Below, one piece after another: positions 1 to 64,000 of a DNA stretch of 64,000 bases. The stretch's first letter is position 1. Each line of letters begins with the position of its first letter. Under the pieces are notes generated by a model, which was not told where the DNA came from, ran no database searches, and saw only the letters and a program-made list of their open reading frames with translations. The position numbers and the translations under genes were made by a program. Origin of the DNA: Acidobacteria subdivision 13 bacterium RH2 MAG17b. Its GTDB lineage: Bacteria > Acidobacteriota > Terriglobia > UBA7540. Location of the stretch: the NCBI GenBank assembly GCA_002197525.1, contig NFUN01000019.1:1-64000 (forward strand), written 5' to 3'.

Positions 1-690
1 CCGCACCGTGAAGAACTTCACGGCCGCCATCTATCATTGCTGCGCGCATCTTCCGCTACCGGAGGAATGCTAATCACACTTTTGGGAGACGAACCAAAAG
101 TCTTACTGCTCTTCGAGGCGGTCCTAACCGCAGCGCCTGCTGGCCATTCACACCGCCAGCTCCGAAACCGGGCGCTTTCGGCCCTAAACCAGCCGTGGCA
201 ACTCCGCAATTATGAGCCGCGGCTTCAACCGCGTCAACCGGCTAGGGAAAGCTCTCGGCGGCGGCCATCCTCCCACTCCATGCTGCGGTCCACGAGGCCC
301 GCTTTGGGGCAAGGCGAGTAGCCGGAAAAGGGCAAGCCACGCCAGCGGCTTCCGCTCTCCGGTTGTCGCCCTGCAAGTTCCGGTCAAACCGGCATCTTAT
401 TCATTCAACAAGAGATAAGCGGAGCGAAACCTATCTCGTTTCAATTCAACTCGTTCCTCCGCTTCGCCCCGGTTCGAAACGCCGGTTTGTTCCGGTTTGC
501 TCGTCTAATGTTCCTTTGTTTTCAATAAGATTCCGGTTTGCTAGGTTAAACATTCTCTTTTTCGCTTCCGGGCGCTCTCCGGAGAGCGTTTTCCGGTCAT
601 AGAAACGCACGAAAATTGACGGCATTCCGCGCCCTTTTCCTGCCGGTTTTGGGGAGTGTGAAGCGTGGCATAAGTGGGTCATGGGGGTGC

Positions 691-736
691 GCCGCCTTGA
701 TGATAGCGTAGTGTACTACGCTATCATCAAGGCGGC
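691..736. repeat. 46-bp perfect inverted repeat
   Basis: The arms 691-712 and 715-736 are perfect reverse complements (22 bp each) separated by the two bases GT. Each arm reads GCCGCCTTGATGATAGCG plus TAGT on its strand. The hairpin could form in DNA or RNA. There is no T-run after it and no gene directly upstream, so a terminator is unlikely. It does not share sequence with the other repeat families here. Confidence 0.85.
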
Positions 737-753
737 AAGGGAGTGGTTTGGAG

Positions 754-836
754 GGTAGTGACTCAGTGTGTCGTAGCGCCGACCTTCAGGTCGGCATTTG
801 AAGAAGGCGCTGTGCCGGGCTAAAGCCCGGCGCTAC
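754..836. repeat. Hairpin repeat element, one terminal repeat seen
   Basis: It starts with GGTAGTGACTCAGTG and runs into GTAGCGCC followed by two hairpins (GCCGACCT-TCA-AGGTCGGC type and GCCGGGC-TAA-GCCCGGC type), ending in GGCGCTAC. The left part is nearly identical to the reverse complement of the copy at 35281-35322, including terminal word and first hairpin. The terminus resembles that of the element at 3174-3279. No right-hand terminal repeat is visible, so the copy is probably truncated. Confidence 0.65.
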
Positions 837-1033
837 AAAACCAAAGGAGGGATTCGGAGGCGGCGGCCCCGGTCAGCACAGAGGCGGTGGCGGGCGTATT
901 GTGAAGGTCCGCGGCCTGTGAGCGGAGAAAAGCCGGGTTAGGAAGCTTGCGCAACGGCAGGATGCACGTGGCGCTCAATTTCGACCGCTGTGCCCGATCG
1001 TCTCTCGATTTCGAGGTCGAAGGAGCGGGGTAG

Positions 1034-1189
1034 CGCAGAGTTTCGCCTCTCAGAAACTCTGCGGCACGTAGTCAATCCCGAATTCAAGAACCGCAGAGTT
1101 TGAAATGCACAAACTCTGCGCTACCTCGCTACCAACGTGTGCCCACAGGCTTCTGAAAAAAGCCGCAACGTTGCACGGCGAACGTTGCG
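1034..1189. repeat. Three short GTAGCGCA-type hairpins
   Basis: CGCAGAGTTT pairs with AAACTCTGCG at 1034-1043/1054-1063 and again at 1092-1101/1111-1120. CGCAACGTT pairs with AACGTTGCG at 1164-1172/1181-1189. Each is bordered by GTAGCGC or GCGCTAC words. A related degenerate element fills the gap at about 5639-5722. These are dispersed non-coding repeats, not gene parts. Confidence 0.6.
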
Positions 1190-1306
1190 CTACAAACTAC
1201 CGCGAAGCGGTGTGACATGAGATTGGCACTCCAATTGCCAAAACTAAAGAAAAAGGCCACGGCCAGACATACGCTGGCCGTGGCGCTCCGCACCCGCGTC
1301 AACCAG

Positions 1307-2872
1307 TTAAAACAATCCTGGCAGCACTTGCGTCTTATCGATGCGCACCGCTTCGAGCGCCTGCGGGTCGAGTCCCAGCAGCTTTAGAATCGTGGGCGCA
1401 ATCTGCGCGGTTTGCACGCTTGTCTGCACCGTGCGAGCTTCAAAGCGCGGGTTCGCTATTAGAATCGGCACGTGTGTGTCTTCGTCGCTGAAGCCGCCGT
1501 GCTCGGCGATCGTGGGATTGCTGGGTTTCGTGTAGATCACCCCGAGATTGGGCTCGACAATAATATCCGGCGTGCGTGAATCTTTCGCCGGATCGTCAAA
1601 TTTGATCTTTAAAGCCGTGCCCGAAAGGATTCTCCGGATATGCGCCTGGGTCTGCACCGCCTCCAAGGCCTTCACGGCCTCTGCCGTCTTGCTTTGATCC
1701 CGGAGCCAGAACATGAAGATGTCATCGCCGGTGCTATCAGCTACCAGGCCTGGCGCGACTCCGTTAACTGCGTCAACCATCACTTTCGGATCGATTTTCG
1801 CCAGCTTGCTGATATCAATAGGCGCCTGTCCGTGTTTGGCGGTCACGATAATTGCGGTGGAAGACAGAAGGTTGTTTGCCTTCAGTTCATCGACCATTTT
1901 GCCGATGTTCGCGTCGATTTCATCGAACGCGCTGGTAAGGTGGGCGCTCGGGGTTCCGCTGGCGTCCGTCCAGCCATAACCGGCTTTCAGTTTTTCTCCC
2001 TGCGAAACAGCCTGAAAAGTCACGCCCATAATAGCCGGGACAGGCGCAGATTCCGTTCCCTTACCATTTTTGCCGTTGATCCAGTTAAGCACTGCCTTCG
2101 CCCGAAAGTTGTCGTAGGCTTCTATCCCTTCCAAACTGTGGTTTGCGGCATGAAGTTCCGGCGTATAAAAATCGTCGATGGCATGTCCCGTAGGGCCTTG
2201 GTCGGTATCATCACCGAGCTGCTTGTCTGAAAAGGCCGTATACATGCCCGCTTCTTTGATCACATCAAAGATGGTATTCACCCGCAATAACTGGTGAGGG
2301 TACACCGGTGAGCAGTTATCTTTAGGATTTCGAGGCAGGGCCGCCGTGTTAAACCCGCCCCCGCCCCAGACGTCATTCTTGTTGATGTCAATGGTTTCGT
2401 CGAGGGCTATTTCGGTTCCTATTTTGCTGCAATCCGATCCTGGAGGAGATAGCGAGCGGTCGTAGCTGATTTCATACCAAACGCCCGTCGTGGCGGGTGT
2501 CCCTCCGGTGATGATGGCCATCATGGCCGGAAACGAATCTGACGGACTGGAGGCTGAAACGTTCTTGTACACTATTCCCATGCTTTTCAGCTTGGCGAGC
2601 GCTGATTGCGGGTGAGAATCAATATATTTTTCCAAATCCAAAGCGTGAGCGCCGTCCATCGTAAGTAGCAGAACATGGCGAATGTTGGCCGCCGCTGCGG
2701 GAACCTCGCCCTGCGCGCCTTGAATGGCCTGCTTCGGCGCGGCCAATATGGATGCGGCCCGGCTGCCTCCGCACATGGCGGCCTGAGGCAGCAATAAGAC
2801 AAGTCCAAGAACAAACAAGATAGCGAAACAATCCAAAAATCTAGCAACCCTGGAACCTAGTGGCACGGACAT
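1307..2872 (-). CDS. Secreted alkaline-phosphatase-superfamily phosphodiesterase
   Basis: This 521-residue protein is probably exported: it has a basic N-terminus and a hydrophobic stretch at about residues 13-33. The alkaline phosphatase/nucleotide pyrophosphatase fold is shown by the metal-binding TMDG near residue 71, SDSFPAM near 111 where the family nucleophile (Ser/Thr before Phe-Pro) lies, TAKHGQAPID, and a C-terminal EHGGFSDEDTHVP with metal-binding histidines. Related enzymes hydrolyse phosphodiesters or phosphonate-type substrates outside the cytoplasm; the substrate cannot be told. The start has a strong GGAGGGA ribosome site 3 bases upstream. It stands alone between repeat-rich gaps. 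Confidence 0.85.
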   Translation of the reverse strand: MSVPLGSRVARFLDCFAILFVLGLVLLLPQAAMCGGSRAASILAAPKQAIQGAQGEVPAAAANIRHVLLLTMDGAHALDLEKYIDSHPQSALAKLKSMGIVYKNVSASSPSDSFPAMMAIITGGTPATTGVWYEISYDRSLSPPGSDCSKIGTEIALDETIDINKNDVWGGGGFNTAALPRNPKDNCSPVYPHQLLRVNTIFDVIKEAGMYTAFSDKQLGDDTDQGPTGHAIDDFYTPELHAANHSLEGIEAYDNFRAKAVLNWINGKNGKGTESAPVPAIMGVTFQAVSQGEKLKAGYGWTDASGTPSAHLTSAFDEIDANIGKMVDELKANNLLSSTAIIVTAKHGQAPIDISKLAKIDPKVMVDAVNGVAPGLVADSTGDDIFMFWLRDQSKTAEAVKALEAVQTQAHIRRILSGTALKIKFDDPAKDSRTPDIIVEPNLGVIYTKPSNPTIAEHGGFSDEDTHVPILIANPRFEARTVQTSVQTAQIAPTILKLLGLDPQALEAVRIDKTQVLPGLF

Positions 2873-3173
2873 TATCCCTCCTAGAAATGGTGTAACTTGC
2901 GGCGTCTCGCCTTATTGAACGATTTCGCGGCAGTTATGACCGGCATGGCTGTTCTACAGAGCTTATTTTTCCGCTGCTGGAAAGCAGCGCTCGCTACAAC
3001 CCCGGCTGAAGCAGTGTATCCCACCCCGCATCGAGACCGCATGAATACAGGATTAATTTCCGTTTAGCCCGCGCTAGCGCAACCTATCAGCAGGTTACGC
3101 CCGACGCCACTCGAGCTTCAAAAGTGCTCCGGGAAATGATGGCCAGCCGACCCTGAGCCATGTCTGAATGCCG

Positions 3174-3279
3174 GGTAGTGGGTCAGCTTGGTTGTAGCGG
3201 CGGCCTCTGGCCGCCGACCTTTATTTTTCAAACAATTCGGCGGCCAGAGGCCGCCGCACCAGCAAACTGACCCATTACC
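3174..3279. mobile_element. 106-bp MITE-like element, 8-bp direct repeats
   Basis: The ends are imperfect inverted repeats, GGTAGTGGGTCAG on the left and CTGACCCATTACC on the right. The interior is a hairpin of GGCGGCC-rich arms around a TTTATTTTTCAA loop. GAATGCCG occurs directly on both sides (3166-3173 and 3280-3287), as expected of a target-site duplication. It has no coding capacity. The right end and interior recur at 54877-54952, and the interior also in the element at 45648-45768. Confidence 0.75.
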
Positions 3280-3366
3280 GAATGCCGCTATGAAGAAAAA
3301 GAGGCTCTTCGCGATCCGTTGGTTTGTGAAGCAGGAATTAGGCCTGATGAATTGGGCCGAAGGCGT

Positions 3367-3486
3367 CTTGGAGTGCGGCAGCGTAACTGCCGCCTTGCTT
3401 GGCGCGCTGCTGCCTTCCCGGCGCAAATTCCCCCGGCCGCTTGCAGCGCACGGGCAAAAGCGGGAGCTTTGCTCCCGCACTCCAAG
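3367..3486. repeat. Inverted-repeat-bounded element, CTTGGAGTGCGG ends
   Basis: The left end reads CTTGGAGTGCGGCAGC and the right end is the reverse complement of CTTGGAGTGCGGGAGC. Inside are hairpins GCGGCAG/CTGCCGC and GCGGGAGC-TTT-GCTCCCGC (3460-3478). The same GGAGTGCGGGAGC hairpin occurs at 29957-29978. A four-base GGCG lies at both borders but is too short to call a duplication. Confidence 0.55.
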
Positions 3487-3862
3487 GCGCTTCGCGCTGG
3501 GGTATTGACCGGCTGAAGATGACCTTGGAGAGTCCGTGAACTAAGTGCTGCTGCCTTCCCGGCAGAGCCTGGGGATGCGCTAGATATTAGGTTTCGCTCA
3601 TGATAACCGCTCTCACCGAAAACCTCTACGCCAAACATTTCCCCAATTCGCAAAAACCGGCCAATTCGACCTGTCCGCCCGATGCTCGGATACCCATTTG
3701 GGTCGCGCATATTGACCATTCGATGCCTTTCGTTTCGCTCCTATGGCTAACCTATCGAATAATCCACGTGTTATCAAAAGCGTGGTCCGGCGTCGGGGCT
3801 TTTGCGCGGCAACCTTTGCGAACGGCGCACGGATCGATTCCCAATCTTAATCGAGGTGAGAC

Positions 3863-5641
3863 ATGAGCGCGACACCCTTCTCCAATCCCCTGCAACCCAG
3901 CGGGCAGGTTCAAATCGGTTCGAACGAGGATTTTATCCACCGGCGTCTTGAAGAAGAGCGGACGCGCCTCGAGCAGGAGGCGGGAATTGAAAGGCGCCCT
4001 ACCGAGCGCTTTCACCGTCCTGTTGAGAACTCTTTCACGCGTTCGCAGCGGGACAAGACCACCATCCTTTTCGGCGGCCTCACTTGGAAGCACGAGAAGC
4101 TTGTGCACGGTGCACTCGAAAGCCTGGGCTACAGATGCGAAGCGCTGCCCGTCCCCAACAAGAAGGCTTTCCAACTGGGCAAAGAATACGGCAACAACGG
4201 CCAATGCAACCCGACCTACTTCACGGTCGGCAATCTCGTCGAGTATGTTCAAGGCCTCGAAGAGAAGGGGCTGAGCAAGAAAGAGATCATTGACCGCTAC
4301 GTCTTTTTCACGGCGGGCGCCTGCGGGCCGTGCCGCTTTGGAATGTACGAAGCGGAGTACCGCCTGGCGCTTCGCAACTCCGGGTTTGACGGATTCCGCG
4401 TTCTGCTCTTCCAGCAAGGCGGCGGCCTGAACCAGGCGGAGGCTGCGGCCGGGCTCGAAATGAACCTGGATTTCTTCCTGGGCATCCTGAACGCGCTCAA
4501 CATAGGCGACGTGGTCAACGACACGGCCTATCAGATTCGCCCTTATGAAGTTAACCCTGGCGAGACGGACCGTGTGCTGGATGAGTGCATGGATCTGCTG
4601 CAAGAAGTCATGCGCCGCAAGCAGCCCTACACGCTCGAAGGTAAGCTGGGCTCTATGCTAAAGAACACGTCGTTCTCAGGCACAGCCGTGATGGTAGGCA
4701 AGTTCCTCAACCAACTCTATGGCGATGATTACACCGCGGCCCTCGAAGAAGTACGCGACCGGTTCAATGCGATTCCCATTGACCGCACGCGGGTGAAGCC
4801 GTTGGTGAAAGTCACCGGGGAGTTCTGGGCGCAGACCACGGAAGGCGACGGCAACTTCAATATGTTCCGCTTCCTTGAAAAGGAAGGCGCGCAAGTGCTG
4901 GTCGAGCCGATCGGGACCTGGATCATGTATATGATCCACCAGGCCAAGCAAAAGATTAAGGATGAAAAGGGGCTGGACCTGATCGCCAACCGCATTTCCA
5001 AATGGAACCTGGCCAAGGTGTTCGGCAGCCATCTGGACACAAAACAGAAGCTTGCCAAGCTTACATTTGCCGAGGCGATCTTCAAGCGCGAATACACCCG
5101 CCTGATTGACGCGCTTGGTTCCGTTGCCCATCACCTCACCGACCAGTACGAAATGCAACGCCTCGGCCATCCCTTCTATAACTCGCGGGCGGGCGGCGGC
5201 GAAGGCCACCTGGAAGTAGCGAAGAACATCTACTATTCGAACAAAGGCCTTGCCCACATGGTGCTCAGCCTCAAACCATTCGGCTGCATGCCTTCAAGTC
5301 AATCCGACGGCGCACAGTCAGCCGTTGTCTCGCAATACAAGGACATGATCTTCCTGCCCGTCGAAACCTCCGGCGAAGGCGACGTGAACGCCCACAGCCG
5401 CGTCCAGATGGCGCTGGGCGAGGCCAAGATTCGATCCAAGAACGAGATGAAGGAAGCTCTTGCAAAAACCGGCACTACGATCGAAGAGATTCAGGAGTTC
5501 GTGAAGGACCATCCTGAGATGCAGCGCCCGATGTATAAATTCGGACACCGCAAGGGCGTGGTGGGCGTGGCCGCGAACTTCGTCCTGCACGCCGCCGAAC
5601 GCATGAAGGCCGAGATGCACGAAACCGTAGCAGTTGGGTAG
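3863..5641 (+). CDS. HgdB-like subunit of a PlsA/Ger-type reductase
   Basis: This 592-residue protein belongs to the 2-hydroxyacyl-CoA dehydratase/benzoyl-CoA-reductase-like group (HgdB-like). Candidate iron-sulfur or active-site cysteines are in NNGQCNPTYF, TAGACGPCRFGMYEAE and KPFGCMPSS; the last is typical of the C-terminal part of large activase-type proteins. The start has GAGGTGA four bases upstream. The gene is followed, 108 bp on, by the double-activase gene, and the pair together carries the domains found fused in clostridial plasmalogen synthase PlsA and in proteins proposed as glycerol ester reductases (Ger). Inferred role: ATP-driven low-potential reduction of an acyl ester, perhaps to an ether lipid. 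A true 2-hydroxyacyl-CoA dehydratase is less likely, since no HgdA-like partner or CoA transferase is present. Confidence 0.75.
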   Translation: MSATPFSNPLQPSGQVQIGSNEDFIHRRLEEERTRLEQEAGIERRPTERFHRPVENSFTRSQRDKTTILFGGLTWKHEKLVHGALESLGYRCEALPVPNKKAFQLGKEYGNNGQCNPTYFTVGNLVEYVQGLEEKGLSKKEIIDRYVFFTAGACGPCRFGMYEAEYRLALRNSGFDGFRVLLFQQGGGLNQAEAAAGLEMNLDFFLGILNALNIGDVVNDTAYQIRPYEVNPGETDRVLDECMDLLQEVMRRKQPYTLEGKLGSMLKNTSFSGTAVMVGKFLNQLYGDDYTAALEEVRDRFNAIPIDRTRVKPLVKVTGEFWAQTTEGDGNFNMFRFLEKEGAQVLVEPIGTWIMYMIHQAKQKIKDEKGLDLIANRISKWNLAKVFGSHLDTKQKLAKLTFAEAIFKREYTRLIDALGSVAHHLTDQYEMQRLGHPFYNSRAGGGEGHLEVAKNIYYSNKGLAHMVLSLKPFGCMPSSQSDGAQSAVVSQYKDMIFLPVETSGEGDVNAHSRVQMALGEAKIRSKNEMKEALAKTGTTIEEIQEFVKDHPEMQRPMYKFGHRKGVVGVAANFVLHAAERMKAEMHETVAVG

Positions 5642-5722
5642 CGCAGCGTTGCTCTACAACTCTGCGACCTATACAAAGAAAAAATGCCGCAGCGTTTCTG
5701 AGGAGCGTAACTCGGCGCTACA
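5639..5722. repeat. Degenerate GTAGCGCAG...GGCGCTAC repeat
   Basis: The gap between the two reductase genes begins GTAGCGCAGCGTTG and ends CTCGGCGCTAC, with GCAGCGTT and CTCTGCG words like the hairpins at 1034-1189. It is a decayed copy of the same dispersed repeat, so the two genes were probably closer before it arrived. Confidence 0.45.
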
Positions 5723-5749
5723 AGCACCATGCTTGAGGGAGGCTTCACA

Positions 5750-8700
5750 ATGAATATTCACGGCCCAAAGGACCTGATGGTTGGCTTGGACGTAGGTTCA
5801 ACCACCGTCAAGTCCGTCGTTATGGACCTGAACACGCAGGACATCCTCTGGAGGGACTACCAGAGGCATGACACGAAACAGCCCGAAAAGGTGCTGGAGT
5901 TCCTGAAGCGCATGGAAGCCGAGACGGGGATCAAAGCCGGTGAAACCCGCATTTTCATCACCGGCAGCGGCGGCGGCGGTATCGCTCCGCGCATCGGCGC
6001 TAAGTTCGTGCAGGAAGTGAACGCCGTGTCCCTTGCGGTGGAACACCTCTATCCCGAATGCGGCTCGGTCATCGAGCTGGGCGGGCAGGACGCCAAGATC
6101 ATCATCTTTAAAGAAGATCCTGAAACCGGCCGCAAAAAGAAAATCCCCTCCATGAACGACAAGTGCGCCGGAGGCACGGGCGCCGTGATCGACAAGATCA
6201 ACGCCAAGCTGCGCATCCCCGCCGAGCAACTCTGCCAGATGGGCTACTTCGGCATGAAGCTTCATCCCGTGGCCGGCAAGTGCGGCGTTTTTGCCGAAAC
6301 GGATATTAACGGCCTGCAAAAAAGCGGCGTACCGCCCGATGAGATGATGGCCTCGCTCTTCGAAGCTATCATTCAGCAGAACCTATCGGTGCTCACGCGC
6401 GGCAACACGCTCCTCCCGGTGGTATTGCTGCTTGGCGGCCCGAACACCTACATCACGGGGATGCGCGATTGCTGGCGGCACAATATTCCGAAGGTCTGGG
6501 AGGAGCGCAACACTCCGCTGCCCGAGGGCAAGGACCCAAAGGAACTAATCCAGGTTCCGGAAAACGCTCAATACTTCGCGGCCATCGGTTGCGTGCGGTT
6601 CGGCATGGATGAGGACGCGAACGTCGGCGTCTACCAGGGCTTCGAAAAGCTCGATTGGTACATCAACGTGGGACGGACGGAAGAGAAGCAGAAGCGAGGC
6701 TCGGGAGGGCTTTACAAGACCGAAGACGAGCTCGCAGCCTTCAAGGACCGGTATAAGCCGAATAAGTTCATCCCCAAGACGTTTGAGCCCGGCGAGCACG
6801 TGAAGGCGTTTATGGGCATCGACGGCGGCTCCACTTCCACCAAAGCCGTCCTGCTCAGCGAGCAGGGCGAAGTGATGGTGAAGTGCTATCAACTTTCCAA
6901 GGGCAATCCGCTCGAAGACGCGATGGAGATGTTTTCGAACCTACGCAACCAGGTGGAAGCCCAGGACGCGACGCTCGACCTGCTCGGCATCGGCACCACG
7001 GGCTACGCCAAGGACATCCTGAAGGACGTGCTCCAGGCCGACGTGGCCATCGTTGAAACCGTGGCGCACACGGAAGCCGCGCTGCACTTTTATCCCGACG
7101 CCGACGTGATCTGCGACGTGGGCGGCCAAGACATCAAGCTGATCATCTTGCAGAATGGCCGCGTGAAGGACTTCAAGCTCAACACGCAATGCTCGGCTGG
7201 CAACGGTTACTTCCTGCAGTCCACCTGCGCGGGGTTTGGCCACGACATCAAGGACTACGCAGACCTGGCGTTCAGCGCCAAGGCGATGCCGATGTTCGGC
7301 TACGGCTGCGCCGTCTTTATGCAGTCGGACATCGTGGACTTTCAGCGGCAAGGCTGGAGGCCGGAAGAGATTATGGCCGGGCTCGCCAACGTCCTGCCCA
7401 AGAACATCTGGCTTTACGTCTCTCAGATTCCAAACCTCGCTTCACTCGGAAAAACCTTCATCCTGCAAGGCGGCACGCAGCACAACCTGGCGGCCGTGAA
7501 GGCGCAGGTGGATTTCGTCGAATCCCGCTTCAAAGATAAGGGCGGCAAACCCAACGTCATCGTCCACGAGCACTGCGGAGAGTCCGGCGCCATTGGCGCC
7601 GCGCTCGAATCGCGGCGCCTTTACAATTTTGGGCAGAAGACCCGCTTTATAGGCTTCGAGGCCGTGGAGCAGATTTCCTACGTGACCCATCGCAATGAGG
7701 GTACGCGCTGCTATTTCTGTAAGAATAAGTGCCTGCGGACGTTTATTGACGTGAAGATCGCGGGCGCCGACGAGTCCGCGAAAAAGACCAAGATTCCCAT
7801 ACTCAAAGACGTGAAGCGCCTGATCGTGGGCAATAGCTGCGAAAAGGGCTTGGTTGAAGACGTCGCCGACATGCGCGACATCAAACGCGACCTCGACGCC
7901 ATGAAAAAGAAGAATCCCAACATGGCGGAGGTTGGAGCGCGCTACGCCTTCCGCTCCTATGAGCCTCCCAGCGTGGCCGATCCGCTGCCCAAGTTCACCC
8001 TTACCGCCGGGCAGAAACGGCGCGTGGAACTCATGAAGCGGCGCAAGGACCTGCGCATCGGCGTGCCGCGCATCTTGAACGTCTATTCGGTTATGCCCAT
8101 TTTCAGCGCCTATTTCGAGGCCCTGGGCATCAAAGCCGAAAACATCATTTACTCGGATTATACGAGCGAACAGCTTTACAAGGAGGGCGCAAAGCGCGGC
8201 GCGATCGATCCGTGTTTTCCCTCCAAGGTCGGCATCCCGCACGTTCACAATCTGCTCTACGCGCACCACACCAAGAAGCCGCTCGACATGATTTTTTGCC
8301 CGATGATCGACGACCTGCCGAGCGACCTGAAGTTTGCCCAGTCGCATCGCTCCTGCCCTACCGTGGCTACCACTCCGGAAGCGGTGAAGGCGGCCTTCAC
8401 CAAGGAAGGCGATCTGTTCAAGCAGAACAACATCCTGTATCTTGACACTTTCGTTAATCCGGGCAAGCCGGCGCTTCTGGCAAAGCAGCTCTACGATCAG
8501 TTTGCGGATATCTTCGGGCTTTCCATGGAGGAGAATCTGCGAGCGGTCGCGGAAGGCTACAAAGCTCAGGACAAGTTTATGGACGGCGTCCTACGCGCCC
8601 AGGGCCGCGAAATCCTGAAGGAACTGGAGGCCGAGGATCGTATCGGCATCGTCCTGCTTGGCCGCCCGTACCACAACGATCCAGGCATCAATCACGAGAT

Positions 8701-9274
8701 TCTGGAGGAATTCCAGAAGATCGGCTATCCCGTGCTCACGCTTCAGTCGTTGCCCATCGATGACGACATCCTGCGTCCCTTGTTCGAGGAGGATATGAAG
8801 GCCGGCGTCATCGAGCATCCCATGGACATCCGCGATGTTTGGAAGAACAGCTATAGCGAAAACACGTCGCAGAAGGTTTGGGCCGCCAAGTACACAGCGC
8901 GCCACCCGAACCTGGTGGCGCTCGAACTATCGAGCTTCAAATGCGGGCACGACGCTCCCATTTACTCCGTGGTTGAAGAAACGGTCACCAAATCCGGCAC
9001 TCCGTACTTCTCGTTTAAGGATATTGATGAGAACAAGCCGACCGGCTCCATCAAGATTCGCGTGGAAACCATCGGCTATTTCCTAAAGCGCTACCGCGAA
9101 GACCTCGCCCGCAAAAACCAGAAGCACCGGGAAATCGACGCACGGCTTGACGAGCTAGAGGCTCAACTCCGCGCTGAACTAGGCCCGCCTTCCGTTGGCG
9201 CGCCGCCTGAGCCATACGAGGCCGAAATGCCGGTTGCGGTGAACGCCATACGGGCCATCCGCCGCGAAGAATAG
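5750..9274 (+). CDS. Double ASKHA activase with DUF2229 domain
   Basis: This 1174-residue protein has two BcrAD/BadFG (HgdC-like) ATPase domains and a DUF2229 domain. Domain 1 (about residues 8-300) shows GLDVGSTTVKS, ELGGQDAK and the cluster cysteine motif DKCAGGTGA. Domain 2 (about 353-625) shows GIDGGSTSTKA, DVGGQDIK and NTQCSAGNG. A cysteine-rich linker (CYFCKNKC near 654) leads to DUF2229 from about 769 (RIGVPRILN, DPCFPSK, SSFKCGHD). In HgdC the equivalent cysteines hold a [4Fe-4S] cluster that passes electrons on ATP hydrolysis. The start at 5750 is preferred over 5729 because GAGGGAGG lies 7 bases before it. It probably energises the upstream HgdB-like protein; together they match the domain set of PlsA/Ger. 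Confidence 0.85.
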   Translation: MNIHGPKDLMVGLDVGSTTVKSVVMDLNTQDILWRDYQRHDTKQPEKVLEFLKRMEAETGIKAGETRIFITGSGGGGIAPRIGAKFVQEVNAVSLAVEHLYPECGSVIELGGQDAKIIIFKEDPETGRKKKIPSMNDKCAGGTGAVIDKINAKLRIPAEQLCQMGYFGMKLHPVAGKCGVFAETDINGLQKSGVPPDEMMASLFEAIIQQNLSVLTRGNTLLPVVLLLGGPNTYITGMRDCWRHNIPKVWEERNTPLPEGKDPKELIQVPENAQYFAAIGCVRFGMDEDANVGVYQGFEKLDWYINVGRTEEKQKRGSGGLYKTEDELAAFKDRYKPNKFIPKTFEPGEHVKAFMGIDGGSTSTKAVLLSEQGEVMVKCYQLSKGNPLEDAMEMFSNLRNQVEAQDATLDLLGIGTTGYAKDILKDVLQADVAIVETVAHTEAALHFYPDADVICDVGGQDIKLIILQNGRVKDFKLNTQCSAGNGYFLQSTCAGFGHDIKDYADLAFSAKAMPMFGYGCAVFMQSDIVDFQRQGWRPEEIMAGLANVLPKNIWLYVSQIPNLASLGKTFILQGGTQHNLAAVKAQVDFVESRFKDKGGKPNVIVHEHCGESGAIGAALESRRLYNFGQKTRFIGFEAVEQISYVTHRNEGTRCYFCKNKCLRTFIDVKIAGADESAKKTKIPILKDVKRLIVGNSCEKGLVEDVADMRDIKRDLDAMKKKNPNMAEVGARYAFRSYEPPSVADPLPKFTLTAGQKRRVELMKRRKDLRIGVPRILNVYSVMPIFSAYFEALGIKAENIIYSDYTSEQLYKEGAKRGAIDPCFPSKVGIPHVHNLLYAHHTKKPLDMIFCPMIDDLPSDLKFAQSHRSCPTVATTPEAVKAAFTKEGDLFKQNNILYLDTFVNPGKPALLAKQLYDQFADIFGLSMEENLRAVAEGYKAQDKFMDGVLRAQGREILKELEAEDRIGIVLLGRPYHNDPGINHEILEEFQKIGYPVLTLQSLPIDDDILRPLFEEDMKAGVIEHPMDIRDVWKNSYSENTSQKVWAAKYTARHPNLVALELSSFKCGHDAPIYSVVEETVTKSGTPYFSFKDIDENKPTGSIKIRVETIGYFLKRYREDLARKNQKHREIDARLDELEAQLRAELGPPSVGAPPEPYEAEMPVAVNAIRAIRREE

Positions 9275-9337
9275 TTTGGCAGGAAAGCCGGCGCGGTGGC
9301 ATAGCATCGGAGAGCCGCCAGGCGCGCCTGAAGATCA

Positions 9338-9634
9338 ATGCAGACCATGGTCCTAGCAACCGACAAAATCATGTTTGAGATCTACCGGGAGGCCACCTAC
9401 AGCGGCCGTTACAAGGTGGTCTATTTCACCGAACTCCAGGACCATAACCGTGAGTTCGAAATCAGCCGGGCTTTGGCCGGCGAACACTTTTTTGACGGCT
9501 TTATCCGGGGCTTTCGCAAGGAAGAAGCCAAACAAGCGCTCCAGCAGATGATCGAGCGGTTGAATGCGGGCGAACGGATCGATCGGGCAGAGATCGAACA
9601 GGCATTAAAGCCATTTAAGCCGGCTGAGGAATAG
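9338..9634 (+). CDS. Small conserved-looking protein, unknown function
   Basis: The product is 98 residues, has no signal peptide or membrane segment and no family I recognise. It looks like a small mixed alpha/beta protein: a tyrosine-rich start (FEIYREATYSGRYKVVYF) followed by charged helical sequence ending in a lysine/glutamate-rich tail. It sits 63 bp after the double-activase gene and 44 bp before a TPR gene on the same strand, so it is probably co-transcribed. The start at 9338 is uncertain; in-frame ATGs occur at 9347 and 9371 and none has a good ribosome site. Confidence 0.6.
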   Translation: MQTMVLATDKIMFEIYREATYSGRYKVVYFTELQDHNREFEISRALAGEHFFDGFIRGFRKEEAKQALQQMIERLNAGERIDRAEIEQALKPFKPAEE

Positions 9635-9678
9635 CAAAATCGCCCTTCGCAATGCGGGGCGGCCGGGCAGCCTAGGAA

Positions 9679-10035
9679 ATGACATTCTGGCGACAGGACG
9701 TGATTCAGCCAGCGCTCGACGCCGACGTGGAGGCCGAGGTCCGCGAGCAGGAGGATCTGATTCGCAGCAACCCTGCGGACCCTTTTGCGCATTTCGCCCT
9801 GGCTTCGCTGGCACATTTCCGTGGGCAGACCGAAAGAGCCATTCAGCACTTTGAAAAGGCTATTGAGTTGGACCCCGCTTATGCGGCGCCGTGCGTAAGT
9901 CTGGGGCGCATCTATGCCGTCCGCGGCGACTACGATCGGGCATGGAAGCACGCCCGAGAGGCTGCTCAGCGTGGCGATTCTACCTTGCTCGGCCAGCTTG
10001 CGAGGTACCCAAATCTGGCAAAAGTCAGTCAATAA
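9679..10035 (+). CDS. Small TPR protein
   Basis: This is a 118-residue soluble protein. Residues about 28-100 form two to three tetratricopeptide helices (NPADPFAHFALASLAHF, ERAIQHFEKAIELDPAY, PCVSLGRIYAVRGDYDRAW). TPRs mediate protein-protein contacts, so a scaffold role in the neighbouring reductase/radical-SAM system is possible but unproven. It lies in the same-strand run between the activase and the radical SAM enzyme. The start is uncertain: AGGA lies too close to the ATG at 9679. Confidence 0.65.
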   Translation: MTFWRQDVIQPALDADVEAEVREQEDLIRSNPADPFAHFALASLAHFRGQTERAIQHFEKAIELDPAYAAPCVSLGRIYAVRGDYDRAWKHAREAAQRGDSTLLGQLARYPNLAKVSQ

Positions 10036-10464
10036 CGGGAGAGCAAGCGGAGTTCTTCCTGGCACGCCTCATAGCCGGGATAAAAGGCAGTCGGCGAGAG
10101 ACGGGTAAGGCGTAAAAGCCTTTCAATGCATTGATGTTAACGGGCTTTTAAGGTTGCAATTCACGGCAGGATCAATGCCATCCAACCTCCCAAAAGCGCC
10201 GTTCGGCGGAAAGCGCTTAACCGTTTCATTATGAGCGCTTACGATGAGGTCTGGATTCGCATAAACGGAAGGCTGATCCCATAGACAGATCACAAGATAG
10301 CCGTGATTGCCGGGATGTGGTAATCTTGCTGATTGGATTTCTCTAAGCCGAAATCCGTTGCGTAACAGAAAGCTAGCGTAACGCGCCGAAAGGCAAATAT
10401 TTGATCGACGTTCTGCGACGCCCTTCGGTGAGCGGAATCACAAAAATCAGGAGGTCAAAGTTCA
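10036..10464. other. 429-bp gap before the radical SAM gene
   Basis: No gene is seen. TAAAAGCC (10113-10120) and GGCTTTTA (10143-10150) form an inverted repeat with a 22-base loop and could end the upstream transcript weakly. The radical SAM promoter must lie downstream of this, but no convincing sigma70 pair is visible. Immediately before the start is a near-perfect AGGAGGT ribosome site (10449-10455). Confidence 0.45.
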
Positions 10465-12552
10465 ATGCCAAGAGATAGAAGACAGCAGATGATGAAGTAT
10501 TTCGACAGTGCGTTATGCTCGTTCGCCGGCGCGACGTTCAATACCATCCAGTTTTTCAACAAGTACAGCCCAAACCCGGCCTTCACTCCCAAATGGTCCG
10601 ATAAGCCTCTGCTGAAATCATGGCAGAAAACCAGGCCTCAACTGGGATTTCCGCGTGAGACTGACTCGCTTTGTCCGGATTGTGTGAAGGAGGCTCGAGA
10701 GAGAATCATCAACGGGGAGCAGGATATAAACACACTCCTCAATGAAAAAGTGGGCGAAATCAAGGCTCAGATTATCGAACGCGACGGGCAGGTCTGGATG
10801 GTGAAAGATTGCCCGATTCACGGCCATTACGAAGACATGATGGCGGTGGATGTGAACTTCCTAGCGTGGATTGAAAAGAACTTCCCAGGCCGTGATATCC
10901 GGGCGCACAATGACGAGAAACTTCACAATCACGGTTCCAGCACCATCCGCCACGGACGCGGCTCCGTGTTGACGGTTGACCTCACCAACCGCTGCAACAT
11001 GATGTGCGACCCGTGCTTTATGGACGCCAACCAAGTCGGCTTCGTGCACGAGCTTACGTGGGAAGATATCACAGAGATTCTGGATAACGCCCTCAAAATC
11101 AAGCCGCGCCGCCAGATGTCCGTGCAGTTTTCGGGTGGTGAGCCCACCATGTCCCCGTACTTCATCGACGCCGTCCGTTACGCCCGCAAGATCGGCTACA
11201 ACAGCGTGCAGGCCGCAACGAACGGAATTGAATTTGCCAAGGACAAGGAATTCTGCCGCCGCGCATTTGAAGCCGGCCTCCGTTATGCTTACCTGCAGTT
11301 CGACGGCGTCGGCAACGATGCCAATAACCACCGGCAAGTGGGCAACCTGTTTGACGTTAAGCTGAAGGCCATCGACAACATGCACGAGGCCGGCATCGAC
11401 ATCATTCTCGTGACGACGCTCGTCAACGGCGTCAACAACGATCAGGTCGGTCCCATCATCAAGTTCGCGCGCGCGAATCCCAAGAAGATCGCTTTCGTCG
11501 CCTTCCAGCCGGTTTCCTTCACTGGCCGCGATGAAGACATCACTCCTGAACGCCGCTTAAGGCAGCGCTACACGCTCTCGCACATGGCGAGGGATGTGAA
11601 AACACAGCTCGGCATCACCGAGCCCACGCGTGACTGGTTCCCTCTTTCGCTCTTCAGCACGTTTGCGGATTTCGCGGACCTGGCTCACGGGCCGGAGTCA
11701 CAGTGGGGTCAGGTGAGTTGCGGATGCCACCCAAACTGCGGCATTGGCACCGCGCTGATGATCAACAAGGAGAACGGCGAGTGGGCGCCTGTGCCCGAGT
11801 TCCTGAACGTGCCGGGGCTGATCAAGGATGTCCAATCGATTACCGACGCGGGGCGGAAAAAGTGGTTTTCTAATCTCATGATGGGACTGGCTCTTCTCAA
11901 GAACTACAAACCTTCAAAGGCCCCGGCCAGCTTGGCGCTGGTGGACATCCTCAAGAAGTTCGATAAATCCTTCGCGCTGCGAGGCGAGGACAAAACCAAG
12001 CAGATTTATGGCGATTCCGGGCCTGACCGCACGCTCGAAGACACCATCAAGAGGCGCCAGGATCCCTGGAACTTCCTCTTCATCGCCGGTATGTGGTTCC
12101 AGGATCTGTTCAACTACGATTTCCGCCGCACCGAAATGTGCATCATCCCTTACGCCACGCAGCAGGGTGAAATCTCATTTTGCGCGTACAACACCGGCAT
12201 CGGCTGGCGGAAGATTATCGAGAACATGCACAAGAACGCGACCGTGGCCGAATGGTACAAGGAGCACGGCAAGCATGAGATCTATGCCCGCGGCAAGAGC
12301 GTGAGCCTGGAAAACTTCGAGCACTCTCTCCAGGTGGATCAAGCCGACGCCGCTCGCGTTCGCGAAGTCGAGCACGACGTTCCGCTCACGGCTTCCGAAG
12401 AAGAACGAGCCCGCCGCAAGGCCGCTTGGGAAGCACAGCAGGTGCGCCAGATGTACGAGGAGATCGTCCTCAAAAAGCCTGCCCCCGAACTCGTGCAGAT
12501 CGGAAGCGCGAACCCTGCTCCTCAGCCGGAAGCGGAGAAGGTTTCCGTCTAA
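10465..12552 (+). CDS. Tes/Mss-like radical SAM lipid-coupling enzyme
   Basis: The 695-residue protein has a radical SAM core with CNMMCDPC (C177, C181, C184) binding the SAM-activating [4Fe-4S] cluster and SGGEPT near 223. An N-terminal zinc-ribbon-like part has CPDC near 70-73 and CPIHGHYED near 116, and a C-terminal part carries CIIPYATQQGEISFCAY. This arrangement (N-terminal CxxC plus CPxHG, then the SAM motif, then a late cysteine pair) is that of archaeal tetraether synthase Tes and its bacterial membrane-spanning-lipid-synthase relatives, which join two acyl or alkyl tails by C-C bonds. It follows the PlsA/Ger-like genes on the same strand. Inferred product: an iso-diabolic-acid or brGDGT-type core lipid. 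A different radical SAM function cannot be excluded. Confidence 0.75.
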   Translation: MPRDRRQQMMKYFDSALCSFAGATFNTIQFFNKYSPNPAFTPKWSDKPLLKSWQKTRPQLGFPRETDSLCPDCVKEARERIINGEQDINTLLNEKVGEIKAQIIERDGQVWMVKDCPIHGHYEDMMAVDVNFLAWIEKNFPGRDIRAHNDEKLHNHGSSTIRHGRGSVLTVDLTNRCNMMCDPCFMDANQVGFVHELTWEDITEILDNALKIKPRRQMSVQFSGGEPTMSPYFIDAVRYARKIGYNSVQAATNGIEFAKDKEFCRRAFEAGLRYAYLQFDGVGNDANNHRQVGNLFDVKLKAIDNMHEAGIDIILVTTLVNGVNNDQVGPIIKFARANPKKIAFVAFQPVSFTGRDEDITPERRLRQRYTLSHMARDVKTQLGITEPTRDWFPLSLFSTFADFADLAHGPESQWGQVSCGCHPNCGIGTALMINKENGEWAPVPEFLNVPGLIKDVQSITDAGRKKWFSNLMMGLALLKNYKPSKAPASLALVDILKKFDKSFALRGEDKTKQIYGDSGPDRTLEDTIKRRQDPWNFLFIAGMWFQDLFNYDFRRTEMCIIPYATQQGEISFCAYNTGIGWRKIIENMHKNATVAEWYKEHGKHEIYARGKSVSLENFEHSLQVDQADAARVREVEHDVPLTASEEERARRKAAWEAQQVRQMYEEIVLKKPAPELVQIGSANPAPQPEAEKVSV

Positions 12553-12924
12553 CCGGTTGCTGAAGAACGTTCTGGGTTTGTCCAAAGGGCGGGGTTAAAA
12601 GCCCCGCCCTTGTAGTTTCCGCACCGCTTATTCCTCAAGAACGGACGCCAAACTAGACCGTGGCGCAAGTAGGCCGTGGGTTTCAGTTTGGCCGAGGCTT
12701 TCCAGGAAAATCACGCTGCAAGGCCTACAACCCATTCCAAATCGTTATATTACACCTCTGGCACACATTCCCTGGCGTTCACAAGTTTTGACGAAGTCCA
12801 GCAAATGTGCGAGCATGAAGCATAAAGCATTAAGGCCAACGGAAATCCGTATTGTCCGCGGGAGTACCAAGAGTTCCTCCCAGAGCGCATTCTCCGGAGC
12901 CTGTGGCGCATCAAACTGCTAGTC
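12553..12924. other. Gap between radical SAM and TonB receptor genes
   Basis: It holds the terminator-like hairpin at 12585-12611 and, at 12788, TTGACG, a possible -35 element for the receptor; the sequence 17 bases on (GAGCAT) is a poor -10. No gene is seen. Confidence 0.5.
12585..12611 (+). terminator. Terminator-like hairpin after the radical SAM gene
   Basis: AAGGGCGGGG (12585-12594) pairs with CCCCGCCCTT (12602-12611) around a 7-base A-rich loop, 33 bp after the stop codon. The following sequence (GTAGTTTCC) is only weakly T-rich, so termination may be inefficient, or the hairpin may belong to the dispersed repeats. Confidence 0.55.
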
Positions 12925-15459
12925 ATGAAAAGTAAACTACACTTGTGGCTCCGGCTAGCCGCGTGCCTCAGCTTGCTCGGCCTCGGAATCCAAGTCCCGG
13001 CGCTAGCGCAGACCGTCGACCTGAAGGGCCAGGTACTCGCTGATCAGAACACTCCCCTCCAAAACGCCGTGTGCTCGTTGAGTGGCCATCGGCTACCCCA
13101 GCAGGGACTGCAAACAACAACCGATGCCCGGGGATACTTTGATTTTCCGGCGCTAATGCCCGGAGCCTATGTCCTCACCTGTGCTGCAGTGGGAAGAGAG
13201 CCGGTCTCAAAACCCACCATCGTCATCACGGCTGGCGTCGCGCTACCCGAACAACGCATCATCCTTCCGCCCGAGATTTTTCATCAGCAGATCACTGTGC
13301 ACGGCCACGCCGGCGGCATCGCTACGGTGCAAACCGCGGCGCCGCCCAGTACGATCTCCGGGCATCAACTCATGACGCTCCCTCTAGCGCAACTGAAGTT
13401 TAAGGCGGCGCTGCCACTCGTTCCAGGAGTTATCCGGACTCCGGATGGCAAGCTGAATATTAAGGGCGCTCCGGAAGAACAGGGATTGCTGCTGGTAGAT
13501 GGCGCGGATTTGGTAGATCCCGTAACCGGAGCTTTTTCGGTCGAAGTGCCGATCGACACGATTGAAGAGCTCCAGGTCTACAAGAGCCCCTATCAAGTGC
13601 AATACGGGCGATTCTCCGGCGGGCTGACGGTGATTCAGACCAAGCCGCCCCTTGATCACTGGCATTGGGAACTCAACGATTTGATTCCCGACGTGTTCAT
13701 CGAACAAGGCCACATCCAGGGCATCCAGGGAGATGCTCCCCGGCTCTATCTCACCGGACCGATCATCAAGAACAAGTTGAATTTCTCCGAATCCTTCATC
13801 TACGACCTGGACCGCGAATTCGTGGAGGGGCTGCCCTGGCCTCACAATATCAGCCGGCGCGAGGGCGTATCCTCCTTTACGAACTTTCAATATATCCTCT
13901 CGCCGCAGCACCTGCTATCGCTGAACGTCCGCGTCTTTCCGGAGCATCGCCAATTCGACAACATCGATGCGCTGATTCCGGAGCCCGCATCCTTGAATTA
14001 CGGGCAACGCGGGTATTCGGCCGGTGGGATCGACCGCTACCTCTTCAAATCGGGCGCCGCTCTCACCTCCCTTTTCCAGGCGACCGAATTCGATACCTAT
14101 GCCAACGGCCAGGGCCCCCAACCCATGCTCGTGACGCCCAACGGCTTCGGCGGCAACTACTTCAACGCTTACCGGCGTTTTGCGGATCAGCAGGAATTGC
14201 TTGAGACTTATGAGTTTCCGCAAAAAAACTGGCACGGTGTTCACAACATCCAGACCGGCGGCGACTACTTTCACCGTTCCTACACCGGTGCCAGCATCTC
14301 TCAGCCCCAACTCATCACCAACACACTCGGCAACGTGCTCGAACGCATTGATTTCTCTGGTCCGGCGCACTTGAGCGATGAAGACACGGAGTTTGAAGGT
14401 TACGCGCAGGATCACTGGGCGATGACCGGTCATCTGAGCCTGGATTACGGGCTTCGCTTCTCGACGGAGAACATCGGCAGTTCCGCCGCGTTCGCGCCGC
14501 GCCTGGGCTTTGTCTATTCTCCGGGCAGCAGCGGGCGGACGGTAATTCACGGCGGGATCGGCGTCTTTTATGACCGGGTTCCGATGCTTGCCGCCGATTA
14601 CACTGAAAATCCTACGCGCACCATAACGTCCTACTCGCCGTCGGGAACTCCCCTCGGCTCGCCCCAATTTTACTCTAACGAATACAGCATCGTGGGCGAA
14701 AACGGGAAGCAGATCATTCCGGTGAAAAACCACCTCGGGTCAACGCCCTACGACCGCACGTGGAGCCTTGAGCTGGATCAGGAACTCGCGCCCAACTGGC
14801 TCCTGCGCCTGAGTTATCTGGGAAGCGACGCATACAACGAATTCATCGTGAACCCACAAAACCTTGGCGGCGGGCAGAATGCGTTCCTGCTGAGTAACGC
14901 GGGGTCTTCGCGTTATCACGAATTTCAATCCACCATGCGCGTACGGGTAGGAGAAAAAGTGGACTTCAATTTCTCTTACATTCACAGCATGGCGCGCGGC
15001 GACTTGAACACCCTCGGAGCGCTCTACGTTCCTTTCGAGCAGCCCATCATTCACCCAAATTTTTTCGCCGATCTGCCTTCCAACGTTCCGAATCGCGTCA
15101 TCACCTGGGGCGTTTTCAGCGCGCCCTGGGGCCTAACGCTAAGCCCCGTCTTCGACATTCATGATGGATTTCCTTACTCATCCTATGATGTCCTCCAAAA
15201 TTACTTTGGCCAACCGGACGGCCGCCGCTTCCCCGCTTTCTATTCGCTCGATCTGAAGATCAGCAAGGATTTCCACCTGCCCTTTCTTCACATGAGCTTT
15301 TTCAAGAAACACAAGTTCCGCGGCGCGCTCCAGATTTATGACATCACCAACCATCAAAACCCCGTGGATGTCTATAACAACGTTGCTTCCCCTTACTACG
15401 CAGGATTCACCGGCTTCCAGCACTTAACTTTCGACACCTACTTCGATCTCATTTATTAA
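12925..15459 (+). CDS. Oar-like TonB-dependent outer-membrane receptor
   Basis: 844 residues. A signal peptide of about 29 residues ends at ALAQ. Residues about 30-115 form a carboxypeptidase-regulatory-like (Ig-type) domain (VDLKGQVLADQNTPL through GYFDFPALMPGAY), then comes a plug domain from about 130 (GVIRTPDGKLNIKG, LLLVDGADLVDPVTG) and a long beta-barrel. The chain ends in aromatic residues (FDLIY), as outer-membrane barrels do. Such receptors are numerous in Acidobacteriota and import large substrates; the ligand cannot be deduced. It is a single gene, convergent with the lipid kinase gene 84 bp downstream. Confidence 0.85.
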   Translation: MKSKLHLWLRLAACLSLLGLGIQVPALAQTVDLKGQVLADQNTPLQNAVCSLSGHRLPQQGLQTTTDARGYFDFPALMPGAYVLTCAAVGREPVSKPTIVITAGVALPEQRIILPPEIFHQQITVHGHAGGIATVQTAAPPSTISGHQLMTLPLAQLKFKAALPLVPGVIRTPDGKLNIKGAPEEQGLLLVDGADLVDPVTGAFSVEVPIDTIEELQVYKSPYQVQYGRFSGGLTVIQTKPPLDHWHWELNDLIPDVFIEQGHIQGIQGDAPRLYLTGPIIKNKLNFSESFIYDLDREFVEGLPWPHNISRREGVSSFTNFQYILSPQHLLSLNVRVFPEHRQFDNIDALIPEPASLNYGQRGYSAGGIDRYLFKSGAALTSLFQATEFDTYANGQGPQPMLVTPNGFGGNYFNAYRRFADQQELLETYEFPQKNWHGVHNIQTGGDYFHRSYTGASISQPQLITNTLGNVLERIDFSGPAHLSDEDTEFEGYAQDHWAMTGHLSLDYGLRFSTENIGSSAAFAPRLGFVYSPGSSGRTVIHGGIGVFYDRVPMLAADYTENPTRTITSYSPSGTPLGSPQFYSNEYSIVGENGKQIIPVKNHLGSTPYDRTWSLELDQELAPNWLLRLSYLGSDAYNEFIVNPQNLGGGQNAFLLSNAGSSRYHEFQSTMRVRVGEKVDFNFSYIHSMARGDLNTLGALYVPFEQPIIHPNFFADLPSNVPNRVITWGVFSAPWGLTLSPVFDIHDGFPYSSYDVLQNYFGQPDGRRFPAFYSLDLKISKDFHLPFLHMSFFKKHKFRGALQIYDITNHQNPVDVYNNVASPYYAGFTGFQHLTFDTYFDLIY

Positions 15460-15543
15460 TATCCCTGAGCGTTCTGGTGAAAAACTAATGCTGGGCCTTC
15501 GCAGTGCGCCTTCACGCGAGCACATTCCAACGGAGATACCCGG

Positions 15544-16530
15544 CTACAGGCTGGCGCTGCGAGAAACTATGAGGGGTTTTGCTGAGCGCGAAGGGTGCAT
15601 CAACACTGGCAGCTTTCCCGGCAGCACAGTAATCTCCAAAGGCAGCTTTCCCACCGGCTCGCCATCGACTTCGATAAACGTAGGATTCTCGGCGTGGGCC
15701 TCAACCCGGATGCCGCGCAGGTGATGCGCTTTCGGGTGCTGATAGATCTCACCGGAATATAGGACGCGAATATCGCGGATCAGCCGTAGCATGTTCATGT
15801 ACTCGATGACGGTCACCTCCAGCACTCCATCGTCCATCACCGCCGTAGGGCAAGGATGCATTCCTCCACCGTGGAAGCGCCCGTTGCCTACCGCCACGTT
15901 CGTCACGTGATACTCCGCGGGAGCGCCGCCGTCGAGAGTAACCCGCACGGTCCTGCCCCGATAACTCAGTAGCACTCGAAACGTGGCCCAAAGAAAAGCG
16001 GCCCGGCCGCCGAATACGCCGAAGGAATTCCGGGCCCGCTCCGCAACCAAGCCGCCCATTCCGAAGCTGACTAGATTGACGAAGTATCGCTCCTGCGTCT
16101 GCCCGTCTAGCGTCACGAATTTTGCCTTGCCGGCGTCAATGAATTGAAGTTCGCCATTCGCGAGCGTATCGAGCACCTGTTCCAAGCGATTCTGCCCGTT
16201 GAATCCGAACATCCGCTGGAAATCGCCGCCGGTCCCGGCGGGAAGGATGCCCATCGCCGCTCCCATACGCACCAACTCATCGGTTTCGAGGAAGCCGTTC
16301 GCAATCTCATTGAACGTGCCGTCACCGCCGGCACCGACGATCAGATCGAAGCCCTCACCGAGCAGCTCCCGAGTAAGTTGAACGGCGTGGCCCCGGCGTT
16401 CCGTGAACCGCACAGTTACCGGACCCAGCCGCCGCTCGAGCTGGCGCGAAATCTCAGGCCACCGCTTGCCCGTCTTGCCGCTCGCGGAATGCGGATTAAC
16501 GATCGCAGCGATCTTGCGCGTTGGTTTCAT
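15544..16530 (-). CDS. Diacylglycerol/lipid kinase family protein
   Basis: 328 residues, the normal length for the YegS/DgkB/BmrU lipid kinase family. The nucleotide-binding GGDGTFNE is at residues 68-75, preceded by NPHSASGKTGK near 12 and followed by LPAGTGGDF near 95. Family members phosphorylate diacylglycerol or related lipids at the inner membrane face, recycling them to phospholipid precursors. The start overlaps the stop of the upstream epimerase gene (ATGA, 16527-16530), so translation is probably coupled. It is the last gene of the minus-strand run that includes PlsY and acyl-activating genes, supporting a role in lipid assembly. Confidence 0.85.
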   Translation of the reverse strand: MKPTRKIAAIVNPHSASGKTGKRWPEISRQLERRLGPVTVRFTERRGHAVQLTRELLGEGFDLIVGAGGDGTFNEIANGFLETDELVRMGAAMGILPAGTGGDFQRMFGFNGQNRLEQVLDTLANGELQFIDAGKAKFVTLDGQTQERYFVNLVSFGMGGLVAERARNSFGVFGGRAAFLWATFRVLLSYRGRTVRVTLDGGAPAEYHVTNVAVGNGRFHGGGMHPCPTAVMDDGVLEVTVIEYMNMLRLIRDIRVLYSGEIYQHPKAHHLRGIRVEAHAENPTFIEVDGEPVGKLPLEITVLPGKLPVLMHPSRSAKPLIVSRSASL

Positions 16531-17576
16531 GCGCCTGTCATTGTTCCGGAGCGCACCCTTGCTGTGCTCACCCTGTCACTGCCTTCAGCCGGCTGGTGCT
16601 GCAAGTCTTCCACCGTGTCTCTGAGAGTTGCGAGAGGATCGCGAGTAGTAAAGCCCAGTTCGTTACGGGCCTTGCTCGAATCGCAGTACCAGAACAGACT
16701 CGACATCTTAATAGACGCTTCATCCAGGCGAAATGATTTGCCGAACAGTGGAAAAAGGCGGCGCAGCAGCCGCGCGCTCCAGATGGAAAATTGTAAAGAG
16801 GGTTCGAGCGAGGGCGCACTGCGGCCCGCGATTCGCGCGACGGTCTGTATGATCTCGCGAAAAGTCCAGTTGGGTCCGCCCAGCAGATAGCGCTCTCCCG
16901 GCTCGCCGTGTTGCATGGCGGCTCGCAAGCCCGCCGCCGCGTCACGCGCATCCACAAAGTTCAAGCCGCCTCGCGGAATGGCTAAAATCTGGCCTTCCAG
17001 GAAGAGCGCCACGTCTCCCGTCGAGGAGCGCCGGTCGTCGCCCGGCCCGAAAAGCAAACTCGGATTCACCACCACCACCGGCAAGCCGCGCCGGTGAAAG
17101 TAATCGCGCGCCAGCTTTTCGGCGAAGATTTTGCTCAGATAGTACGGCCACTCGCCCACCACATCATTCTTGTACCCGGAGTCTTCATTGTGCACCACAG
17201 GCTCCGGGCCGACGGCAATCGTGCCGGAAGAAGATACCGCCACCACCTTCTTCACGCCCGCCCGTAACGCGGCCTCACAGACGTTCAGGGTCCCTTCGAC
17301 GTGGGTGCGAAAAAGCAGCGCGGAGTCTTTCGGATCGCGGGAAACAACGCCGGCAAGATGATAAATCTCACTCGCGCCCTCGGCGGCGCGAAACACGTCT
17401 TCGCGGGAAACCACGTCACCGCGCACCACCTCAATGCCCGGTTCGTGATCCCATCGTGTCTCCGAGCGGCTGAGCAGGCGCAATCGCGATTGCGGCTCCC
17501 TTGTCCTGATATCTCCCACCAGGTGTTTGCCAAGAAAACCGGTAGCGCCGGTAATCAGGATGGATTTCATGTTCAT
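16527..17576 (-). CDS. NAD(P)-dependent epimerase/dehydratase (extended SDR)
   Basis: 349 residues of extended short-chain dehydrogenase type. The N-terminal dinucleotide site reads GATGFLGKH (from residue 10), with YYLSK as the catalytic Tyr-x-x-x-Lys and VVNPSLLFGPGD downstream. The C-terminal lobe (about 250-345) binds substrate. It resembles the HpnA-like/3-beta-hydroxysteroid-dehydrogenase-like epimerases often found beside lipid genes; the substrate may be a nucleotide sugar or a lipid. It overlaps the lipid kinase by 4 bases. An alternative start two codons in (17570) is equally possible. Confidence 0.8.
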   Translation of the reverse strand: MNMKSILITGATGFLGKHLVGDIRTREPQSRLRLLSRSETRWDHEPGIEVVRGDVVSREDVFRAAEGASEIYHLAGVVSRDPKDSALLFRTHVEGTLNVCEAALRAGVKKVVAVSSSGTIAVGPEPVVHNEDSGYKNDVVGEWPYYLSKIFAEKLARDYFHRRGLPVVVVNPSLLFGPGDDRRSSTGDVALFLEGQILAIPRGGLNFVDARDAAAGLRAAMQHGEPGERYLLGGPNWTFREIIQTVARIAGRSAPSLEPSLQFSIWSARLLRRLFPLFGKSFRLDEASIKMSSLFWYCDSSKARNELGFTTRDPLATLRDTVEDLQHQPAEGSDRVSTARVRSGTMTGA

Positions 17577-17620
17577 CCCCGCAGAGGACCGCTGGCAAGA
17601 GCCGCTCGCTCCCCGCCCGG

Positions 17621-18055
17621 TTACCGCCGGAAGGGATTTGTAACACGCAGTTTCGGAAATCTCAGAAAGTCGTCATCGTTCGTCAGGATTTCCTCAACGC
17701 CATGCTCAATCAACAGCGCTGCGATATGCGCGTCGTGCAGCAGATTGCCTGCCACTGGCGAGCCGTGCAAGAGATCATCGACGATAGCGCGGTGTCGCTC
17801 ACCCTCGGAGAGCACCACCACGGAGGGCGAATCCAGGAGCAGCCTCACGGCTTCCCAAGCCGCATGGACCGGTGTGGGCGGATGGAATACTCGCGGGTGT
17901 GTGACGACACGAAGGAACTCGTAAATACACGGCCAAGGCAACGCCCAGGGCTCAGCGCCCGTGCTCAGCCCGGCAAGGAGATCGCGGGCCACCGGATGCT
18001 CCGGCGGTTCCTGGCGGCGAGCATACACCAGGATGTTCGTATCCACGGCCCGCAT
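17621..18055 (-). CDS. VapC-type PIN-domain toxin
   Basis: 144-residue PIN-domain ribonuclease. Acidic metal-binding residues are in VDTNILVYA (D at residue 4), the YEFLRV segment, HDAHIAAL and TNDDDF, in the usual order. VapC toxins cut RNA, often initiator tRNA or rRNA, unless held by VapB. Its ATG shares one base with the stop of the antitoxin gene (TGATG, 18053-18057). It sits 44 bp from the epimerase gene, an insertion of a small selfish module into the lipid gene run. Confidence 0.85.
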   Translation of the reverse strand: MRAVDTNILVYARRQEPPEHPVARDLLAGLSTGAEPWALPWPCIYEFLRVVTHPRVFHPPTPVHAAWEAVRLLLDSPSVVVLSEGERHRAIVDDLLHGSPVAGNLLHDAHIAALLIEHGVEEILTNDDDFLRFPKLRVTNPFRR

Positions 18056-18291
18056 CAGCGGCCGTCCATCAGATCAAACAAGGATTCGCGGTCATTCAGT
18101 CGCGCGCCAGGCTGGATGGTTCCAAGAGGGTCCACCTTCCAGTCAAACCGGTATTTGGGTCTCTGCTCAGGGCGATCCAGAGTGCGGCGCAACAGTTCAT
18201 TCACTACCTGGCGCAAGGTTGTCCCCCTTGCAGCAGCTTGGCGCTTCAACTCGCGAAATACCCGGTCATCCAGCTCAATAGTAGTTCTCAT
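18055..18291 (-). CDS. VapB-type ribbon-helix-helix antitoxin
   Basis: 78 residues from the chosen start (MRTTIELDDRVF); an in-frame codon at 18309 would add six residues. The N-terminal RTTIELDDRVFRELKRQA and TLRQVVNELLRR form a ribbon-helix-helix DNA-binding fold, and the C-terminal tail (PKYRFDWKVDP onward) should wrap the toxin. The gene pair is probably self-repressed through its own promoter in the gap 18292-18381. Confidence 0.8.
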   Translation of the reverse strand: MRTTIELDDRVFRELKRQAAARGTTLRQVVNELLRRTLDRPEQRPKYRFDWKVDPLGTIQPGARLNDRESLFDLMDGR

Positions 18292-18381
18292 ACACAGAAG
18301 CATATTCAAGATACATATTTATGTCAATCGTCATCCAGTCGCTTCTTTGCGGCCCACGCCAAACAGTTTTTCATCAATCTC

Positions 18382-20073
18382 TCAAACGGTCTGCGGTACT
18401 CCCGCCACGTCCGCCATCAGGATGGGCGCGAAATGCATCATCGTGACGCTCGGCTTGCGCCCAACATGCGATTCCGCCATGGCGAGCGCCTCATTCATAT
18501 TGGGCGCCGTCTCCCATCCCATCAGCTTGGCGGCGCGCTTCGATTCCGCTCCAACGCAGATCACCTTGCCCGTGTGCGCGCGGCCGTTTTCGCCCCAATA
18601 CCACATGTAGAACGGATGCACGCCGTGGTAGGCGTTGCCCGTGCGGTACATGCGGATGTAATCGGGGTTGTGCGCGAACTCCGCCTCATACTTCCGCTGC
18701 AGTTCCAAGGAGTCGCGCGTCTCGGGCAGCAGCCGGTGGAAGAATTCGATATAAGACGGATGATGGAGGGGATCAAATTCGTCATAAAGCGGATGGGTGA
18801 TGATGAGTACGCCATTCTTCTTCACCACCGGCATGCCGCGGTACATGTTGTGAAAGTAACCGAGCGCCATCACCTGCACGAGGAGGGGGTTCAGAATAGA
18901 GTTCACATTATATGGGGAAACGAACGGGATGCCATAAACAACCACATCCGACTGCTGGTCCACCGGCACGCAGTACTGCGCGTAGCAGTATGCGAGGGTT
19001 TTCGCGTGGGTAGGCAACGTAGCGCCCGCGTGGACCGCGATCATCGCGTACGGAGCCGGAATGCCGAACAGTATCTTCCTCTTGAGGCTTCGTGAAAGCT
19101 TGCTCAAACCGTGGCGGGTAGCGCTGAACATCATGCGGTCGTAGGCGTTGTGACGGTCTTCGTTCTTTACGAAAAAAGCCATGCGGGGATCGAACATCGC
19201 GTTATTCAGCACCGTCTCGATGTGAAACACTTTCAGGTGATCGTTGATCACCTTGCCGATGCGGTCGCAGGAGCGGCCCATTTCCGACCGCGTGTGGTCG
19301 AAGTATGAATCGCACTTCAGTATCGTCTGGGGTGTGTGATGGGCTTGGAGCGTGGGGTAATCGCAAAGCCCGACTCCCACCGACTTATTGCCGCCATCCA
19401 TGGGTACCAGATTGATGTTCACGTAAATCAAAAGATCGGATTCGGCGGCTCGGCGGTTCAAGCGCACATGCTCGCCATGCTCCGTCACTCCGAGTTCCAC
19501 CATGCCACCAGGAGCCTCGCCGTCGTGGTTGTACAAGCGACCGGGATGATAGGCGCGGAAAATCCGCGAGCCTACCGCATGCTCGATCTCCGGTGCGGTC
19601 ATGCGGCGGTGAAACGAGGTCGCAACGATGATGTGGACGTCGTCAACACCCTTGGCGGCGAGCAACTCGAGCACGATCGTCAGGACGGACTCCCGGACAT
19701 CCGGGCGCTTCATGGGCGGCAGCGGCAAAGAAATGTCATCTATGGCGATAGTCGCCTTCATGCCCGGCTTGAGGAGAGACTCGAGCGGCTCCATGCCTTC
19801 CGGGTGGTCTAGCGCGTAGCGGATGGCGGCAAGGCGGTCGCGGAGGCCTGGGATGGTGGGCTTTGGGTAAACCACGCGGGCGCCTGCCGGCATTTCCACT
19901 TCGAGCAGATCCTCGCCGTACCACATCAGCCGCGGGCGCGAGCTGGATTCAAGATGTACTACACACCCGTCAGGAGAAACTAACGCATCACGGCCCACCG
20001 CATTCGGCGCGGGATCGGTGGATTCGAGGATTTGGTCGAGCGCCTTGTGCGGCACGTCAAGATACGTGGACAT
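18382..20073 (-). CDS. DUF2088 (LarA-like) protein, atypical active site
   Basis: 563 residues, longer than lactate racemase (about 420-430). LarA features in order: [23 protein letters not shown] (keeps the first catalytic histidine), [10 protein letters not shown], then [13 protein letters not shown]. LarA normally has Asn-Lys (cofactor-anchoring lysine) and a later Glu-Pro-His (nickel ligand); here the matching places read Asn-Arg and LVPMDGG, so the nickel-pincer ligands seem lost. That comparison is from memory of the family. The start at 20073 is preferred over 20127 because GCGAGGA precedes it. It overlaps the HAD gene by 17 bp. Function unknown; lactate racemase activity is doubtful. 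Confidence 0.7.
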
Positions 20074-20782
20074 GATTTCCTCGCTCCACTCCCGGCTTGC
20101 TCCGGCCCTGGCGGCCGAGTTCGACAATCGGCCAGCCTCGCGCCTTCGCCACTTTCCTGAGCCGCGCGTCGGGGTTGACGGCGGACGGCTTTCCCACAGC
20201 CTCGAGCATGGGAACGTCGGAAAAACTATCCGAGTACGCCTTTGCCTGCGCGAGTTCGGCGCGATGATTCTGGCATTCCTTCTCCATCACCTCAACTTTT
20301 CCCTCTTCGGCAAGCAAGGGCTGCGCCACTTCTCCGGTGGCGACGCCGTTTTCAAAGATAAGTGAATTGCACACGAGCCCGTCAAAACCGAAGTAACGCA
20401 CCACCGGAGCCAAAATTGAACCGATCTCACCCGTCACCAAAACCACGCGAAAACCCTGTTGCCGGTCCTGCTGAACCAAATCGAGCGCTCCGGGGTATAT
20501 GCCGGGGCGTATCACCCGCTCAAAAAGTTCTTCCGACTGCTGTTCGAGCCAGGCGCGGCTCACACCACGATATTCACGGAAGAAAACCTGGTTGAAAAGC
20601 CGCCGGGAAAGGCGGTCCAGCAAGAGATAGGTGGGAACACTCGAAATGAGCCTCAAGTTCTTCCACGTCGACATGGCGCGCGAAGGCAGGCGCTGAATCA
20701 GGGAGGCGTAACGAGTAACGATGTTGCTCGCCACGAGCGTTCCGTCAAAATCGTAAAAGGCGATTCGCACTGTTTCCTTCAT
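20057..20782 (-). CDS. HAD-IB family phosphatase
   Basis: 241 residues. HAD motif I is DFDGTLV (residues about 10-16), motif II VLVTGE, and motif IV YSDSFSDVPML; the helical cap lies between the first two. This is the SerB-like HAD-IB layout, whose members remove phosphate from serine, lipid-linked or small metabolites. Coupled to the DUF2088 gene by overlap and 285 bp downstream of the PlsY paralogue, it may act on a lysophosphatidate or phosphatidylglycerophosphate-like intermediate, but this rests on context only. Confidence 0.8.
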   Translation of the reverse strand: MKETVRIAFYDFDGTLVASNIVTRYASLIQRLPSRAMSTWKNLRLISSVPTYLLLDRLSRRLFNQVFFREYRGVSRAWLEQQSEELFERVIRPGIYPGALDLVQQDRQQGFRVVLVTGEIGSILAPVVRYFGFDGLVCNSLIFENGVATGEVAQPLLAEEGKVEVMEKECQNHRAELAQAKAYSDSFSDVPMLEAVGKPSAVNPDARLRKVAKARGWPIVELGRQGRSKPGVERGNHVHVS

Positions 20783-20794
20783 CTCTCATGTTCG

Positions 20795-20883
20795 TTGGGT
20801 GGCGCATCCATATCGGTTTGTGCGATGTATGCGATTTAATTCACGTTCGCAGACATCGAAAAGCTCCGATGTCTGCGCCACCC
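20795..20883. repeat. GGGTGGCGCA-bounded hairpin repeat
   Basis: It begins GGGTGGCGCATCCATATCGG and ends with the complementary CCGATGTCTGCGCCACCC. An inner 11-bp stem CGCAGACATCG/CGATGTCTGCG lies at 20848-20858/20867-20877. Related pieces occur at about 29180, 31850, 52065 and 53010. It lies between the HAD and PlsY genes and could form RNA structure in the operon transcript. Confidence 0.6.
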
Positions 20884-20950
20884 GATTTCGTATAGCCATT
20901 TGAGCCTCGCTACACTAACGAGGCTCCGCCTCAGACCGCCGAAGCATGGC

Positions 20951-21020
20951 CCCCTCACCCGTCCCGCTACGCAGTCCACCCTCTCCCCCGGCTGGGGGAG
21001 AGGGTCTGGGAGTGAGGGGG
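20951..21020. repeat. CCCCTCACCC...GTGAGGGG hairpin repeat
   Basis: The inner arms ACCCTCTCCCCC (20978-20989) and GGGGGAGAGGGT (20994-21005) pair perfectly over 12 bp with a GGCT loop; outer CCCCTCAC and GTGAGGGG also pair. A closely related hairpin forms the core of the element at 47217-47364. It sits 47 bp from the PlsY stop and could also lower read-through. Confidence 0.65.
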
Positions 21021-21067
21021 CGGCGCAAACTTAACTCATTCACATCCAGTTTCGCAACTCTAGGATT

Positions 21068-21661
21068 CTAGCTTTGCGCGGTGGCCGCCTCCCGCCGCTC
21101 GCCGATATGAGCAAGGTTTTTCTTGTGCCGCCAAAACAGAAAGGCGGTCACGCCGGCGGCGCACAACCAGTCATCCCGTCCTTCAAAAAAAACCATCATC
21201 ACCACGAACAGCGCCCAGGCAGAGAGCGAAGCGATGGCGCCTGCTTCTTTCAACTTCAACATCTTGCTACCCGCCACTCGCGTGGCCGCGAAAAAGGCCA
21301 GGGCGATGGCAGCGTAGACCGGATAGAGCACCAGCATCACACCCGCCGAAGTGGCGATGCCCTTGCCTCCATTGAACTTCAGAAAGGGCGAATAACAGTG
21401 CCCGAGAATAGCGGCAAATCCAAAAAGCCAATCCTGCCAGACGGCGGTCGCGCCGTGGCGCACCAACAGCAGAGCCACAATGCCCTTGCCCATGTCCCCG
21501 ATCAACGCCACGAGCGCGCGCGGCACGCTCACGCGCAGCACGTTGTTGAACCCTGGATTGCCCGAGCCCACCTTGCGGATGTCAACACCGGAGCCCGCCA
21601 TGGCCAGCACGGCGAAGGGGATCGAACCGCAAGCAAAACATATTAGAATTCGAATCAGCAT
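21068..21661 (-). CDS. PlsY-type glycerol-3-phosphate acyltransferase paralogue
   Basis: 197 residues, five or so membrane helices. The three PlsY motifs are present but altered: motif 1 GSIPF...DIRKVGSGNPGFNNVLR (usual form GSGNIGATN), motif 2 GDMGKG, motif 3 GHCYSPFLKFNGGKGIAT (usually Phe-Pro in place of Tyr-Ser). PlsY moves an acyl group from acyl-phosphate to glycerol-3-phosphate to start phospholipid synthesis. The divergent motif 1 and its place after an acyl-activating fusion gene suggest a specialised paralogue, not the housekeeping enzyme. The start at 21661 puts 10 residues before GSIPF, as is usual; 21715 is the alternative. Confidence 0.85.
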   Translation of the reverse strand: MLIRILICFACGSIPFAVLAMAGSGVDIRKVGSGNPGFNNVLRVSVPRALVALIGDMGKGIVALLLVRHGATAVWQDWLFGFAAILGHCYSPFLKFNGGKGIATSAGVMLVLYPVYAAIALAFFAATRVAGSKMLKLKEAGAIASLSAWALFVVMMVFFEGRDDWLCAAGVTAFLFWRHKKNLAHIGERREAATAQS

Positions 21662-21726
21662 AACGACCGGCGTCTCCACCGGTTTCTTTCGGTGCTGAGC
21701 ACAGTGCCGCACCATCGTTCAATCCA

Positions 21727-24573
21727 TCAACCGGAAAGTTTCGCCAGGGATTCCCGGACGAATTCCCGCAATTGAGTCATGTCTTCCCTGCCGCCGGACT
21801 CCGGCTGAATCGCGTCGCCAATCACGAGTTTTGGAGATGCGTCCCGTCCCGGCTCACCGGAGCTTTCCAGTCCGATCTGTGAGCTGCGAACCTTTGCCTC
21901 CCATTCTCCGTCCGGCCACAGGATACCTTCGGTTCCCTGGAACCGAACCGGGCGTATCGGCGTGGAAGCCGAAGTAGCAGCATGGAACGCTTCCAGCCGG
22001 AAGCGCGAACGGGTGGGCGGAGCGCCTACTGGTCCGTCCGGAAACACCAGCACCGGGCAGCCGCGCTCAAGCGTCTGCTGAATCCGTTCCCGCAAAGTTC
22101 CGCCCGGCGGAGAGTCCGCGCTTGAGACTGCCAGAACCAGCAGCGGCTCCAGCAAAAAACAGGCTGCTGGCGGCAAATCGCGAAGCACGCGAGCGTCGGC
22201 AAAACGAAACCATCCGGGGAGGTACGCCGCTGCCACCAGCGGATCGAGATGCCCAGCGCGGTTTGAAATCCAGACCGCGGGTCCGCCGCGGACCGCTTGC
22301 AGTTTCTCCACCACGCGCACCGAGTGGCCACCCAGCCGCAAAATGACCCGCGCGGAGACCCGCGCAATAAAAGCGGAAGATCGCTCTCCCGGAGCCAGCC
22401 GCACCGCGAGACCGCCGAGTCTCGCCACGGTGCCGAAACTCGCGGCACGATAGGCGCGATGCAATCGAGCTGCTGCGTTTCGCGCGCCAAGCCTCAGCCA
22501 ATTGCGAGAGTTCTCCAGCCACAGACGGGCCATTTGCACCCACGGGCGGCGCTTGCTGCCCATGAGCTGGCCGTTCAGGTAAAGCGCCCGGGTAGCGTTA
22601 CGGCGAATCTTGCCGCTGCTGGTTTTGGGAACGATCTGCGGCTCGACCAGCACCACCTTATCCGGAGGGATTCCGAGAACCGCATCCACCCTTTTGACAA
22701 TCTCTTCTTCGATCCGCCGCAGTTCTTCAGGCCTGGCAGCGCGCGTTTCCGCGACCACCACCAGCCGCTCCGTGCCGGTCTGCGGGTCCAAGGCGCCGAA
22801 CGCAGCCACGCAGCCTTTGCGCACACCGGCGACTTCCGCCGCCGCCGCTTCGATTTCTTGGGGAATAATGTTGCGGCCCGATTTGATGATGCAATCCTTC
22901 AGCCGCCCGGTGACGTAAAGCTCGCCGCCTGCCCAATAACCGAGATCGCCCGAATCCATCCATCCGTCCGCTGTGATGACGGCAGCGCTGGCCGCAGGAT
23001 TGCGATAATAACCCGCTGTCCGCGAAGGCCCACGGAAGAATATCCGCCCTTGCACGCGTTCTCCCAGCTCCCGGCCCTCCTCATCGAGAACCTTCACTTC
23101 ATGGCCGCGCATGGGCCGTCCGTTTGCGACAAAGCGCAGAACGTTCGTCTCGCCGGGAGGGGCGGGCGCAGCCTTACCTTCGGATTCGAAGAGTTCGCGC
23201 CTGATCGTATCAATCACCGGGACGCGATTCATGGGAGTGAACGTGAGCGCCACGGAAGATTCAGCCAGACCGTAACAGGGCACAAAACTTTCCGCGCGGA
23301 AGCCGTAAGGCTTGAAGCGCTCTGCAAATCGCGCCAGAGTGTCTGGCAAGACGGCTTCGCCGGCGTTAATGGCCACTCGCCAACGGCTCAGGTCCAGCCC
23401 TTCGAGCACCGCATCCGGAATCTTGCGCGCGCATAGCTCGTAGGAAAAGTTTGGCGCCGGGCACAGCGACCCGCGCGAGTCATTCATGGCCCAAAGCCAA
23501 CGCTCCGGGCGGCTCAGGAAAGCGAGCGGCGACATCAGCGTGATTGGCGCGCCCTGATACACGCTGAAAAGCCAGGAGCCGATCAGTCCCATGTCGTGAT
23601 AGAGCGGCAGCCAACTCACCACAATGTCGTCCCGCCGGAACTGGACGGATTCGCCGATGCCGCGCACATTGGCAAGCACATTCGAGTGCGTCAGCACGAC
23701 GCCTTTCGGATCACCCGTGCTGCCTGACGTGTACTGAATGAAGGCGATTTCGGCGGGCTCGACGCCGTGCGAAGGAAGCCGCGCTCCGCTGCCCGCAAGC
23801 GCTTCCACGCTCGTCACCTCAATGAGGCTCGGAATGCTGAGCCGCATGATCTGCGAAACGGCGCGAACGCGGTCAAAGCTGATCAGGAAGCGGACCTCCG
23901 CATTGCGCAGGATCAGGACTTGGCGGCGCACGTACTCTTCGATCTTATCAGGGCGCGCCGGAGGATAAATGGGAACGGCCACGCCGCCCGCGAGCATGAC
24001 GCCGAAGAACGCGTAGAAAAAATCGGCGCAGGTGGGCAACATGATGGCCACCGTCTCGTCCGGCCGCAGTCCCGCGTCACGCAGACCGCCTGCCACTCGC
24101 GAGGCCGTTTCAAGCAACTGCCCGTAAGTGATGTCCCGGCCCGATTCCTCTTCGAGAAGGTGAATCTGCACGCGGTCAGGCTCAATCTGGGCGTGATGGC
24201 GCAGAACCTCCGGCCAGCTCCGGGCAGCGGCCGGAGCTTCCGGCGCGTCGCGGGCGGGCTGAACGATGCGGTAGCGCTCTTGGCGACCCGCCGCCTTGTC
24301 CCCATCGAAAATCGCGCGCGCCCAATCGCCGGGCGTTTCCGCCTCCTGCGCCGCTTCTTCCGGAAGCCGGGTCTTGAAGCGCGCTTCAAGGCGCACGAGC
24401 AATTCCACCCGCTCCAGGCTGCCCAGGCCCAAATCACGGTCGAGCAGCGAATTCATGGAGAGGCTTTCCGCCGCCCGCTCCGATCCCAGCTCAAGCAGCA
24501 GTTCCCGGATCACCTCCAAGATTTGCCCTTCGACGGAATCGGATTCAATCTGCTGTTTTGGAACAGTTGGCAT
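21727..24573 (-). CDS. ACP / acyl-AMP ligase / PlsC-like fusion protein
   Basis: 948 residues in three parts. Residues 1-95 are an acyl carrier protein with phosphopantetheine serine in LGLGSLERVELL (about S52). Residues about 115-700 are an AMP-forming acyl ligase (YTSGSTGDPKGVVLTHSN near 276, GWMDSGDLGYW, KTSSGKIRR). From about 745 is a PlsC-like acyltransferase: NRAGHLDPL stands where the family has N-H-x-S-x-x-D, so the catalytic histidine is arginine and the serine glycine, and FPDGPVG replaces FPEGTRS. Such a protein would load a fatty acid onto its own ACP for reduction or transfer. Domain content recalls myxobacterial ether-lipid enzyme ElbD. The start at 24573 begins the ACP fold; upstream sequence is repeats. 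Confidence 0.85.
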   Translation of the reverse strand: MPTVPKQQIESDSVEGQILEVIRELLLELGSERAAESLSMNSLLDRDLGLGSLERVELLVRLEARFKTRLPEEAAQEAETPGDWARAIFDGDKAAGRQERYRIVQPARDAPEAPAAARSWPEVLRHHAQIEPDRVQIHLLEEESGRDITYGQLLETASRVAGGLRDAGLRPDETVAIMLPTCADFFYAFFGVMLAGGVAVPIYPPARPDKIEEYVRRQVLILRNAEVRFLISFDRVRAVSQIMRLSIPSLIEVTSVEALAGSGARLPSHGVEPAEIAFIQYTSGSTGDPKGVVLTHSNVLANVRGIGESVQFRRDDIVVSWLPLYHDMGLIGSWLFSVYQGAPITLMSPLAFLSRPERWLWAMNDSRGSLCPAPNFSYELCARKIPDAVLEGLDLSRWRVAINAGEAVLPDTLARFAERFKPYGFRAESFVPCYGLAESSVALTFTPMNRVPVIDTIRRELFESEGKAAPAPPGETNVLRFVANGRPMRGHEVKVLDEEGRELGERVQGRIFFRGPSRTAGYYRNPAASAAVITADGWMDSGDLGYWAGGELYVTGRLKDCIIKSGRNIIPQEIEAAAAEVAGVRKGCVAAFGALDPQTGTERLVVVAETRAARPEELRRIEEEIVKRVDAVLGIPPDKVVLVEPQIVPKTSSGKIRRNATRALYLNGQLMGSKRRPWVQMARLWLENSRNWLRLGARNAAARLHRAYRAASFGTVARLGGLAVRLAPGERSSAFIARVSARVILRLGGHSVRVVEKLQAVRGGPAVWISNRAGHLDPLVAAAYLPGWFRFADARVLRDLPPAACFLLEPLLVLAVSSADSPPGGTLRERIQQTLERGCPVLVFPDGPVGAPPTRSRFRLEAFHAATSASTPIRPVRFQGTEGILWPDGEWEAKVRSSQIGLESSGEPGRDASPKLVIGDAIQPESGGREDMTQLREFVRESLAKLSG

Positions 24574-24911
24574 GGAATGGTTTGTCTTTCGCGACGCGTT
24601 CTGCGGCTGTGCCGCTTGCTGTGCGGAAAGGCTTCGCCTTTCCGGCGCCCGGCAATCCTTCCCAACCTGGTTTTCTTTGGGCGCGAAGGCTGAGCCTTCG
24701 CGCCCAAAGAAAATTATAAGAATGTGCGTCCATGGCCGGAAAGCCATAGGCATTCCGCACAACGGGGCGGCGCAGCCGCTCCCACATCGGAATGTGCGCT
24801 AATGGACGGGCTTGCGGTGAGGCGGCGATGCTGCAACCGTGAACCCCTCACCCAACTTACCAGTTTGCCATGAGACAGATGAGATTCATGAAACTGTTTT
24901 TTTTCGACGGC
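24574..24911. other. Palindrome-rich gap in the acyl-lipid operon
   Basis: The gap carries the 21-bp-arm palindrome at 24671-24713, a hairpin CGGAAAGGC-TTC-GCCTTTCCG at 24624-24644, and GTGCG-type inverted words around 24723-24800. The ligase reading frame runs through part of it without a stop, but the translation is of repeat type, not protein-like. No ribosome site of note precedes 24573. Confidence 0.55.
24671..24713. repeat. 43-bp perfect palindrome, 21-bp arms
   Basis: 24671-24691 and 24693-24713 are exact reverse complements with a single G between them; the arm starts TTTTCTTTGGGCGCGAAGG. In transcripts from the minus strand the hairpin is followed by GG-rich sequence, not a T-run; its own T-run is in the stem. 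It lies about 100 bp before the ligase start and about 200 bp after the reductase stop, so it could tune expression between the two. Confidence 0.8.
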
Positions 24912-26486
24912 TCAGATGCTAAAGGTCCAGTCCCGGACGGCCTCAGGCTGAACCCATTTTTCGATCCCGGCGATCTGGTGGTGAATCCAATAGCGCTCCC
25001 AATCAATCTGCTCCGGTTGCCAAGAAAGCCGTTCCCGGTCGCTCGGGGCAAGAGCGGAGTAGGCGGCGCGGATATTTTCCGACTCGAAGACGTAACGGTT
25101 CTGCAACACAAAGGGCAGGTACTGCTCAAGCGTCTGTTCGCGGAATTTGGCTTGCAAATCGAGCTTGCGCAACTCCGCCGACCAGCTAGCTAGCCATTTT
25201 CCCCCCGGCAATCCCGCCTTTTCAAGAGCAGTCTGGCCGCCCGCTAGCCAACGCTGAGAGCGCGCGATATTACCCTGCAGGCGAAGCCGGCGAGATCGAG
25301 CATCCTCAGCCGAGACAAACCGGGCCTTGCCTCCTCGCCGCGCACCGCCCAGCCAGTCCATGAACCGCCGCCCCAGCGCTCCGTTTCCATTGCGTGCGCC
25401 GCGCCTTCGCGCCTCTCGATCCAGCAGCTCCACAATGGCGCCAAGGGTGCACGGATTCACATCCGCCGAGCCAAGTTGGTAAACCGCCCGATGCCGCTTT
25501 TGAAGCAGCAGCGAAGCCACCGCAAGAATTGCCGCCGCTGTCATATCCACCGGGACAATTTCGAGCGGCGCATCTTCCCGCACCGGCCAATCCTTGAGTC
25601 CACCGAGCGCCATTAGAACGAGCGGCGCGGCGGTGCGGCCGCCCTCAATCCAGCCGGGAAAAGGAAATTGCCAGGCACTCTCCACAATGGCCGGACGGAC
25701 GATTGCGTACTCCAGGCCCGGCGCCGAAGCGATGATCTGTTCGCCGAGACTCTTGGAATAAGTGTAAGTGTTCACCCATCCCCAGTCCGCGGCTCGCTGC
25801 CTGCCGAGCGCAGTCAGCCGTTGGGCCAGCTCCCGGGAACGGCGGCCCTCCGCAGCGCCGTTCGAGCCTTCTGACTCATAAATCTGGCGGATAATCTCTC
25901 GCGCGCGCTGAATCTCTTCGGCGTGATTGAAGCGCTGGTCCTCCGGACCGCGACGGTGAGGGTAGAAACCGGGAATCGGTTCGGTTTCCTCAACCAGCCC
26001 GTCCCTCTCGCCAGAAACAAAGGCCGTCGAAACGTGCAGCAGCGGCGCTCCGAGGCTTTGCGCGAACTCGACGACATTCGCCACTCCATCGACGTTCGAG
26101 CTGAAGGAGTCATCGAGCGGAGGAAAGAAGTCCACTCGGCCGGCGCAATTCAGCACCAGCCCGACGCGCCCTGCGAGGCGTCCGCAATCCGCCGCATCCA
26201 GACCGCATCGCGGCGCGCTGATGTCCCCGGACCATAGGGTGATCCGGCTGTCCAGAAACTCCCTGCCCTTCGCGGCGGCAATCCCGGAAAGCGCCGGAGA
26301 TGCCAGCACCTCATCGGCGAAGCGCTGGGCAGCGGACAAATCCGCTCGCGGACGAACCAAAATGTGGAGGTGTTTAAGGTTCGGGTACCGGTCCAGAAGC
26401 ATTCCCAGGATCACTTTCCCCAGGAAGCCGTTGGCCCCGGTCAGAAAAAGCTCGCGTTCTTGGAATATTTGACTGGATTCGGTCAA
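24912..26486 (-). CDS. Fatty acyl reductase (male-sterility/NAD_binding_4 type)
   Basis: 524 residues from a TTG start at 26486. LFLTGANGFLGK near residue 10 is the NADPH site, HVSTAFVSG and YTYSKSLGEQ carry the active Ser/Tyr/Lys, and VRPAIVESAWQFPFPGW is a family signature; the C-terminal 150 residues are the extra fatty-acyl-reductase domain. The enzyme reduces an acyl-CoA or acyl-ACP to aldehyde or alcohol. It is first in the operon with the ACP-ligase fusion, so its substrate is probably the acyl-ACP made there, giving fatty alcohols for ether lipids or wax esters. No ATG fits; AGGGG lies 6 bases before the TTG. Longer frames would run into the permease promoter. Confidence 0.8.
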   Translation of the reverse strand: MTESSQIFQERELFLTGANGFLGKVILGMLLDRYPNLKHLHILVRPRADLSAAQRFADEVLASPALSGIAAAKGREFLDSRITLWSGDISAPRCGLDAADCGRLAGRVGLVLNCAGRVDFFPPLDDSFSSNVDGVANVVEFAQSLGAPLLHVSTAFVSGERDGLVEETEPIPGFYPHRRGPEDQRFNHAEEIQRAREIIRQIYESEGSNGAAEGRRSRELAQRLTALGRQRAADWGWVNTYTYSKSLGEQIIASAPGLEYAIVRPAIVESAWQFPFPGWIEGGRTAAPLVLMALGGLKDWPVREDAPLEIVPVDMTAAAILAVASLLLQKRHRAVYQLGSADVNPCTLGAIVELLDREARRRGARNGNGALGRRFMDWLGGARRGGKARFVSAEDARSRRLRLQGNIARSQRWLAGGQTALEKAGLPGGKWLASWSAELRKLDLQAKFREQTLEQYLPFVLQNRYVFESENIRAAYSALAPSDRERLSWQPEQIDWERYWIHHQIAGIEKWVQPEAVRDWTFSI

Positions 26487-26663
26487 CAGCGCCCCTATGC
26501 AATGAAGGAATGTTATCGACCGCGTTCGGCGCTTGTCAAGGCTGGATGCGCCGGACGCGCTTCTTTCGGGATTCCCGGCCGCAGGTGTCTTATACTTCGG
26601 TATCGGCGGAGCGGCCATCAACGGGGTGCGCGCCCTGGGGCCGAAGACGAAACGCAGGGTATC

Positions 26664-28043
26664 ATGAGCGAAAACCGCGAACTGATGCGGGGATTGGGCC
26701 TCTATGGAGCGGCCTCGGTGGCCGCGGGCACCATGATCGGGACGGCCATCTTTGTGGTTCCAAGCATTATGCTGGAACAAACCGGCACGCCGATGCGCGT
26801 GCTGGGCATTTGGGCTCTTGCCGGCGTGCTCAGTCTTTTCGGCGCGCTCGGCTATGCGGAACTGGGCGCTGCACTGCCCGCGGCAGGCGGCGAATACGTC
26901 TACCTTCACCGCGCTTACGGACCCAGCATGGGCTTTCTCTATGGATGGACGCAATTCATCGTCGCCAAGACCGCTTCCATCGCCGCCATCGCCACTGGGT
27001 TCTTGCTCTACCTCGCCTATTTTTTCCCGGCGCTTTCACATGTCCTTTGGAGCAGACCGCTCTCGCTCGCAGGCCACGCGTTCACGCTCCGGCTCACCGG
27101 CATTCAGGCGGGTTCGGCGGGACTCATCGTTCTACTTTCGGCCCTGAACATGCTCGGCGTCCGGCGGAGCGGCGCCATTCAGACCACCTTTACGGTAGCC
27201 AAGCTAGCCGTGCTCGCAGCGCTCATCATTCTCGGACTGGCTTTCGGCCACGGTTCCTGGTCAAATTTTCGAGAAGCGCTTCCCCATTATGCCGGCGCCG
27301 GAGGGCTGGCGGCCGTCGGCATCGCAATTATCTCCGCGCTTTGGGCCTACGACGGCTGGAATAATCTCAGCATGGTTGCGGGCGAAGTAAAAAATCCGCA
27401 ACGTAATATCCCTCTGGCCCTGATTGGCGGCTCTGTACTGGTAATCGTGGTTTACATTCTGGTGAACATCGCGTATTTTCACGTGTTGACTCCCAGCCAA
27501 GTCACGGGCACGCGAACCGTGGCGGCAGAGGCGGCCCGGCATCCGCTCGGCAGGGCCGGGGGAGCGTTCGCAGCCGTGGGAGTGCTCATTTCCACCTTCG
27601 CCACGTTGAACGGCTCAATTCTGGCCGGCTCGCGGATTCCTTACGCGCAGGCGCGCGACCGCCTGTTTCCTCAATCTCTCGCGGCGGTTCATCCGCGCTT
27701 TCAAACTCCGGTGGCGGCGATTGCAGCCCAGGCTGTAATCGCCGGAATCCTGGCCTTGAGCGGCCGCTATGAGACGCTTTACACCAAGGCCATCTATTCC
27801 GAATGGGTGTTTTACGCCTTGGTCACGGCGAGCGTCTTTGTGCTGCGCCGCAAGGAACCACAACTGGCCCGGCCCTATAAGACTTGGGGATATCCGGTGG
27901 TTCCCGCGGTCTTTGTTGTCCTGGCCGTGCTGCTTTTGGCGAATGCATTCGTCTTCGAGCGGTCTGACGCGCTCTGGTGCCTGGCGCTGATCGCGAGCGG
28001 CATACCGGCCTACTTTCTTTGGAAGTTCTGCACACGACCATGA
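26664..28043 (+). CDS. APC-family amino acid permease
   Basis: 459 residues and about 12 membrane helices. The first helix has GTMIGTAIFV, the substrate-binding glycine-rich break of the amino acid-polyamine-organocation superfamily; IISALWAYDGWNNLSMVAGEVKNP near residue 225 is typical of the LAT/Y+L-type exchangers. It would move amino acids across the inner membrane. CAGGGTATC precedes the ATG. The gene is divergent from the acyl reductase (177-bp gap) and overlaps the GH18 gene by 4 bp (ATGA). Confidence 0.85.
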   Translation: MSENRELMRGLGLYGAASVAAGTMIGTAIFVVPSIMLEQTGTPMRVLGIWALAGVLSLFGALGYAELGAALPAAGGEYVYLHRAYGPSMGFLYGWTQFIVAKTASIAAIATGFLLYLAYFFPALSHVLWSRPLSLAGHAFTLRLTGIQAGSAGLIVLLSALNMLGVRRSGAIQTTFTVAKLAVLAALIILGLAFGHGSWSNFREALPHYAGAGGLAAVGIAIISALWAYDGWNNLSMVAGEVKNPQRNIPLALIGGSVLVIVVYILVNIAYFHVLTPSQVTGTRTVAAEAARHPLGRAGGAFAAVGVLISTFATLNGSILAGSRIPYAQARDRLFPQSLAAVHPRFQTPVAAIAAQAVIAGILALSGRYETLYTKAIYSEWVFYALVTASVFVLRRKEPQLARPYKTWGYPVVPAVFVVLAVLLLANAFVFERSDALWCLALIASGIPAYFLWKFCTRP

Positions 28044-29167
28044 AAATTCGACTGCTTTCACGAGCCGGGTTGAAGCTGGCTGCATTGCTGATGATCTCGG
28101 GTGCAACGGTGCTCGTTGCAACCAGCCGCGCTGATCCTGCCCGGAAGCCCGCTGCGCGGGCGATTCGTCTGCAGATTCCCAAAGACCGCCCCTTGCGCCT
28201 TTATTACTACGTTGATGACGCTCGCGGCTTCGACTCTCTGCAGGAACACGCGCGGGAAATTGACGTGCTCGCGCCGCAATCCTTCTGGATCGACGCTCAA
28301 GGCTCCGTGCACGGAGCCTTGCCGCCGCGCATCAAGCCTATGATCCGTCAGGCCGAAATGCCCGTCATGCCGCTGGTTTTCAATCGGGAGTTCAACCGCG
28401 CCACCGTCCACGCCGTGCTCCGAAGCGCCGCAGCGCGCCGGCGGCTTCTGACCGCTATCGCGCGTATTGCGCGGCTGGACTCTGTAGTTGGAATTCAGAT
28501 CGACTTTGAGAATATTGACCCTGCGGATCGCAAGCTCTATAGCAGCTTCGTACGCCAAGCGGCCGTGGTGCTCCACCACGAAGGCAGGCTTTTGAGCGTG
28601 GCTTTAGTGCCCCGATTGTCCATCCCTCCATCAGGCGCTCACGGTCCGGCCCATCCCGGCAAGTCCGCCCAAGCAGCCTGGTCCGCCGCCTTTGACTATC
28701 GAGCGCTCGGCCGGGCTGCCGACTTCGTTGCCGTGATGGCCTACGATCACTCCGGACGTGATGATCCTCCCGGCCCCATCGCCGGATTAAGCTGGGTTGA
28801 TCGCGCCCTTGCTTATGCCATAGCCCGCATCCCAAGCCGCAAGATTCTGCTAGGCATCCCGCTTTACGGACGTGAATGGATTTACGCCGCAGGAAAGTAC
28901 AACACGCAGAGTGTAACGTTTTTGGATGTCGATCAGATCCTGGCAAGATACCACATTGAACCACTCTGGGACGCGCAGTGGCAGGAGCCGTGGTTCCCTT
29001 ATCACGCCGGCGGCGCGCTTCGCACGATTTATTACGAAGACCAGCGCAGCTTGCGCGGGGAACTCGACCTGATCTCGCGCTATCACTTGCGCGGCTACGC
29101 AGCATGGCGCATCGGCGACGAAGACCCGGCATTCTGGACGGTCAGCAAACGCACTGCCTCCCGCTGA
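28040..29167 (+). CDS. Secreted GH18-family (YaaH-like) glycosidase
   Basis: 375 residues with a signal peptide of about 31 residues. The catalytic-strand motif is GIQIDFENIDP, with acid residue E157; VMAYDHSG and LLGIPLYGREW are later barrel strands of GH18. The single-domain form without LysM resembles spore-cortex/peptidoglycan-type GH18 proteins more than chitinases, suggesting action on peptidoglycan or N-acetylhexosamine glycans in the periplasm. It is translationally coupled to the permease by ATGA, so peptide or amino-sugar salvage from wall material is a possible joint role. Confidence 0.8.
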   Translation: MKIRLLSRAGLKLAALLMISGATVLVATSRADPARKPAARAIRLQIPKDRPLRLYYYVDDARGFDSLQEHAREIDVLAPQSFWIDAQGSVHGALPPRIKPMIRQAEMPVMPLVFNREFNRATVHAVLRSAAARRRLLTAIARIARLDSVVGIQIDFENIDPADRKLYSSFVRQAAVVLHHEGRLLSVALVPRLSIPPSGAHGPAHPGKSAQAAWSAAFDYRALGRAADFVAVMAYDHSGRDDPPGPIAGLSWVDRALAYAIARIPSRKILLGIPLYGREWIYAAGKYNTQSVTFLDVDQILARYHIEPLWDAQWQEPWFPYHAGGALRTIYYEDQRSLRGELDLISRYHLRGYAAWRIGDEDPAFWTVSKRTASR

Positions 29168-29235
29168 GCCGCTGTTTGGCGGGTGGCGCAGACGCGGCGC
29201 AGTTTGCCGTGTCTGCAATAGCCATTGATACGAGG

Positions 29236-29460
29236 TCAGGCAAATTCGAACAACGGAACCCTTCGCGCCGGCTGGCCCATTGTATTAAGGAGACCCTCAA
29301 TCCTTCGCACGGTTTCAGGCTTCAGCAGAACGTCACCGCAGACTGTGCAAACTTCCGCAGGAACATGGTCAATCACGATCACCTCTCCTCGGTAACGCAC
29401 CGTGTGAACGACGGCTTGCTCTTCATACTCTCCAGGGCAGCTTTCAACAGAGCAATTCAT
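29236..29460 (-). CDS. YgiT-type zinc-finger antitoxin-like protein
   Basis: 74 residues. Zinc-binding cysteines are at the start (MNCSVESCP, spaced wider than the usual CxxC) and at CTVCGD, with the YgiT/MqsA-N core RYRGEVIVIDHVPAEVC between. There is no C-terminal helix-turn-helix, so it is the short YgiT-only form. A strong AAAGGAGG lies 6 bases before the ATG at 29460. It overlaps the DUF4258 gene by 4 bases, the toxin-first order seen in mqsRA-like pairs. Confidence 0.8.
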   Translation of the reverse strand: MNCSVESCPGEYEEQAVVHTVRYRGEVIVIDHVPAEVCTVCGDVLLKPETVRRIEGLLNTMGQPARRVPLFEFA

Positions 29461-29771
29461 CGTAGCCTCCTTTGCGTTAGGTTTATCCATTTCGGCGCTT
29501 TGGGTCCATAAACTGTTATGGCAATTAAGAGAGGGCGCGCCGTCGTGCACACAATGTGAAGTGGGCGTTCGCCTCTAGCCGAACCGTTCAACAAACAGCA
29601 CGGCCCACGACGATGGTCAGGATAGTTTTCCAGAATCTCTCCCGTCCGAATCGCTTCCAGGACGTCGTCAAGACTGATTTCCTGATGAGCGTGCTGGGTG
29701 ATTCTGATTCGTTCTTCAGCAGCCAGCAACTTAATTCGGGCCAGAATTGGGTCAAGCTCGCTGCCATCCAA
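29457..29771 (-). CDS. DUF4258 (MqsR/RelE-like) putative toxin
   Basis: 104 residues from a TTG start with AGGTGA just upstream. The DUF4258 core is RITQHAHQEISLDDVLEAI, GEILENYPDHRRGPCCLL, RPLHIVC and LIAITVYGP, a small RNase-like fold related to MqsR/RelE. Paired with the overlapping YgiT gene it is a probable type II toxin-antitoxin module. A TATATA-centred near-palindrome at about 29800-29812, before the start, may be promoter and operator. Toxicity is inferred only. Confidence 0.75.
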   Translation of the reverse strand: MDGSELDPILARIKLLAAEERIRITQHAHQEISLDDVLEAIRTGEILENYPDHRRGPCCLLNGSARGERPLHIVCTTARPLLIAITVYGPKAPKWINLTQRRLR

Positions 29772-30114
29772 CGCTTCACCTGTTTGATCGCTATGACGGT
29801 GGTATATAACCCACGCCTTAGCTTATATCTGTACTTCCAGGAAAAGCAAAGCAGTAGCGCGGACTTGTTGTTTAAGTCCGCGGCTTTTCCTGCGCCTGAC
29901 GACTAAGGCCGCGGAGTTGTAACACAGCCCCGCGCTTACATCATTCAGCACGTTTGGAGTGCGGGAGCTTGCTCCCGCTTTCAACGCGGGGAAGCTTGCT
30001 TCCCGCGAACGAATGGCCGCTCATTGGGCGCAAGCAGCCTCGCTTACGCAAAGCGGCGGCACTCTATGCAATACCGCGCCGCGTCTGCGTCACCCCGGCT
30101 CTTCGGCACCATGG
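29772..30114. other. Gap with hairpins between TA pair and amidase
   Basis: CGCGGACTT (29858-29866) pairs with AAGTCCGCG (29874-29882), flanked by AGGAAAAGC and GCTTTTCCT, forming an interrupted long hairpin. A second pair lies at 29957-30007. No gene is seen. Confidence 0.5.
29957..30007. repeat. GGAGTGCGGGAGC hairpin pair
   Basis: GCGGGAGC-TT-GCTCCCGC (29961-29978) is followed by a GCGGGGAAGC/GCTTCCCGC hairpin. The first matches the end of the element at 3367-3486, so this is another copy of that family. Confidence 0.6.
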
Positions 30115-31761
30115 TCAAGCAACAAGGCTGGCTGCTGCCGTCTTAGGACGGTTGCTGCGCCAGTTCGCCGCCTGCTCATAAGCATAGGCCGCGCGGAGAA
30201 TGATTGCCTCATTCCATGCCGGCCCGGCTAACTGAAGTCCGACAGGCAGCCCTTCTTGCGAGAAACCACAAGGCACTGAAATGGCCGGCAGGCCAGTCAG
30301 GTCGAAGACGCGCAGGCACCTCGTTAAGACCGGCAGAAGCAATCTCTCTTGGCCGTCCAGGAGGACGCTTTTTTGCCCCATCTTCGTCGCAGCGATCGGA
30401 CAGGTTGGGGTGGCAATGACGTCTGCCTTCTCGAAAGTGTCTTCGAGATTTCTCCGGACAATCGCGCCCAGCCGCCGCGCCTTGGTGTAATCCATGCCAG
30501 TAACCTTGAACGCGCCCTCCATTCGTTCGCGAACCGGGGCGCTGATATCTTGCGGACGAGTCCGCAACGCTTTTTCGTAGACGGTTAAGGCTTCGGTGGC
30601 CGTGATCAGCTCTGCGGGATCCCACCCCTCCGCGATTCGAGGTATGGACATTTCCACGACTTCTGCTTTCAGTTCCCGAAACGTCCCGAGGGCTGCCTCG
30701 AAAGCAGCCTTTACGTCAGGTTCGGTTTGGGCCAATGCCCATGCCGGATCCACGGCAATTCGCAATCCACGCACCCCTTGGCGGATGCCCGCTGTGAAAT
30801 CCGGCGCCGGGCGGTTTGCGCAGGCCGGATCACGCGGATCATAGCCGGACATCACCCCGAGCATCAGCGCTGCGTCCATGACAGTCCGGGTCAAAGGCCC
30901 CGCATGGTCTTGCGACCAGGAGACGGGTAAAAGGCCACGGCAACAGACGCGGCCATAGGTGGGCTTGATTCCTACCACGCCGCACAGGGCCGAAGGGATG
31001 CGTATCGAGCCCCCTGTATCGGAGCCGGTCGCGGCGGCGCACAGACCGGCTGCCACTCCCGCGCCGGAACCTGCGCTCGATCCGCCCGTGATGTGGTCCG
31101 TCATCCAGGGATTGTGCACCGGGCCGAAGGCAGACTCCTCGCCTGTAGCGCCCAAAGCCAGTTCGTTCATGTTGGTCTTGCCGATGATGATGGCTCCGGC
31201 CTTTTTCAGGCGCGCCACGCTCGGCGCATCTTCCTTGGCGATGTTCCCGATGAAGAGCTTCGATGCCCCGGTGGTTGGCACGCCGCGCAGGTCGTACAAA
31301 TCTTTGAGGGCTATGGGAAGGCCGTGAAGCGGGCCTTTGTAATCACCCGCGAGGATTTCCCGCTCCGAGCGCCGGGCATCGGCCCGGGATTGCTCCGCCA
31401 GGATTAATATAAAGGCGTTAAGCGGCTTACCGGCGCCTTGTATCCGCTCCAGATAGGCGTTCACTAACGTGACCGGGGAAATTTCCTTGCTTCTAAGCCT
31501 CTTACTGAGATCTTCGATGCTGAGCGCATACAGTTCCGTATTCGAGGACCCTGCTTGCGGCTGGCGAACGCTCGCCGCTGCACGCGCCCTTCCCAGTTCG
31601 CCTGCGACCGCCGCCAATGCCGGGCCGAACACAGCCCCCGCACCGAGTAAAGGAATGGCCTTTAGCGCACGCCGCCTTGGCCACATCGTGGATCCGGCGC
31701 AAGAAGCGCTGGTCCCTTCGTCACCGCTGTTAGTCTTGTGATCTATCCGGTCGTTGTTCAT
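30115..31761 (-). CDS. Amidase-signature enzyme, probable Tat export
   Basis: 548 residues. The amidase-signature triad is complete: K153 in PIALKDLYDL, S228 in GGSSAGSG and S252 in GSDTGGSIRIP, with spacing identical to fatty acid amide hydrolase. The N-terminus has twin arginines (PRRRALKAIPLLGAGA, residues 29-43) before a hydrophobic segment, so it is probably Tat-exported, which sets it apart from GatA. GGAGG lies 7 bases before the ATG. Substrate unknown; a GatA role is unlikely because no gatB/gatC is near. It stands alone. Confidence 0.85.
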   Translation of the reverse strand: MNNDRIDHKTNSGDEGTSASCAGSTMWPRRRALKAIPLLGAGAVFGPALAAVAGELGRARAAASVRQPQAGSSNTELYALSIEDLSKRLRSKEISPVTLVNAYLERIQGAGKPLNAFILILAEQSRADARRSEREILAGDYKGPLHGLPIALKDLYDLRGVPTTGASKLFIGNIAKEDAPSVARLKKAGAIIIGKTNMNELALGATGEESAFGPVHNPWMTDHITGGSSAGSGAGVAAGLCAAATGSDTGGSIRIPSALCGVVGIKPTYGRVCCRGLLPVSWSQDHAGPLTRTVMDAALMLGVMSGYDPRDPACANRPAPDFTAGIRQGVRGLRIAVDPAWALAQTEPDVKAAFEAALGTFRELKAEVVEMSIPRIAEGWDPAELITATEALTVYEKALRTRPQDISAPVRERMEGAFKVTGMDYTKARRLGAIVRRNLEDTFEKADVIATPTCPIAATKMGQKSVLLDGQERLLLPVLTRCLRVFDLTGLPAISVPCGFSQEGLPVGLQLAGPAWNEAIILRAAYAYEQAANWRSNRPKTAAASLVA

Positions 31762-32116
31762 GAACGCCTCCGCAGTCCAAGTTTGCGATTTGAACTCTAG
31801 TTTGCGGTAAGATCATAGTTCGACTGGCCCGCCGGTTCAAGGCGAGCGGCACAGATGCGGCGATTGTTGCGATGTCTGCAACCCTGGGCGATACCCGGAA
31901 AAACAAACCACCAAGACGCCCCTCTCAATAGGACACAAAGACCGCATTCTTATCAACCCGCCGTAAGACCTTGTCCCTTTGTGTCTTCGTGGTGAATTTG
32001 TACATCTACTTCGGCTCAACTCTTCAGGTCTCTTCGAAGGCTTGACATCATCCGTCGATCCGAGTAGATTTCGCTATTCTCAATTTGATTCTGCATGTTG
32101 GTATTTTGGAGGCGCG
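31762..32116. other. Divergent promoter gap
   Basis: It separates the amidase gene (-) from the UxaA/SuyAB-like genes (+). A piece of the CAGACATCG repeat family lies near 31850. The plus-strand promoter is at 32042-32070. No gene is seen. Confidence 0.5.
32042..32070 (+). promoter_or_regulatory. Sigma70-type promoter of the UxaA/SuyAB-like genes
   Basis: TTGACA (32042-32047, perfect -35), a 17-base spacer and TAGATT (32065-32070, four of six). Transcription would start near 32077, giving a leader of about 40 bases. Confidence 0.6.
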
Positions 32117-32395
32117 ATGAGACACTTTCTAGTTCATGACAGCCGGGACAATGTGGGCGTCGCGGTGATTGACATCCCGGCAGGCGAAGCCGCGCAAGGA
32201 GCAACGCTGGATCAGCAGGCGACGCTGACGGTTACGGCGCGAGAAGCGATCCCACTCGGTCACAAGATCGCGCTTCGAGACTTCCGCCCAGGCGATACAG
32301 TGATTAAGTATGGCGAGGACATCGGAAAAGTTGTCGCCGAGATCCACGCGGGCCAGCACGTTCATGTACATAATCTTAAAACCAAGAGGTGGTAA
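32117..32395 (+). CDS. SAF-domain small subunit (UxaA-N/SuyA-like)
   Basis: 92 residues forming one SAF domain ([37 protein letters not shown]), the substrate-binding part of altronate/galactarate dehydratases and of sulfolactate sulfo-lyase. In most UxaA proteins it is fused to the catalytic part; here it is a separate gene, as in SuyA/SuyB. GGAGG lies 5 bases before the ATG. The large-subunit gene follows after two bases. Confidence 0.85.
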
Positions 32396-32397
32396 CA

Positions 32398-33561
32398 GTG
32401 CAAGTTCCCCATTTCAAAGGCTACCGGCGCAAGAACGGGCGCGTCGGGATTCGAAGCCACGTCATTGTGCTGCCGGTCGATGACATCTCCAACGCAGCGG
32501 CAGCGGCCGTGGCCAAGGTGATTCCAGCGGCCCTCGCGCTTCCTCACGCCTACGGGCGGCTCCAATTTGGCGAAGACCTGGAATTGTTTTTCCGGACGCT
32601 GATTGGAACTGGCTCCAACCCGAACGTGGCCGCAGCCGTCGTGATCGGCATCGAGCCAGGCTGGACCGACCGGATCGTACAAGGAATCGCTTCGACCGGC
32701 AAACCCGTGGCGGGGTTTTCGATCGAGCGTCACGGCGACCTGCAAACGATCGCAGACGCTGCCCGCAAGACGAAAGAATATGTCCAGTGGGCTTCCGGGC
32801 TTGAACGGGAAGAATGTTCCTTCGACGAGTTATATGTTTCGGTCAAATGCGGAGAATCTGACACCACCACCGGGCTTGCTTCCTGCCCCACCGTGGGCGC
32901 CGTCGTGGATCGCCTGGTTGAGTGGGGAGCCACATCGTCTTTTGGGGAAACTTCGGAACTGACAGGAGGCGAGCACGTGGTTAAGCGCAAGGCGGCAACC
33001 CCGGAGGTCGCCGAGGAGTTCATGCGCGTCTGGCAGGAATACAGCGACATGATTTTCCAAAACAAAACCGATGACCTGTCTGAGTCCCAGCCGACGAAGG
33101 GCAATATTCGCGGCGGCCTTACGACCATTGAAGAGAAGGCGTTCGGCAATATTGAGAAACTCGGCAAAAAAACCAAGTTTGCGGGAGTTTTGAAGCCGGC
33201 GGAAGCGCCGGGCGGCAAGGGTCTTTGGTTCATGGACACCTCTTCGGCGGCGGCTGAAGCTTTGACGTTGTGGGCCGCCTCGGGCGCGGTGCTTCATCTC
33301 TTTCCGACTGGGCAGGGCAACATTGTGGGCAATCCGATCATGCCCGTGATCAAGCTGTCAGGTAACCCGCTAACCTGCTCGACCATGAGCGAACACATCG
33401 ACCTCGATGTGTCAAAAATTCTGGCGGGCGACCTTACGATCAGCGCCGCAGGGACGCAGCTCCTGGACCTTATGGTGCGCACCTGCAACGGGCGGTTGAC
33501 GGCTGCCGAATCGCTTGGCCATCGTGAGTTCGTTCTGACCAAACTTTATCGAAGCGCGTAG
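32398..33561 (+). CDS. UxaA/SuyB-type lyase large subunit
   Basis: 387 residues from GTG 32398, chosen because GAGGTGG lies 5 bases upstream; GTG 32389 would overlap the small-subunit stop. Conserved points are [13 protein letters not shown], the cysteine segment [18 protein letters not shown] (probable iron-sulfur or iron ligand), [26 protein letters not shown] and [12 protein letters not shown]. The family removes water or sulfite from 2-hydroxy acids (altronate, galactarate, 3-sulfolactate). Separate subunits of 92 and 387 residues match (2R)-sulfolactate sulfo-lyase in size, and an anion transporter follows, but a sugar-acid dehydratase is equally possible. Confidence 0.8.
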
Positions 33562-33627
33562 AGATCCGTCTTATACCGGAATATGGCCGCCCCGCGACCG
33601 GCCCGCCACGCCAAGCGAGTTGCTTAT

Positions 33628-33740
33628 TGAGAATTGCACATTATGGTGACGGCTAATTGTAGCGGCGCTCTCTGAGCGCCGAAAAAACCGCGGCCAGAGG
33701 CCGCCGCTACAGTAAAGGTCGTCACCACTTAATTGACCCC
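33628..33740. repeat. TATTGAG...GTGACG repeat element
   Basis: The left end (CTTATTGAGAATTGCAC, then ATTATGGTGACGGC) resembles the terminal repeat of the element at 58710-58836. GTAGCGGCG and CGCCGCTAC enclose GGCGCTC/GAGCGCC and GCGGCC hairpins. The right end (GTCGTCACCACTT) is only partly complementary, so the copy is diverged. Confidence 0.6.
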
Positions 33741-33786
33741 TCAGTAATTTGTAACCCTCAGCAAGAGGCAGGCCTACGGCGGCGAG

Positions 33787-35256
33787 ATGCCACATCAGCC
33801 AGGCATAACAACTCCCACGGCAGAGACAGCACGAACAAAAACGCGCGGCCCATCATGGATTGCGCCGCGGATGGCGGCGCTGGCGGTCATCTACTTCGTG
33901 ATCGTCTACGCCGTTCCCCGCCCAGAAGCAATTAGACCGGAAGGATGGCGGCTCCTCGGCCTATTTGCAGCGACGGTGGCGGGCTTGGCTCTGGAACCCC
34001 TTCCCGGCGGCGCGCTGGTATTTATCGCCGTAGTGCTCTCCTCGGCGATTTGCGGCCTAACCCTCCGCCAGTCGCTCTCAGGCTACGCGGACCCCACAGT
34101 CTGGCTGCTGCTTGCGGCGTTTTTCATTGCGCGTAGCTTGATCCATACGGGCCTGGCGCGCCGCATTGGGCTCTTTTTCGTCAGGCTATTTGGAAAGAGT
34201 TCGATCGGAATCTATTACGCACTCTCGATGTCAGAGATGACGCTCGCCACCGTCATCCCTTCGAACGGTGCGCGTTCGGGCGGAGTGATCATGCCCATCG
34301 CGCGTTCGATTGCCGAGGTCTATGGGTCAGAACCCGGCCCGACCGCGGCGCTCCTGGGATCATTTCTGATGACAGCCGTCTACCAAAGCGATTGCGTTGC
34401 AGCCGCGATGTTCTATACCGGACAGGCAGGCAATCCGTTGGCCGCGAAGCTGGCGCCTGCCAGCATGGGGCACATAGTGACTTGGTCGAGCTGGTTTGCA
34501 GCAGGAATTGTGCCGGGACTCTGTTCGCTTGCGGTGATTCCCTGGGTGGTGCTATGGCTCAATCCCCCTACGATCAGGAAGACCCCGGAAGCCCACGCCT
34601 TTGCCTCCCGTGAGCTCGAAGCCATGGGCCCGATGAGCCGCCGCGAATGGATTCTTGCCGTTGTGTTTGCGTCGGTGTGCGGCCTATGGGTCACCTCCGG
34701 TTGGACCCACCTCAACATCACCTGGACGGCCTTGTGCGGCGGGGCTGCGCTGATTCTGACCGGCGTTTTGTCTTGGGAGGAAATCAAGGGCGACAAGGCG
34801 GCGTGGGACCTGTTCATCTGGTTTGGCGGTCTCGTCATGTTAGGGAAGGCTCTGAATGACGCGAAGGTGACTACTGAATTCGCCAGGATCGTCGCAGGCG
34901 CATTCGGCGGGACGGGATGGGTGTGGCTGCTTGCGGCCGCGCTACTCATCTATTTTTACGCACACTACGCGTTCGCCAGCATCACTGCTCACCTGCTGGC
35001 CATGTATCCGCCGTTTTTGGTGGTCTTGCTCGCAAAAGGAGCGCCGCCCGGCCTTGTGATCTTTTCCTTCGCCTGTTTTGCAAATCTCTCTGCCGGGCTG
35101 ACGCACTACGGCACAACGCCCGCGCCCATGTATTTCGCCCAGGGCTATGTTTCCTTAAGGAAATGGTGGACCGTGGGACTTGTGGTGTCGTTCGTAAATC
35201 TGGCGATCTGGAGCGTAATCGGATTTAGCTGGTGGAAGCTGATCGGAATATGGTGA
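33787..35256 (+). CDS. DASS/SLC13-family anion transporter
   Basis: 489 residues and about 12 membrane segments. The substrate/sodium loops are TVIPSNGARSGGVIMP (first half) and NLSAGLTHYGTTPAP (second half), the Ser-Asn-x and T-T-P signatures of the divalent-anion:sodium symporter family. Members take up di- and tricarboxylates, tartrate, sulfate or sulfonates. It follows the two-subunit lyase by 225 bp, interrupted by a repeat element, so it probably imports the lyase substrate, an organic or sulfonated acid. Confidence 0.85.
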   Translation: MPHQPGITTPTAETARTKTRGPSWIAPRMAALAVIYFVIVYAVPRPEAIRPEGWRLLGLFAATVAGLALEPLPGGALVFIAVVLSSAICGLTLRQSLSGYADPTVWLLLAAFFIARSLIHTGLARRIGLFFVRLFGKSSIGIYYALSMSEMTLATVIPSNGARSGGVIMPIARSIAEVYGSEPGPTAALLGSFLMTAVYQSDCVAAAMFYTGQAGNPLAAKLAPASMGHIVTWSSWFAAGIVPGLCSLAVIPWVVLWLNPPTIRKTPEAHAFASRELEAMGPMSRREWILAVVFASVCGLWVTSGWTHLNITWTALCGGAALILTGVLSWEEIKGDKAAWDLFIWFGGLVMLGKALNDAKVTTEFARIVAGAFGGTGWVWLLAAALLIYFYAHYAFASITAHLLAMYPPFLVVLLAKGAPPGLVIFSFACFANLSAGLTHYGTTPAPMYFAQGYVSLRKWWTVGLVVSFVNLAIWSVIGFSWWKLIGIW

Positions 35257-35280
35257 CCGCAACCCTCAAGCCTTCAAAAT

Positions 35281-35322
35281 GCCGACCTGAAGGTCGGCGC
35301 TACGGCAAACTGAGACACTACC
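35281..35322. repeat. Repeat copy, reverse of 754-800
   Basis: GCCGACCTGAAGGTCGGC hairpin, GGCGCTAC and then CAAACTGAGACACTACC; the reverse complement matches the left part of the element at 754-836 almost base for base. The other end is missing. Confidence 0.6.
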
Positions 35323-35395
35323 ATAGGGCGAAAGCGCTTCAGCCCGGCCGCAACCGTTGATATACTGAGGCGCGATTCCCGCTTCGAGAGCCTCC

Positions 35396-37048
35396 ATGTC
35401 CAGCAGCCCGCCACGCCTGATCGTTCGTGACGCACAGGGAAATACCCGCGAGATCAAGGTTGCCGGAACCCCATTTACCATAGGCCGCCAGGCGGATAGC
35501 GACCTCGTGCTACTGGATAATCGTGTCTCCCGCCGCCATGCGCAGATTCTGCGCGACACCGGATCATACATTCTTGAGGATACAAGCAGCCGGCACGGAA
35601 CCTACGTGAACGGCCAGCGGGTGGAACGTTGGCGGCTGAAGAGCGGCGACCGCATCAGCCTGGGAGCCAGCGATTCCTACCGGCTGACCTTCGTGAGCGA
35701 TGAAGCAGAACTCAACCAACTGCTCAAAAAAATCGAAAAAGCGCCGGAAAGTTCCACGCCGCGATTGCAGCATCTGAACCTGCTGCTTGAAATCGCCCAG
35801 ATGCTGCAACGGGCCGCGGCGCTCGAGGAGATTCTCACCGCCGTGGTGGACTCGGCTCTGCAGCTTTCCGGCGCGGAGCGCGGCATTCTCTTCCTCGTCG
35901 ATGAGCACGGCGAGCCGCAACTCCGTCTGGTCCGGCCACGTCCGGAGTCCGGACAAACGGGTGACCCCGATTACTCTGAGGACGTTGTCCGCCGCGTGAT
36001 GCGCACGCGCCGTGGCGAGGTGCTGATGGAGGGAGCGGGCGGCGGCAGCGCCTACGAGACGGTAATGCTCTCCTCCGATGCGCGGGGCGTGGTAGCAATC
36101 CCTCTACAAAAACTTCCGGTGGCCGAGGCCGGAGGAGAAACCCTTCTGCGATCCGACCCGGAGCTGCTGGGCGTGCTCTATCTCGAAAGCCGTTCGCGCT
36201 CCGCCGCCCTGACTCATCTGGACCGCCAGGCTCTCGACACTTTGGCGATCGAGGGCGCCATGATCATCGAAAACGCCCGGCTGCTGCGGGCGGCGCGCGA
36301 ACAGGAGCGCAGCCGGCACGAGATGGCGGTGGCCCAAAGCATCCAGCAAAGCCTGCTTCCCCGCGCGCTTCCGCAGGCGGCGCACTTCCGCCTGCACGCC
36401 GTCACCATTCCCTGCCGGACCATCGGAGGCGACTATTACGACGTCATTCCACTGCCGCATGGCCGCCTGGGATTGAATGTGGCGGATGTTTCCGGCAAGG
36501 GCTTACCCGCGGCCATGCTGGCCATGACACTGCAGGGCGCGTTTTCCGCCCTTGCTGCCGCTGACCCCGGTCTTGAAGATCTCTTCCAGCAAATCAACCG
36601 GTTCCTGTGCGAACGGACCCCGCCCGAAATGTACGCCACGCTGTTCTACGGCGTGCTGGACGCATCCGGCGGATTTGAGTTTGTAAGCGCCGGACACGTC
36701 CCGCCACTATGCGTCCATACCGGTGGATATGTGGAAGTACTGGATGCTCCGGGTTTCCCGCTCGGCATGTTGGAACGGGCCACGTTCCAGGTCTCAAAGC
36801 GGCAACTCGATCCGGGCGACCAGATTCTGGTCTTCTCGGATGGAGTTACCGAAGCCCAGAACGACGCGTCCGAGATGCTGGGCGACGAACGGCTACTCGA
36901 GATCGTTCAAGCCTGCGCCTCGAACCGGGTGCAGCCCGAGGAGCTTTGCACTCGTCTGGTGACCGCCGTGGAGACTTTTGTTGGATCGGCGCCACAAGCG
37001 GATGACGTTACGGTGGCGGTTTTGCGGTACGCGCCCGCCGCGACTTGA
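35396..37048 (+). CDS. FHA-GAF-PP2C (RsbU/SpoIIE-type) phosphatase
   Basis: 550 residues. Residues about 8-105 are an FHA domain (GRQADSDLVLL, VSRRHAQIL, SSRHGTYVNG) that binds phosphothreonine; 125-290 a GAF sensor; 310-545 a PPM phosphatase of the SpoIIE/RsbU kind (GGDYYDVIPL, VADVSGKGLPAAML, SDGVTEAQN). It would read Ser/Thr phosphorylation and dephosphorylate an anti-anti-sigma factor or similar partner. The nearest kinase is the protein at 38018-40867. TATACT at 35361-35366 may be its -10, but a -35 is not clear. Confidence 0.85.
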   Translation: MSSSPPRLIVRDAQGNTREIKVAGTPFTIGRQADSDLVLLDNRVSRRHAQILRDTGSYILEDTSSRHGTYVNGQRVERWRLKSGDRISLGASDSYRLTFVSDEAELNQLLKKIEKAPESSTPRLQHLNLLLEIAQMLQRAAALEEILTAVVDSALQLSGAERGILFLVDEHGEPQLRLVRPRPESGQTGDPDYSEDVVRRVMRTRRGEVLMEGAGGGSAYETVMLSSDARGVVAIPLQKLPVAEAGGETLLRSDPELLGVLYLESRSRSAALTHLDRQALDTLAIEGAMIIENARLLRAAREQERSRHEMAVAQSIQQSLLPRALPQAAHFRLHAVTIPCRTIGGDYYDVIPLPHGRLGLNVADVSGKGLPAAMLAMTLQGAFSALAAADPGLEDLFQQINRFLCERTPPEMYATLFYGVLDASGGFEFVSAGHVPPLCVHTGGYVEVLDAPGFPLGMLERATFQVSKRQLDPGDQILVFSDGVTEAQNDASEMLGDERLLEIVQACASNRVQPEELCTRLVTAVETFVGSAPQADDVTVAVLRYAPAAT

Positions 37049-37404
37049 GGTGGATTTACAGGGCGCAACGGCTCGGGCGGGCGCGGCGGCAGTTTATGGT
37101 CTTGATAATAATTAATACCCGTTCTGCTACTTGACGAATGGATTCAACTTGGCATAATGAGGCGAAGCTTCGGCTTTACCCTCAACTTGTAGATACAAGC
37201 GCCGGGCTTTATGCCCGGCATTGCCGATCTGAAGGCGTTACAGGTAAACGCATTTTCCGGAAGCAACACTAACGCAAGCCCTGCGCTGGGTTTCTAGAAG
37301 CCGGAGCGGAGGCAGCCAAGGTGGGGGCAACAGCAAGCTCAGCACATATGCCCTGGGACACATTGTCATTTTCTTGCAAGGCGCCCCCAAAGGAGGGGGA
37401 ACGT
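37049..37404. other. Leader region of the first PEP-CTERM gene
   Basis: It contains the promoter at 37131-37158, a GCCGGGC/GCCCGGC hairpin at 37201-37219 from the dispersed repeat set, and the AAGGAGGGGG ribosome site. The leader would be about 240 bases. Confidence 0.5.
37131..37158 (+). promoter_or_regulatory. Sigma70-type promoter, first PEP-CTERM gene
   Basis: TTGACG (37131-37136), 16-base spacer, CATAAT (37153-37158); each hexamer differs from consensus at one position. It is the only good promoter in the gap. Confidence 0.55.
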
Positions 37405-38010
37405 ATGAAGTTACGACGTGGCGTTCTCGTATTTCTGTCGATTCTTGCGTTTGCGATCAGCGGCGCGGTCAATAGCGCTTTGGGCTCCGACATGCACATT
37501 ATTTTCGACCCGCCCTCGCCGTCCCCTACGATTACCACCTATTTGCTGCTGCAGGATAACGCTCCTCTCACCGTCAGTTGGACCACATGCAATCAGTCCG
37601 GATTCCCGAATAAGGCTGGCTACACCGCCTGCCTCGGGTTCACGAATTTGACGGGCGGCCCTATAAACACCCTGGCGTTGGAATTTACCGTTCCGATTCC
37701 GCCGAACCCGCTCGTGGGTCAGACCCTCGATTGCACAACTACGGGCTTAAATCTTACTGACAATACTTGCCCGTCTGGAGCGCTCCGAGCAGGGGAGACA
37801 GCAGACCTCGCGTTTTTTGGCGGCGAACCTGTACCCAATATGAACGTCTTCTTCATAGGGGAGACTGGGGTCGATCTTGCTGATCTTCCCCCGTTCACAG
37901 TCACGCCAAACCCCACGCCAGAACCGGGCGCATGGCTACTGTTCACCACCGGGCTCGCGATCATGGGACTTTGGGGTTTCCGCCGCTGGAATCTGGATTC
38001 TGCCATCTAA
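37405..38010 (+). CDS. PEP-CTERM sorting-domain protein
   Basis: 201 residues. A signal peptide (about 1-28) and a C-terminal tail NPTPEPGAWLLF, then a membrane helix and FRRWN, mark it for exosortase (EpsH/XrtA-type) processing. The middle is unrecognised, with two cysteine pairs (SWTTCNQSG and YTACLGF; LDCTTTG and DNTCPSG) that could form disulfides. AAGGAGGGGG lies 5 bases before the ATG. Such proteins are exported to the surface or exopolysaccharide. It converges with the kinase gene, 7 bp apart. Confidence 0.8.
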   Translation: MKLRRGVLVFLSILAFAISGAVNSALGSDMHIIFDPPSPSPTITTYLLLQDNAPLTVSWTTCNQSGFPNKAGYTACLGFTNLTGGPINTLALEFTVPIPPNPLVGQTLDCTTTGLNLTDNTCPSGALRAGETADLAFFGGEPVPNMNVFFIGETGVDLADLPPFTVTPNPTPEPGAWLLFTTGLAIMGLWGFRRWNLDSAI

Positions 38011-38017
38011 AGCGGCT

Positions 38018-40867
38018 TTAATGCGCGCCGTGGCTGAACTGCTCCACGAGTTGTTTGAACGCGGCGCTCGATTGTAGGGTGGCTAGATTAGGGTCGTCAA
38101 TCGCCTGCTGGGTCGCGAAGCCTTTCTGGAAGGCGTCGCGCAGGCCCTGGAGCGCATCGCGCGACTTACCCGCGAGCGTCTGAACCACCGCCTCTCCGTA
38201 AATGTAATCCGGGTCGGCGGGGTCAATAGAGCGGGCGTTGCGAATGAACTGAAGCGCCTGATCGTATTGGCCTTCGCTGGCGTAATAAAGCGCCAAGTCC
38301 GCCATAGTGGGCGCGTCGCGGGGATTTACCTGAAGTTGCTTGTAGGACATAGCGATGGCCTGATCGAACGTCTTGTGCGCTTGCTCGTTCCGCCCTGCGA
38401 AGCGATACGCTTGCGCCAGGTTTCCCACTAACGCCTCCTGCTGCGGACTCAGTTCCACCGCTTTTCCCAACGTCTTGATTGCGTCGTCGTAGCGCTTGAG
38501 ATAAAAGTAGGCCGTGCCCAAATTGGAGTAGTGGGCGTAAGTCGGACTGAGCTGCAGGGCCTTTTGCAGCACCGGAACAGCTTGGGCGTATTGCCCTTCC
38601 TGCAGGTAAACTCCGCCTACATTCTCATAGCCTGCGGCGGCGTCTGGCTTGAGCTGAATCACGCGGTTAAAAGCGCGCCGCGCCTGGCCGTAATCACCAG
38701 CAGCATCGTACGCCTTGCCGAGGGCGTCGGCGTTGGCCCAGTAGTACGGATCAATCTGAACCGCTTTCTTGAAGGCCGCGACGGCCTGCTGCGCTTTGCC
38801 GCTGGCTTCGTAGGCCGCACCCAGCCGGCGATAGCCTTCGTCGGAATTCGGCGCGAGTTGAATGGCCCGCTTCAACACGCCAATGGCCTCAGAATACCTG
38901 CCCGTCGCCCGGTAAACGTCCCCGAGTGCGAGATAAACCTGCGGTTCGTTGCTGTTAAGCTGTTGGGCTTGCTGAGCGGCGCTCATGGCCTTCTCCATCC
39001 AGAAGCGGTCCTTTTTCTCCTGGTACATCCGGAGGGTTGCGTCGGCTAGCCCAGCGTATGCGAGCGCAAAACCGGGGTCTTGCGTCAGGGCGTTCTGGAA
39101 GAGGTCAACCGCCGCCTGCGCCGTCTTTTCATCCGGAAGGCCGCGCATCGCATCGCGCCCCTTCAGGTACATATCGTAGGCGGCGACGTTTTCCGTTGGG
39201 TGCGCGGCAGCCTGAGCCATTTCCTGGTTGCCCGGATGAAGCTGAAGGGCGTCAACCAACTTGGTTGAAATCCGATCCTCTATGGTCAGCAAGTCCCCGG
39301 TCACGCCGGTGAACTCCTGCGTCCAAAGCAGCCGCCCCTGGCCAACGTCCACCAGCCGCACGACGATGGCGACGTGGCCGCCCGCCCCTTGCAACGTGCC
39401 CTCGACCGCAAGATTCGCGCCCAGCTCCTTTGCGACCTTGGAAAGCGAGCCTTGCTTTGCGCCTTGCCCCGCGGCGTCCGGGGACGCAACGTGGAGACCG
39501 CGAATGTTGAAAAGCTTGGCTGCAAGCGCCTCATTCAGTCCTTCCGCGACATAGCCGAGGCTGGATTGATTCCCCAATACTCGAAACGGCAGCAGCGCCA
39601 AATACTTTCCCTGGGCGAGGGAAGGAACTCCAGCTACGGTCGGCTGGTTGCGAACCGCCAGGGCAGGGTGGGTTAGCCTGCGGACGGTAAAAAAGGTGAC
39701 GCCGGTTATTACCAGCAGCACAATCGCGGCGGCGGCCAACCGCGCGCCCTTACTTTCGGGCGCAGGAACCGAGATCTGAAGCGACCGGAAGGATCGCGGA
39801 GCTTGCCCGGCATCGAGATCGCGCAGAACCTCGCTCGCGCTGGCGTAGCGGCGTGCAGGATCCACTTCCAGGCACCGGAGGATGATGCGCGAAAGGTATT
39901 CGGGAACATCCGGATTCAAAGCTCTCGGATTCTTAACTTTTTGCGTGATCCGCTGCAGCATCAACTGCGGAACCGAGCCACCGCTGAAGGGGATGCCACC
40001 CGTCACCATCTCATAAAGCATCAAACCGAGCGCGTAAAGGTCGCTGCGGTGGTCCGCAGGCTGGCCTTGAGCCTGCTCCGGCGACATATAGCGCGGCGTC
40101 CCCAAAACTTCGCCGGTCTGAGTCATCATGCCGGAAGCGCTTTCAAGCGACTTGGCAAGACCGAAGTCGGAAACATAGGCGTTTCCCTCGCCGTCGATCA
40201 AGACGTTTTGCGGCTTCAGGTCGCGGTGGATCACCCCTTCAGCGTGCGCCGCCCCCAACGCGGAACAGAGTTGCCGGGCAATCGCCACCGACTGGTCCAC
40301 ACTCAGGCGGCCGGTCCGCCGGATGAGGCGATGCAGGTCTTCGCCCTCCACATACGCCATGGAGATGAATTTGACCCCTCCCACTTCGCCCAGGTCGTGG
40401 ATGCGCAGAATATGCTTGTGCGAAATTTTGCTCGCAAGCAGCAGTTCCTGCTTGAACCGGCGCATCGCTTCCAGGTCCATCGTCAGTTCGGGGCGCACCA
40501 GCTTTAGCGCCACCTCACGATCCAGCTCGCGATCGTACGCCTTGTAGACCAGCCCCATTCCGCCTTTACCGAGCAGAGATTCTATGCGGTAGCGCGGACC
40601 AAAATCTGCGCCCGGCGCGAGCGCCGCTGAAAAGGCGGGCGATGCGATTGAGGGATCAAGACCGGAAGGATTCTGGCTGAATGAAGACGGAGGGGTAACT
40701 ACACCAATCGTCTCACCCGCCTCTTGGCGCAGCGGAGACTGAGCGCCGCCCCCAGCCTGTGCCCCGATGATAGTTTCCGCTTCGCTGAACTCCGCGAACA
40801 GTCTGCCACATTGGGTGCAACTCAAGCTGTTATTCGCGCTTTCGGCCTTGCAGTAAGGACACTTCAT
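38018..40867 (-). CDS. Ser/Thr kinase with FlgO-like domain and TPRs
   Basis: 949 residues. An N-terminal zinc ribbon (CPYCKAES...CTQCGR, residues 3-21) comes first; the kinase is at about 93-355 (GKGGMG at 100-105, HRDLKPQN near 215, SDFGLAKS, GTPRYMSPEQ). One membrane helix follows (AAAIVLLVITGVTFF, about 380), then a FlgO/TolB-like domain (about 415-540: YLALLPFRVLG, LAVEGTLQGAGG), and ten or so TPRs to the end. The sensor half would be periplasmic and the kinase cytoplasmic. This build is common in Acidobacteriota. Its ligand and targets are unknown; the FHA phosphatase gene next door (convergent side) is a candidate partner. Confidence 0.9.
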   Translation of the reverse strand: MKCPYCKAESANNSLSCTQCGRLFAEFSEAETIIGAQAGGGAQSPLRQEAGETIGVVTPPSSFSQNPSGLDPSIASPAFSAALAPGADFGPRYRIESLLGKGGMGLVYKAYDRELDREVALKLVRPELTMDLEAMRRFKQELLLASKISHKHILRIHDLGEVGGVKFISMAYVEGEDLHRLIRRTGRLSVDQSVAIARQLCSALGAAHAEGVIHRDLKPQNVLIDGEGNAYVSDFGLAKSLESASGMMTQTGEVLGTPRYMSPEQAQGQPADHRSDLYALGLMLYEMVTGGIPFSGGSVPQLMLQRITQKVKNPRALNPDVPEYLSRIILRCLEVDPARRYASASEVLRDLDAGQAPRSFRSLQISVPAPESKGARLAAAAIVLLVITGVTFFTVRRLTHPALAVRNQPTVAGVPSLAQGKYLALLPFRVLGNQSSLGYVAEGLNEALAAKLFNIRGLHVASPDAAGQGAKQGSLSKVAKELGANLAVEGTLQGAGGHVAIVVRLVDVGQGRLLWTQEFTGVTGDLLTIEDRISTKLVDALQLHPGNQEMAQAAAHPTENVAAYDMYLKGRDAMRGLPDEKTAQAAVDLFQNALTQDPGFALAYAGLADATLRMYQEKKDRFWMEKAMSAAQQAQQLNSNEPQVYLALGDVYRATGRYSEAIGVLKRAIQLAPNSDEGYRRLGAAYEASGKAQQAVAAFKKAVQIDPYYWANADALGKAYDAAGDYGQARRAFNRVIQLKPDAAAGYENVGGVYLQEGQYAQAVPVLQKALQLSPTYAHYSNLGTAYFYLKRYDDAIKTLGKAVELSPQQEALVGNLAQAYRFAGRNEQAHKTFDQAIAMSYKQLQVNPRDAPTMADLALYYASEGQYDQALQFIRNARSIDPADPDYIYGEAVVQTLAGKSRDALQGLRDAFQKGFATQQAIDDPNLATLQSSAAFKQLVEQFSHGAH

Positions 40868-41002
40868 GCGAGAGCAGCGCCGCCGCCGCTAAATCCGGAT
40901 GGCGCTATTATCGGGCAGTAGAAAGTCCACTGCAAGATAAACCGGCTCCAGCACTGTGGCAGATGAAGGGAAACCGGCGCGCAGGCCGGATGTGCGGCGC
41001 GG

Positions 41003-43468
41003 TTACAACGCCAGCTTGCGCAGGCGCAACGCGTTGCTGATGACCGATACGGAGCTGAAAGTCATGGCCGCGCTCGCAATCACGGGGCTGAGGAGCAGCC
41101 CGAAGAAGGGATAAAGAACGCCCGCTGCAAGAGGGATGCCGAGCGAGTTATAGATAAACGCGAAGAAGAGGTTCTGCCGGATGTTGCGCATGGTGGCGCG
41201 GCTCAGCCGCCGCGCCCGCACGATGCCCTGCAAGTCGCCTTTCACGAGAGTAATTCCGGCGCTTTCGATGGCCACGTCGGCGCCCGTTCCCATGGCGATG
41301 CCCACCTGCGCCAGCGCCAGCGCGGGAGCGTCATTGATGCCGTCGCCCGCCATAGCCACGATTCTGCCTTGCGCTTGCAGCCTCTTCACCACCTCGCCCT
41401 TCTGCTCCGGCAGCACTTCGGCTTCAACCTCGTCAATACCCAGGCGGCGCGCCACGGCTTCGGCGGTGCGCCGGTGATCGCCGGTCAGCATCACCACGCG
41501 CAGGCCTTCGCGCTGCAACAGCCGAATGGCTTCCGGGGTGGAGTCTTTGATAGGATCGGCGACGCCGAACAGGCCCGTCGCCCGCCCGTCCACAGCCAGA
41601 AACATAATCGTCTGCCCCTCGCCTCGCAGCGCTTCAGCCCTGCCAAGAAGGTCTTCCGGATCAATTTTCATTTCGTTCAGCATCGCGACGTTGCCCAGGG
41701 CGCACTCGCGGCCCTCCACCCTCCCCATCACGCCTTTTCCGGCCACGGCCCGGAAATCCGCTGGCTCGGAAATCGGAAGGCCCCGCTCCCGCGCCGCCGA
41801 GGTGATCGCAGCGGCTAGCGGGTGCTCGCTCAAAACCTCAAGGCTTGCGGCGAGGCGGAGCAGATCCGAATCCTTCCAACCGGGAGTAGCCACGACAGAA
41901 ACAAGTCGAGGCTTGCCCTGGGTCAGCGTGCCGGTTTTGTCCACCACGACCGTGTCAACTTTTTCGAGCGTTTCGAGCGCCTCCGCATTCTTCACGAGCA
42001 CGCCCGCGCGCGCCCCGCGGCCGGTACCCACCATGATCGCCATGGGGGTAGCGAGTCCCAGGGCGCAGGGGCAAGCGATGATCAGCACAGCGACAGCATT
42101 AACCAGCGCATGAGCCAGGCGCGGTTGCGGTCCCACGAATTCCCAGATGATAAACGTCACCACCGCCACACCTACCACCGCCGGCACGAAATATGCGGCG
42201 ACCACATCCGCCAGTCGCTGGATGGGAGCTCGGCTGCGCTGAGCCTGGGCTACCATGCGCACGATCTGCGCGAGCAGCGTGTCGCTGCCCACGCGCTCTG
42301 CTCGCATAATCAGACCGCCCGTGCCGTTGATTGTCCCTCCGGTCACACGGCTGCCGGGCGGCTTCTCGACAGGAATGGATTCGCCGGTCACCATGGATTC
42401 ATCCACCGAACTTGCCCCGTCCAGCACCGTGCCATCCACGGGGATTTTTTCGCCGGGGCGCACCCGCAACCGGTCGCCGATTTTCACCCGCTCTAGTGGA
42501 ATTTGCTCTTCCGTTCCGCCGTCCTTCAGCAACGTGGCCGTCTTCGGGGCGAGCCCCAGCAGCGCCTTGATGGCGCTTGAGGTGCGGCTGCGCGCGCGCA
42601 ACTCCAACACTTGTCCCAGCAAGACCAACGTAACGATGGCCGACGACGCCTCGAAGTAAACCGGCACGCCGCCCTGCCCGGTCCGAAATGTGGCAGGGAA
42701 AATCCCAGGCGCGATTGCGGCAATGCAACTGTAGAAATAGGCAACGCCGGTGCCGAGCGCGATCAGCGTAAACATATTCAGGCTGCGGTTCACGATGGAC
42801 GCCCAGCCGCGCTCGAAAAACGGCCACCCTCCCCATAACACGACTGGAGTGGCGAGGGCCAGTTGCATCCACTCTGCGTTCCGCCCGCTCAGGGCATTGC
42901 GCAGCAATCCGGGAGGCAGCACATCTGCCATGCCGAGCGCAATCACCGGCAGGGTCAGCACAAGGCTCACCCAGAAGCGCCGTCGCATCAGGGCGAGTTC
43001 CGGATTCTCAGGCTCTTCGAGCGTCACCGTGCGCGGCTCAAGCGCCATGCCGCAGATCGGGCACGAACCTGGCTCCGGGCGGACGATTTCAGGATGCATC
43101 GGACAAACGTATTCAGTTCTGATGGCCGGTGCTGCCGCCACCTCCGGTTCCAGCGCCATGCCGCACTTCGGACACGGCCCAGGAGCGGGCTCGTGCACTT
43201 CCGGGTCCATCGGGCAGACATAGGAACCGGCCACCGGCGTTTCTACCGCCGCTGGCGCAGGACTGAGATACCGGGAGGGGTCAGCCTGAAATCTCTCTCC
43301 GCACCCCGGATTGCAGAAGTAGTACGTTTGGCCGTCATACTCGAACCGCGCAGCCGCCCGCTGCGGGTCAATCTTCATTCCGCAAACAGGATCAATCACC
43401 GTAAGTACAGGACTCGCCGCTTCCGAAGCCGAGGGAAAATTTGAGGATTGCTTGACCGGCTCACTCAT
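41003..43468 (-). CDS. Copper-type P1B ATPase with YHS and metal-binding domains
   Basis: 821 residues. The N-terminus has a YHS domain (DPVCGMKID...[12 protein letters not shown], about 26-70) and two heavy-metal-binding motifs ([15 protein letters not shown] and [15 protein letters not shown], about 84-145) instead of HMA domains. [11 protein letters not shown] holds the transport-site Cys-Pro-Cys, DKTGTLTQG the phosphorylated aspartate, and [10 protein letters not shown] the hinge. It exports Cu+ or Ag+ from the cytoplasm. AGGTGA lies 5 bases before the ATG. No copper chaperone or CueR/CsoR gene is beside it. Confidence 0.9.
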
Positions 43469-43881
43469 AAATCACCTGTAACCATTGGATGCACAAGAAG
43501 TCAGTGCGATTGTCAACGATCCCTCCGCAACAATATCACTCTCGGCCGGGCGTCGCTAACCACTCGGAAATTCCTTGGGCTGCTTCGCGCCTTGGTACCG
43601 CTCGTAATTTTGGTCTATGTGGCTCAGACCATAGAGTGTTGCTGGATTTTTATCCTCTCGCGGAACGGGCGAACGTTTGCCCACAAAATGCCGCCTGCCT
43701 CCTGACTTTGGGCGGCCATGGCGCGCAGCCCACAGCCGCTGCTTTATGGCGCTCGCGATCACAACACGAATCATACACGCAGTGTTCAACTAGATGTCGC
43801 ACTTGCGCAACAGATGCGAGGATAAGATGATTCGGAAGCCTGAAAAAGAGTTTTCTCAAGAAGCGGCAAGATTCAGCCGAT
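43469..43881. other. 413-bp gap upstream of the copper ATPase
   Basis: It should hold the ATPase promoter; the best candidate is at 43488-43516. The rest, to the end of the PilZ gene, shows no gene and no strong repeat. Confidence 0.45.
43488..43516 (-). promoter_or_regulatory. Possible promoter of the copper ATPase
   Basis: On the minus strand TTGACA (43516-43511) is followed after 17 bases by TGCATC (43493-43488), a weak -10 as expected of an activator-dependent promoter. The leader to the ATG is about 15-20 bases. Confidence 0.35.
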
Positions 43882-44211
43882 TTAACTTACGGGATGGCTG
43901 AAGCTAAGCGCCCACAGGTAGGAAGGTTCTGCGGGGGTGACTCGCACCACCTCAGCGCGGAATGTTCTAACCAGTTTTGGCCGGCTGGAAAGCTTCGGCA
44001 AAGGCGCCGCTGGAATTTCCAGCGTGACGGAGCTTTCAGGGGACAGATAACGGCGCATTGCCAAAAGCGCGCCGCTGTTACTGATGTTCAGGGTTGTGGT
44101 GAATTCCAGGAATTCCTTGCCTTGATCATCCACTCCCCGCGCGAAGATGGGAATTGCAAGGGGTATGCGTTCTGAGCGGCGGCGTTCTTTGCGTCGCCTT
44201 TTGGGTTCCAC
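43882..44211 (-). CDS. PilZ-domain protein
   Basis: 109 residues from GTG 44211, chosen for the CAAGGAG 5 bases upstream; GTG 44250 would add 13 residues. PilZ hallmarks are the arginine-rich RRRSERIPLAIP near the start and NISNSGALLAM, the two loops that bind cyclic-di-GMP; the rest is a single beta-barrel. A stand-alone PilZ protein may relay c-di-GMP to exopolysaccharide or motility machinery. It is divergent from the histidine kinase gene. Confidence 0.8.
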   Translation of the reverse strand: MEPKRRRKERRRSERIPLAIPIFARGVDDQGKEFLEFTTTLNISNSGALLAMRRYLSPESSVTLEIPAAPLPKLSSRPKLVRTFRAEVVRVTPAEPSYLWALSFSHPVS

Positions 44212-44615
44212 GTGAGCTCCTTGCCCGATGACATGAAAAGAGGCCCGCACCGCCGTCGAGTAACTCCAGTGATTGACTATAGCTTACCGCTGGGTTTATA
44301 CTCGCAAGTAAAGGGCCAAATAACTCCATGAAGACTCTTGTCAAAATGTGGGCAACTTGCAGTGTTCTCACTAACTTGACGTTCCTCGCGCGCACGGCAG
44401 CAGCCCTGAACCCCGTGAAACTGGCTGGGGCTGGGCAAACCTTTTCTCACTGAGGGAAGGAAATTTCCTTTTTGATGCCATGTACTTGGCGCACGCAGGA
44501 AGCAGACGAAAGAGCAATCGAGGCAGAGGGACAAGCCAGTTGAAGGCTCCGTCCGCCGGGTTTCTTAAGTCTGGAAGGTCTTTTGTAGATACTCTGAAGA
44601 GGAGTTCATAGAGCA
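44212..44615. other. Divergent gap, histidine kinase leader
   Basis: It holds the promoter at 44273-44302 and a leader of about 305 bases before the kinase start. No small gene or riboswitch fold was recognised in the leader; GGGAAGGAAATTTCCTTT at about 44454-44471 is a short palindrome. Confidence 0.45.
44273..44302 (+). promoter_or_regulatory. Sigma70-type promoter of the sensor kinase gene
   Basis: TTGACT (44273-44278), 18-base spacer, TATACT (44297-44302); five of six matches in each box. Confidence 0.6.
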
Positions 44616-45545
44616 ATGGCCACCACTCGTCAAGACACCTTTTCTGCTGCAATTGGGTCAGGAATTGAGTTGAACGTTACTCAGACTCCGGGAACCGGGG
44701 CTAATCCGGATCTTGCGTTGTGCGCAGAGACGCCGCCTTCCGGGTACATGGAGTTGCTTGAGGCCTACCAGCGACTGCAGGAGGAGAACCGCCGCCGCAC
44801 GGTGGCGCTGGGAACGGCCGCCCATCAGTTGAAGACGCCGCTCGCCATCATCTCGGGTTACATCGAGCTGCTCCTCACCAAGAAACCCGGGCGCCTCAAC
44901 GAACGCCAGAACCAGATCCTCCAGGAATCCCAGTACAATTGCACCCGGCTGCGCCAATACATCGAGGATTTCCTCAGCTATAGCGCGCTCGAAACGGGAA
45001 AACTCACGCTGAAGTACGCACTGGGCGATTTGAATGCCTGCTTGTCCGAGCTATATACGTATTGGCTTTCCTCGTTCCAGAAGAAGGGTGTAGCGCTTTA
45101 TCCACCCATGCAGAAGAAGATGACGCACTTCCCGTTTGACTACGATAAGGTGCAGCACGTAGTCTCGAACCTGCTTGAGAACTCCCTCAAGTTTACGCCC
45201 CCAGGGGGAACGGTGTGGCTGACCGCGGAGCCTTACATTTGGGAGCGCCGCAGCCGCGAGGAACAGAGTGTTCCCCACGACCGGCGCAAACAGGCGTTGA
45301 CGGCTTCAAACTCGGTTCGAGTGGCGGTATCGGATACGGGTCCGGGGATCGCCCCAGAGTATCACCAGGAAATATTCGATGATTTCGTAAAGTTGCCCCA
45401 GCAAGGAGACCCGGCGGGTGGAATGGGATTGGGTTTGGCGATTGCCAAGCGTCTGGTCGCCGCGCATAATGGCAAGATATGGGTGGAGAGCGAACTGGGA
45501 TCGGGCAGCACGTTCTGCTTCTTGCTGCCCTCGAACCCGCTCTGA
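44616..45545 (+). CDS. Soluble sensor histidine kinase
   Basis: 309 residues and no membrane segment, so cytoplasmic. A short coiled region (YQRLQEENRRR, 51-61) leads to the HisKA domain with phospho-acceptor H70 (AAHQLKTPLAIISGY), then the ATPase domain: N box VVSNLLENSLKFTPPGG, G1 VSDTGPGIAP, G2 GGMGLGLAIAKRL. There is no recognisable sensor domain beyond the first 60 residues. The sigma54-type response regulator gene follows 260 bp downstream, separated by a mobile-element-like repeat; they are likely partners. Confidence 0.85.
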   Translation: MATTRQDTFSAAIGSGIELNVTQTPGTGANPDLALCAETPPSGYMELLEAYQRLQEENRRRTVALGTAAHQLKTPLAIISGYIELLLTKKPGRLNERQNQILQESQYNCTRLRQYIEDFLSYSALETGKLTLKYALGDLNACLSELYTYWLSSFQKKGVALYPPMQKKMTHFPFDYDKVQHVVSNLLENSLKFTPPGGTVWLTAEPYIWERRSREEQSVPHDRRKQALTASNSVRVAVSDTGPGIAPEYHQEIFDDFVKLPQQGDPAGGMGLGLAIAKRLVAAHNGKIWVESELGSGSTFCFLLPSNPL

Positions 45546-45647
45546 CATGATGATCCTAGGGCGCGTTGCCCGGTCTTCAGGAATCTTTGACCAAGCTGGC
45601 CGTGGCGTTTGGCATATCGGGTATAACATATTGGGCGCTGTCCTGAT

Positions 45648-45768
45648 GAGTCTGTGTGAACACTGCGGCTGGTGCGGCGGTCTGCGACCGCCGGCCTTTA
45701 TTTTTCAATAGCCTCGGCGCTCATAGAGCGCCGCACCAACTCAAAAACGGCAGTTTTCACACAGACTC
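45648..45768. mobile_element. 121-bp MITE-like element, TGAT duplication
   Basis: The terminal inverted repeats are GAGTCTGTGTGAACACTGC on the left and the complement of GAGTCTGTGTGAAAACTGC on the right (18 of 19). TGAT lies directly on both sides (45644-45647, 45769-45772). The interior hairpin (GGTGCGGCGG...CCGCCGGCCTTTATTTTTC) is shared with 54877-54927. The same ends occur in the element at 59861-60018. It sits between the sensor kinase and its regulator. Confidence 0.8.
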
Positions 45769-45805
45769 TGATGGCTAGCGTAATCCTTGCATACGGAGCG
45801 TTCTT

Positions 45806-47215
45806 TTGAGCGATAAACCGGCTCACATTCTGGTGGTGGATGACGAGCCCAGCATGTTGCGCTATTTGCAAACGCTGCTCGAGGTGGATTCATATGACGT
45901 GACCGCCGTACAAAGCGGCATCGAGGCGGTGAAGCGGTTGCAGAACGGCCACGCACCGGACCTCGTGCTGCTCGATCTCCTGATGCCGGGGCTCGACGGC
46001 CTGCAAACACTCGAGCAAATGCGGCAAGCGCGCCCGAACCTGAGAGTGGTGATGCTTTCCTGTGTCACCGACACGCGCAAAGTTGCGCAGGCAATCAAGC
46101 TGGGAGCGCAGGATTACCTGACCAAGCCGTTCCAGAAGGCGGAGCTCGATGCGGTGCTGAATCATTGTCTCGGCGACCGCATGGGACCAGGTGGCGCAGA
46201 GGACGCCGTCGGTGAAGTGGAAGAGCTGAGCGACGATCAGTTTTTCGTAGCAGCCAGCCCGGCGATGCGCAAGATTCGCGCCCAAGTGGCGCAAGTGGCC
46301 GGCGTGGACGTTCCAGTCCTGATGCTTGGCGAAAGCGGCACCGGCAAGGAAGTGGTCGCACGCCTCATCCACAAGCTGTCGCCGCGGTCAGACCGCACGC
46401 TATTGAAGGTGAACTGCGCGGCGCTGCCTGCGGATTTGCTGGAAAGCGAGTTGTTCGGTTATGAGCCGGGAGCCTTCACCGGCGCCACGCGCTCGAAACC
46501 GGGCAAGTTTGAGTTGTGCGACAAGGGTACTATCCTGCTCGATGAAATCGGCGAAATGGCGCCCGCGCTGCAGGCCAAACTGCTTCACGTTTTGCAGGAT
46601 CAACAGTTCTCGCGCCTGGGCAGCCGTTCCATGGTTAAGGTGGATGTCCGCATCCTCGCGGCGACCAACATCAACATTGACGAGGCAATCTCTTCCAAGA
46701 AGTTTCGCGAGGACCTCTATTACCGCCTGAACGCCTTCACCATCGTTTTGCCGCCGCTGCGCGAGCGCAAGGAAGAAATCCCCTTGCTGCTCCGCCATTT
46801 CATTGGGCTGTTCGCCACAAGGTACGCTAGAGCGCCACTCCCCGTTTCACCGGCGCTCGTGGAAACGTGCCTGAATTATCGATGGCCCGGCAATTTGCGC
46901 GAGCTGGAAAACTTCGTCAAGCGCTATCTGATTTTGGGCGATGAGGCCCTGGTTCTGAGCGAGTTGGAAGCGAAGAGGGAAGGACGGCCGTCTTTTGACG
47001 AAACCGCTCCGGAACCTGAAACTCCCAAGGACCATGAGAAGTCTTCGGACCTCAAGTCTCTTGTTCGCAGCAGCAAGGACGAAGTCGAGTGCGAAGCGAT
47101 ATCCCGCACGCTGAAACAGACCAAGTGGAACCGCAAGGAAGCCGCCCGCTTGCTGAACATCAGCTACAAGGCCCTTCTATACAAAATCCGCCAATATAAC
47201 TTGGACCGCAGCTAA
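45806..47215 (+). CDS. NtrC-type sigma54 response regulator
   Basis: 469 residues from a TTG start with GGAG about 9 bases upstream. A receiver domain (D57 in LVLLDLLMP), an AAA+ domain (Walker A GESGTGKE near 174, sigma54-contact loop GAFTGA, Walker B-region TILLDEIGEM), and a C-terminal Fis-type helix-turn-helix (NRKEAARLLNISYKALLYKI). It would activate sigma54 promoters when phosphorylated by the upstream kinase. The stop codon lies inside a 6-base direct repeat (GCTAAG) that borders the following repeat element. Regulators of this kind control PEP-CTERM/exopolysaccharide genes in some bacteria, but no sigma54 site was found in front of either PEP-CTERM gene here. Confidence 0.9.
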   Translation: MSDKPAHILVVDDEPSMLRYLQTLLEVDSYDVTAVQSGIEAVKRLQNGHAPDLVLLDLLMPGLDGLQTLEQMRQARPNLRVVMLSCVTDTRKVAQAIKLGAQDYLTKPFQKAELDAVLNHCLGDRMGPGGAEDAVGEVEELSDDQFFVAASPAMRKIRAQVAQVAGVDVPVLMLGESGTGKEVVARLIHKLSPRSDRTLLKVNCAALPADLLESELFGYEPGAFTGATRSKPGKFELCDKGTILLDEIGEMAPALQAKLLHVLQDQQFSRLGSRSMVKVDVRILAATNINIDEAISSKKFREDLYYRLNAFTIVLPPLRERKEEIPLLLRHFIGLFATRYARAPLPVSPALVETCLNYRWPGNLRELENFVKRYLILGDEALVLSELEAKREGRPSFDETAPEPETPKDHEKSSDLKSLVRSSKDEVECEAISRTLKQTKWNRKEAARLLNISYKALLYKIRQYNLDRS

Positions 47216-48456
47216 GTGCTGCTGTTTGGAATTACGGCGCCGTATTCTTTGTGCCAGTAACCCCTCACCCGTCCCGCGACGCGGTCCGCCCTCTCCCTGC
47301 GGGAGAGGGTGGCGCGGAGCGCCGGGTGAGGGGAAATACGTAACCGTAATTCCGAACAGCAGCAGCTAAGGTCGCAAACGCCGGTTTGAAAACGCCCGTT
47401 CCCCTCGCACCTTGCCTCTTCACTTGTTTGTTGATGCTCCCGTCACCTTCTTTATTCACACCTTTCTCCGTAGCGCAAGCAGCGCCCTATGTCGAAAAGT
47501 CTTAGCTATTTCGCATGCAATATCCATAAAGTAAAAACGACACAGTATGGGAAAAATTTTCCGGCTGCGCAGATTGATAGCAGGCAGATTTGGCAGATAC
47601 AGCCAGCGGGCAACAGAAGCTAGGCGCTGCGTAACCAACTTTTCCTGCAATAGGTTAGCTCTCAAGTTGGTTCAATTTCATGCTCTGGTTGGATACGCGA
47701 ATCTTATGGCGCAGCAATTGCTCCAGTGGTTGGGGCTTGGCAGCCCTTTTGGCTAAACTTGCGCAGGTTTTGCGTCAAGCTCCGCGAAACTTTCTTGAGT
47801 TGTGGGCTTGTCCATTGAGTGCGATTTGCGGATTCAAGGGGCTGGAAACAAGCTGATGACGCCACCGGCGGACATGATGGGAAACGAGGAGACCTGGGCA
47901 AGCACTACCGCAACGCCTTCAGTCGCTATGTCTAAATTGGTGAGTTGGCATGAAGTCGCGAAAGAATTCGCCGGGCTTGTGTTTACTAGCGACGAACCGG
48001 TCACATGCCGCCACCAGGAATGAATTACGAGCCGTTTGACTAATGTGTGCGTTGTTGAACACCTACGTGTCTAATTTTGACCAGACGGCTCAAGTCTGAC
48101 CTGTTAACTTCTTTAAGGAGCCTGATTCTCTGGAGCGTGCATCGACAGCTACCTAGAATTCAAAAATGGGAATCACGCAGGAAAGTAACGAAATCGATCA
48201 AGAAAGATGACGGTAAAGCATTTTGCCGCAAGCGGGCAACGAAAGCGAAGAGACGGTTTTTCCACTTAGCTGAACGGATTTTGATCTGCAATCCGTTCGG
48301 ATCACTTACTTGGTCTAACCTAATCGCAACTGATTTACAGCTTTAACAAATAAACTTAACTGTCAGGGATTCGACAATCGCTAAACGGTTTACCTTTCGA
48401 CCGCAATCGTACGAACGAGAAGACTAGTGAGCTTAATCCAAAGGAGAAACAGTGTT
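47216..48456. other. 1.2-kb gene-free, lower-G+C interval
   Basis: After the element ending at 47364 the sequence becomes visibly richer in A and T than its neighbours and has no protein-like frame longer than about 90 codons. GAACGGATT/AATCCGTTC (48272-48280/48290-48298) forms a 9-bp hairpin. The last part must carry the promoter of the second PEP-CTERM gene, but no clear one was found. The stretch may be a decayed gene or foreign DNA. Confidence 0.45.
47217..47364. mobile_element. 148-bp MITE-like element at a stop codon
   Basis: The ends are GCTGCTGTTTGGAATTACG on the left and the complement of GCTGCTGTTCGGAATTACG on the right. GCTAAG occurs directly outside both ends (47211-47216, 47365-47370), and the left copy contains the TAA of the response regulator. 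The core is a CCCTCACCC...GGGTGAGGGG hairpin like that at 20951-21020. Confidence 0.7.
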
Positions 48457-49125
48457 ATGAGAAAGTCTTTAAGACTTCTGGCTGTCGTGGTTGGTATTAG
48501 CGCAATGACGGTCATCGGAGCCGGGCTGGCAAAAGCTACTAACGTCACATTTAACTTTGGGGCGTGCCCCAGCAGCTCAGTAAGCGCCTGCCCTGGTAAT
48601 TTTGGGACGAACACTGCAACCTTTACGACCAGCGGACTGAGCGTCGTAGCGTTGGGTTTCGGCTCTTCCGGCACGTCAACCCCAGTCAACCTGTTTTTGA
48701 AGGCTGGTGGGGGTGCTGAAAACGGCTTGGGCTTGAACGGAACGTCCGATAATGAGATCAATGCGGGTCAGTATATTTACCTGGATATGTCCAATCTCGT
48801 GTCGAACGGCCTCTTTAGCGGAGTCGTTGGCTTTGGGAGCGTGCAGTCTGGAGAGGTTGCCAGCGTCTGCACAACGGCCGCGGTAGGGACGCCTGGAAGC
48901 ACCTGCGTGAGCGTCACCGACTCTGGCTCGAGCATGGGTTCGGCAAACATCACCTGGAGCGCAGCAGATCCCATACTGAGCATCACGGCGACGTCTGGAA
49001 ACGTGCTGCTGGCTAATATTGGTGTATCGACGGTTCCGGAGCCGGCTTCGCTCGCGCTGTTTGGGACCGGCTTGTTCGGCCTCGGTTATCTACTCCGGCG
49101 CAAAAAGCTCCTCGCGCGGCGTTAG
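48457..49125 (+). CDS. PEP-CTERM sorting-domain protein
   Basis: 222 residues. Signal peptide to about residue 28 (AKA), a Gly/Ser/Thr/Val-rich, low-charge middle expected to be beta-structured, and the C-terminal signal TVPEPASLALFGTGLFGLGYLLRRKKL, which here is quoted only by its parts: VPEP, a membrane helix, and RRKK. Exosortase would cut it at the outer face. AAGGAG lies 10 bases before the ATG. It is monocistronic, with a strong terminator 25 bp after the stop. It is unrelated in sequence to the PEP-CTERM protein at 37405. Confidence 0.85.
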   Translation: MRKSLRLLAVVVGISAMTVIGAGLAKATNVTFNFGACPSSSVSACPGNFGTNTATFTTSGLSVVALGFGSSGTSTPVNLFLKAGGGAENGLGLNGTSDNEINAGQYIYLDMSNLVSNGLFSGVVGFGSVQSGEVASVCTTAAVGTPGSTCVSVTDSGSSMGSANITWSAADPILSITATSGNVLLANIGVSTVPEPASLALFGTGLFGLGYLLRRKKLLARR

Positions 49126-49149
49126 CTTCCTATTTCCGCAGGACATCCA

Positions 49150-49184
49150 AACCCCGCAGGCTTTGTCTGCGGGGTTTTCCTTTT
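49150..49184 (+). terminator. Rho-independent terminator after the PEP-CTERM gene
   Basis: AACCCCGCAG (49150-49159) pairs with CTGCGGGGTT (49167-49176) over 10 bp with a 7-base loop, followed by TTCCTTTT. Confidence 0.85.
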
Positions 49185-49244
49185 CCAAAGCCGCCTTCCC
49201 ACCGCAGTTCGCAGGTCCAGTTGCCGCTTGATGACCGGGCAGGA

Positions 49245-50480
49245 TTAGTCCGCCTGCATGAAATCGCGGCTATGGCGTTCCCGGCCCAGGGAGATCACCA
49301 CGATCGAGCTCATAATCACGACCATCTCAAAACCGCCGAGCGCCCAAGCGTAGCCCACGCGATCGCGCAGGGCGTATAAAAACGTGTTCGTGAATGCTGC
49401 AAATAAAATCGCCATTTGATAGGCCATGCCGGGCAGCAAGCTGCGGGCGGAGGCCGGAGCAAGCTCGGTGAGATGTGCAGGTATCACGCCCCATGCCCCC
49501 TGAATGCCCACCTGCATCAGGAACGCGCCCAATGTGAGCATCGCAACCGAATGGCCAAAGGCCCACAGAGGAATGACAAGCAAGGAAAGCGCCAGCGCCG
49601 ATTGCATTCCGATGCGGCGGCCGGCTCTCTGGGAAAACTCTCCAAAGATGATTCCGCCGAGCAGGGCGCCGCCGTTGTAGAGCATGGCGATGGAGGCGGC
49701 GGAGCGCGGCGCAACATGATGCGCGGACATCAGAAAGTCCGGGTAAAGGTCCTGCGTGCCGTGCGAGCAGAACATCATGAGGATCAGGAGCATGACCAAA
49801 TATGCGAATTCTTTCGAGTGCTCCCCGAGCGTGCGCAGGATGGCGCCGGCGCTCGCAGCCCGGTGCACGCGCCATGCTTCAGGCTCCGGCATTTTGTAGG
49901 ATACGTATAGCGCCAGGAGCGCGGGCGCGACTCCCGCAAAAAACATCGCTCGCCAGCCCCAAACCGGCAGGATGAAGCGCGCCGCCACCGCAGCCATCAG
50001 GTACCCTGCGGCATACCCAGCCTGCAAGATGCCGGATATCAGCCCTCGCCACCGGCTGGGCACGGTTTCCATGGCGAGCGAAGCGCCCACTCCCCACTCG
50101 CCTCCCATGCCGATCCCGAACAGCGCGCGCAAAATCAAAAAGACGGTGAAACTCGGCGCAAAGCCGCAAGCTACTTCCAAGACTGTAAAGCAGACGATGT
50201 TTCCGATCAGCGAGAGGCGGCGGCCGTAACGGTCCGAAAAAAGCCCAAAGATGAATGCGCCAATGGGGCGCGTGGCGAGCGTGGCAGTCAGAGTCCAGAT
50301 GATGTCGGCCTTGCTGACTCCGAATTGCGCGGCGAGGTGGCCGACCAGGAAGACGACAACGAAAAAATCGAAGGCGTCAATCGACCAGCCGAGGAATCCG
50401 GCAGAAGCGCCCATCCACCGGCTCAACCCGCGCGGCGACCTGCGATTCCGGGCGATGTTGACATCGGCGCTATCCGGCAT
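49245..50480 (-). CDS. MFS transporter, SHS (lactate/sialate) family
   Basis: 411 residues from 50480 and 12 membrane helices. Major-facilitator motif A is GLFSDRYGRR between helices 2 and 3; GIGMGGEWGVGASLAMETVP and SRWRGLISG are characteristic of the sialate:H+ symporter family that also takes lactate and pyruvate. It would import a monocarboxylate or sialate with protons. It is a close paralogue of the next gene upstream, with identical length. An in-frame start at 50519 would add 13 basic residues. Confidence 0.85.
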   Translation of the reverse strand: MPDSADVNIARNRRSPRGLSRWMGASAGFLGWSIDAFDFFVVVFLVGHLAAQFGVSKADIIWTLTATLATRPIGAFIFGLFSDRYGRRLSLIGNIVCFTVLEVACGFAPSFTVFLILRALFGIGMGGEWGVGASLAMETVPSRWRGLISGILQAGYAAGYLMAAVAARFILPVWGWRAMFFAGVAPALLALYVSYKMPEPEAWRVHRAASAGAILRTLGEHSKEFAYLVMLLILMMFCSHGTQDLYPDFLMSAHHVAPRSAASIAMLYNGGALLGGIIFGEFSQRAGRRIGMQSALALSLLVIPLWAFGHSVAMLTLGAFLMQVGIQGAWGVIPAHLTELAPASARSLLPGMAYQMAILFAAFTNTFLYALRDRVGYAWALGGFEMVVIMSSIVVISLGRERHSRDFMQAD

Positions 50481-50636
50481 GCGCCTCCGCGAGCGATTTG
50501 GCCGCCGGACGCGCTGCACTCAGCGCTCCTGCTGCGGCGCGCGCAGGAAAGGAAAGAAGGGAGCGCCTACGCGTGAGTACAGCCGCCATATTTTGTATTG
50601 TCCGGTAGTGCGGTTTTCGCTTGATGATCGGGCCGG

Positions 50637-51872
50637 TTAGTCCGCCAGCATGAAATCACGACTATGGCGTTCGCGGCCAAGCGAGACTACTATGATCGTG
50701 GCCACGATGACCACAAGTTCGAAGCCTCCGATCGCCCACGAGTAGCCCACGCGGTTACGCAAGGCATACTCGAACGTATTGGTGGGAGCGGCGATCAGGA
50801 TTCCCAATTGGTAGGCCATGCCAGGCAGCAAACTGCGCGCCGCCGGTGGAGCGAGTTCAGTGAGGTGGGCAGGGATCACGCCCCAAGCCCCCTGAATGCC
50901 CATTTGCATCAGGAACGCGCCCAAGACCAGCATCGTCACGCTGTGACCGAAAGCCCACAAGGGGATAACGAGCAAGGAAAGCCCCAGCGCACAGTCCATC
51001 CCGATACGCCGCCCGGCGCGCTGGGAAAGCTCTCCGAAGATGATCGCGCCACATATGGCGCCGATATTGTACAGGATCGCAATCAGCTCGACGGAGTGGA
51101 CCACAACATGATGCGCGGTCTCGAGAAAGTCCGGGTAAAGGTCCTGCGTGCCGTGCGAGCAGAACATCATGAGGGTCATCAGCAGAACGAGATACGCAAA
51201 CGCCTTCAGGTTACCGGTGATCGTGCGCAGGATCGCGCCACTGCTTTCCGCACGATGCACCTTCCACGCCTCCGGCTCCGGCATCTTGTAGCATACGTAG
51301 AGCGCCACGAGCGCTGGTATGGCGCCAGCAAAAAACATGGCTCGCCAACCCCAAGCGGGCAGGATGAACCGCGCTGCGACAGCGGCCAGCAGATAGCCGA
51401 CCGAGTATCCGCACTGTAGAACGCCGGATAACAGCCCTCGCCAGCGGCTGGGCACGGTTTCCATGGCCAGCGAAGTGCCTACGCCCCACTCGCCGCCCAT
51501 GCCGATGCCGAACAGCGCACGCAGGACCAAAAAAGCCATGTAGCTCGGCGCGAGTCCACAAAGTATTTGCAGTACGGTGAAGCAGACGATGTTTCCGATC
51601 AGCGCCCAGCGCCGGCCGTAACGATCCCCGAAAAGCCCAAAAAAGAACGCGCCGACGGGGCGGAAGGCAAGCGTGGCCGTGAGAGTCCAGACAATCGCCG
51701 CTTTGCTGACCTCAAATTGCGTGGCGAGGCGGGAGATCAGGAAGACAACGACAAAGAAATTGAACGCGTCGAGCGACCAACCCAGGAAGCCCGCCGAAAT
51801 CCCCATCCAATTGCTCTGGCCGCGCGGCGCGCCGGGCCTCGGAGCGGTTTTGACATCAACGTTATTTGCCAT
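50637..51872 (-). CDS. MFS transporter, SHS family (tandem paralogue)
   Basis: 411 residues and 12 helices, very similar to the protein at 49245-50480 along the whole length: GLFGDRYGRR motif A, GIGMGGEWGVGTSLAMETVP, the same FCSHGTQDLYPDF loop and the same end (SLGRERHSRDFM followed by Ala-Asp). The pair is a tandem duplication with a gap of 156 bp. GGAG lies 5 bases before the ATG. Small differences in the substrate half (for example TIVVVS versus SIVVIS near the end) do not reveal a changed substrate. Confidence 0.85.
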   Translation of the reverse strand: MANNVDVKTAPRPGAPRGQSNWMGISAGFLGWSLDAFNFFVVVFLISRLATQFEVSKAAIVWTLTATLAFRPVGAFFFGLFGDRYGRRWALIGNIVCFTVLQILCGLAPSYMAFLVLRALFGIGMGGEWGVGTSLAMETVPSRWRGLLSGVLQCGYSVGYLLAAVAARFILPAWGWRAMFFAGAIPALVALYVCYKMPEPEAWKVHRAESSGAILRTITGNLKAFAYLVLLMTLMMFCSHGTQDLYPDFLETAHHVVVHSVELIAILYNIGAICGAIIFGELSQRAGRRIGMDCALGLSLLVIPLWAFGHSVTMLVLGAFLMQMGIQGAWGVIPAHLTELAPPAARSLLPGMAYQLGILIAAPTNTFEYALRNRVGYSWAIGGFELVVIVATIIVVSLGRERHSRDFMLAD

Positions 51873-53302
51873 GGGTCTCCAGGGGCGCATCGTTCGCGCA
51901 AGCGCAAAATGTTACATCCGGCATTGGGTCTCGAACATCAAGGCAAAAGGACCGCGAAAGATGAAGCCGAGTCTAACCGAATTCGGGAGGAATATACAAG
52001 AGCAAGCACGGCGGTAGGGGTAAATTTACTGTCGTGGTGCGCCAGGCCGGAGGGCCCGTGCGCCGGGTGGCGCATACATCGCGCTTGTCGCGATGTGTGC
52101 GGCTATGAGAGGCAGCGAACAGCGTTAGTGGGGCGAGCGTCCTTCAGCAAAATCTGGGCGTGATTCAAGGCCGATTTTTCAGGCGGGCTATTCTCTAGAT
52201 CGTACGCATGGCATACCACGCCCTGTAGCGTCACCCGCCGGATCATATTTGCGCATGACCTCAAATCCGTATCATTTGGGCAAAATTCCGGCGAAGCCAC
52301 CGCAAAATCACCGTATCCTATTGAATATAAGCGTGATAAATCCAAACATCCGAGAATTCCATGTATTTTATTTATTATCAATAGGTTACGAGGAAATTGA
52401 GCGTTAGCGCGGTGGGTTCGTTTGGGTTCGTTCCAAAGTTTTGTCTTTATTTTCATATACTTATGGGTTCGTTGGGTCAAACAATCCTTTTTGTTTTTTC
52501 GCCCTTTTCTTCTCTCCAACCGCGTCCCTGGCTGCTGAACCTGCGGTTTTCCCATCATCTCGGCCTGTGATGCCCTCGCCACCCGCTTCTCTTTCCTCAA
52601 CGCCTTCGGCCTCGCCTGCCACGCCCGGCAACTCATGGTTCCATTCCTCAATCATGACGCCTCCGTTTTCTTGGGTGCAGCCTCTGACGGCAAGTCGTGC
52701 TTGCCGAAGCGCCGGAAAAAGCCGTCGCCCTGAGCGGAGCGAAGGGCCTGCTCTTCCACTGTAGCGGCGCTGTCCTCAGCGCCGAAAGACGCCGGTGGGG
52801 ACACCGGCGCTACAAAAAAGCCGTCACTATGATTTGTAATTCTCAATAGCAGGAGTGCGCGCGCTTGATTATGGGTTGTGGTCCGGTCCATGAAGAGGAA
52901 GGCCTCGGGGCCTTCGCACGGCGAGGGGTGAAACTACTAGGCTATCATACTGGTAAGTACGGGCAGGGTCAAGGGATTTGTGGGATGGGGCCTGTCTCTA
53001 TCGCACACATCACGGAAGACGCGATGTCTGCGCCACGCCGGGAAGAGTAACGAATCCATGTTTCGCTACGTGTTCCATCAGCCAGACGACACAAATCGAG
53101 AACTGCTCCTGACGGTCATGGCGTTTAATGTTCCAAGACTAACGACTCCGTCAAGTCCCGGGGATTCTCGTCAGAGCCATGTCGTCGTGAGATAATCTCC
53201 CTTATCATCTTGGCTTCTGAACATAAATATAACGATACCAATGCTGGTCCTGAACATCGACGGATTGGCTTTGCGCGCAGAGTGCGATACGATCCTTCGC
53301 AA
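51873..53302. other. 1.4-kb gene-free interval
   Basis: Frames here translate into repeat-like or low-quality sequence. Pieces of the CAGACATCG repeat occur near 52065 and 53010, and the TATTGAG/GTGACG element at 52759-52849. The stretch 52300-52500 is A+T-rich. An in-frame TTG at 53210 could extend the HNH gene into the last 93 bases. It probably separates core DNA from an acquired gene. Confidence 0.5.
52759..52849. repeat. TATTGAG...GTGACG repeat element, left end lost
   Basis: CTGTAGCGGCGCTG and GGCGCTAC enclose GGCGCTG/CAGCGCC and CGCCGG hairpins. The right end, GCCGTCACTATGATTTGTAA followed by TTCTCAATAG, matches the terminal repeat of 58710-58836 and the left end at 33628. The left terminal repeat is absent. 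Confidence 0.6.
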
Positions 53303-54343
53303 ATGGACACCTCAAAGCATCCAGCGGAAGATGTTTTTGACAAGCGATCTTTCGACCGAAAGCATTGTTTCTTGTGCGGCGTCAAGCTCGGTGCGAGGAA
53401 CACCACACGAGAGCATATTTTCCCGAAGTTCGTGCTGCGCGAATTTAAGCTGTGGGAACAAAAACTCACATTGATAAATGGCACCGAAATATTCTACCGA
53501 AAGGTGGTTATCCCTTGCTGCCGCCGGTGCAATAATGACCACATCGGTCGGCTAGACAATCGGATAGCAAGCTTTCTCAAAGGAGGATTCGGCACATTCA
53601 AGAAAATCGACGAGCCTTCCCTGTTTCAGTGGCTATCAAGAATTCTCTATAGCATCCTGTACCTTGAGCTCATCACCCCGCGAGACCCACGGTTCAAGCG
53701 AAGGAAGATACTCAAGAGGGAATTTTTCAAAACGCTGCAGACTGTGCATCTGTTCCTAAACTCCGTTCGCATTCCCACAAAGTTTCACCGGCCATATCCA
53801 TGGTCAGTGTTTCTTTTCAAGACGCAGAAGCACGCGAATCCAGCATTCAATTTTGATTTCAAGGACAATCCTCTCTTGCTGACCGTAGCGATTCGTATGA
53901 ACGATGTGGGTGTCGTGGCTGCGCTTCAGGATAATGGCGCGGTGCGGATGCTCGGGCAGAGGGTCGTCGGTATTCGGACTACCCGGAAAGTTGTTCTGCA
54001 TCCTATTCAGTTTAGCGAAATTGCTGCGCGGACTTTTTACCTTGCGAGCCTGTTAAACCGAGTACCGAAGTACGTTTCATTCTTTTCCTCGGACAGACCA
54101 ATGGAAGTCGTATCACTGCCAATGCAGGGGTTTTCGGCGAAACCTATCTTCGATCCCTGGGTCATTGAAAATTATGCACGCGTCCTAAGCTGGTCGTGCC
54201 ACCTGCCCTACGAGCGACTCTACCATCCGGGCAAGGGGGTAATGACCTTTCTCCATGATGAGAAAGGAAGGCCCAAGCGCATACCGTTTGATGGATCTGT
54301 ACTAGTCGTAGGCGATCTATCTCGGCCAATTGTACCGGAATGA
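53303..54343 (+). CDS. HNH-type nuclease-like protein, probably acquired
   Basis: 346 residues. CFLCG (about 22-26), TREHIFPKF (about 36-44) and CCRRCNNDHIG (about 71-81) are the two zinc Cys pairs and the His of an HNH/McrA-like nuclease fold; the last 250 residues are unrecognised. Codon use is more A/T-rich than neighbours and the gene is flanked by long gene-free DNA, which suggests transfer. HNH proteins of this layout occur in defence islands, but no partner is here. The start is unsure: no ribosome site precedes 53303, and TTG 53210 is an alternative. Confidence 0.6.
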   Translation: MDTSKHPAEDVFDKRSFDRKHCFLCGVKLGARNTTREHIFPKFVLREFKLWEQKLTLINGTEIFYRKVVIPCCRRCNNDHIGRLDNRIASFLKGGFGTFKKIDEPSLFQWLSRILYSILYLELITPRDPRFKRRKILKREFFKTLQTVHLFLNSVRIPTKFHRPYPWSVFLFKTQKHANPAFNFDFKDNPLLLTVAIRMNDVGVVAALQDNGAVRMLGQRVVGIRTTRKVVLHPIQFSEIAARTFYLASLLNRVPKYVSFFSSDRPMEVVSLPMQGFSAKPIFDPWVIENYARVLSWSCHLPYERLYHPGKGVMTFLHDEKGRPKRIPFDGSVLVVGDLSRPIVPE

Positions 54344-55018
54344 GGGAACCCTAGCCCGAAAAATTCATGTTCTTTAAAGACACGAAAAACCTCCTGTGGT
54401 ACAAACACGTTGTTGAGACGATGTTTGAAAGGCCAAAGGAGGCTTTGCTTGGCTGACGATCACAACACAGCGTTTCCTGTTTCCCGATATTTTTCCAAGG
54501 CCCGCCGGGTGGCGCATCGATCTGTGATGTCTGCGGCTTGCAGCGGTAGAATCTCTCCATGTCCCGGTTGCGCCACTACTTTGTCTGTGCCAGCAAAAAC
54601 GGTCAGAAATAACGCTGACCGTGGTCTCACCCGTACAAGCCCACGGCACACAAACCGTGCCGTGGCTACACCACCTGCGCAAGCCCGCGAAGCGGACGAT
54701 AGATTCTAGCCCAGGGCGCGAGCCCTGGGACGCCGGGCGTTTGAATCATAAGCCCCAGAGGGGCGAAAGAGTTGTAGGCGTTGGTAGAAAAGCTCGACCG
54801 GAAAACCTAAACCCACGGCTTACGCCGTGGGCTAATGTCATACGCCCGCGGCAGCGGGCTCACCCCCTCATGCCGACCGCCGGCCTTTATTTTTCAATAG
54901 CCTCGGCGCTCATAGAGCGCCGCACCAGCAAACTGACCCATTACCCGCTGCCGTGAGAAGACGCAATCCGCGGCTATGCGGGGATATAATAAGTTATGAT
55001 TGGGTGCTGAAGAACTCA
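54344..55018. other. Repeat-filled gap before the ThiF-like gene
   Basis: No gene is seen. It holds hairpins CCCAGGGC-GCGA-GCCCTGGG (54710-54729) and CCCACGGC-TTAC-GCCGTGGG (54812-54831) and the half element at 54877-54952. TATAAT at 54985-54990 is a good -10 for the ThiF-like gene, but no matching -35 is visible. Confidence 0.5.
54877..54952. repeat. Right half of a GGTARTGGGTCAG element
   Basis: It ends GCACCAGCAAACTGACCC then ATTACC, identical to the right end of the element at 3174-3279. The interior (GGCCTTTATTTTTCAATAGC and on to GAGCGCCGCACCA) is identical to that of the element at 45648-45768. The left terminal repeat is missing. It is a hybrid linking two element families. Confidence 0.65.
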
Positions 55019-56041
55019 ATGAACGGCCTAAATTCAGAACGATATTCCCGGCAGATCCTCTTTCCGCCCATCGGGCGCGAAGGCCAGGAAAAGCTGCGCA
55101 ACGCGCAGGCCGTAATCCTCGGCTGCGGCGCGCTGGGCACGGCGCAAGCTACGCTGCTCGCTCGCGCGGGCTGCGGAAAGCTGCGCATCGTGGACCGTGA
55201 CTACGTGGAGGAAAGCAACCTGCAGCGCCAGATGCTTTTTGACGAATCTGACGCCGCCCAAAGGCTTCCCAAGGCAGTCGCGGCGCAGCGGAAATTGCAG
55301 CTCATCAATTCGGACATTAAGGTTGAGGGTATCGTGGCCGACGCCCGTGGCAGCAACATCGAGGAATTGATTGCCGGCTCCAACCTGATTTTGGACGGGT
55401 GCGACAATTTCGAAACCCGCTTCTTGCTGAACGACGCCGCCGTGAAACACAACATTCCCTGGATATACGGCGCGGTCGTGGGCAGTTACGGCGTTACGCT
55501 CACGGTTCTGCCGGGCCGCACCGCTTGCCTGGCTTGCGCGTTGCCGGAACCTCCCCAAGGGCTTGGCGAGACCTGTGACACGGCGGGCGTCATCGGTCCG
55601 GCAGTGAGTTGGGTAGCGTCAATTCAGGTGGCCGAAGCGCTAAAAATCCTGCTGGGCTTGGAGGCGGAGCTGCACGGCAAGCTGATGGACTATGACATCT
55701 GGACGAACCGGCACCAGCAGGTGCGCGTCGCCCGCGACCCCGAGTGCCGCGTCTGCGGCAAGCGCGAGTTCGCTCACTTGAGCAGAAAGTTACCCGGCCA
55801 CATCGCGCTTTGCGGGAGAGACGCGGTACAAATCCATCAGAGCCAGCCGAGGAGCCTCGACCTTGCCGCGCTCAAGAACCGGCTTGCGGCATTCGGAGAA
55901 GTCCGCGCCAACGCCTACCTCCTGCAATGCCGCCTGGAACAATACGAACTCACAGTGTTTCCGGACGGCCGCGCCCTGATCAAGGGGACGCAGGACCCCG
56001 CCGTGGCTCGTTCGCTCTATGCGCGTTACATCGGCGCGTAG
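55019..56041 (+). CDS. ThiF/MoeB/HesA-family E1-like adenylyltransferase
   Basis: 340 residues. RYSRQILFPPIG at the start, nucleotide loop GCGALGTAQA (about 37-46), DRDYVEESNLQRQ (the ATP/Mg site) and zinc cysteines CLAC (ThiF/MoeB first pair) and CRVC (second pair) are all present; CDTAGVIGP contains the usual cysteine region. These enzymes adenylate the C-terminal glycine of ThiS or MoaD for sulfur transfer in thiamine or molybdopterin synthesis. The last 90 residues form an extra domain with no rhodanese cysteine motif. No thiS/moaD gene is adjacent, so the pathway is open. ATG 55019 is chosen at the family start. Confidence 0.85.
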   Translation: MNGLNSERYSRQILFPPIGREGQEKLRNAQAVILGCGALGTAQATLLARAGCGKLRIVDRDYVEESNLQRQMLFDESDAAQRLPKAVAAQRKLQLINSDIKVEGIVADARGSNIEELIAGSNLILDGCDNFETRFLLNDAAVKHNIPWIYGAVVGSYGVTLTVLPGRTACLACALPEPPQGLGETCDTAGVIGPAVSWVASIQVAEALKILLGLEAELHGKLMDYDIWTNRHQQVRVARDPECRVCGKREFAHLSRKLPGHIALCGRDAVQIHQSQPRSLDLAALKNRLAAFGEVRANAYLLQCRLEQYELTVFPDGRALIKGTQDPAVARSLYARYIGA

Positions 56042-56135
56042 CAGCCCCAACGAGGAGCGGTTGCCGGGCCTGTTGTTGCAACCCCGGCGTGGCTTTTGAC
56101 ATCCAGATTGATAGGGATATGGCCGAGTGGCGCCT

Positions 56136-57779
56136 ATGAAGCCTATGTCGAGTCTGCCTTTCCGGGTTCTGTATGCCACACTCTTCGTGGCGCTCGCTGC
56201 TGGCGCGGCGCGGTCTCAGGAAAACCCTGCGGCGCGCGTGGCGCGCCTTAGCTTTGTCGAAGGCTCTGTGAAGCTGGAGCCTGCCAACCTTTCAGAGTGG
56301 GCGATCGCCTCCGTCAACACACCCATCGAGCAGGGATACAAGCTCGCAACCACCAAAAACAGCTTTGCCGAAGTGCAATTTGAAGATGGCTCGACGGTTC
56401 GCGCCGGCGAATCCTCCGAGGTCGATTTCCGGAGGTTTTCGGCGGATTCAGCAGGAGAACCCGTCAATGAGGTTGCCCTGGCTCGGGGTTATGCAACCTT
56501 TCACGGTCTCTCCGAAACGGGAGGCGTGTATCGCGTGCGGGTGGCAGACGCCACAATCGACGCGCCGGAGCCGGCGGAGTTCCGCGTGGATCTGGATCAG
56601 GGCGCGGTGCGGGTGGAAGTGTTCAAAGGCTCGGTCGCGTATTCAGCGCCGCAAGGCAGTGCGCAGCTTGACGCCAACGGAGTGCTGATAGACGAGCCGG
56701 GTTCCGGGAAACCCTACAGCATTTCAACCGGCATCACGACCGATGGCTGGGACGCCTGGGTTGAAGCGCGGGATAGCGATCAGACCGCGGCGCAAAACCA
56801 GGCGGTGACGCCGGAGTCTTATTCAAGCTCTACTGGCTCTGATCTCTACGGCTGGAGCGACCTTTCCGATTACGGTTCGTGGGTCTACTTTGCGGGCTAC
56901 GGCTACGGCTGGTGCCCCGTGGTCTCCTACGGCTGGTCCCCTTACACTTACGGAAGATGGGCGTGGTATCCCGGCCTCGGCTACACGTGGATTTCCTACG
57001 AGCCGTGGGGATGGCTGCCGTTCCATTACGGGCGTTGGGGCTACATGCCCAACGGCTTCGGCTGGGCCTGGATTCCCGGAGGCTTTCAGACGTGGTCGCC
57101 CGCTACGGTGAACTGGTATCAAGGCGCGGGCTGGATCGGCTGGATGCCGCAGTTGGTGAACGGGGGATTTCCGCAAGCGGGTTGCGGACAGGCGGGTGGA
57201 TGCATTACGGCGATGGGCGTCCAGGCTTTTCAAAGCGGCCTGCCCGTAAGCTCAGAACACGTTCGCATCATCAGCGCTGAAAGGGCTCATTTAGTCGCGA
57301 AGCCGGGCATCCAACCGGCGCGTCTGGCAATGTTACCCGGCAGGCCGTTGGGTCCAGCCGTCTCTGAAGCCGCGAGGCCGCCGCGCGGTCCTGCTGCACA
57401 GGATGAGCTTGCTGACCAGGCGAACATGCATCGCGCCGCCATGATTCACGGGGGAGCGAGTCCAGCGTTAAATTCGTGGCGGCGGGCTTCGGCCTTCCTG
57501 CCCGTCTCAAAGCCGTTCGCTCCCTCGATCACAGAGCCTTCTCCGTTGCTGCACCCTGGCGTTTGGACGCCGCGCGCGGCGCCGCTCGCGACAACTCACT
57601 TCTCCCCCGTGCCTGACTTTATCCTGGGGGGCGCGCATCATTCGTTCGGAGCCGCGTCTTCTCCGCTCGGAATTCACGCCGCTACTCCACCCTCGACGCC
57701 TCACGTCGCCAATCCCAGGGTTTCAGGCGCGGTCGGGCCGCTCGGAGGCGGCGGTCACATCGGGCCCATGGGCCGCTAG
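56136..57779 (+). CDS. FecR-domain, DUF6600-type Trp/Tyr/Gly-rich secreted protein
   Basis: 547 residues. Signal peptide to about residue 25 (ARSQ), a FecR-like domain at about 30-190 (VEGSVKLE, EVQFEDGSTVRAGESSEVDF, FRVDLDQGAVRVEVFKGS), then from about 235 to 330 a repeated aromatic stretch (YGSWVYFAGYGYGWCP, SYGWSPYTYGRWAW, PWGWLPFHYGRWGYM) and a proline/alanine-rich tail. It would lie in the periplasm or at the surface. FecR domains elsewhere sense TonB receptors, but in this form it is probably structural. The start is uncertain between GTG 56127 and ATG 56136/56145. It converges with the MEMO gene, 6 bp apart. Confidence 0.75.
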   Translation: MKPMSSLPFRVLYATLFVALAAGAARSQENPAARVARLSFVEGSVKLEPANLSEWAIASVNTPIEQGYKLATTKNSFAEVQFEDGSTVRAGESSEVDFRRFSADSAGEPVNEVALARGYATFHGLSETGGVYRVRVADATIDAPEPAEFRVDLDQGAVRVEVFKGSVAYSAPQGSAQLDANGVLIDEPGSGKPYSISTGITTDGWDAWVEARDSDQTAAQNQAVTPESYSSSTGSDLYGWSDLSDYGSWVYFAGYGYGWCPVVSYGWSPYTYGRWAWYPGLGYTWISYEPWGWLPFHYGRWGYMPNGFGWAWIPGGFQTWSPATVNWYQGAGWIGWMPQLVNGGFPQAGCGQAGGCITAMGVQAFQSGLPVSSEHVRIISAERAHLVAKPGIQPARLAMLPGRPLGPAVSEAARPPRGPAAQDELADQANMHRAAMIHGGASPALNSWRRASAFLPVSKPFAPSITEPSPLLHPGVWTPRAAPLATTHFSPVPDFILGGAHHSFGAASSPLGIHAATPPSTPHVANPRVSGAVGPLGGGGHIGPMGR

Positions 57780-57785
57780 GAAGCG

Positions 57786-58616
57786 TTACTGAATTACAAT
57801 GCCTGCGTAACCTACCACGGAACGCCTATCGCCTCCGGCATCCGCGGAAGTGGCGTATTTCACGAGGCTCGCTTGGCTTGCTCCCAATGCTTTCATCGTC
57901 GCCAGAGTTGCGACAGCAGGACCGCTTCCGCACATCGTGATTCGTTCGCGGAAAATGACGTCGGAGAGACCTTTGGGGTCGAGGGCCAAAATTCTGTCAA
58001 TGGCCTTTTGATCCTTGGCTCGGGTGATGCCATCGGGTTCATAGTGGTTCATGTCGCTCGATGCGATCACGAAGACCGGCTTTGCGTACTCCCGAATCGC
58101 CTGCGCGAGCTGCTGCCCGAACGTTGCGAGCATTTCATAGCCCACGCCGCCGAGGGCAATCGGCACGAAGCTGAACGATTTCATCCTTCGCTGCAGAAAC
58201 GGGAGTTGCACTTCGAGCGAGTGCTCCTGGGCGTGGGCCGTCTCATCCTCCACCAGAAACTCGCAATGATGGAGGATTACATCCGCCAGATCCGAGTCAA
58301 TCGGCACATCACCAAGCGGCGTGCGCCATGCTCCGCGCGCCATGATCGCGAGCGGCTCCCCGCGCCCGAAATGATTGGGACCGAGAATAACGAACGAATC
58401 GCACGGCGGAAGATGCCGGTAAACCGCTCCTGCAACGCGCCCGGAATACATATAGCCCGCGTGCGGAGCAACGCAGGCCTTGGCCGCGCCCAACACTTCT
58501 TCCGGCTCAGCAGGCTCCGCGCCCAAGTACAGATCGACGGCTTGAGCGAGTTCTTCAGGATGGGAAGGATAAAATCGCCCTGCGACTGCGGGCTTCCGGA
58601 CGAACGAGGCGTCCAT
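57786..58616 (-). CDS. amrB: MEMO/AmmeMemoRadiSam system protein B
   Basis: 276 residues, the family's normal length. The metal-site residues known from human MEMO1 are conserved: H52 (APHAGYMYSG), H82 (GPNHFG) and C228 (TMCGSGP), plus SSDMNHYE near 186. In bacteria the protein usually travels with an AMMECR1-domain protein and a radical SAM enzyme; neither partner is adjacent here, and the radical SAM protein at 10465 is of another type. Function is unsettled. The gene is divergent from the ferrochelatase gene. Confidence 0.85.
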   Translation of the reverse strand: MDASFVRKPAVAGRFYPSHPEELAQAVDLYLGAEPAEPEEVLGAAKACVAPHAGYMYSGRVAGAVYRHLPPCDSFVILGPNHFGRGEPLAIMARGAWRTPLGDVPIDSDLADVILHHCEFLVEDETAHAQEHSLEVQLPFLQRRMKSFSFVPIALGGVGYEMLATFGQQLAQAIREYAKPVFVIASSDMNHYEPDGITRAKDQKAIDRILALDPKGLSDVIFRERITMCGSGPAVATLATMKALGASQASLVKYATSADAGGDRRSVVGYAGIVIQ

Positions 58617-58709
58617 GAGCCCATGCTAGTGTCCGCATCCCGCCCTGTCAAGAACGCCAAGCGAGACGGCCTGCCGCGCGCAAATCGCAACCTCAAGAAT
58701 AAGGTTATG

Positions 58710-58836
58710 CTATTGAGGTTTACAAATTATAGTGACGACCGCTACTGGTGCGCAGGTGTCCCCACCGGCGTCTTCCGGCGCTGAGGACAGCGCCGCTACA
58801 GTTAACGATGTCACTATAATTTGTAAGCCTCAATAG
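58710..58836. mobile_element. 127-bp MITE-like element before hemH
   Basis: The 30-base terminal inverted repeats begin CTATTGAGGTTTACAAATTA on the left and CTATTGAGGCTTACAAATTA on the complementary right end, with three mismatches in all. The interior contains GGCGCTG/CAGCGCC and GCCGGTG-type hairpins bordered by CGCCGCTAC. No flanking duplication is seen. Related ends occur at 33628 and 52849. It fills the divergent promoter space of the MEMO and ferrochelatase genes. Confidence 0.75.
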
Positions 58837-58852
58837 AACTGAGAGCGCGTTC

Positions 58853-59854
58853 ATGAACTACGATGCTGTTCTTGTTCTGTCGTTTGGAGGACCTGAGAAA
58901 AAAGAAGACGTCATTCCCTTCCTCGAAAACGTCCTGCGCGGCAAGAACGTTCCTCGCGCACGGATGCTGGAGGTCGCGGAGCATTACCACCATTTCGATG
59001 GCCGAAGCCCCATCAACGGCCAAAACCGCGAACTGATTGCGGCCCTTGAAGCCGAACTTGTGCGTCGCGGCCCCCGGCTGCCGGTTTATTGGGGAAACCG
59101 GAATTGGCATCCGCTGCTGGCTGATACGCTGCGAGCCATGAAGAAAGACGGCGTGCGCTGCGCGCTGGCATTTGCAACCTCCGCTTACAGTTCCTATTCC
59201 GGGTGCCGCCAGTATCTGGAGGATATTGCCCACGCCCGCGCTGCAGTGGGCAGCGGCGCTCCCGAAATTGACAAGTTGCGCACGTTCCACAACCATCCGG
59301 GTTTTATCGCGGCCACGGCCTCTCGCGTTTCCGGCGCCATGGCGGCAATTCCTATCGAGAGAAGAGAGGCGGCTCACCTGGTTTACACGGCGCATAGTAT
59401 TCCGCTCTCGATGGCCCGGCATTCCCGCTATGTTAAAGAGCTTGAGGAAACGTGCGCGCTGGTTTCCCATGCTCTCGGAAGAAATGGCGATCCTTTGGTT
59501 TACCAGAGCCGGAGCGGACCTCCGTCGCAGCCGTGGCTAGGACCCGATATTCTCGAGTACTTGCGCGGCCTTCCCGCTCGCGGGATTTCAGACGTCGTGA
59601 TCGCTCCCGCAGGATTCCTTTCCGACCATCTTGAGGTTCTTTACGATCTCGACACCGAAGCCAAAGCTCTATGCGATGAACTGGGCATCCGTATGGTGAG
59701 GGCTTCGACCGTGAGTTTACATCCGGATTTTATTGCAATGATTCGCGAGCTGATCCTGGAGCGCATCGAGGAAAACCACCCAAGAAAGGCTCTCGGCGTT
59801 ATGGGTGCAAGCCCGGACTTTTGCCCGGCGGGTTGCTGCCTTCCGCCACAGTGA
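58853..59854 (+). CDS. hemH: Ferrochelatase with probable [2Fe-2S] cysteines
   Basis: 333 residues. The metal-chelating histidine H181 lies in YTAHSIPLS and the catalytic glutamate in GFLSDHLEVLYD; SRSGPPSQPW is the usual substrate-loop motif. It inserts Fe2+ into a porphyrin, the last (or next-to-last, coproporphyrin route) step of heme synthesis. The C-terminus FCPAGCC and SGCRQY in the middle resemble the cysteine set that binds a [2Fe-2S] cluster in actinobacterial enzymes. No other heme gene is near. The 3' side meets a mobile-element-like repeat, 6 bp after the stop. Confidence 0.9.
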   Translation: MNYDAVLVLSFGGPEKKEDVIPFLENVLRGKNVPRARMLEVAEHYHHFDGRSPINGQNRELIAALEAELVRRGPRLPVYWGNRNWHPLLADTLRAMKKDGVRCALAFATSAYSSYSGCRQYLEDIAHARAAVGSGAPEIDKLRTFHNHPGFIAATASRVSGAMAAIPIERREAAHLVYTAHSIPLSMARHSRYVKELEETCALVSHALGRNGDPLVYQSRSGPPSQPWLGPDILEYLRGLPARGISDVVIAPAGFLSDHLEVLYDLDTEAKALCDELGIRMVRASTVSLHPDFIAMIRELILERIEENHPRKALGVMGASPDFCPAGCCLPPQ

Positions 59855-59860
59855 GTTTTA

Positions 59861-60018
59861 GAGTCTGTGTGAAAACTGCCGTTTTTGAGTTGGTGCGCAG
59901 CGTTCGCCGTCGAACGCTGCGGCTTGTTGATTTTGGCGTTGCGAACGGCAAAAAACCGCAGGGTTACAAACCAGACCCTGCGCTACAATTTCTACAGCCG
60001 CAGTTGTCACACAGACTC
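59861..60018. mobile_element. 158-bp MITE-like element, TTTA duplication at a stop codon
   Basis: The left end is GAGTCTGTGTGAAAACTGC, identical over 37 bases to the right end of the element at 45648-45768, and the right end is complementary (CAGTTGTCACACAGACTC). TTTA lies directly on both sides (59857-59860, 60019-60022); the right copy supplies the TAA stop of the Fe-S scaffold gene. The interior has AGCGTTCG/CGAACGCT and GCAGGGT/ACCCTGC hairpins. Confidence 0.8.
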
Positions 60019-60019
60019 T

Positions 60020-60391
60020 TTAGGCCGTTTTCGCAAGCTCTTGTAAGAGGCGTTGCAGGACTTCAGCGGCCAAAACAGCCGCGTGGCGGGATGCTGCAGG
60101 CAAGCCTCCCAGGGCTTCTTCAATGCTGGCCGGGGCAAGCGGTGAGAGAGAGTGGAACCGCTTATTTTCAAGGTACTCCGCCAGCCACGACCCGCAGGCG
60201 ATTGCGGGAACACAGCCGGCAGCCTTAAACCGCACTTGCGTCAGGATCTCGCCCTGCACTATGGCCGACAACTTGAGCGCGTCGCCGCATACTGGATTGC
60301 TGGCTTCAGCGGCAGCGCTTGGGTGCGCAATCTCGCCTGCGTTTCTGGGATGGTGAAAATGGTCGAGCAGCTTTTCGGAATAGTGTCCCAT
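60020..60391 (-). CDS. IscU/NifU-N-like Fe-S scaffold homologue, third Cys lost
   Basis: 123 residues. Start MGHYSEKLLDHFHHPRN is typical of IscU/NifU. Of the three cluster cysteines, C35 (NPVCGD) and C60 (AAGC) are kept with an extra C66, but the third, usually in a His-Cys-Ser-x-Leu motif, is alanine (SRHAAVLA, A104). It may hold a cluster differently or have another role. A start at 60469 would run into the ZIP gene; ATG 60391 fits the family. The stop codon lies in the duplication of the adjoining repeat element. Probably last in an operon with ychF and the ZIP gene. Confidence 0.8.
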   Translation of the reverse strand: MGHYSEKLLDHFHHPRNAGEIAHPSAAAEASNPVCGDALKLSAIVQGEILTQVRFKAAGCVPAIACGSWLAEYLENKRFHSLSPLAPASIEEALGGLPAASRHAAVLAAEVLQRLLQELAKTA

Positions 60392-60404
60392 GGTTGACGG
60401 CGTA

Positions 60405-61145
60405 TCAGGGTGTAGCGTGAGCGAAAAACACAACCCGGAGCAGCAGAACCAGGAACATTCCCGCTGCAATGGTCAACGCTACGCGAAGGCCGGGCATTTT
60501 GCTTACCTCCGGAATTAAATCTGATGCCGCGACGTAAAGCGTGACACCACCTGAGATGGCAAGCCCGCTACTCACGTGGCGGTGAAATGCGGCCATGGCC
60601 AGGACGCCTAAAATCCGCGAGACGCCGAGCGCCGTGACCGCAGCGATGCCCTTGGCTTCGCTTTTTTCTGCTGCGCGCATGATTGAAGCCATGGTGAACC
60701 CTTCGGGGACGTTGTGCAGGATCACCGCGCCAAAAATCACAGTGCCGAGCCATGTGGAAACAAGAAATCCCGAAGCGATGGCGACACCGTCAAAAAACGT
60801 ATGGATGAGCAGCCCGCCGAGAGCGGTATAGGCGACGCGCGGGTTCATAAATTCGGCGGTGTGCGTTTCCTCTCCAAAATGGAAATGGGCCGGCCAGGAG
60901 TGCTCAAAAACGTGAACGATGAAATAGCCCGCCAGAATGAACGCGGGGGCGCGCAGCGGGGCGAGGCGCAAGCTTTCCGGAACCATTTCCGTGAGCGTGG
61001 TAGCCAGCATGAAGCCGGAACCCAGGGCGATGAAGTAAGTGAGAAAAGATCGCCGCCACACACGGGCGTAGACAATGGCGCCGCCTAGAATATTGGCGAT
61101 TCCCGCCACGACGCCTAACACCAAGCTGATAGCCAGAGGGGACAT
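60405..61145 (-). CDS. ZIP-family divalent metal transporter
   Basis: 246 residues and eight predicted membrane helices. Helix 4 carries HTFFDG and helix 5 HNVPEG, the metal-binding pair of the ZIP family; a histidine loop (FEHSWPAHFHFGEETH) lies between helices 3 and 4. It would take up Zn2+, Fe2+ or Mn2+. ATG 61145 gives the common N-terminus; GTG 61199, overlapping the YchF stop (TAGTG), would add 18 residues and translational coupling. With ferrochelatase and an Fe-S scaffold homologue close by, iron is an attractive but unproved substrate. Confidence 0.85.
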   Translation of the reverse strand: MSPLAISLVLGVVAGIANILGGAIVYARVWRRSFLTYFIALGSGFMLATTLTEMVPESLRLAPLRAPAFILAGYFIVHVFEHSWPAHFHFGEETHTAEFMNPRVAYTALGGLLIHTFFDGVAIASGFLVSTWLGTVIFGAVILHNVPEGFTMASIMRAAEKSEAKGIAAVTALGVSRILGVLAMAAFHRHVSSGLAISGGVTLYVAASDLIPEVSKMPGLRVALTIAAGMFLVLLLRVVFFAHATP

Positions 61146-61198
61146 AGAAAGACTTTGGATAGCGCCACCGCACAACACTGCCAGCGCAAGTGAACACA

Positions 61199-62272
61199 CT
61201 ACGAAGAATGCCGGAAGTGGACGATTTCGCCGTCTCTCACGACGTACTCTTTCCCTTCCAACCGCAACTGGCCGCGGTTGCGGGCCTCTGCCAGGTTCCC
61301 GCAGGCCATGAGATCTTCATAGCTTACAACCTCTGCGCGGATAAAGCCTTTTTGGATATCGCTGTGAATTTCGCCTGCCGCTTCCCATGCTGTGGACCCG
61401 GAGCGGATCGTCCAGGCGCGGCACTCGTCTTCGCCGACTGTGAAGAAGGAGATCAGTCCGAGCAATCTGTAGCTGGATCGAATGACGCGCGCGATGGCTG
61501 ACTCCTTCAGACCGAAAGTTGCCATGAACTCCGCTGCCTCCGCATCACTCAGTTCGGCCAGCTCTGATTCCACTTTGCCGCAAACCGCCGTTACAGCCGT
61601 TTTGGGCCGCTGCTTGAGCCCGGTAGCCGCCGCGAATTCCTCCGCGGCGTCGGCTCGCGCGGCATCCTTTTCATTAAGGTTCAAAATGTACAGCATTGGT
61701 TTAATCGACAGAAACGTGAAGCCGCGCACCACCCGTTCCTGATCCGCAGAAAGAGCCGCTTCGCGCAACGGCGTCTGCTTTTCGAGGGCTTGCTTGCAAA
61801 CTCGCAACGCTTCAAGTTCCTTCTCCAGGGCTGGGCTTTTCTGTTTCTTCACATCCTTTTCGAGCCTCTCGATCCGTTTCTCCGCAACGCCGAGGTCAGA
61901 CAGGATCAACTCCAGTTCGACGTTCTCCATGTCGCGCTGCACCGCGGCTAGTTCGCCTGCATCATCACCAAAAGCGTACAAGACCAGCGCCAACGCCTGT
62001 ACCTCCCGCAGCGCCGCGCTTTGCGGGCCGGAGCGTACGACGTCAATGACGCTGCCCGGCATGTCCACATATTCCACGCTCGCATAAACGGTCTTTCGCG
62101 GCTGAAACATTTCCGTCAAACGGTCGAGACGCTGATCCGGCACCGGAACCACGCCTACATGAGCTTCCGGCCGGGTAGAGCCGGTACCGCTTCCGAGCGC
62201 CTTGGTGAGAATCCGAAAGAACGTGGTCTTCCCTGCCTGGGAAAGTCCTACAATGCCAATCTTTAGCAACAT
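61199..62272 (-). CDS. ychF: YchF/Obg-family ATPase
   Basis: 357 residues, near the family's 363. P-loop GLSQAGKTTFF (about 9-19), DMPG (Switch II), and NLNE in place of the GTP-specific NKxD, the mark of an ATP-preferring YchF. A coiled insertion (ERLEKDVKKQKSPALEKELEAL, about 133-155, cited only by its ends) and a C-terminal TGS domain (SFFTVGEDECRAW, ...HSDIQKGFIRAEVV) complete it. YchF binds the ribosome and is linked to oxidative-stress response. GAGGGA lies three bases before the ATG. Confidence 0.9.
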   Translation of the reverse strand: MLLKIGIVGLSQAGKTTFFRILTKALGSGTGSTRPEAHVGVVPVPDQRLDRLTEMFQPRKTVYASVEYVDMPGSVIDVVRSGPQSAALREVQALALVLYAFGDDAGELAAVQRDMENVELELILSDLGVAEKRIERLEKDVKKQKSPALEKELEALRVCKQALEKQTPLREAALSADQERVVRGFTFLSIKPMLYILNLNEKDAARADAAEEFAAATGLKQRPKTAVTAVCGKVESELAELSDAEAAEFMATFGLKESAIARVIRSSYRLLGLISFFTVGEDECRAWTIRSGSTAWEAAGEIHSDIQKGFIRAEVVSYEDLMACGNLAEARNRGQLRLEGKEYVVRDGEIVHFRHSS

Positions 62273-62371
62273 AGTCCCTCAGCCAGCCGGAACACCCGGC
62301 GAAATGCGTTCACAAAGCTAAAATTTCTCGACTTGTAACCAGGAAGGATCGAGCCGCCAATCACCAACGTC

Positions 62372-63160
62372 TTATCGAGCAACAACGGGAACGGCTGGTC
62401 GTGGCCAGGAGGCTGGATTGAAAAATTTGCCCTTAATGGGCGGGTGTTTCCATGGGCCATCACCAAAGACGGATTCCCAAGCGAGCTTGGACGCTTCGAA
62501 CAGCCAGGTCTTCGCGTATTTCCTGTTAAGCCACCAACCCCGTGGCTCAAAGCTGCCATCCTGAACGCCGTGCACCCAGAGCTGGGAGGCCGGCTGTGAG
62601 CCGGCTAGCGCGGCTCTCCAGATGTTGCCCGCGCGCCGCGTGTGGTAATTGGAAGTTACTACGATTACTTTTCTCCATCCCGCACTTTCCAGACATTGCC
62701 GGACAACTCCCGCTTCTTCGATCGTCGAGTCTGCATCTGAAACGCAGAACGCAATGTGGCTCGCAACCTGATTTCCGAAGCGGCTCTTGAAGTAGCCGAA
62801 CGCCTCGACGGGCACACTTTTGCCCCAGTAGCTCTTGGGCGGAAGGCTAAGCAGGAGATAGCCAACAATGCCCTGTTGCAGCAATCGCACGCCCTCGGCT
62901 GTGCGCGCCCGCAAGCCAATCTCTCCGCCATCCAACACCAGCGCCACATCGGCGTGCTTCGGGAGTGGATCGGTATGGACAAGAGCGTAACCGCCAAAGC
63001 GCAACAGCGCAATGAATGCAGCCGCGATCAGCACCCCGATGATTGCAACCGCACGAATCCAATGCCGGCCCGTTTGACCGGCCGCTCTTTCGTGCTGCGA
63101 ATTCTGTTCGTTGCCCGGCAAATATCCTGGCTCCTTAAGCAACGCGTCATGACGAGGCAT
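62372..63160 (-). CDS. DUF218 (YdcF/SanA/ElyC-like) membrane-anchored protein
   Basis: 262 residues. A single N-terminal membrane helix (about 34-55) follows a basic stretch, then the DUF218 domain with ALVLDGGEIGLRARTAEGV, VSDADSTIEEAG and VVTSNYHTRRA. The conserved acid/His/Arg residues suggest a nucleotide- or sugar-linked substrate; relatives affect envelope polysaccharides. AAGGA precedes the ATG. The deacetylase gene ends 18 bp upstream on the same strand, so the two are co-transcribed and may belong to an exopolysaccharide locus beyond the window. Confidence 0.8.
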   Translation of the reverse strand: MPRHDALLKEPGYLPGNEQNSQHERAAGQTGRHWIRAVAIIGVLIAAAFIALLRFGGYALVHTDPLPKHADVALVLDGGEIGLRARTAEGVRLLQQGIVGYLLLSLPPKSYWGKSVPVEAFGYFKSRFGNQVASHIAFCVSDADSTIEEAGVVRQCLESAGWRKVIVVTSNYHTRRAGNIWRAALAGSQPASQLWVHGVQDGSFEPRGWWLNRKYAKTWLFEASKLAWESVFGDGPWKHPPIKGKFFNPASWPRPAVPVVAR

Positions 63161-63178
63161 CGAAGCATCCTTCTGCGG

Positions 63179-63964
63179 CTATCGCCGGTCGAGCGCGCCG
63201 GCGCGCAATCTTTCATAGGCGGAGTTGCCTACGACTCTCTTCGCTCCATCCAGAAGCGCTTGCTTGGCTCGCGGCAACCAGAGTCCCTCCCCACGACAGA
63301 GTAAATCAAATTCCGTTAGCTCCGTTTGCCGCTGTACGACGATTCGGGCCAGATTGAATGCATCGCCGCCGCTCCGATTAACTCCGATGCGGCTAGTGGC
63401 GACTGACCGGTAGCCAGCCCTCCGGCAACAATCCGAAATGGCAACATTCCATCTACCTCCAGGGCAGGAAAAATGCTCGACGCGATGGCCGAGTATCTGT
63501 TCCAACCGGTTCTTCGATGCCACAATTTCCTCTTCCAAACCCCCGGCATCGAGTTCGGTAAGATAAGCGTGCGTCATGGAATGGCAACCCACCTCGAACC
63601 CCTCCAGGCTGAGCGCCCGCAACTGGTCCGGCGTCAGATAGCCGCGCCGTCCGAGAAATCCTGCGACCACGTAAAATGTCGCTCTAAAACCGTTCTCCTT
63701 GAGAATTGGAGCCGCAACCAGATAGTCGGTTTCGCACCCATCATCGAAGGTAATCGCCACTCTGCCCGCGCCGTCGCGGGTGCATTCCAAATCCTCGCCA
63801 ACGCTCACGCCGCGGATTCCAGCGGCCGCAAGGCGCTGCAACTGCTGCCGGAAGTCCGCTTCCCGAACGGCGTATCGAACATAACCTTCATCCTCGGAGC
63901 ATAAAGACCGGCCGGGTGTCTCAAGCTCGTGATACATGAGATAGACAGCGCCGCCCTTGGGCAT
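63179..63964 (-). CDS. NodB-type polysaccharide deacetylase
   Basis: 261 residues, no signal peptide. NodB motifs: ITFDDGCETD (catalytic aspartate), HSMTHAYL (metal-binding histidines), and SCPGGRWN (motif 3). The family removes N- or O-acetyl groups from polysaccharides; this short cytoplasmic-looking form is like those in exosortase/PEP-CTERM exopolysaccharide loci. The gene is complete, with ATG 63964 only 36 bases from the window end. It leads into the DUF218 gene. Confidence 0.85.
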   Translation of the reverse strand: MPKGGAVYLMYHELETPGRSLCSEDEGYVRYAVREADFRQQLQRLAAAGIRGVSVGEDLECTRDGAGRVAITFDDGCETDYLVAAPILKENGFRATFYVVAGFLGRRGYLTPDQLRALSLEGFEVGCHSMTHAYLTELDAGGLEEEIVASKNRLEQILGHRVEHFSCPGGRWNVAISDCCRRAGYRSVATSRIGVNRSGGDAFNLARIVVQRQTELTEFDLLCRGEGLWLPRAKQALLDGAKRVVGNSAYERLRAGALDRR

Positions 63965-64000
63965 TCAAAAAATCCTTCGCAAATGAGACTTCAACGCCGA

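Follow-up and report, generated by a model that had tools for sequence, protein, structure and literature searches.

The question raised by this locus is whether two adjacent genes in the window (the whole 64,000-nucleotide stretch of DNA analyzed here, from a soil-type acidobacterium) represent a PlsA/Ger-like enzyme that has been cut in two and reordered, or a system of its own, and what chemistry such a system might perform. The first gene, R (3863–5641, + strand), is preceded by a clear ribosome-binding site (gaggtga, 3853–3859, +, read from the sequence) and encodes a 592-aa protein, which we assign as a PlsR/HgdB-like reductase component (Red2) on the basis of hhalign comparison, an AlphaFold2 model searched with Foldseek, and its cysteines. 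The second gene, A (5729–9274, +), encodes a 1181-aa double activase with a DUF2229 domain (Pfam; AlphaFold2 pLDDT 85). Both open reading frames are intact, and the sequence-only reading correctly described the HgdB-like protein as a separate gene ahead of the double activase, an order that prevails in most of the clade described below. Translation of A more likely begins at its second ATG (5750) than at 5729, judging by the better ribosome-binding site there (gagggagg, 5735–5742); this would give a protein of 1174 aa and a 108-bp gap after R. A promoter and terminator scan returned nothing exceeding shuffled sequence.

R gave zero Pfam matches, even at E 10, and phmmer and hmmsearch against the PDB returned chance-level matches only. 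A profile of R orthologs aligned with the PlsR part of fused (mostly 1390–1490 aa) and split A→R homologs from the same phylum with an hhalign probability of 100 (E 3e-43, 396 columns), and the two share the motifs GPCRFGxY and PF-x-CMP. By this profile alignment R is a homolog of PlsR, which makes up the C-terminal portion of fused PlsA, and the homology on which the sequence-only reading depended stands. When the PDB was searched in Foldseek with the AlphaFold model of R (pLDDT 87, pTM 0.85, built from 61 sequences), BzdNO, HadBC, DCCP, and MbdON ranked highest (E 7e-4 and up, probability up to 1.00); as modeled, the fold of R is that of the benzoyl-CoA reductase/2-hydroxyacyl-CoA dehydratase (BCR/HAD) family. 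Sequence routes from R to known families failed, and the structural search succeeded. No paralog of R was found in the genome assembly.

A comprises two PF01869 matches followed by DUF2229. Act1, the first BcrAD/BadFG ATPase domain, spans residues 13–290 (5765–6598, +; boundaries approximate) with ligands C146 and C185, and Act2, the second, covers residues 363–627 (6815–7609, +; the best PF01869 stretch, also matching HgdC, 1hux) with ligands C488 and C527. These domains are followed by a linker four-cysteine site recognized by conservation (C661, C664, C668, and C704; 7709–7840, +) and by the DUF2229 domain (Red1; PF09989; 8054–8749, +) with ligands C829 and C876; a further Red1 cysteine, C1072, lies downstream of the PF09989 match. 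With C115, C157, and C475 of R, these 11 cysteines of A make up 14 cluster cysteines common to the R→A clade and Listeria PlsA. The earlier claim that all cluster cysteines are kept is thus borne out (14/14 of Listeria PlsA), and the motifs it named are real and conserved. The linker site is retained in 35/35 sequences of the R→A type and 6/6 of the PlsA clade, with C664 absent from 5/17 other homologs; C704, which was missing from the earlier list, is a possible fourth linker ligand. The Act2 motif reads CSAGNG in the window, whereas the PlsA clade has CSAGCG, with an extra cysteine. Over more than 90% of its length, A shares 29–31% identity with the fused proteins of Listeria, Haliovirga, Collinsella, and others, and it is the sole DUF2229 (PF09989) protein in the 2.8-Mb, approximately 90% complete assembly.

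Three architectures occur in Acidobacteriota: (i) fused A–R; (ii) split A→R, with A of approximately 1015–1077 aa and R of approximately 440 aa; and (iii) R→A, the type found in the window, with R of approximately 500–680 aa and A of approximately 1100–1280 aa. Types iii and ii share a genome in, for example, G005, G041, G052, G130, G178, G313, and G321, as do types iii and i in G142, G179, and G314. Type iii is monophyletic in trees of A, of R, and of both joined. Its nearest neighbor is the fused PlsA clade of Listeria, Collinsella, Haliovirga, and Acetoanaerobium, together with two acidobacterial proteins, where "nearest" denotes, the trees being unrooted, a supported split from all other sequences (FastTree 0.998–1.0; IQ-TREE UFBoot 100 on a 32-taxon subset). 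The remaining acidobacterial fused and A→R forms fall outside this grouping. The window pair thus lies beside, not inside, the PlsA clade of plasmalogen-producing bacteria, both clades having UFBoot 100, and type iii shares 22–31% identity with PlsA-clade proteins. On these trees, the window pair is a distinct deep clade and not a rearranged PlsA.

Contrary to what had been supposed, a split form in itself is not unusual. The first-described plasmalogen synthase, that of C. perfringens, is encoded by two genes, plsA then plsR, with single-gene PlsA forms in Enterococcus, Lactococcus, and Bifidobacterium (PMC12838417), and A→R pairs are also present in Acidobacteriota (L111–L118). The partition is the same in C. 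perfringens as in the window: one protein comprises Act1–Act2–Red1, its partner comprises Red2, and the genes are adjacent; the window pair differs in its reversed order, its separate clade, the greater length of both components, and a product that is predicted only. The two-gene form is therefore already known, and what is new is the R→A clade.

Gene order within type iii proved variable. Among 120 loci, which include duplicate records of single genomes, tblastn placed R first in 107 and A first in five, with A absent from eight; R and A thus adjoin in 112/120, and in four of the eight loci without A the contig ends inside R. The five A-first loci belong to Chloroflexota (SAR202, Dehalococcoidia, and Thermoflexaceae), one Planctomycetota, and one Nitrospirae record, and the four that were placed in the tree all nest within type iii. 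A single SAR202 MAG carries a natural A–R fusion, a 1751-aa ORF with a low-complexity linker (L190:5587–10842); across 197 genomes of its class, A lies upstream at 8/8 R loci. In three Acidobacteriota loci (L076, L094, and L095), A is itself divided, the double activase and the DUF2229 protein having a gene each. Type iii thus contains both orders as well as a fusion: order and fusion state drift within the clade while adjacency is kept, and gene order says little about mechanism. We therefore dropped order as a mechanistic clue, along with the earlier view that the reversed order is meaningful.

Type iii occurs in at least approximately 11 phyla, nearly all as MAGs, whose taxonomic labels can be wrong. 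Among the matches listed are Acidobacteriota, Ignavibacteria/Bacteroidota, Marinimicrobia, Poribacteria, Polyangia, Planctomycetota, the Nitrospina and Nitrospira lineages, Gemmatimonadota, Chloroflexota, Hydrogenedentota, and Thioalkalivibrio. Nitrospinaceae, SAR202, and Thioalkalivibrio, which bear R, are not usually considered anaerobes. Among close relatives of the window genome, R is patchy, with any match, weak PlsR-like ones included, in 34/61 genomes.

Turning to the neighborhood, A is followed by a gene for a small TPR protein (9679–10035, +), a weak relative of which also follows A in L070, L071, and L072, and then by a gene for a 695-aa Tes/Mss-like radical SAM protein (10465–12552, +). 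The latter scores 317 bits against NCBIfam NF045702, below the cut-off of 450. A Tes-like gene also follows A in the congener G002 (L061), lies on a separate contig in G003, and is present in 58/61 close-relative genomes, making it near-universal in the class. Across the phylum sample, R is associated with a strong Tes-like gene (24/27 versus 119/270, p 7e-6, kinship ignored). Three Planctomycetota loci (L147, L154, and L198) encode bona fide Tes (495–499 bits, cut-off 450) downstream of R–A. Outside Acidobacteriota, a close Tes-like ortholog was found in 1/40 R-bearing genomes and a distant one in three more, the same three Planctomycetota genomes. General co-occurrence of R and Tes beyond Acidobacteriota is ruled out by this 1/40 count, and the link between R and tetraethers is therefore lineage-specific.

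A second group of genes of interest, 3–14 kb downstream, is an elb-like ether-lipid cluster (15544–26954, −), whose membership is inferred from Pfam/NCBIfam content relative to the myxobacterial elb operon (PMC9131029). It encodes a fatty acyl reductase (FAR; 24912–26954, −), an ACP–acyl-AMP-ligase–acyltransferase (21727–24762, −), a HAD phosphatase (20057–20782, −), a Lar_N protein (18382–20127, −), an NAD epimerase (16527–17576, −), and a lipid kinase (15544–16530, −), each assigned by Pfam/NCBIfam. The FAR, ACS, ACP, and acyltransferase domains and the HAD and NAD-epimerase genes of elb are all present; gene content, compared by description, is similar, with FAR a separate gene in the window. 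Many members of the family have this cluster, but relatives carry it elsewhere and not beside R–A, which rules out a conserved linkage; its proximity is therefore particular to the window genome and serves as supporting context only. R–A and the elb-like cluster showed weak mutual avoidance (10/13/12/3, p 0.04, kinship ignored, one of several comparisons). Through its Tes and elb-like neighbors, the tie of the R→A clade to ether lipids is suggestive.

We propose that R and A constitute a two-component, ATP-driven [4Fe-4S] lipid-ester reductase of the Ger kind, leading to alkyl-ether (tetraether) lipids, and give this assignment about an even chance of being correct. It is based on the domains, the homology, the cysteines, the R–A linkage, the rare fusion, and the Tes neighbor in two phyla. 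R and A would be components of a single [4Fe-4S] reductase, sensitive to oxygen and akin to PlsA/PlsR/Ger. Within A, Act1 and Act2 may form an intramolecular pseudo-dimer holding one [4Fe-4S] cluster through C146, C185, C488, and C527, and ATP hydrolysis at these domains would release single low-potential electrons. These electrons may pass via the linker four-cysteine site to a putative catalytic heterodimer of DUF2229 (Red1) and R (Red2), to which each partner would contribute three cluster cysteines. There, a membrane glycerolipid would be reduced at its ester carbonyl and the oxygen removed to give an ether bond, presumably alkyl rather than vinyl, as for Ger. For the acidobacterium analyzed here, the likely substrate would be an iso-branched (iso-C15/iso-diabolic) ester lipid, and the adjacent Tes/Mss-like radical SAM enzyme could act in the same pathway to yield mixed ether/ester or tetraether lipids.

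Known systems provide partial parallels. Ger of Desulfatibacillum alkenivorans and Thermotoga maritima, likened here by description only, is PlsA-like with two activase domains and is linked in the literature with membrane-spanning and ether lipids; the tested D. alkenivorans Ger is a single large protein of 159 kDa (PMC11150832), whereas the window encodes two proteins. The BCR/HAD enzymes (BzdNO, HadBC, and DCCP) with HgdC/HadI resemble the pair in the R fold, the activase fold, and ATP-driven low-potential electrons; in contrast, window A unites a double activase, a linker cluster, and DUF2229 on a single polypeptide, and its substrate is presumed to be a lipid, not a CoA-thioester. No report on the activity of any R→A clade member was found in the literature.

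Counted against the Ger-like assignment are low identity to tested enzymes, the presence of R in lineages outside the usual anaerobes, unrelated neighbors at many R–A loci, and the confinement of the Tes-like link by lineage. An alternative is an ATP-driven reductase or dehydratase that forms no ethers and has a different hydrophobic substrate (an acyl-CoA, polyprenyl, or hopanoid-type lipid). Such an enzyme would fit the long branch separating type iii from its nearest clade, its occurrence in lineages without known ether lipids, the hpnC/D/E squalene genes lying immediately upstream of R–A in six Ignavibacteria loci, and a fold common to benzoyl-CoA reductases and HadBC; however, the complete PlsA/PlsR domain set, as opposed to the smaller BCR/HAD set, the Tes linkage in two phyla, and the elb-like genes close by make it a doubtful, if substantial, contender. 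A true plasmalogen synthase of the same architecture, producing a vinyl ether at sn-1, appears rather unlikely. The closest clade includes PlsA of Listeria, a reported plasmalogen bacterium (PMC9702350), and the cysteine set is identical to that of this fused protein, but in G142 and G179 an R–A pair occurs alongside a fused protein of the PlsA clade, a combination that speaks against simple redundancy; the additional Act2 cysteine of that clade is missing here; and two-activase homologs tested elsewhere form alkyl ethers (PMC13274423, citing the Ger work). According to the literature, PlsA and Ger are indistinguishable by sequence (PMC13274423), and deciding whether the product is an alkyl or a vinyl ether lies beyond sequence.

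Two further explanations have very little probability. That R and A act separately, with A also activating other reductases, would accommodate the few loci without A beside R (L120 and L177), but is hard to credit given that A is the only DUF2229 protein of the assembly, that adjacency is near-universal, and that a natural fusion exists. The proposal of the sequence-only reading, a recent split and rearrangement of a fused Ger/PlsA, draws on the fused order A–R set against separate genes with R ahead of A. It is contradicted by the tree and highly improbable: the clade is deep, separate, and conserved over many phyla, is monophyletic with UFBoot 100, and shares genomes with fused or A→R forms, and its parts are larger (approximately 590 and 1180 aa, against approximately 440 and 1015–1077 aa in the A→R split form). 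Of that reading, the observation stands, as does its interpretation regarding homology, separate genes, R in first place, and cysteines; rarity, reordering, and the weight given to order do not.

Returning to the proposed Ger-like reductase, the R→A clade may tentatively be regarded as a further widespread ether-forming branch, extending beyond the usual anaerobes, that together with a Tes/Mss-type radical SAM enzyme would introduce the ether linkages of bacterial tetraethers (brGDGTs) in Acidobacteriota and Planctomycetota. Reconstructions of past temperature and pH draw on these lipids worldwide, and little is known of the organisms and enzymes that make them (PMC13274423). Solibacter usitatus, likewise an acidobacterium, has been proposed to make tetraethers, including brGDGTs, with PlsAR and Tes homologs (PMC10087280); its PlsAR homologs may be of the R→A or the A→R type. 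A clade marker that is separable from PlsA by sequence and lies beside a tetraether synthase in two phyla would offer a concrete gene pair, and would call for caution in surveys that score every PlsA-like match as Ger.

Beyond these associations, no conserved third operon member of R–A emerged, the biggest neighbor clusters covering 12 of approximately 120 loci, and one of these consisting of antisense artifacts. Iron–sulfur assembly genes recur near R–A in several phyla, a radical SAM gene of approximately 430–450 aa lies near the pair in nine loci, and in Poribacteria a HAD phosphatase gene is situated between R and A.

The window carries a cluster (15544–26954, minus strand) resembling elb, the myxobacterial ether-lipid operon, with genes for a fatty acyl reductase, an ACP-ACS-acyltransferase, a HAD protein, Lar_N, an epimerase and a lipid kinase. 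This elb-like cluster is conserved within the family, but at other genomic places in the relatives. Genomes tended to carry either the cluster or the pair R-A (the PlsR/HgdB-like reductase component and the double activase with DUF2229; p 0.04, uncorrected): both were present in 10 genomes, R only in 13, the cluster only in 12 and neither in 3. In the window, the R-A genes and the neighboring Tes-like gene lie 3–14 kb from the cluster.

The arrangement of the pair varies. In Poribacteria, R and A are separated by an inserted HAD-family phosphatase gene (L161:12006–12752; L128:12034–12522), a relative of the HAD in the window's elb-like cluster. A SAR202 MAG encodes an A + R fusion as a single 1751-aa ORF (L190:5587–10842), together with a second, unfused R paralogue (L242). 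Three loci (L076, L094, L095) show a three-gene form, with A itself divided into a double activase of ~740–770 aa and a DUF2229 protein of ~390–520 aa.

Turning to other neighbors of R-A, nine loci (L084:4572–5858; L075, L146, L151, L152, L178, L191, L195, L196) encode a radical SAM/SPASM-like protein of ~430–450 aa, weakly similar to HpnH. In six loci from Ignavibacteria (L129–L132, L135, L138), R-A is preceded by hpnC, hpnD and hpnE, genes of squalene synthesis. Downstream of R-A, a bona fide tetraether synthase gene, scoring above the NCBIfam cut-off, occurs in three Planctomycetota MAGs (L147:16002–18143; L154:17100–18662; L198:6623–8161), one of them labelled Phycisphaerae.
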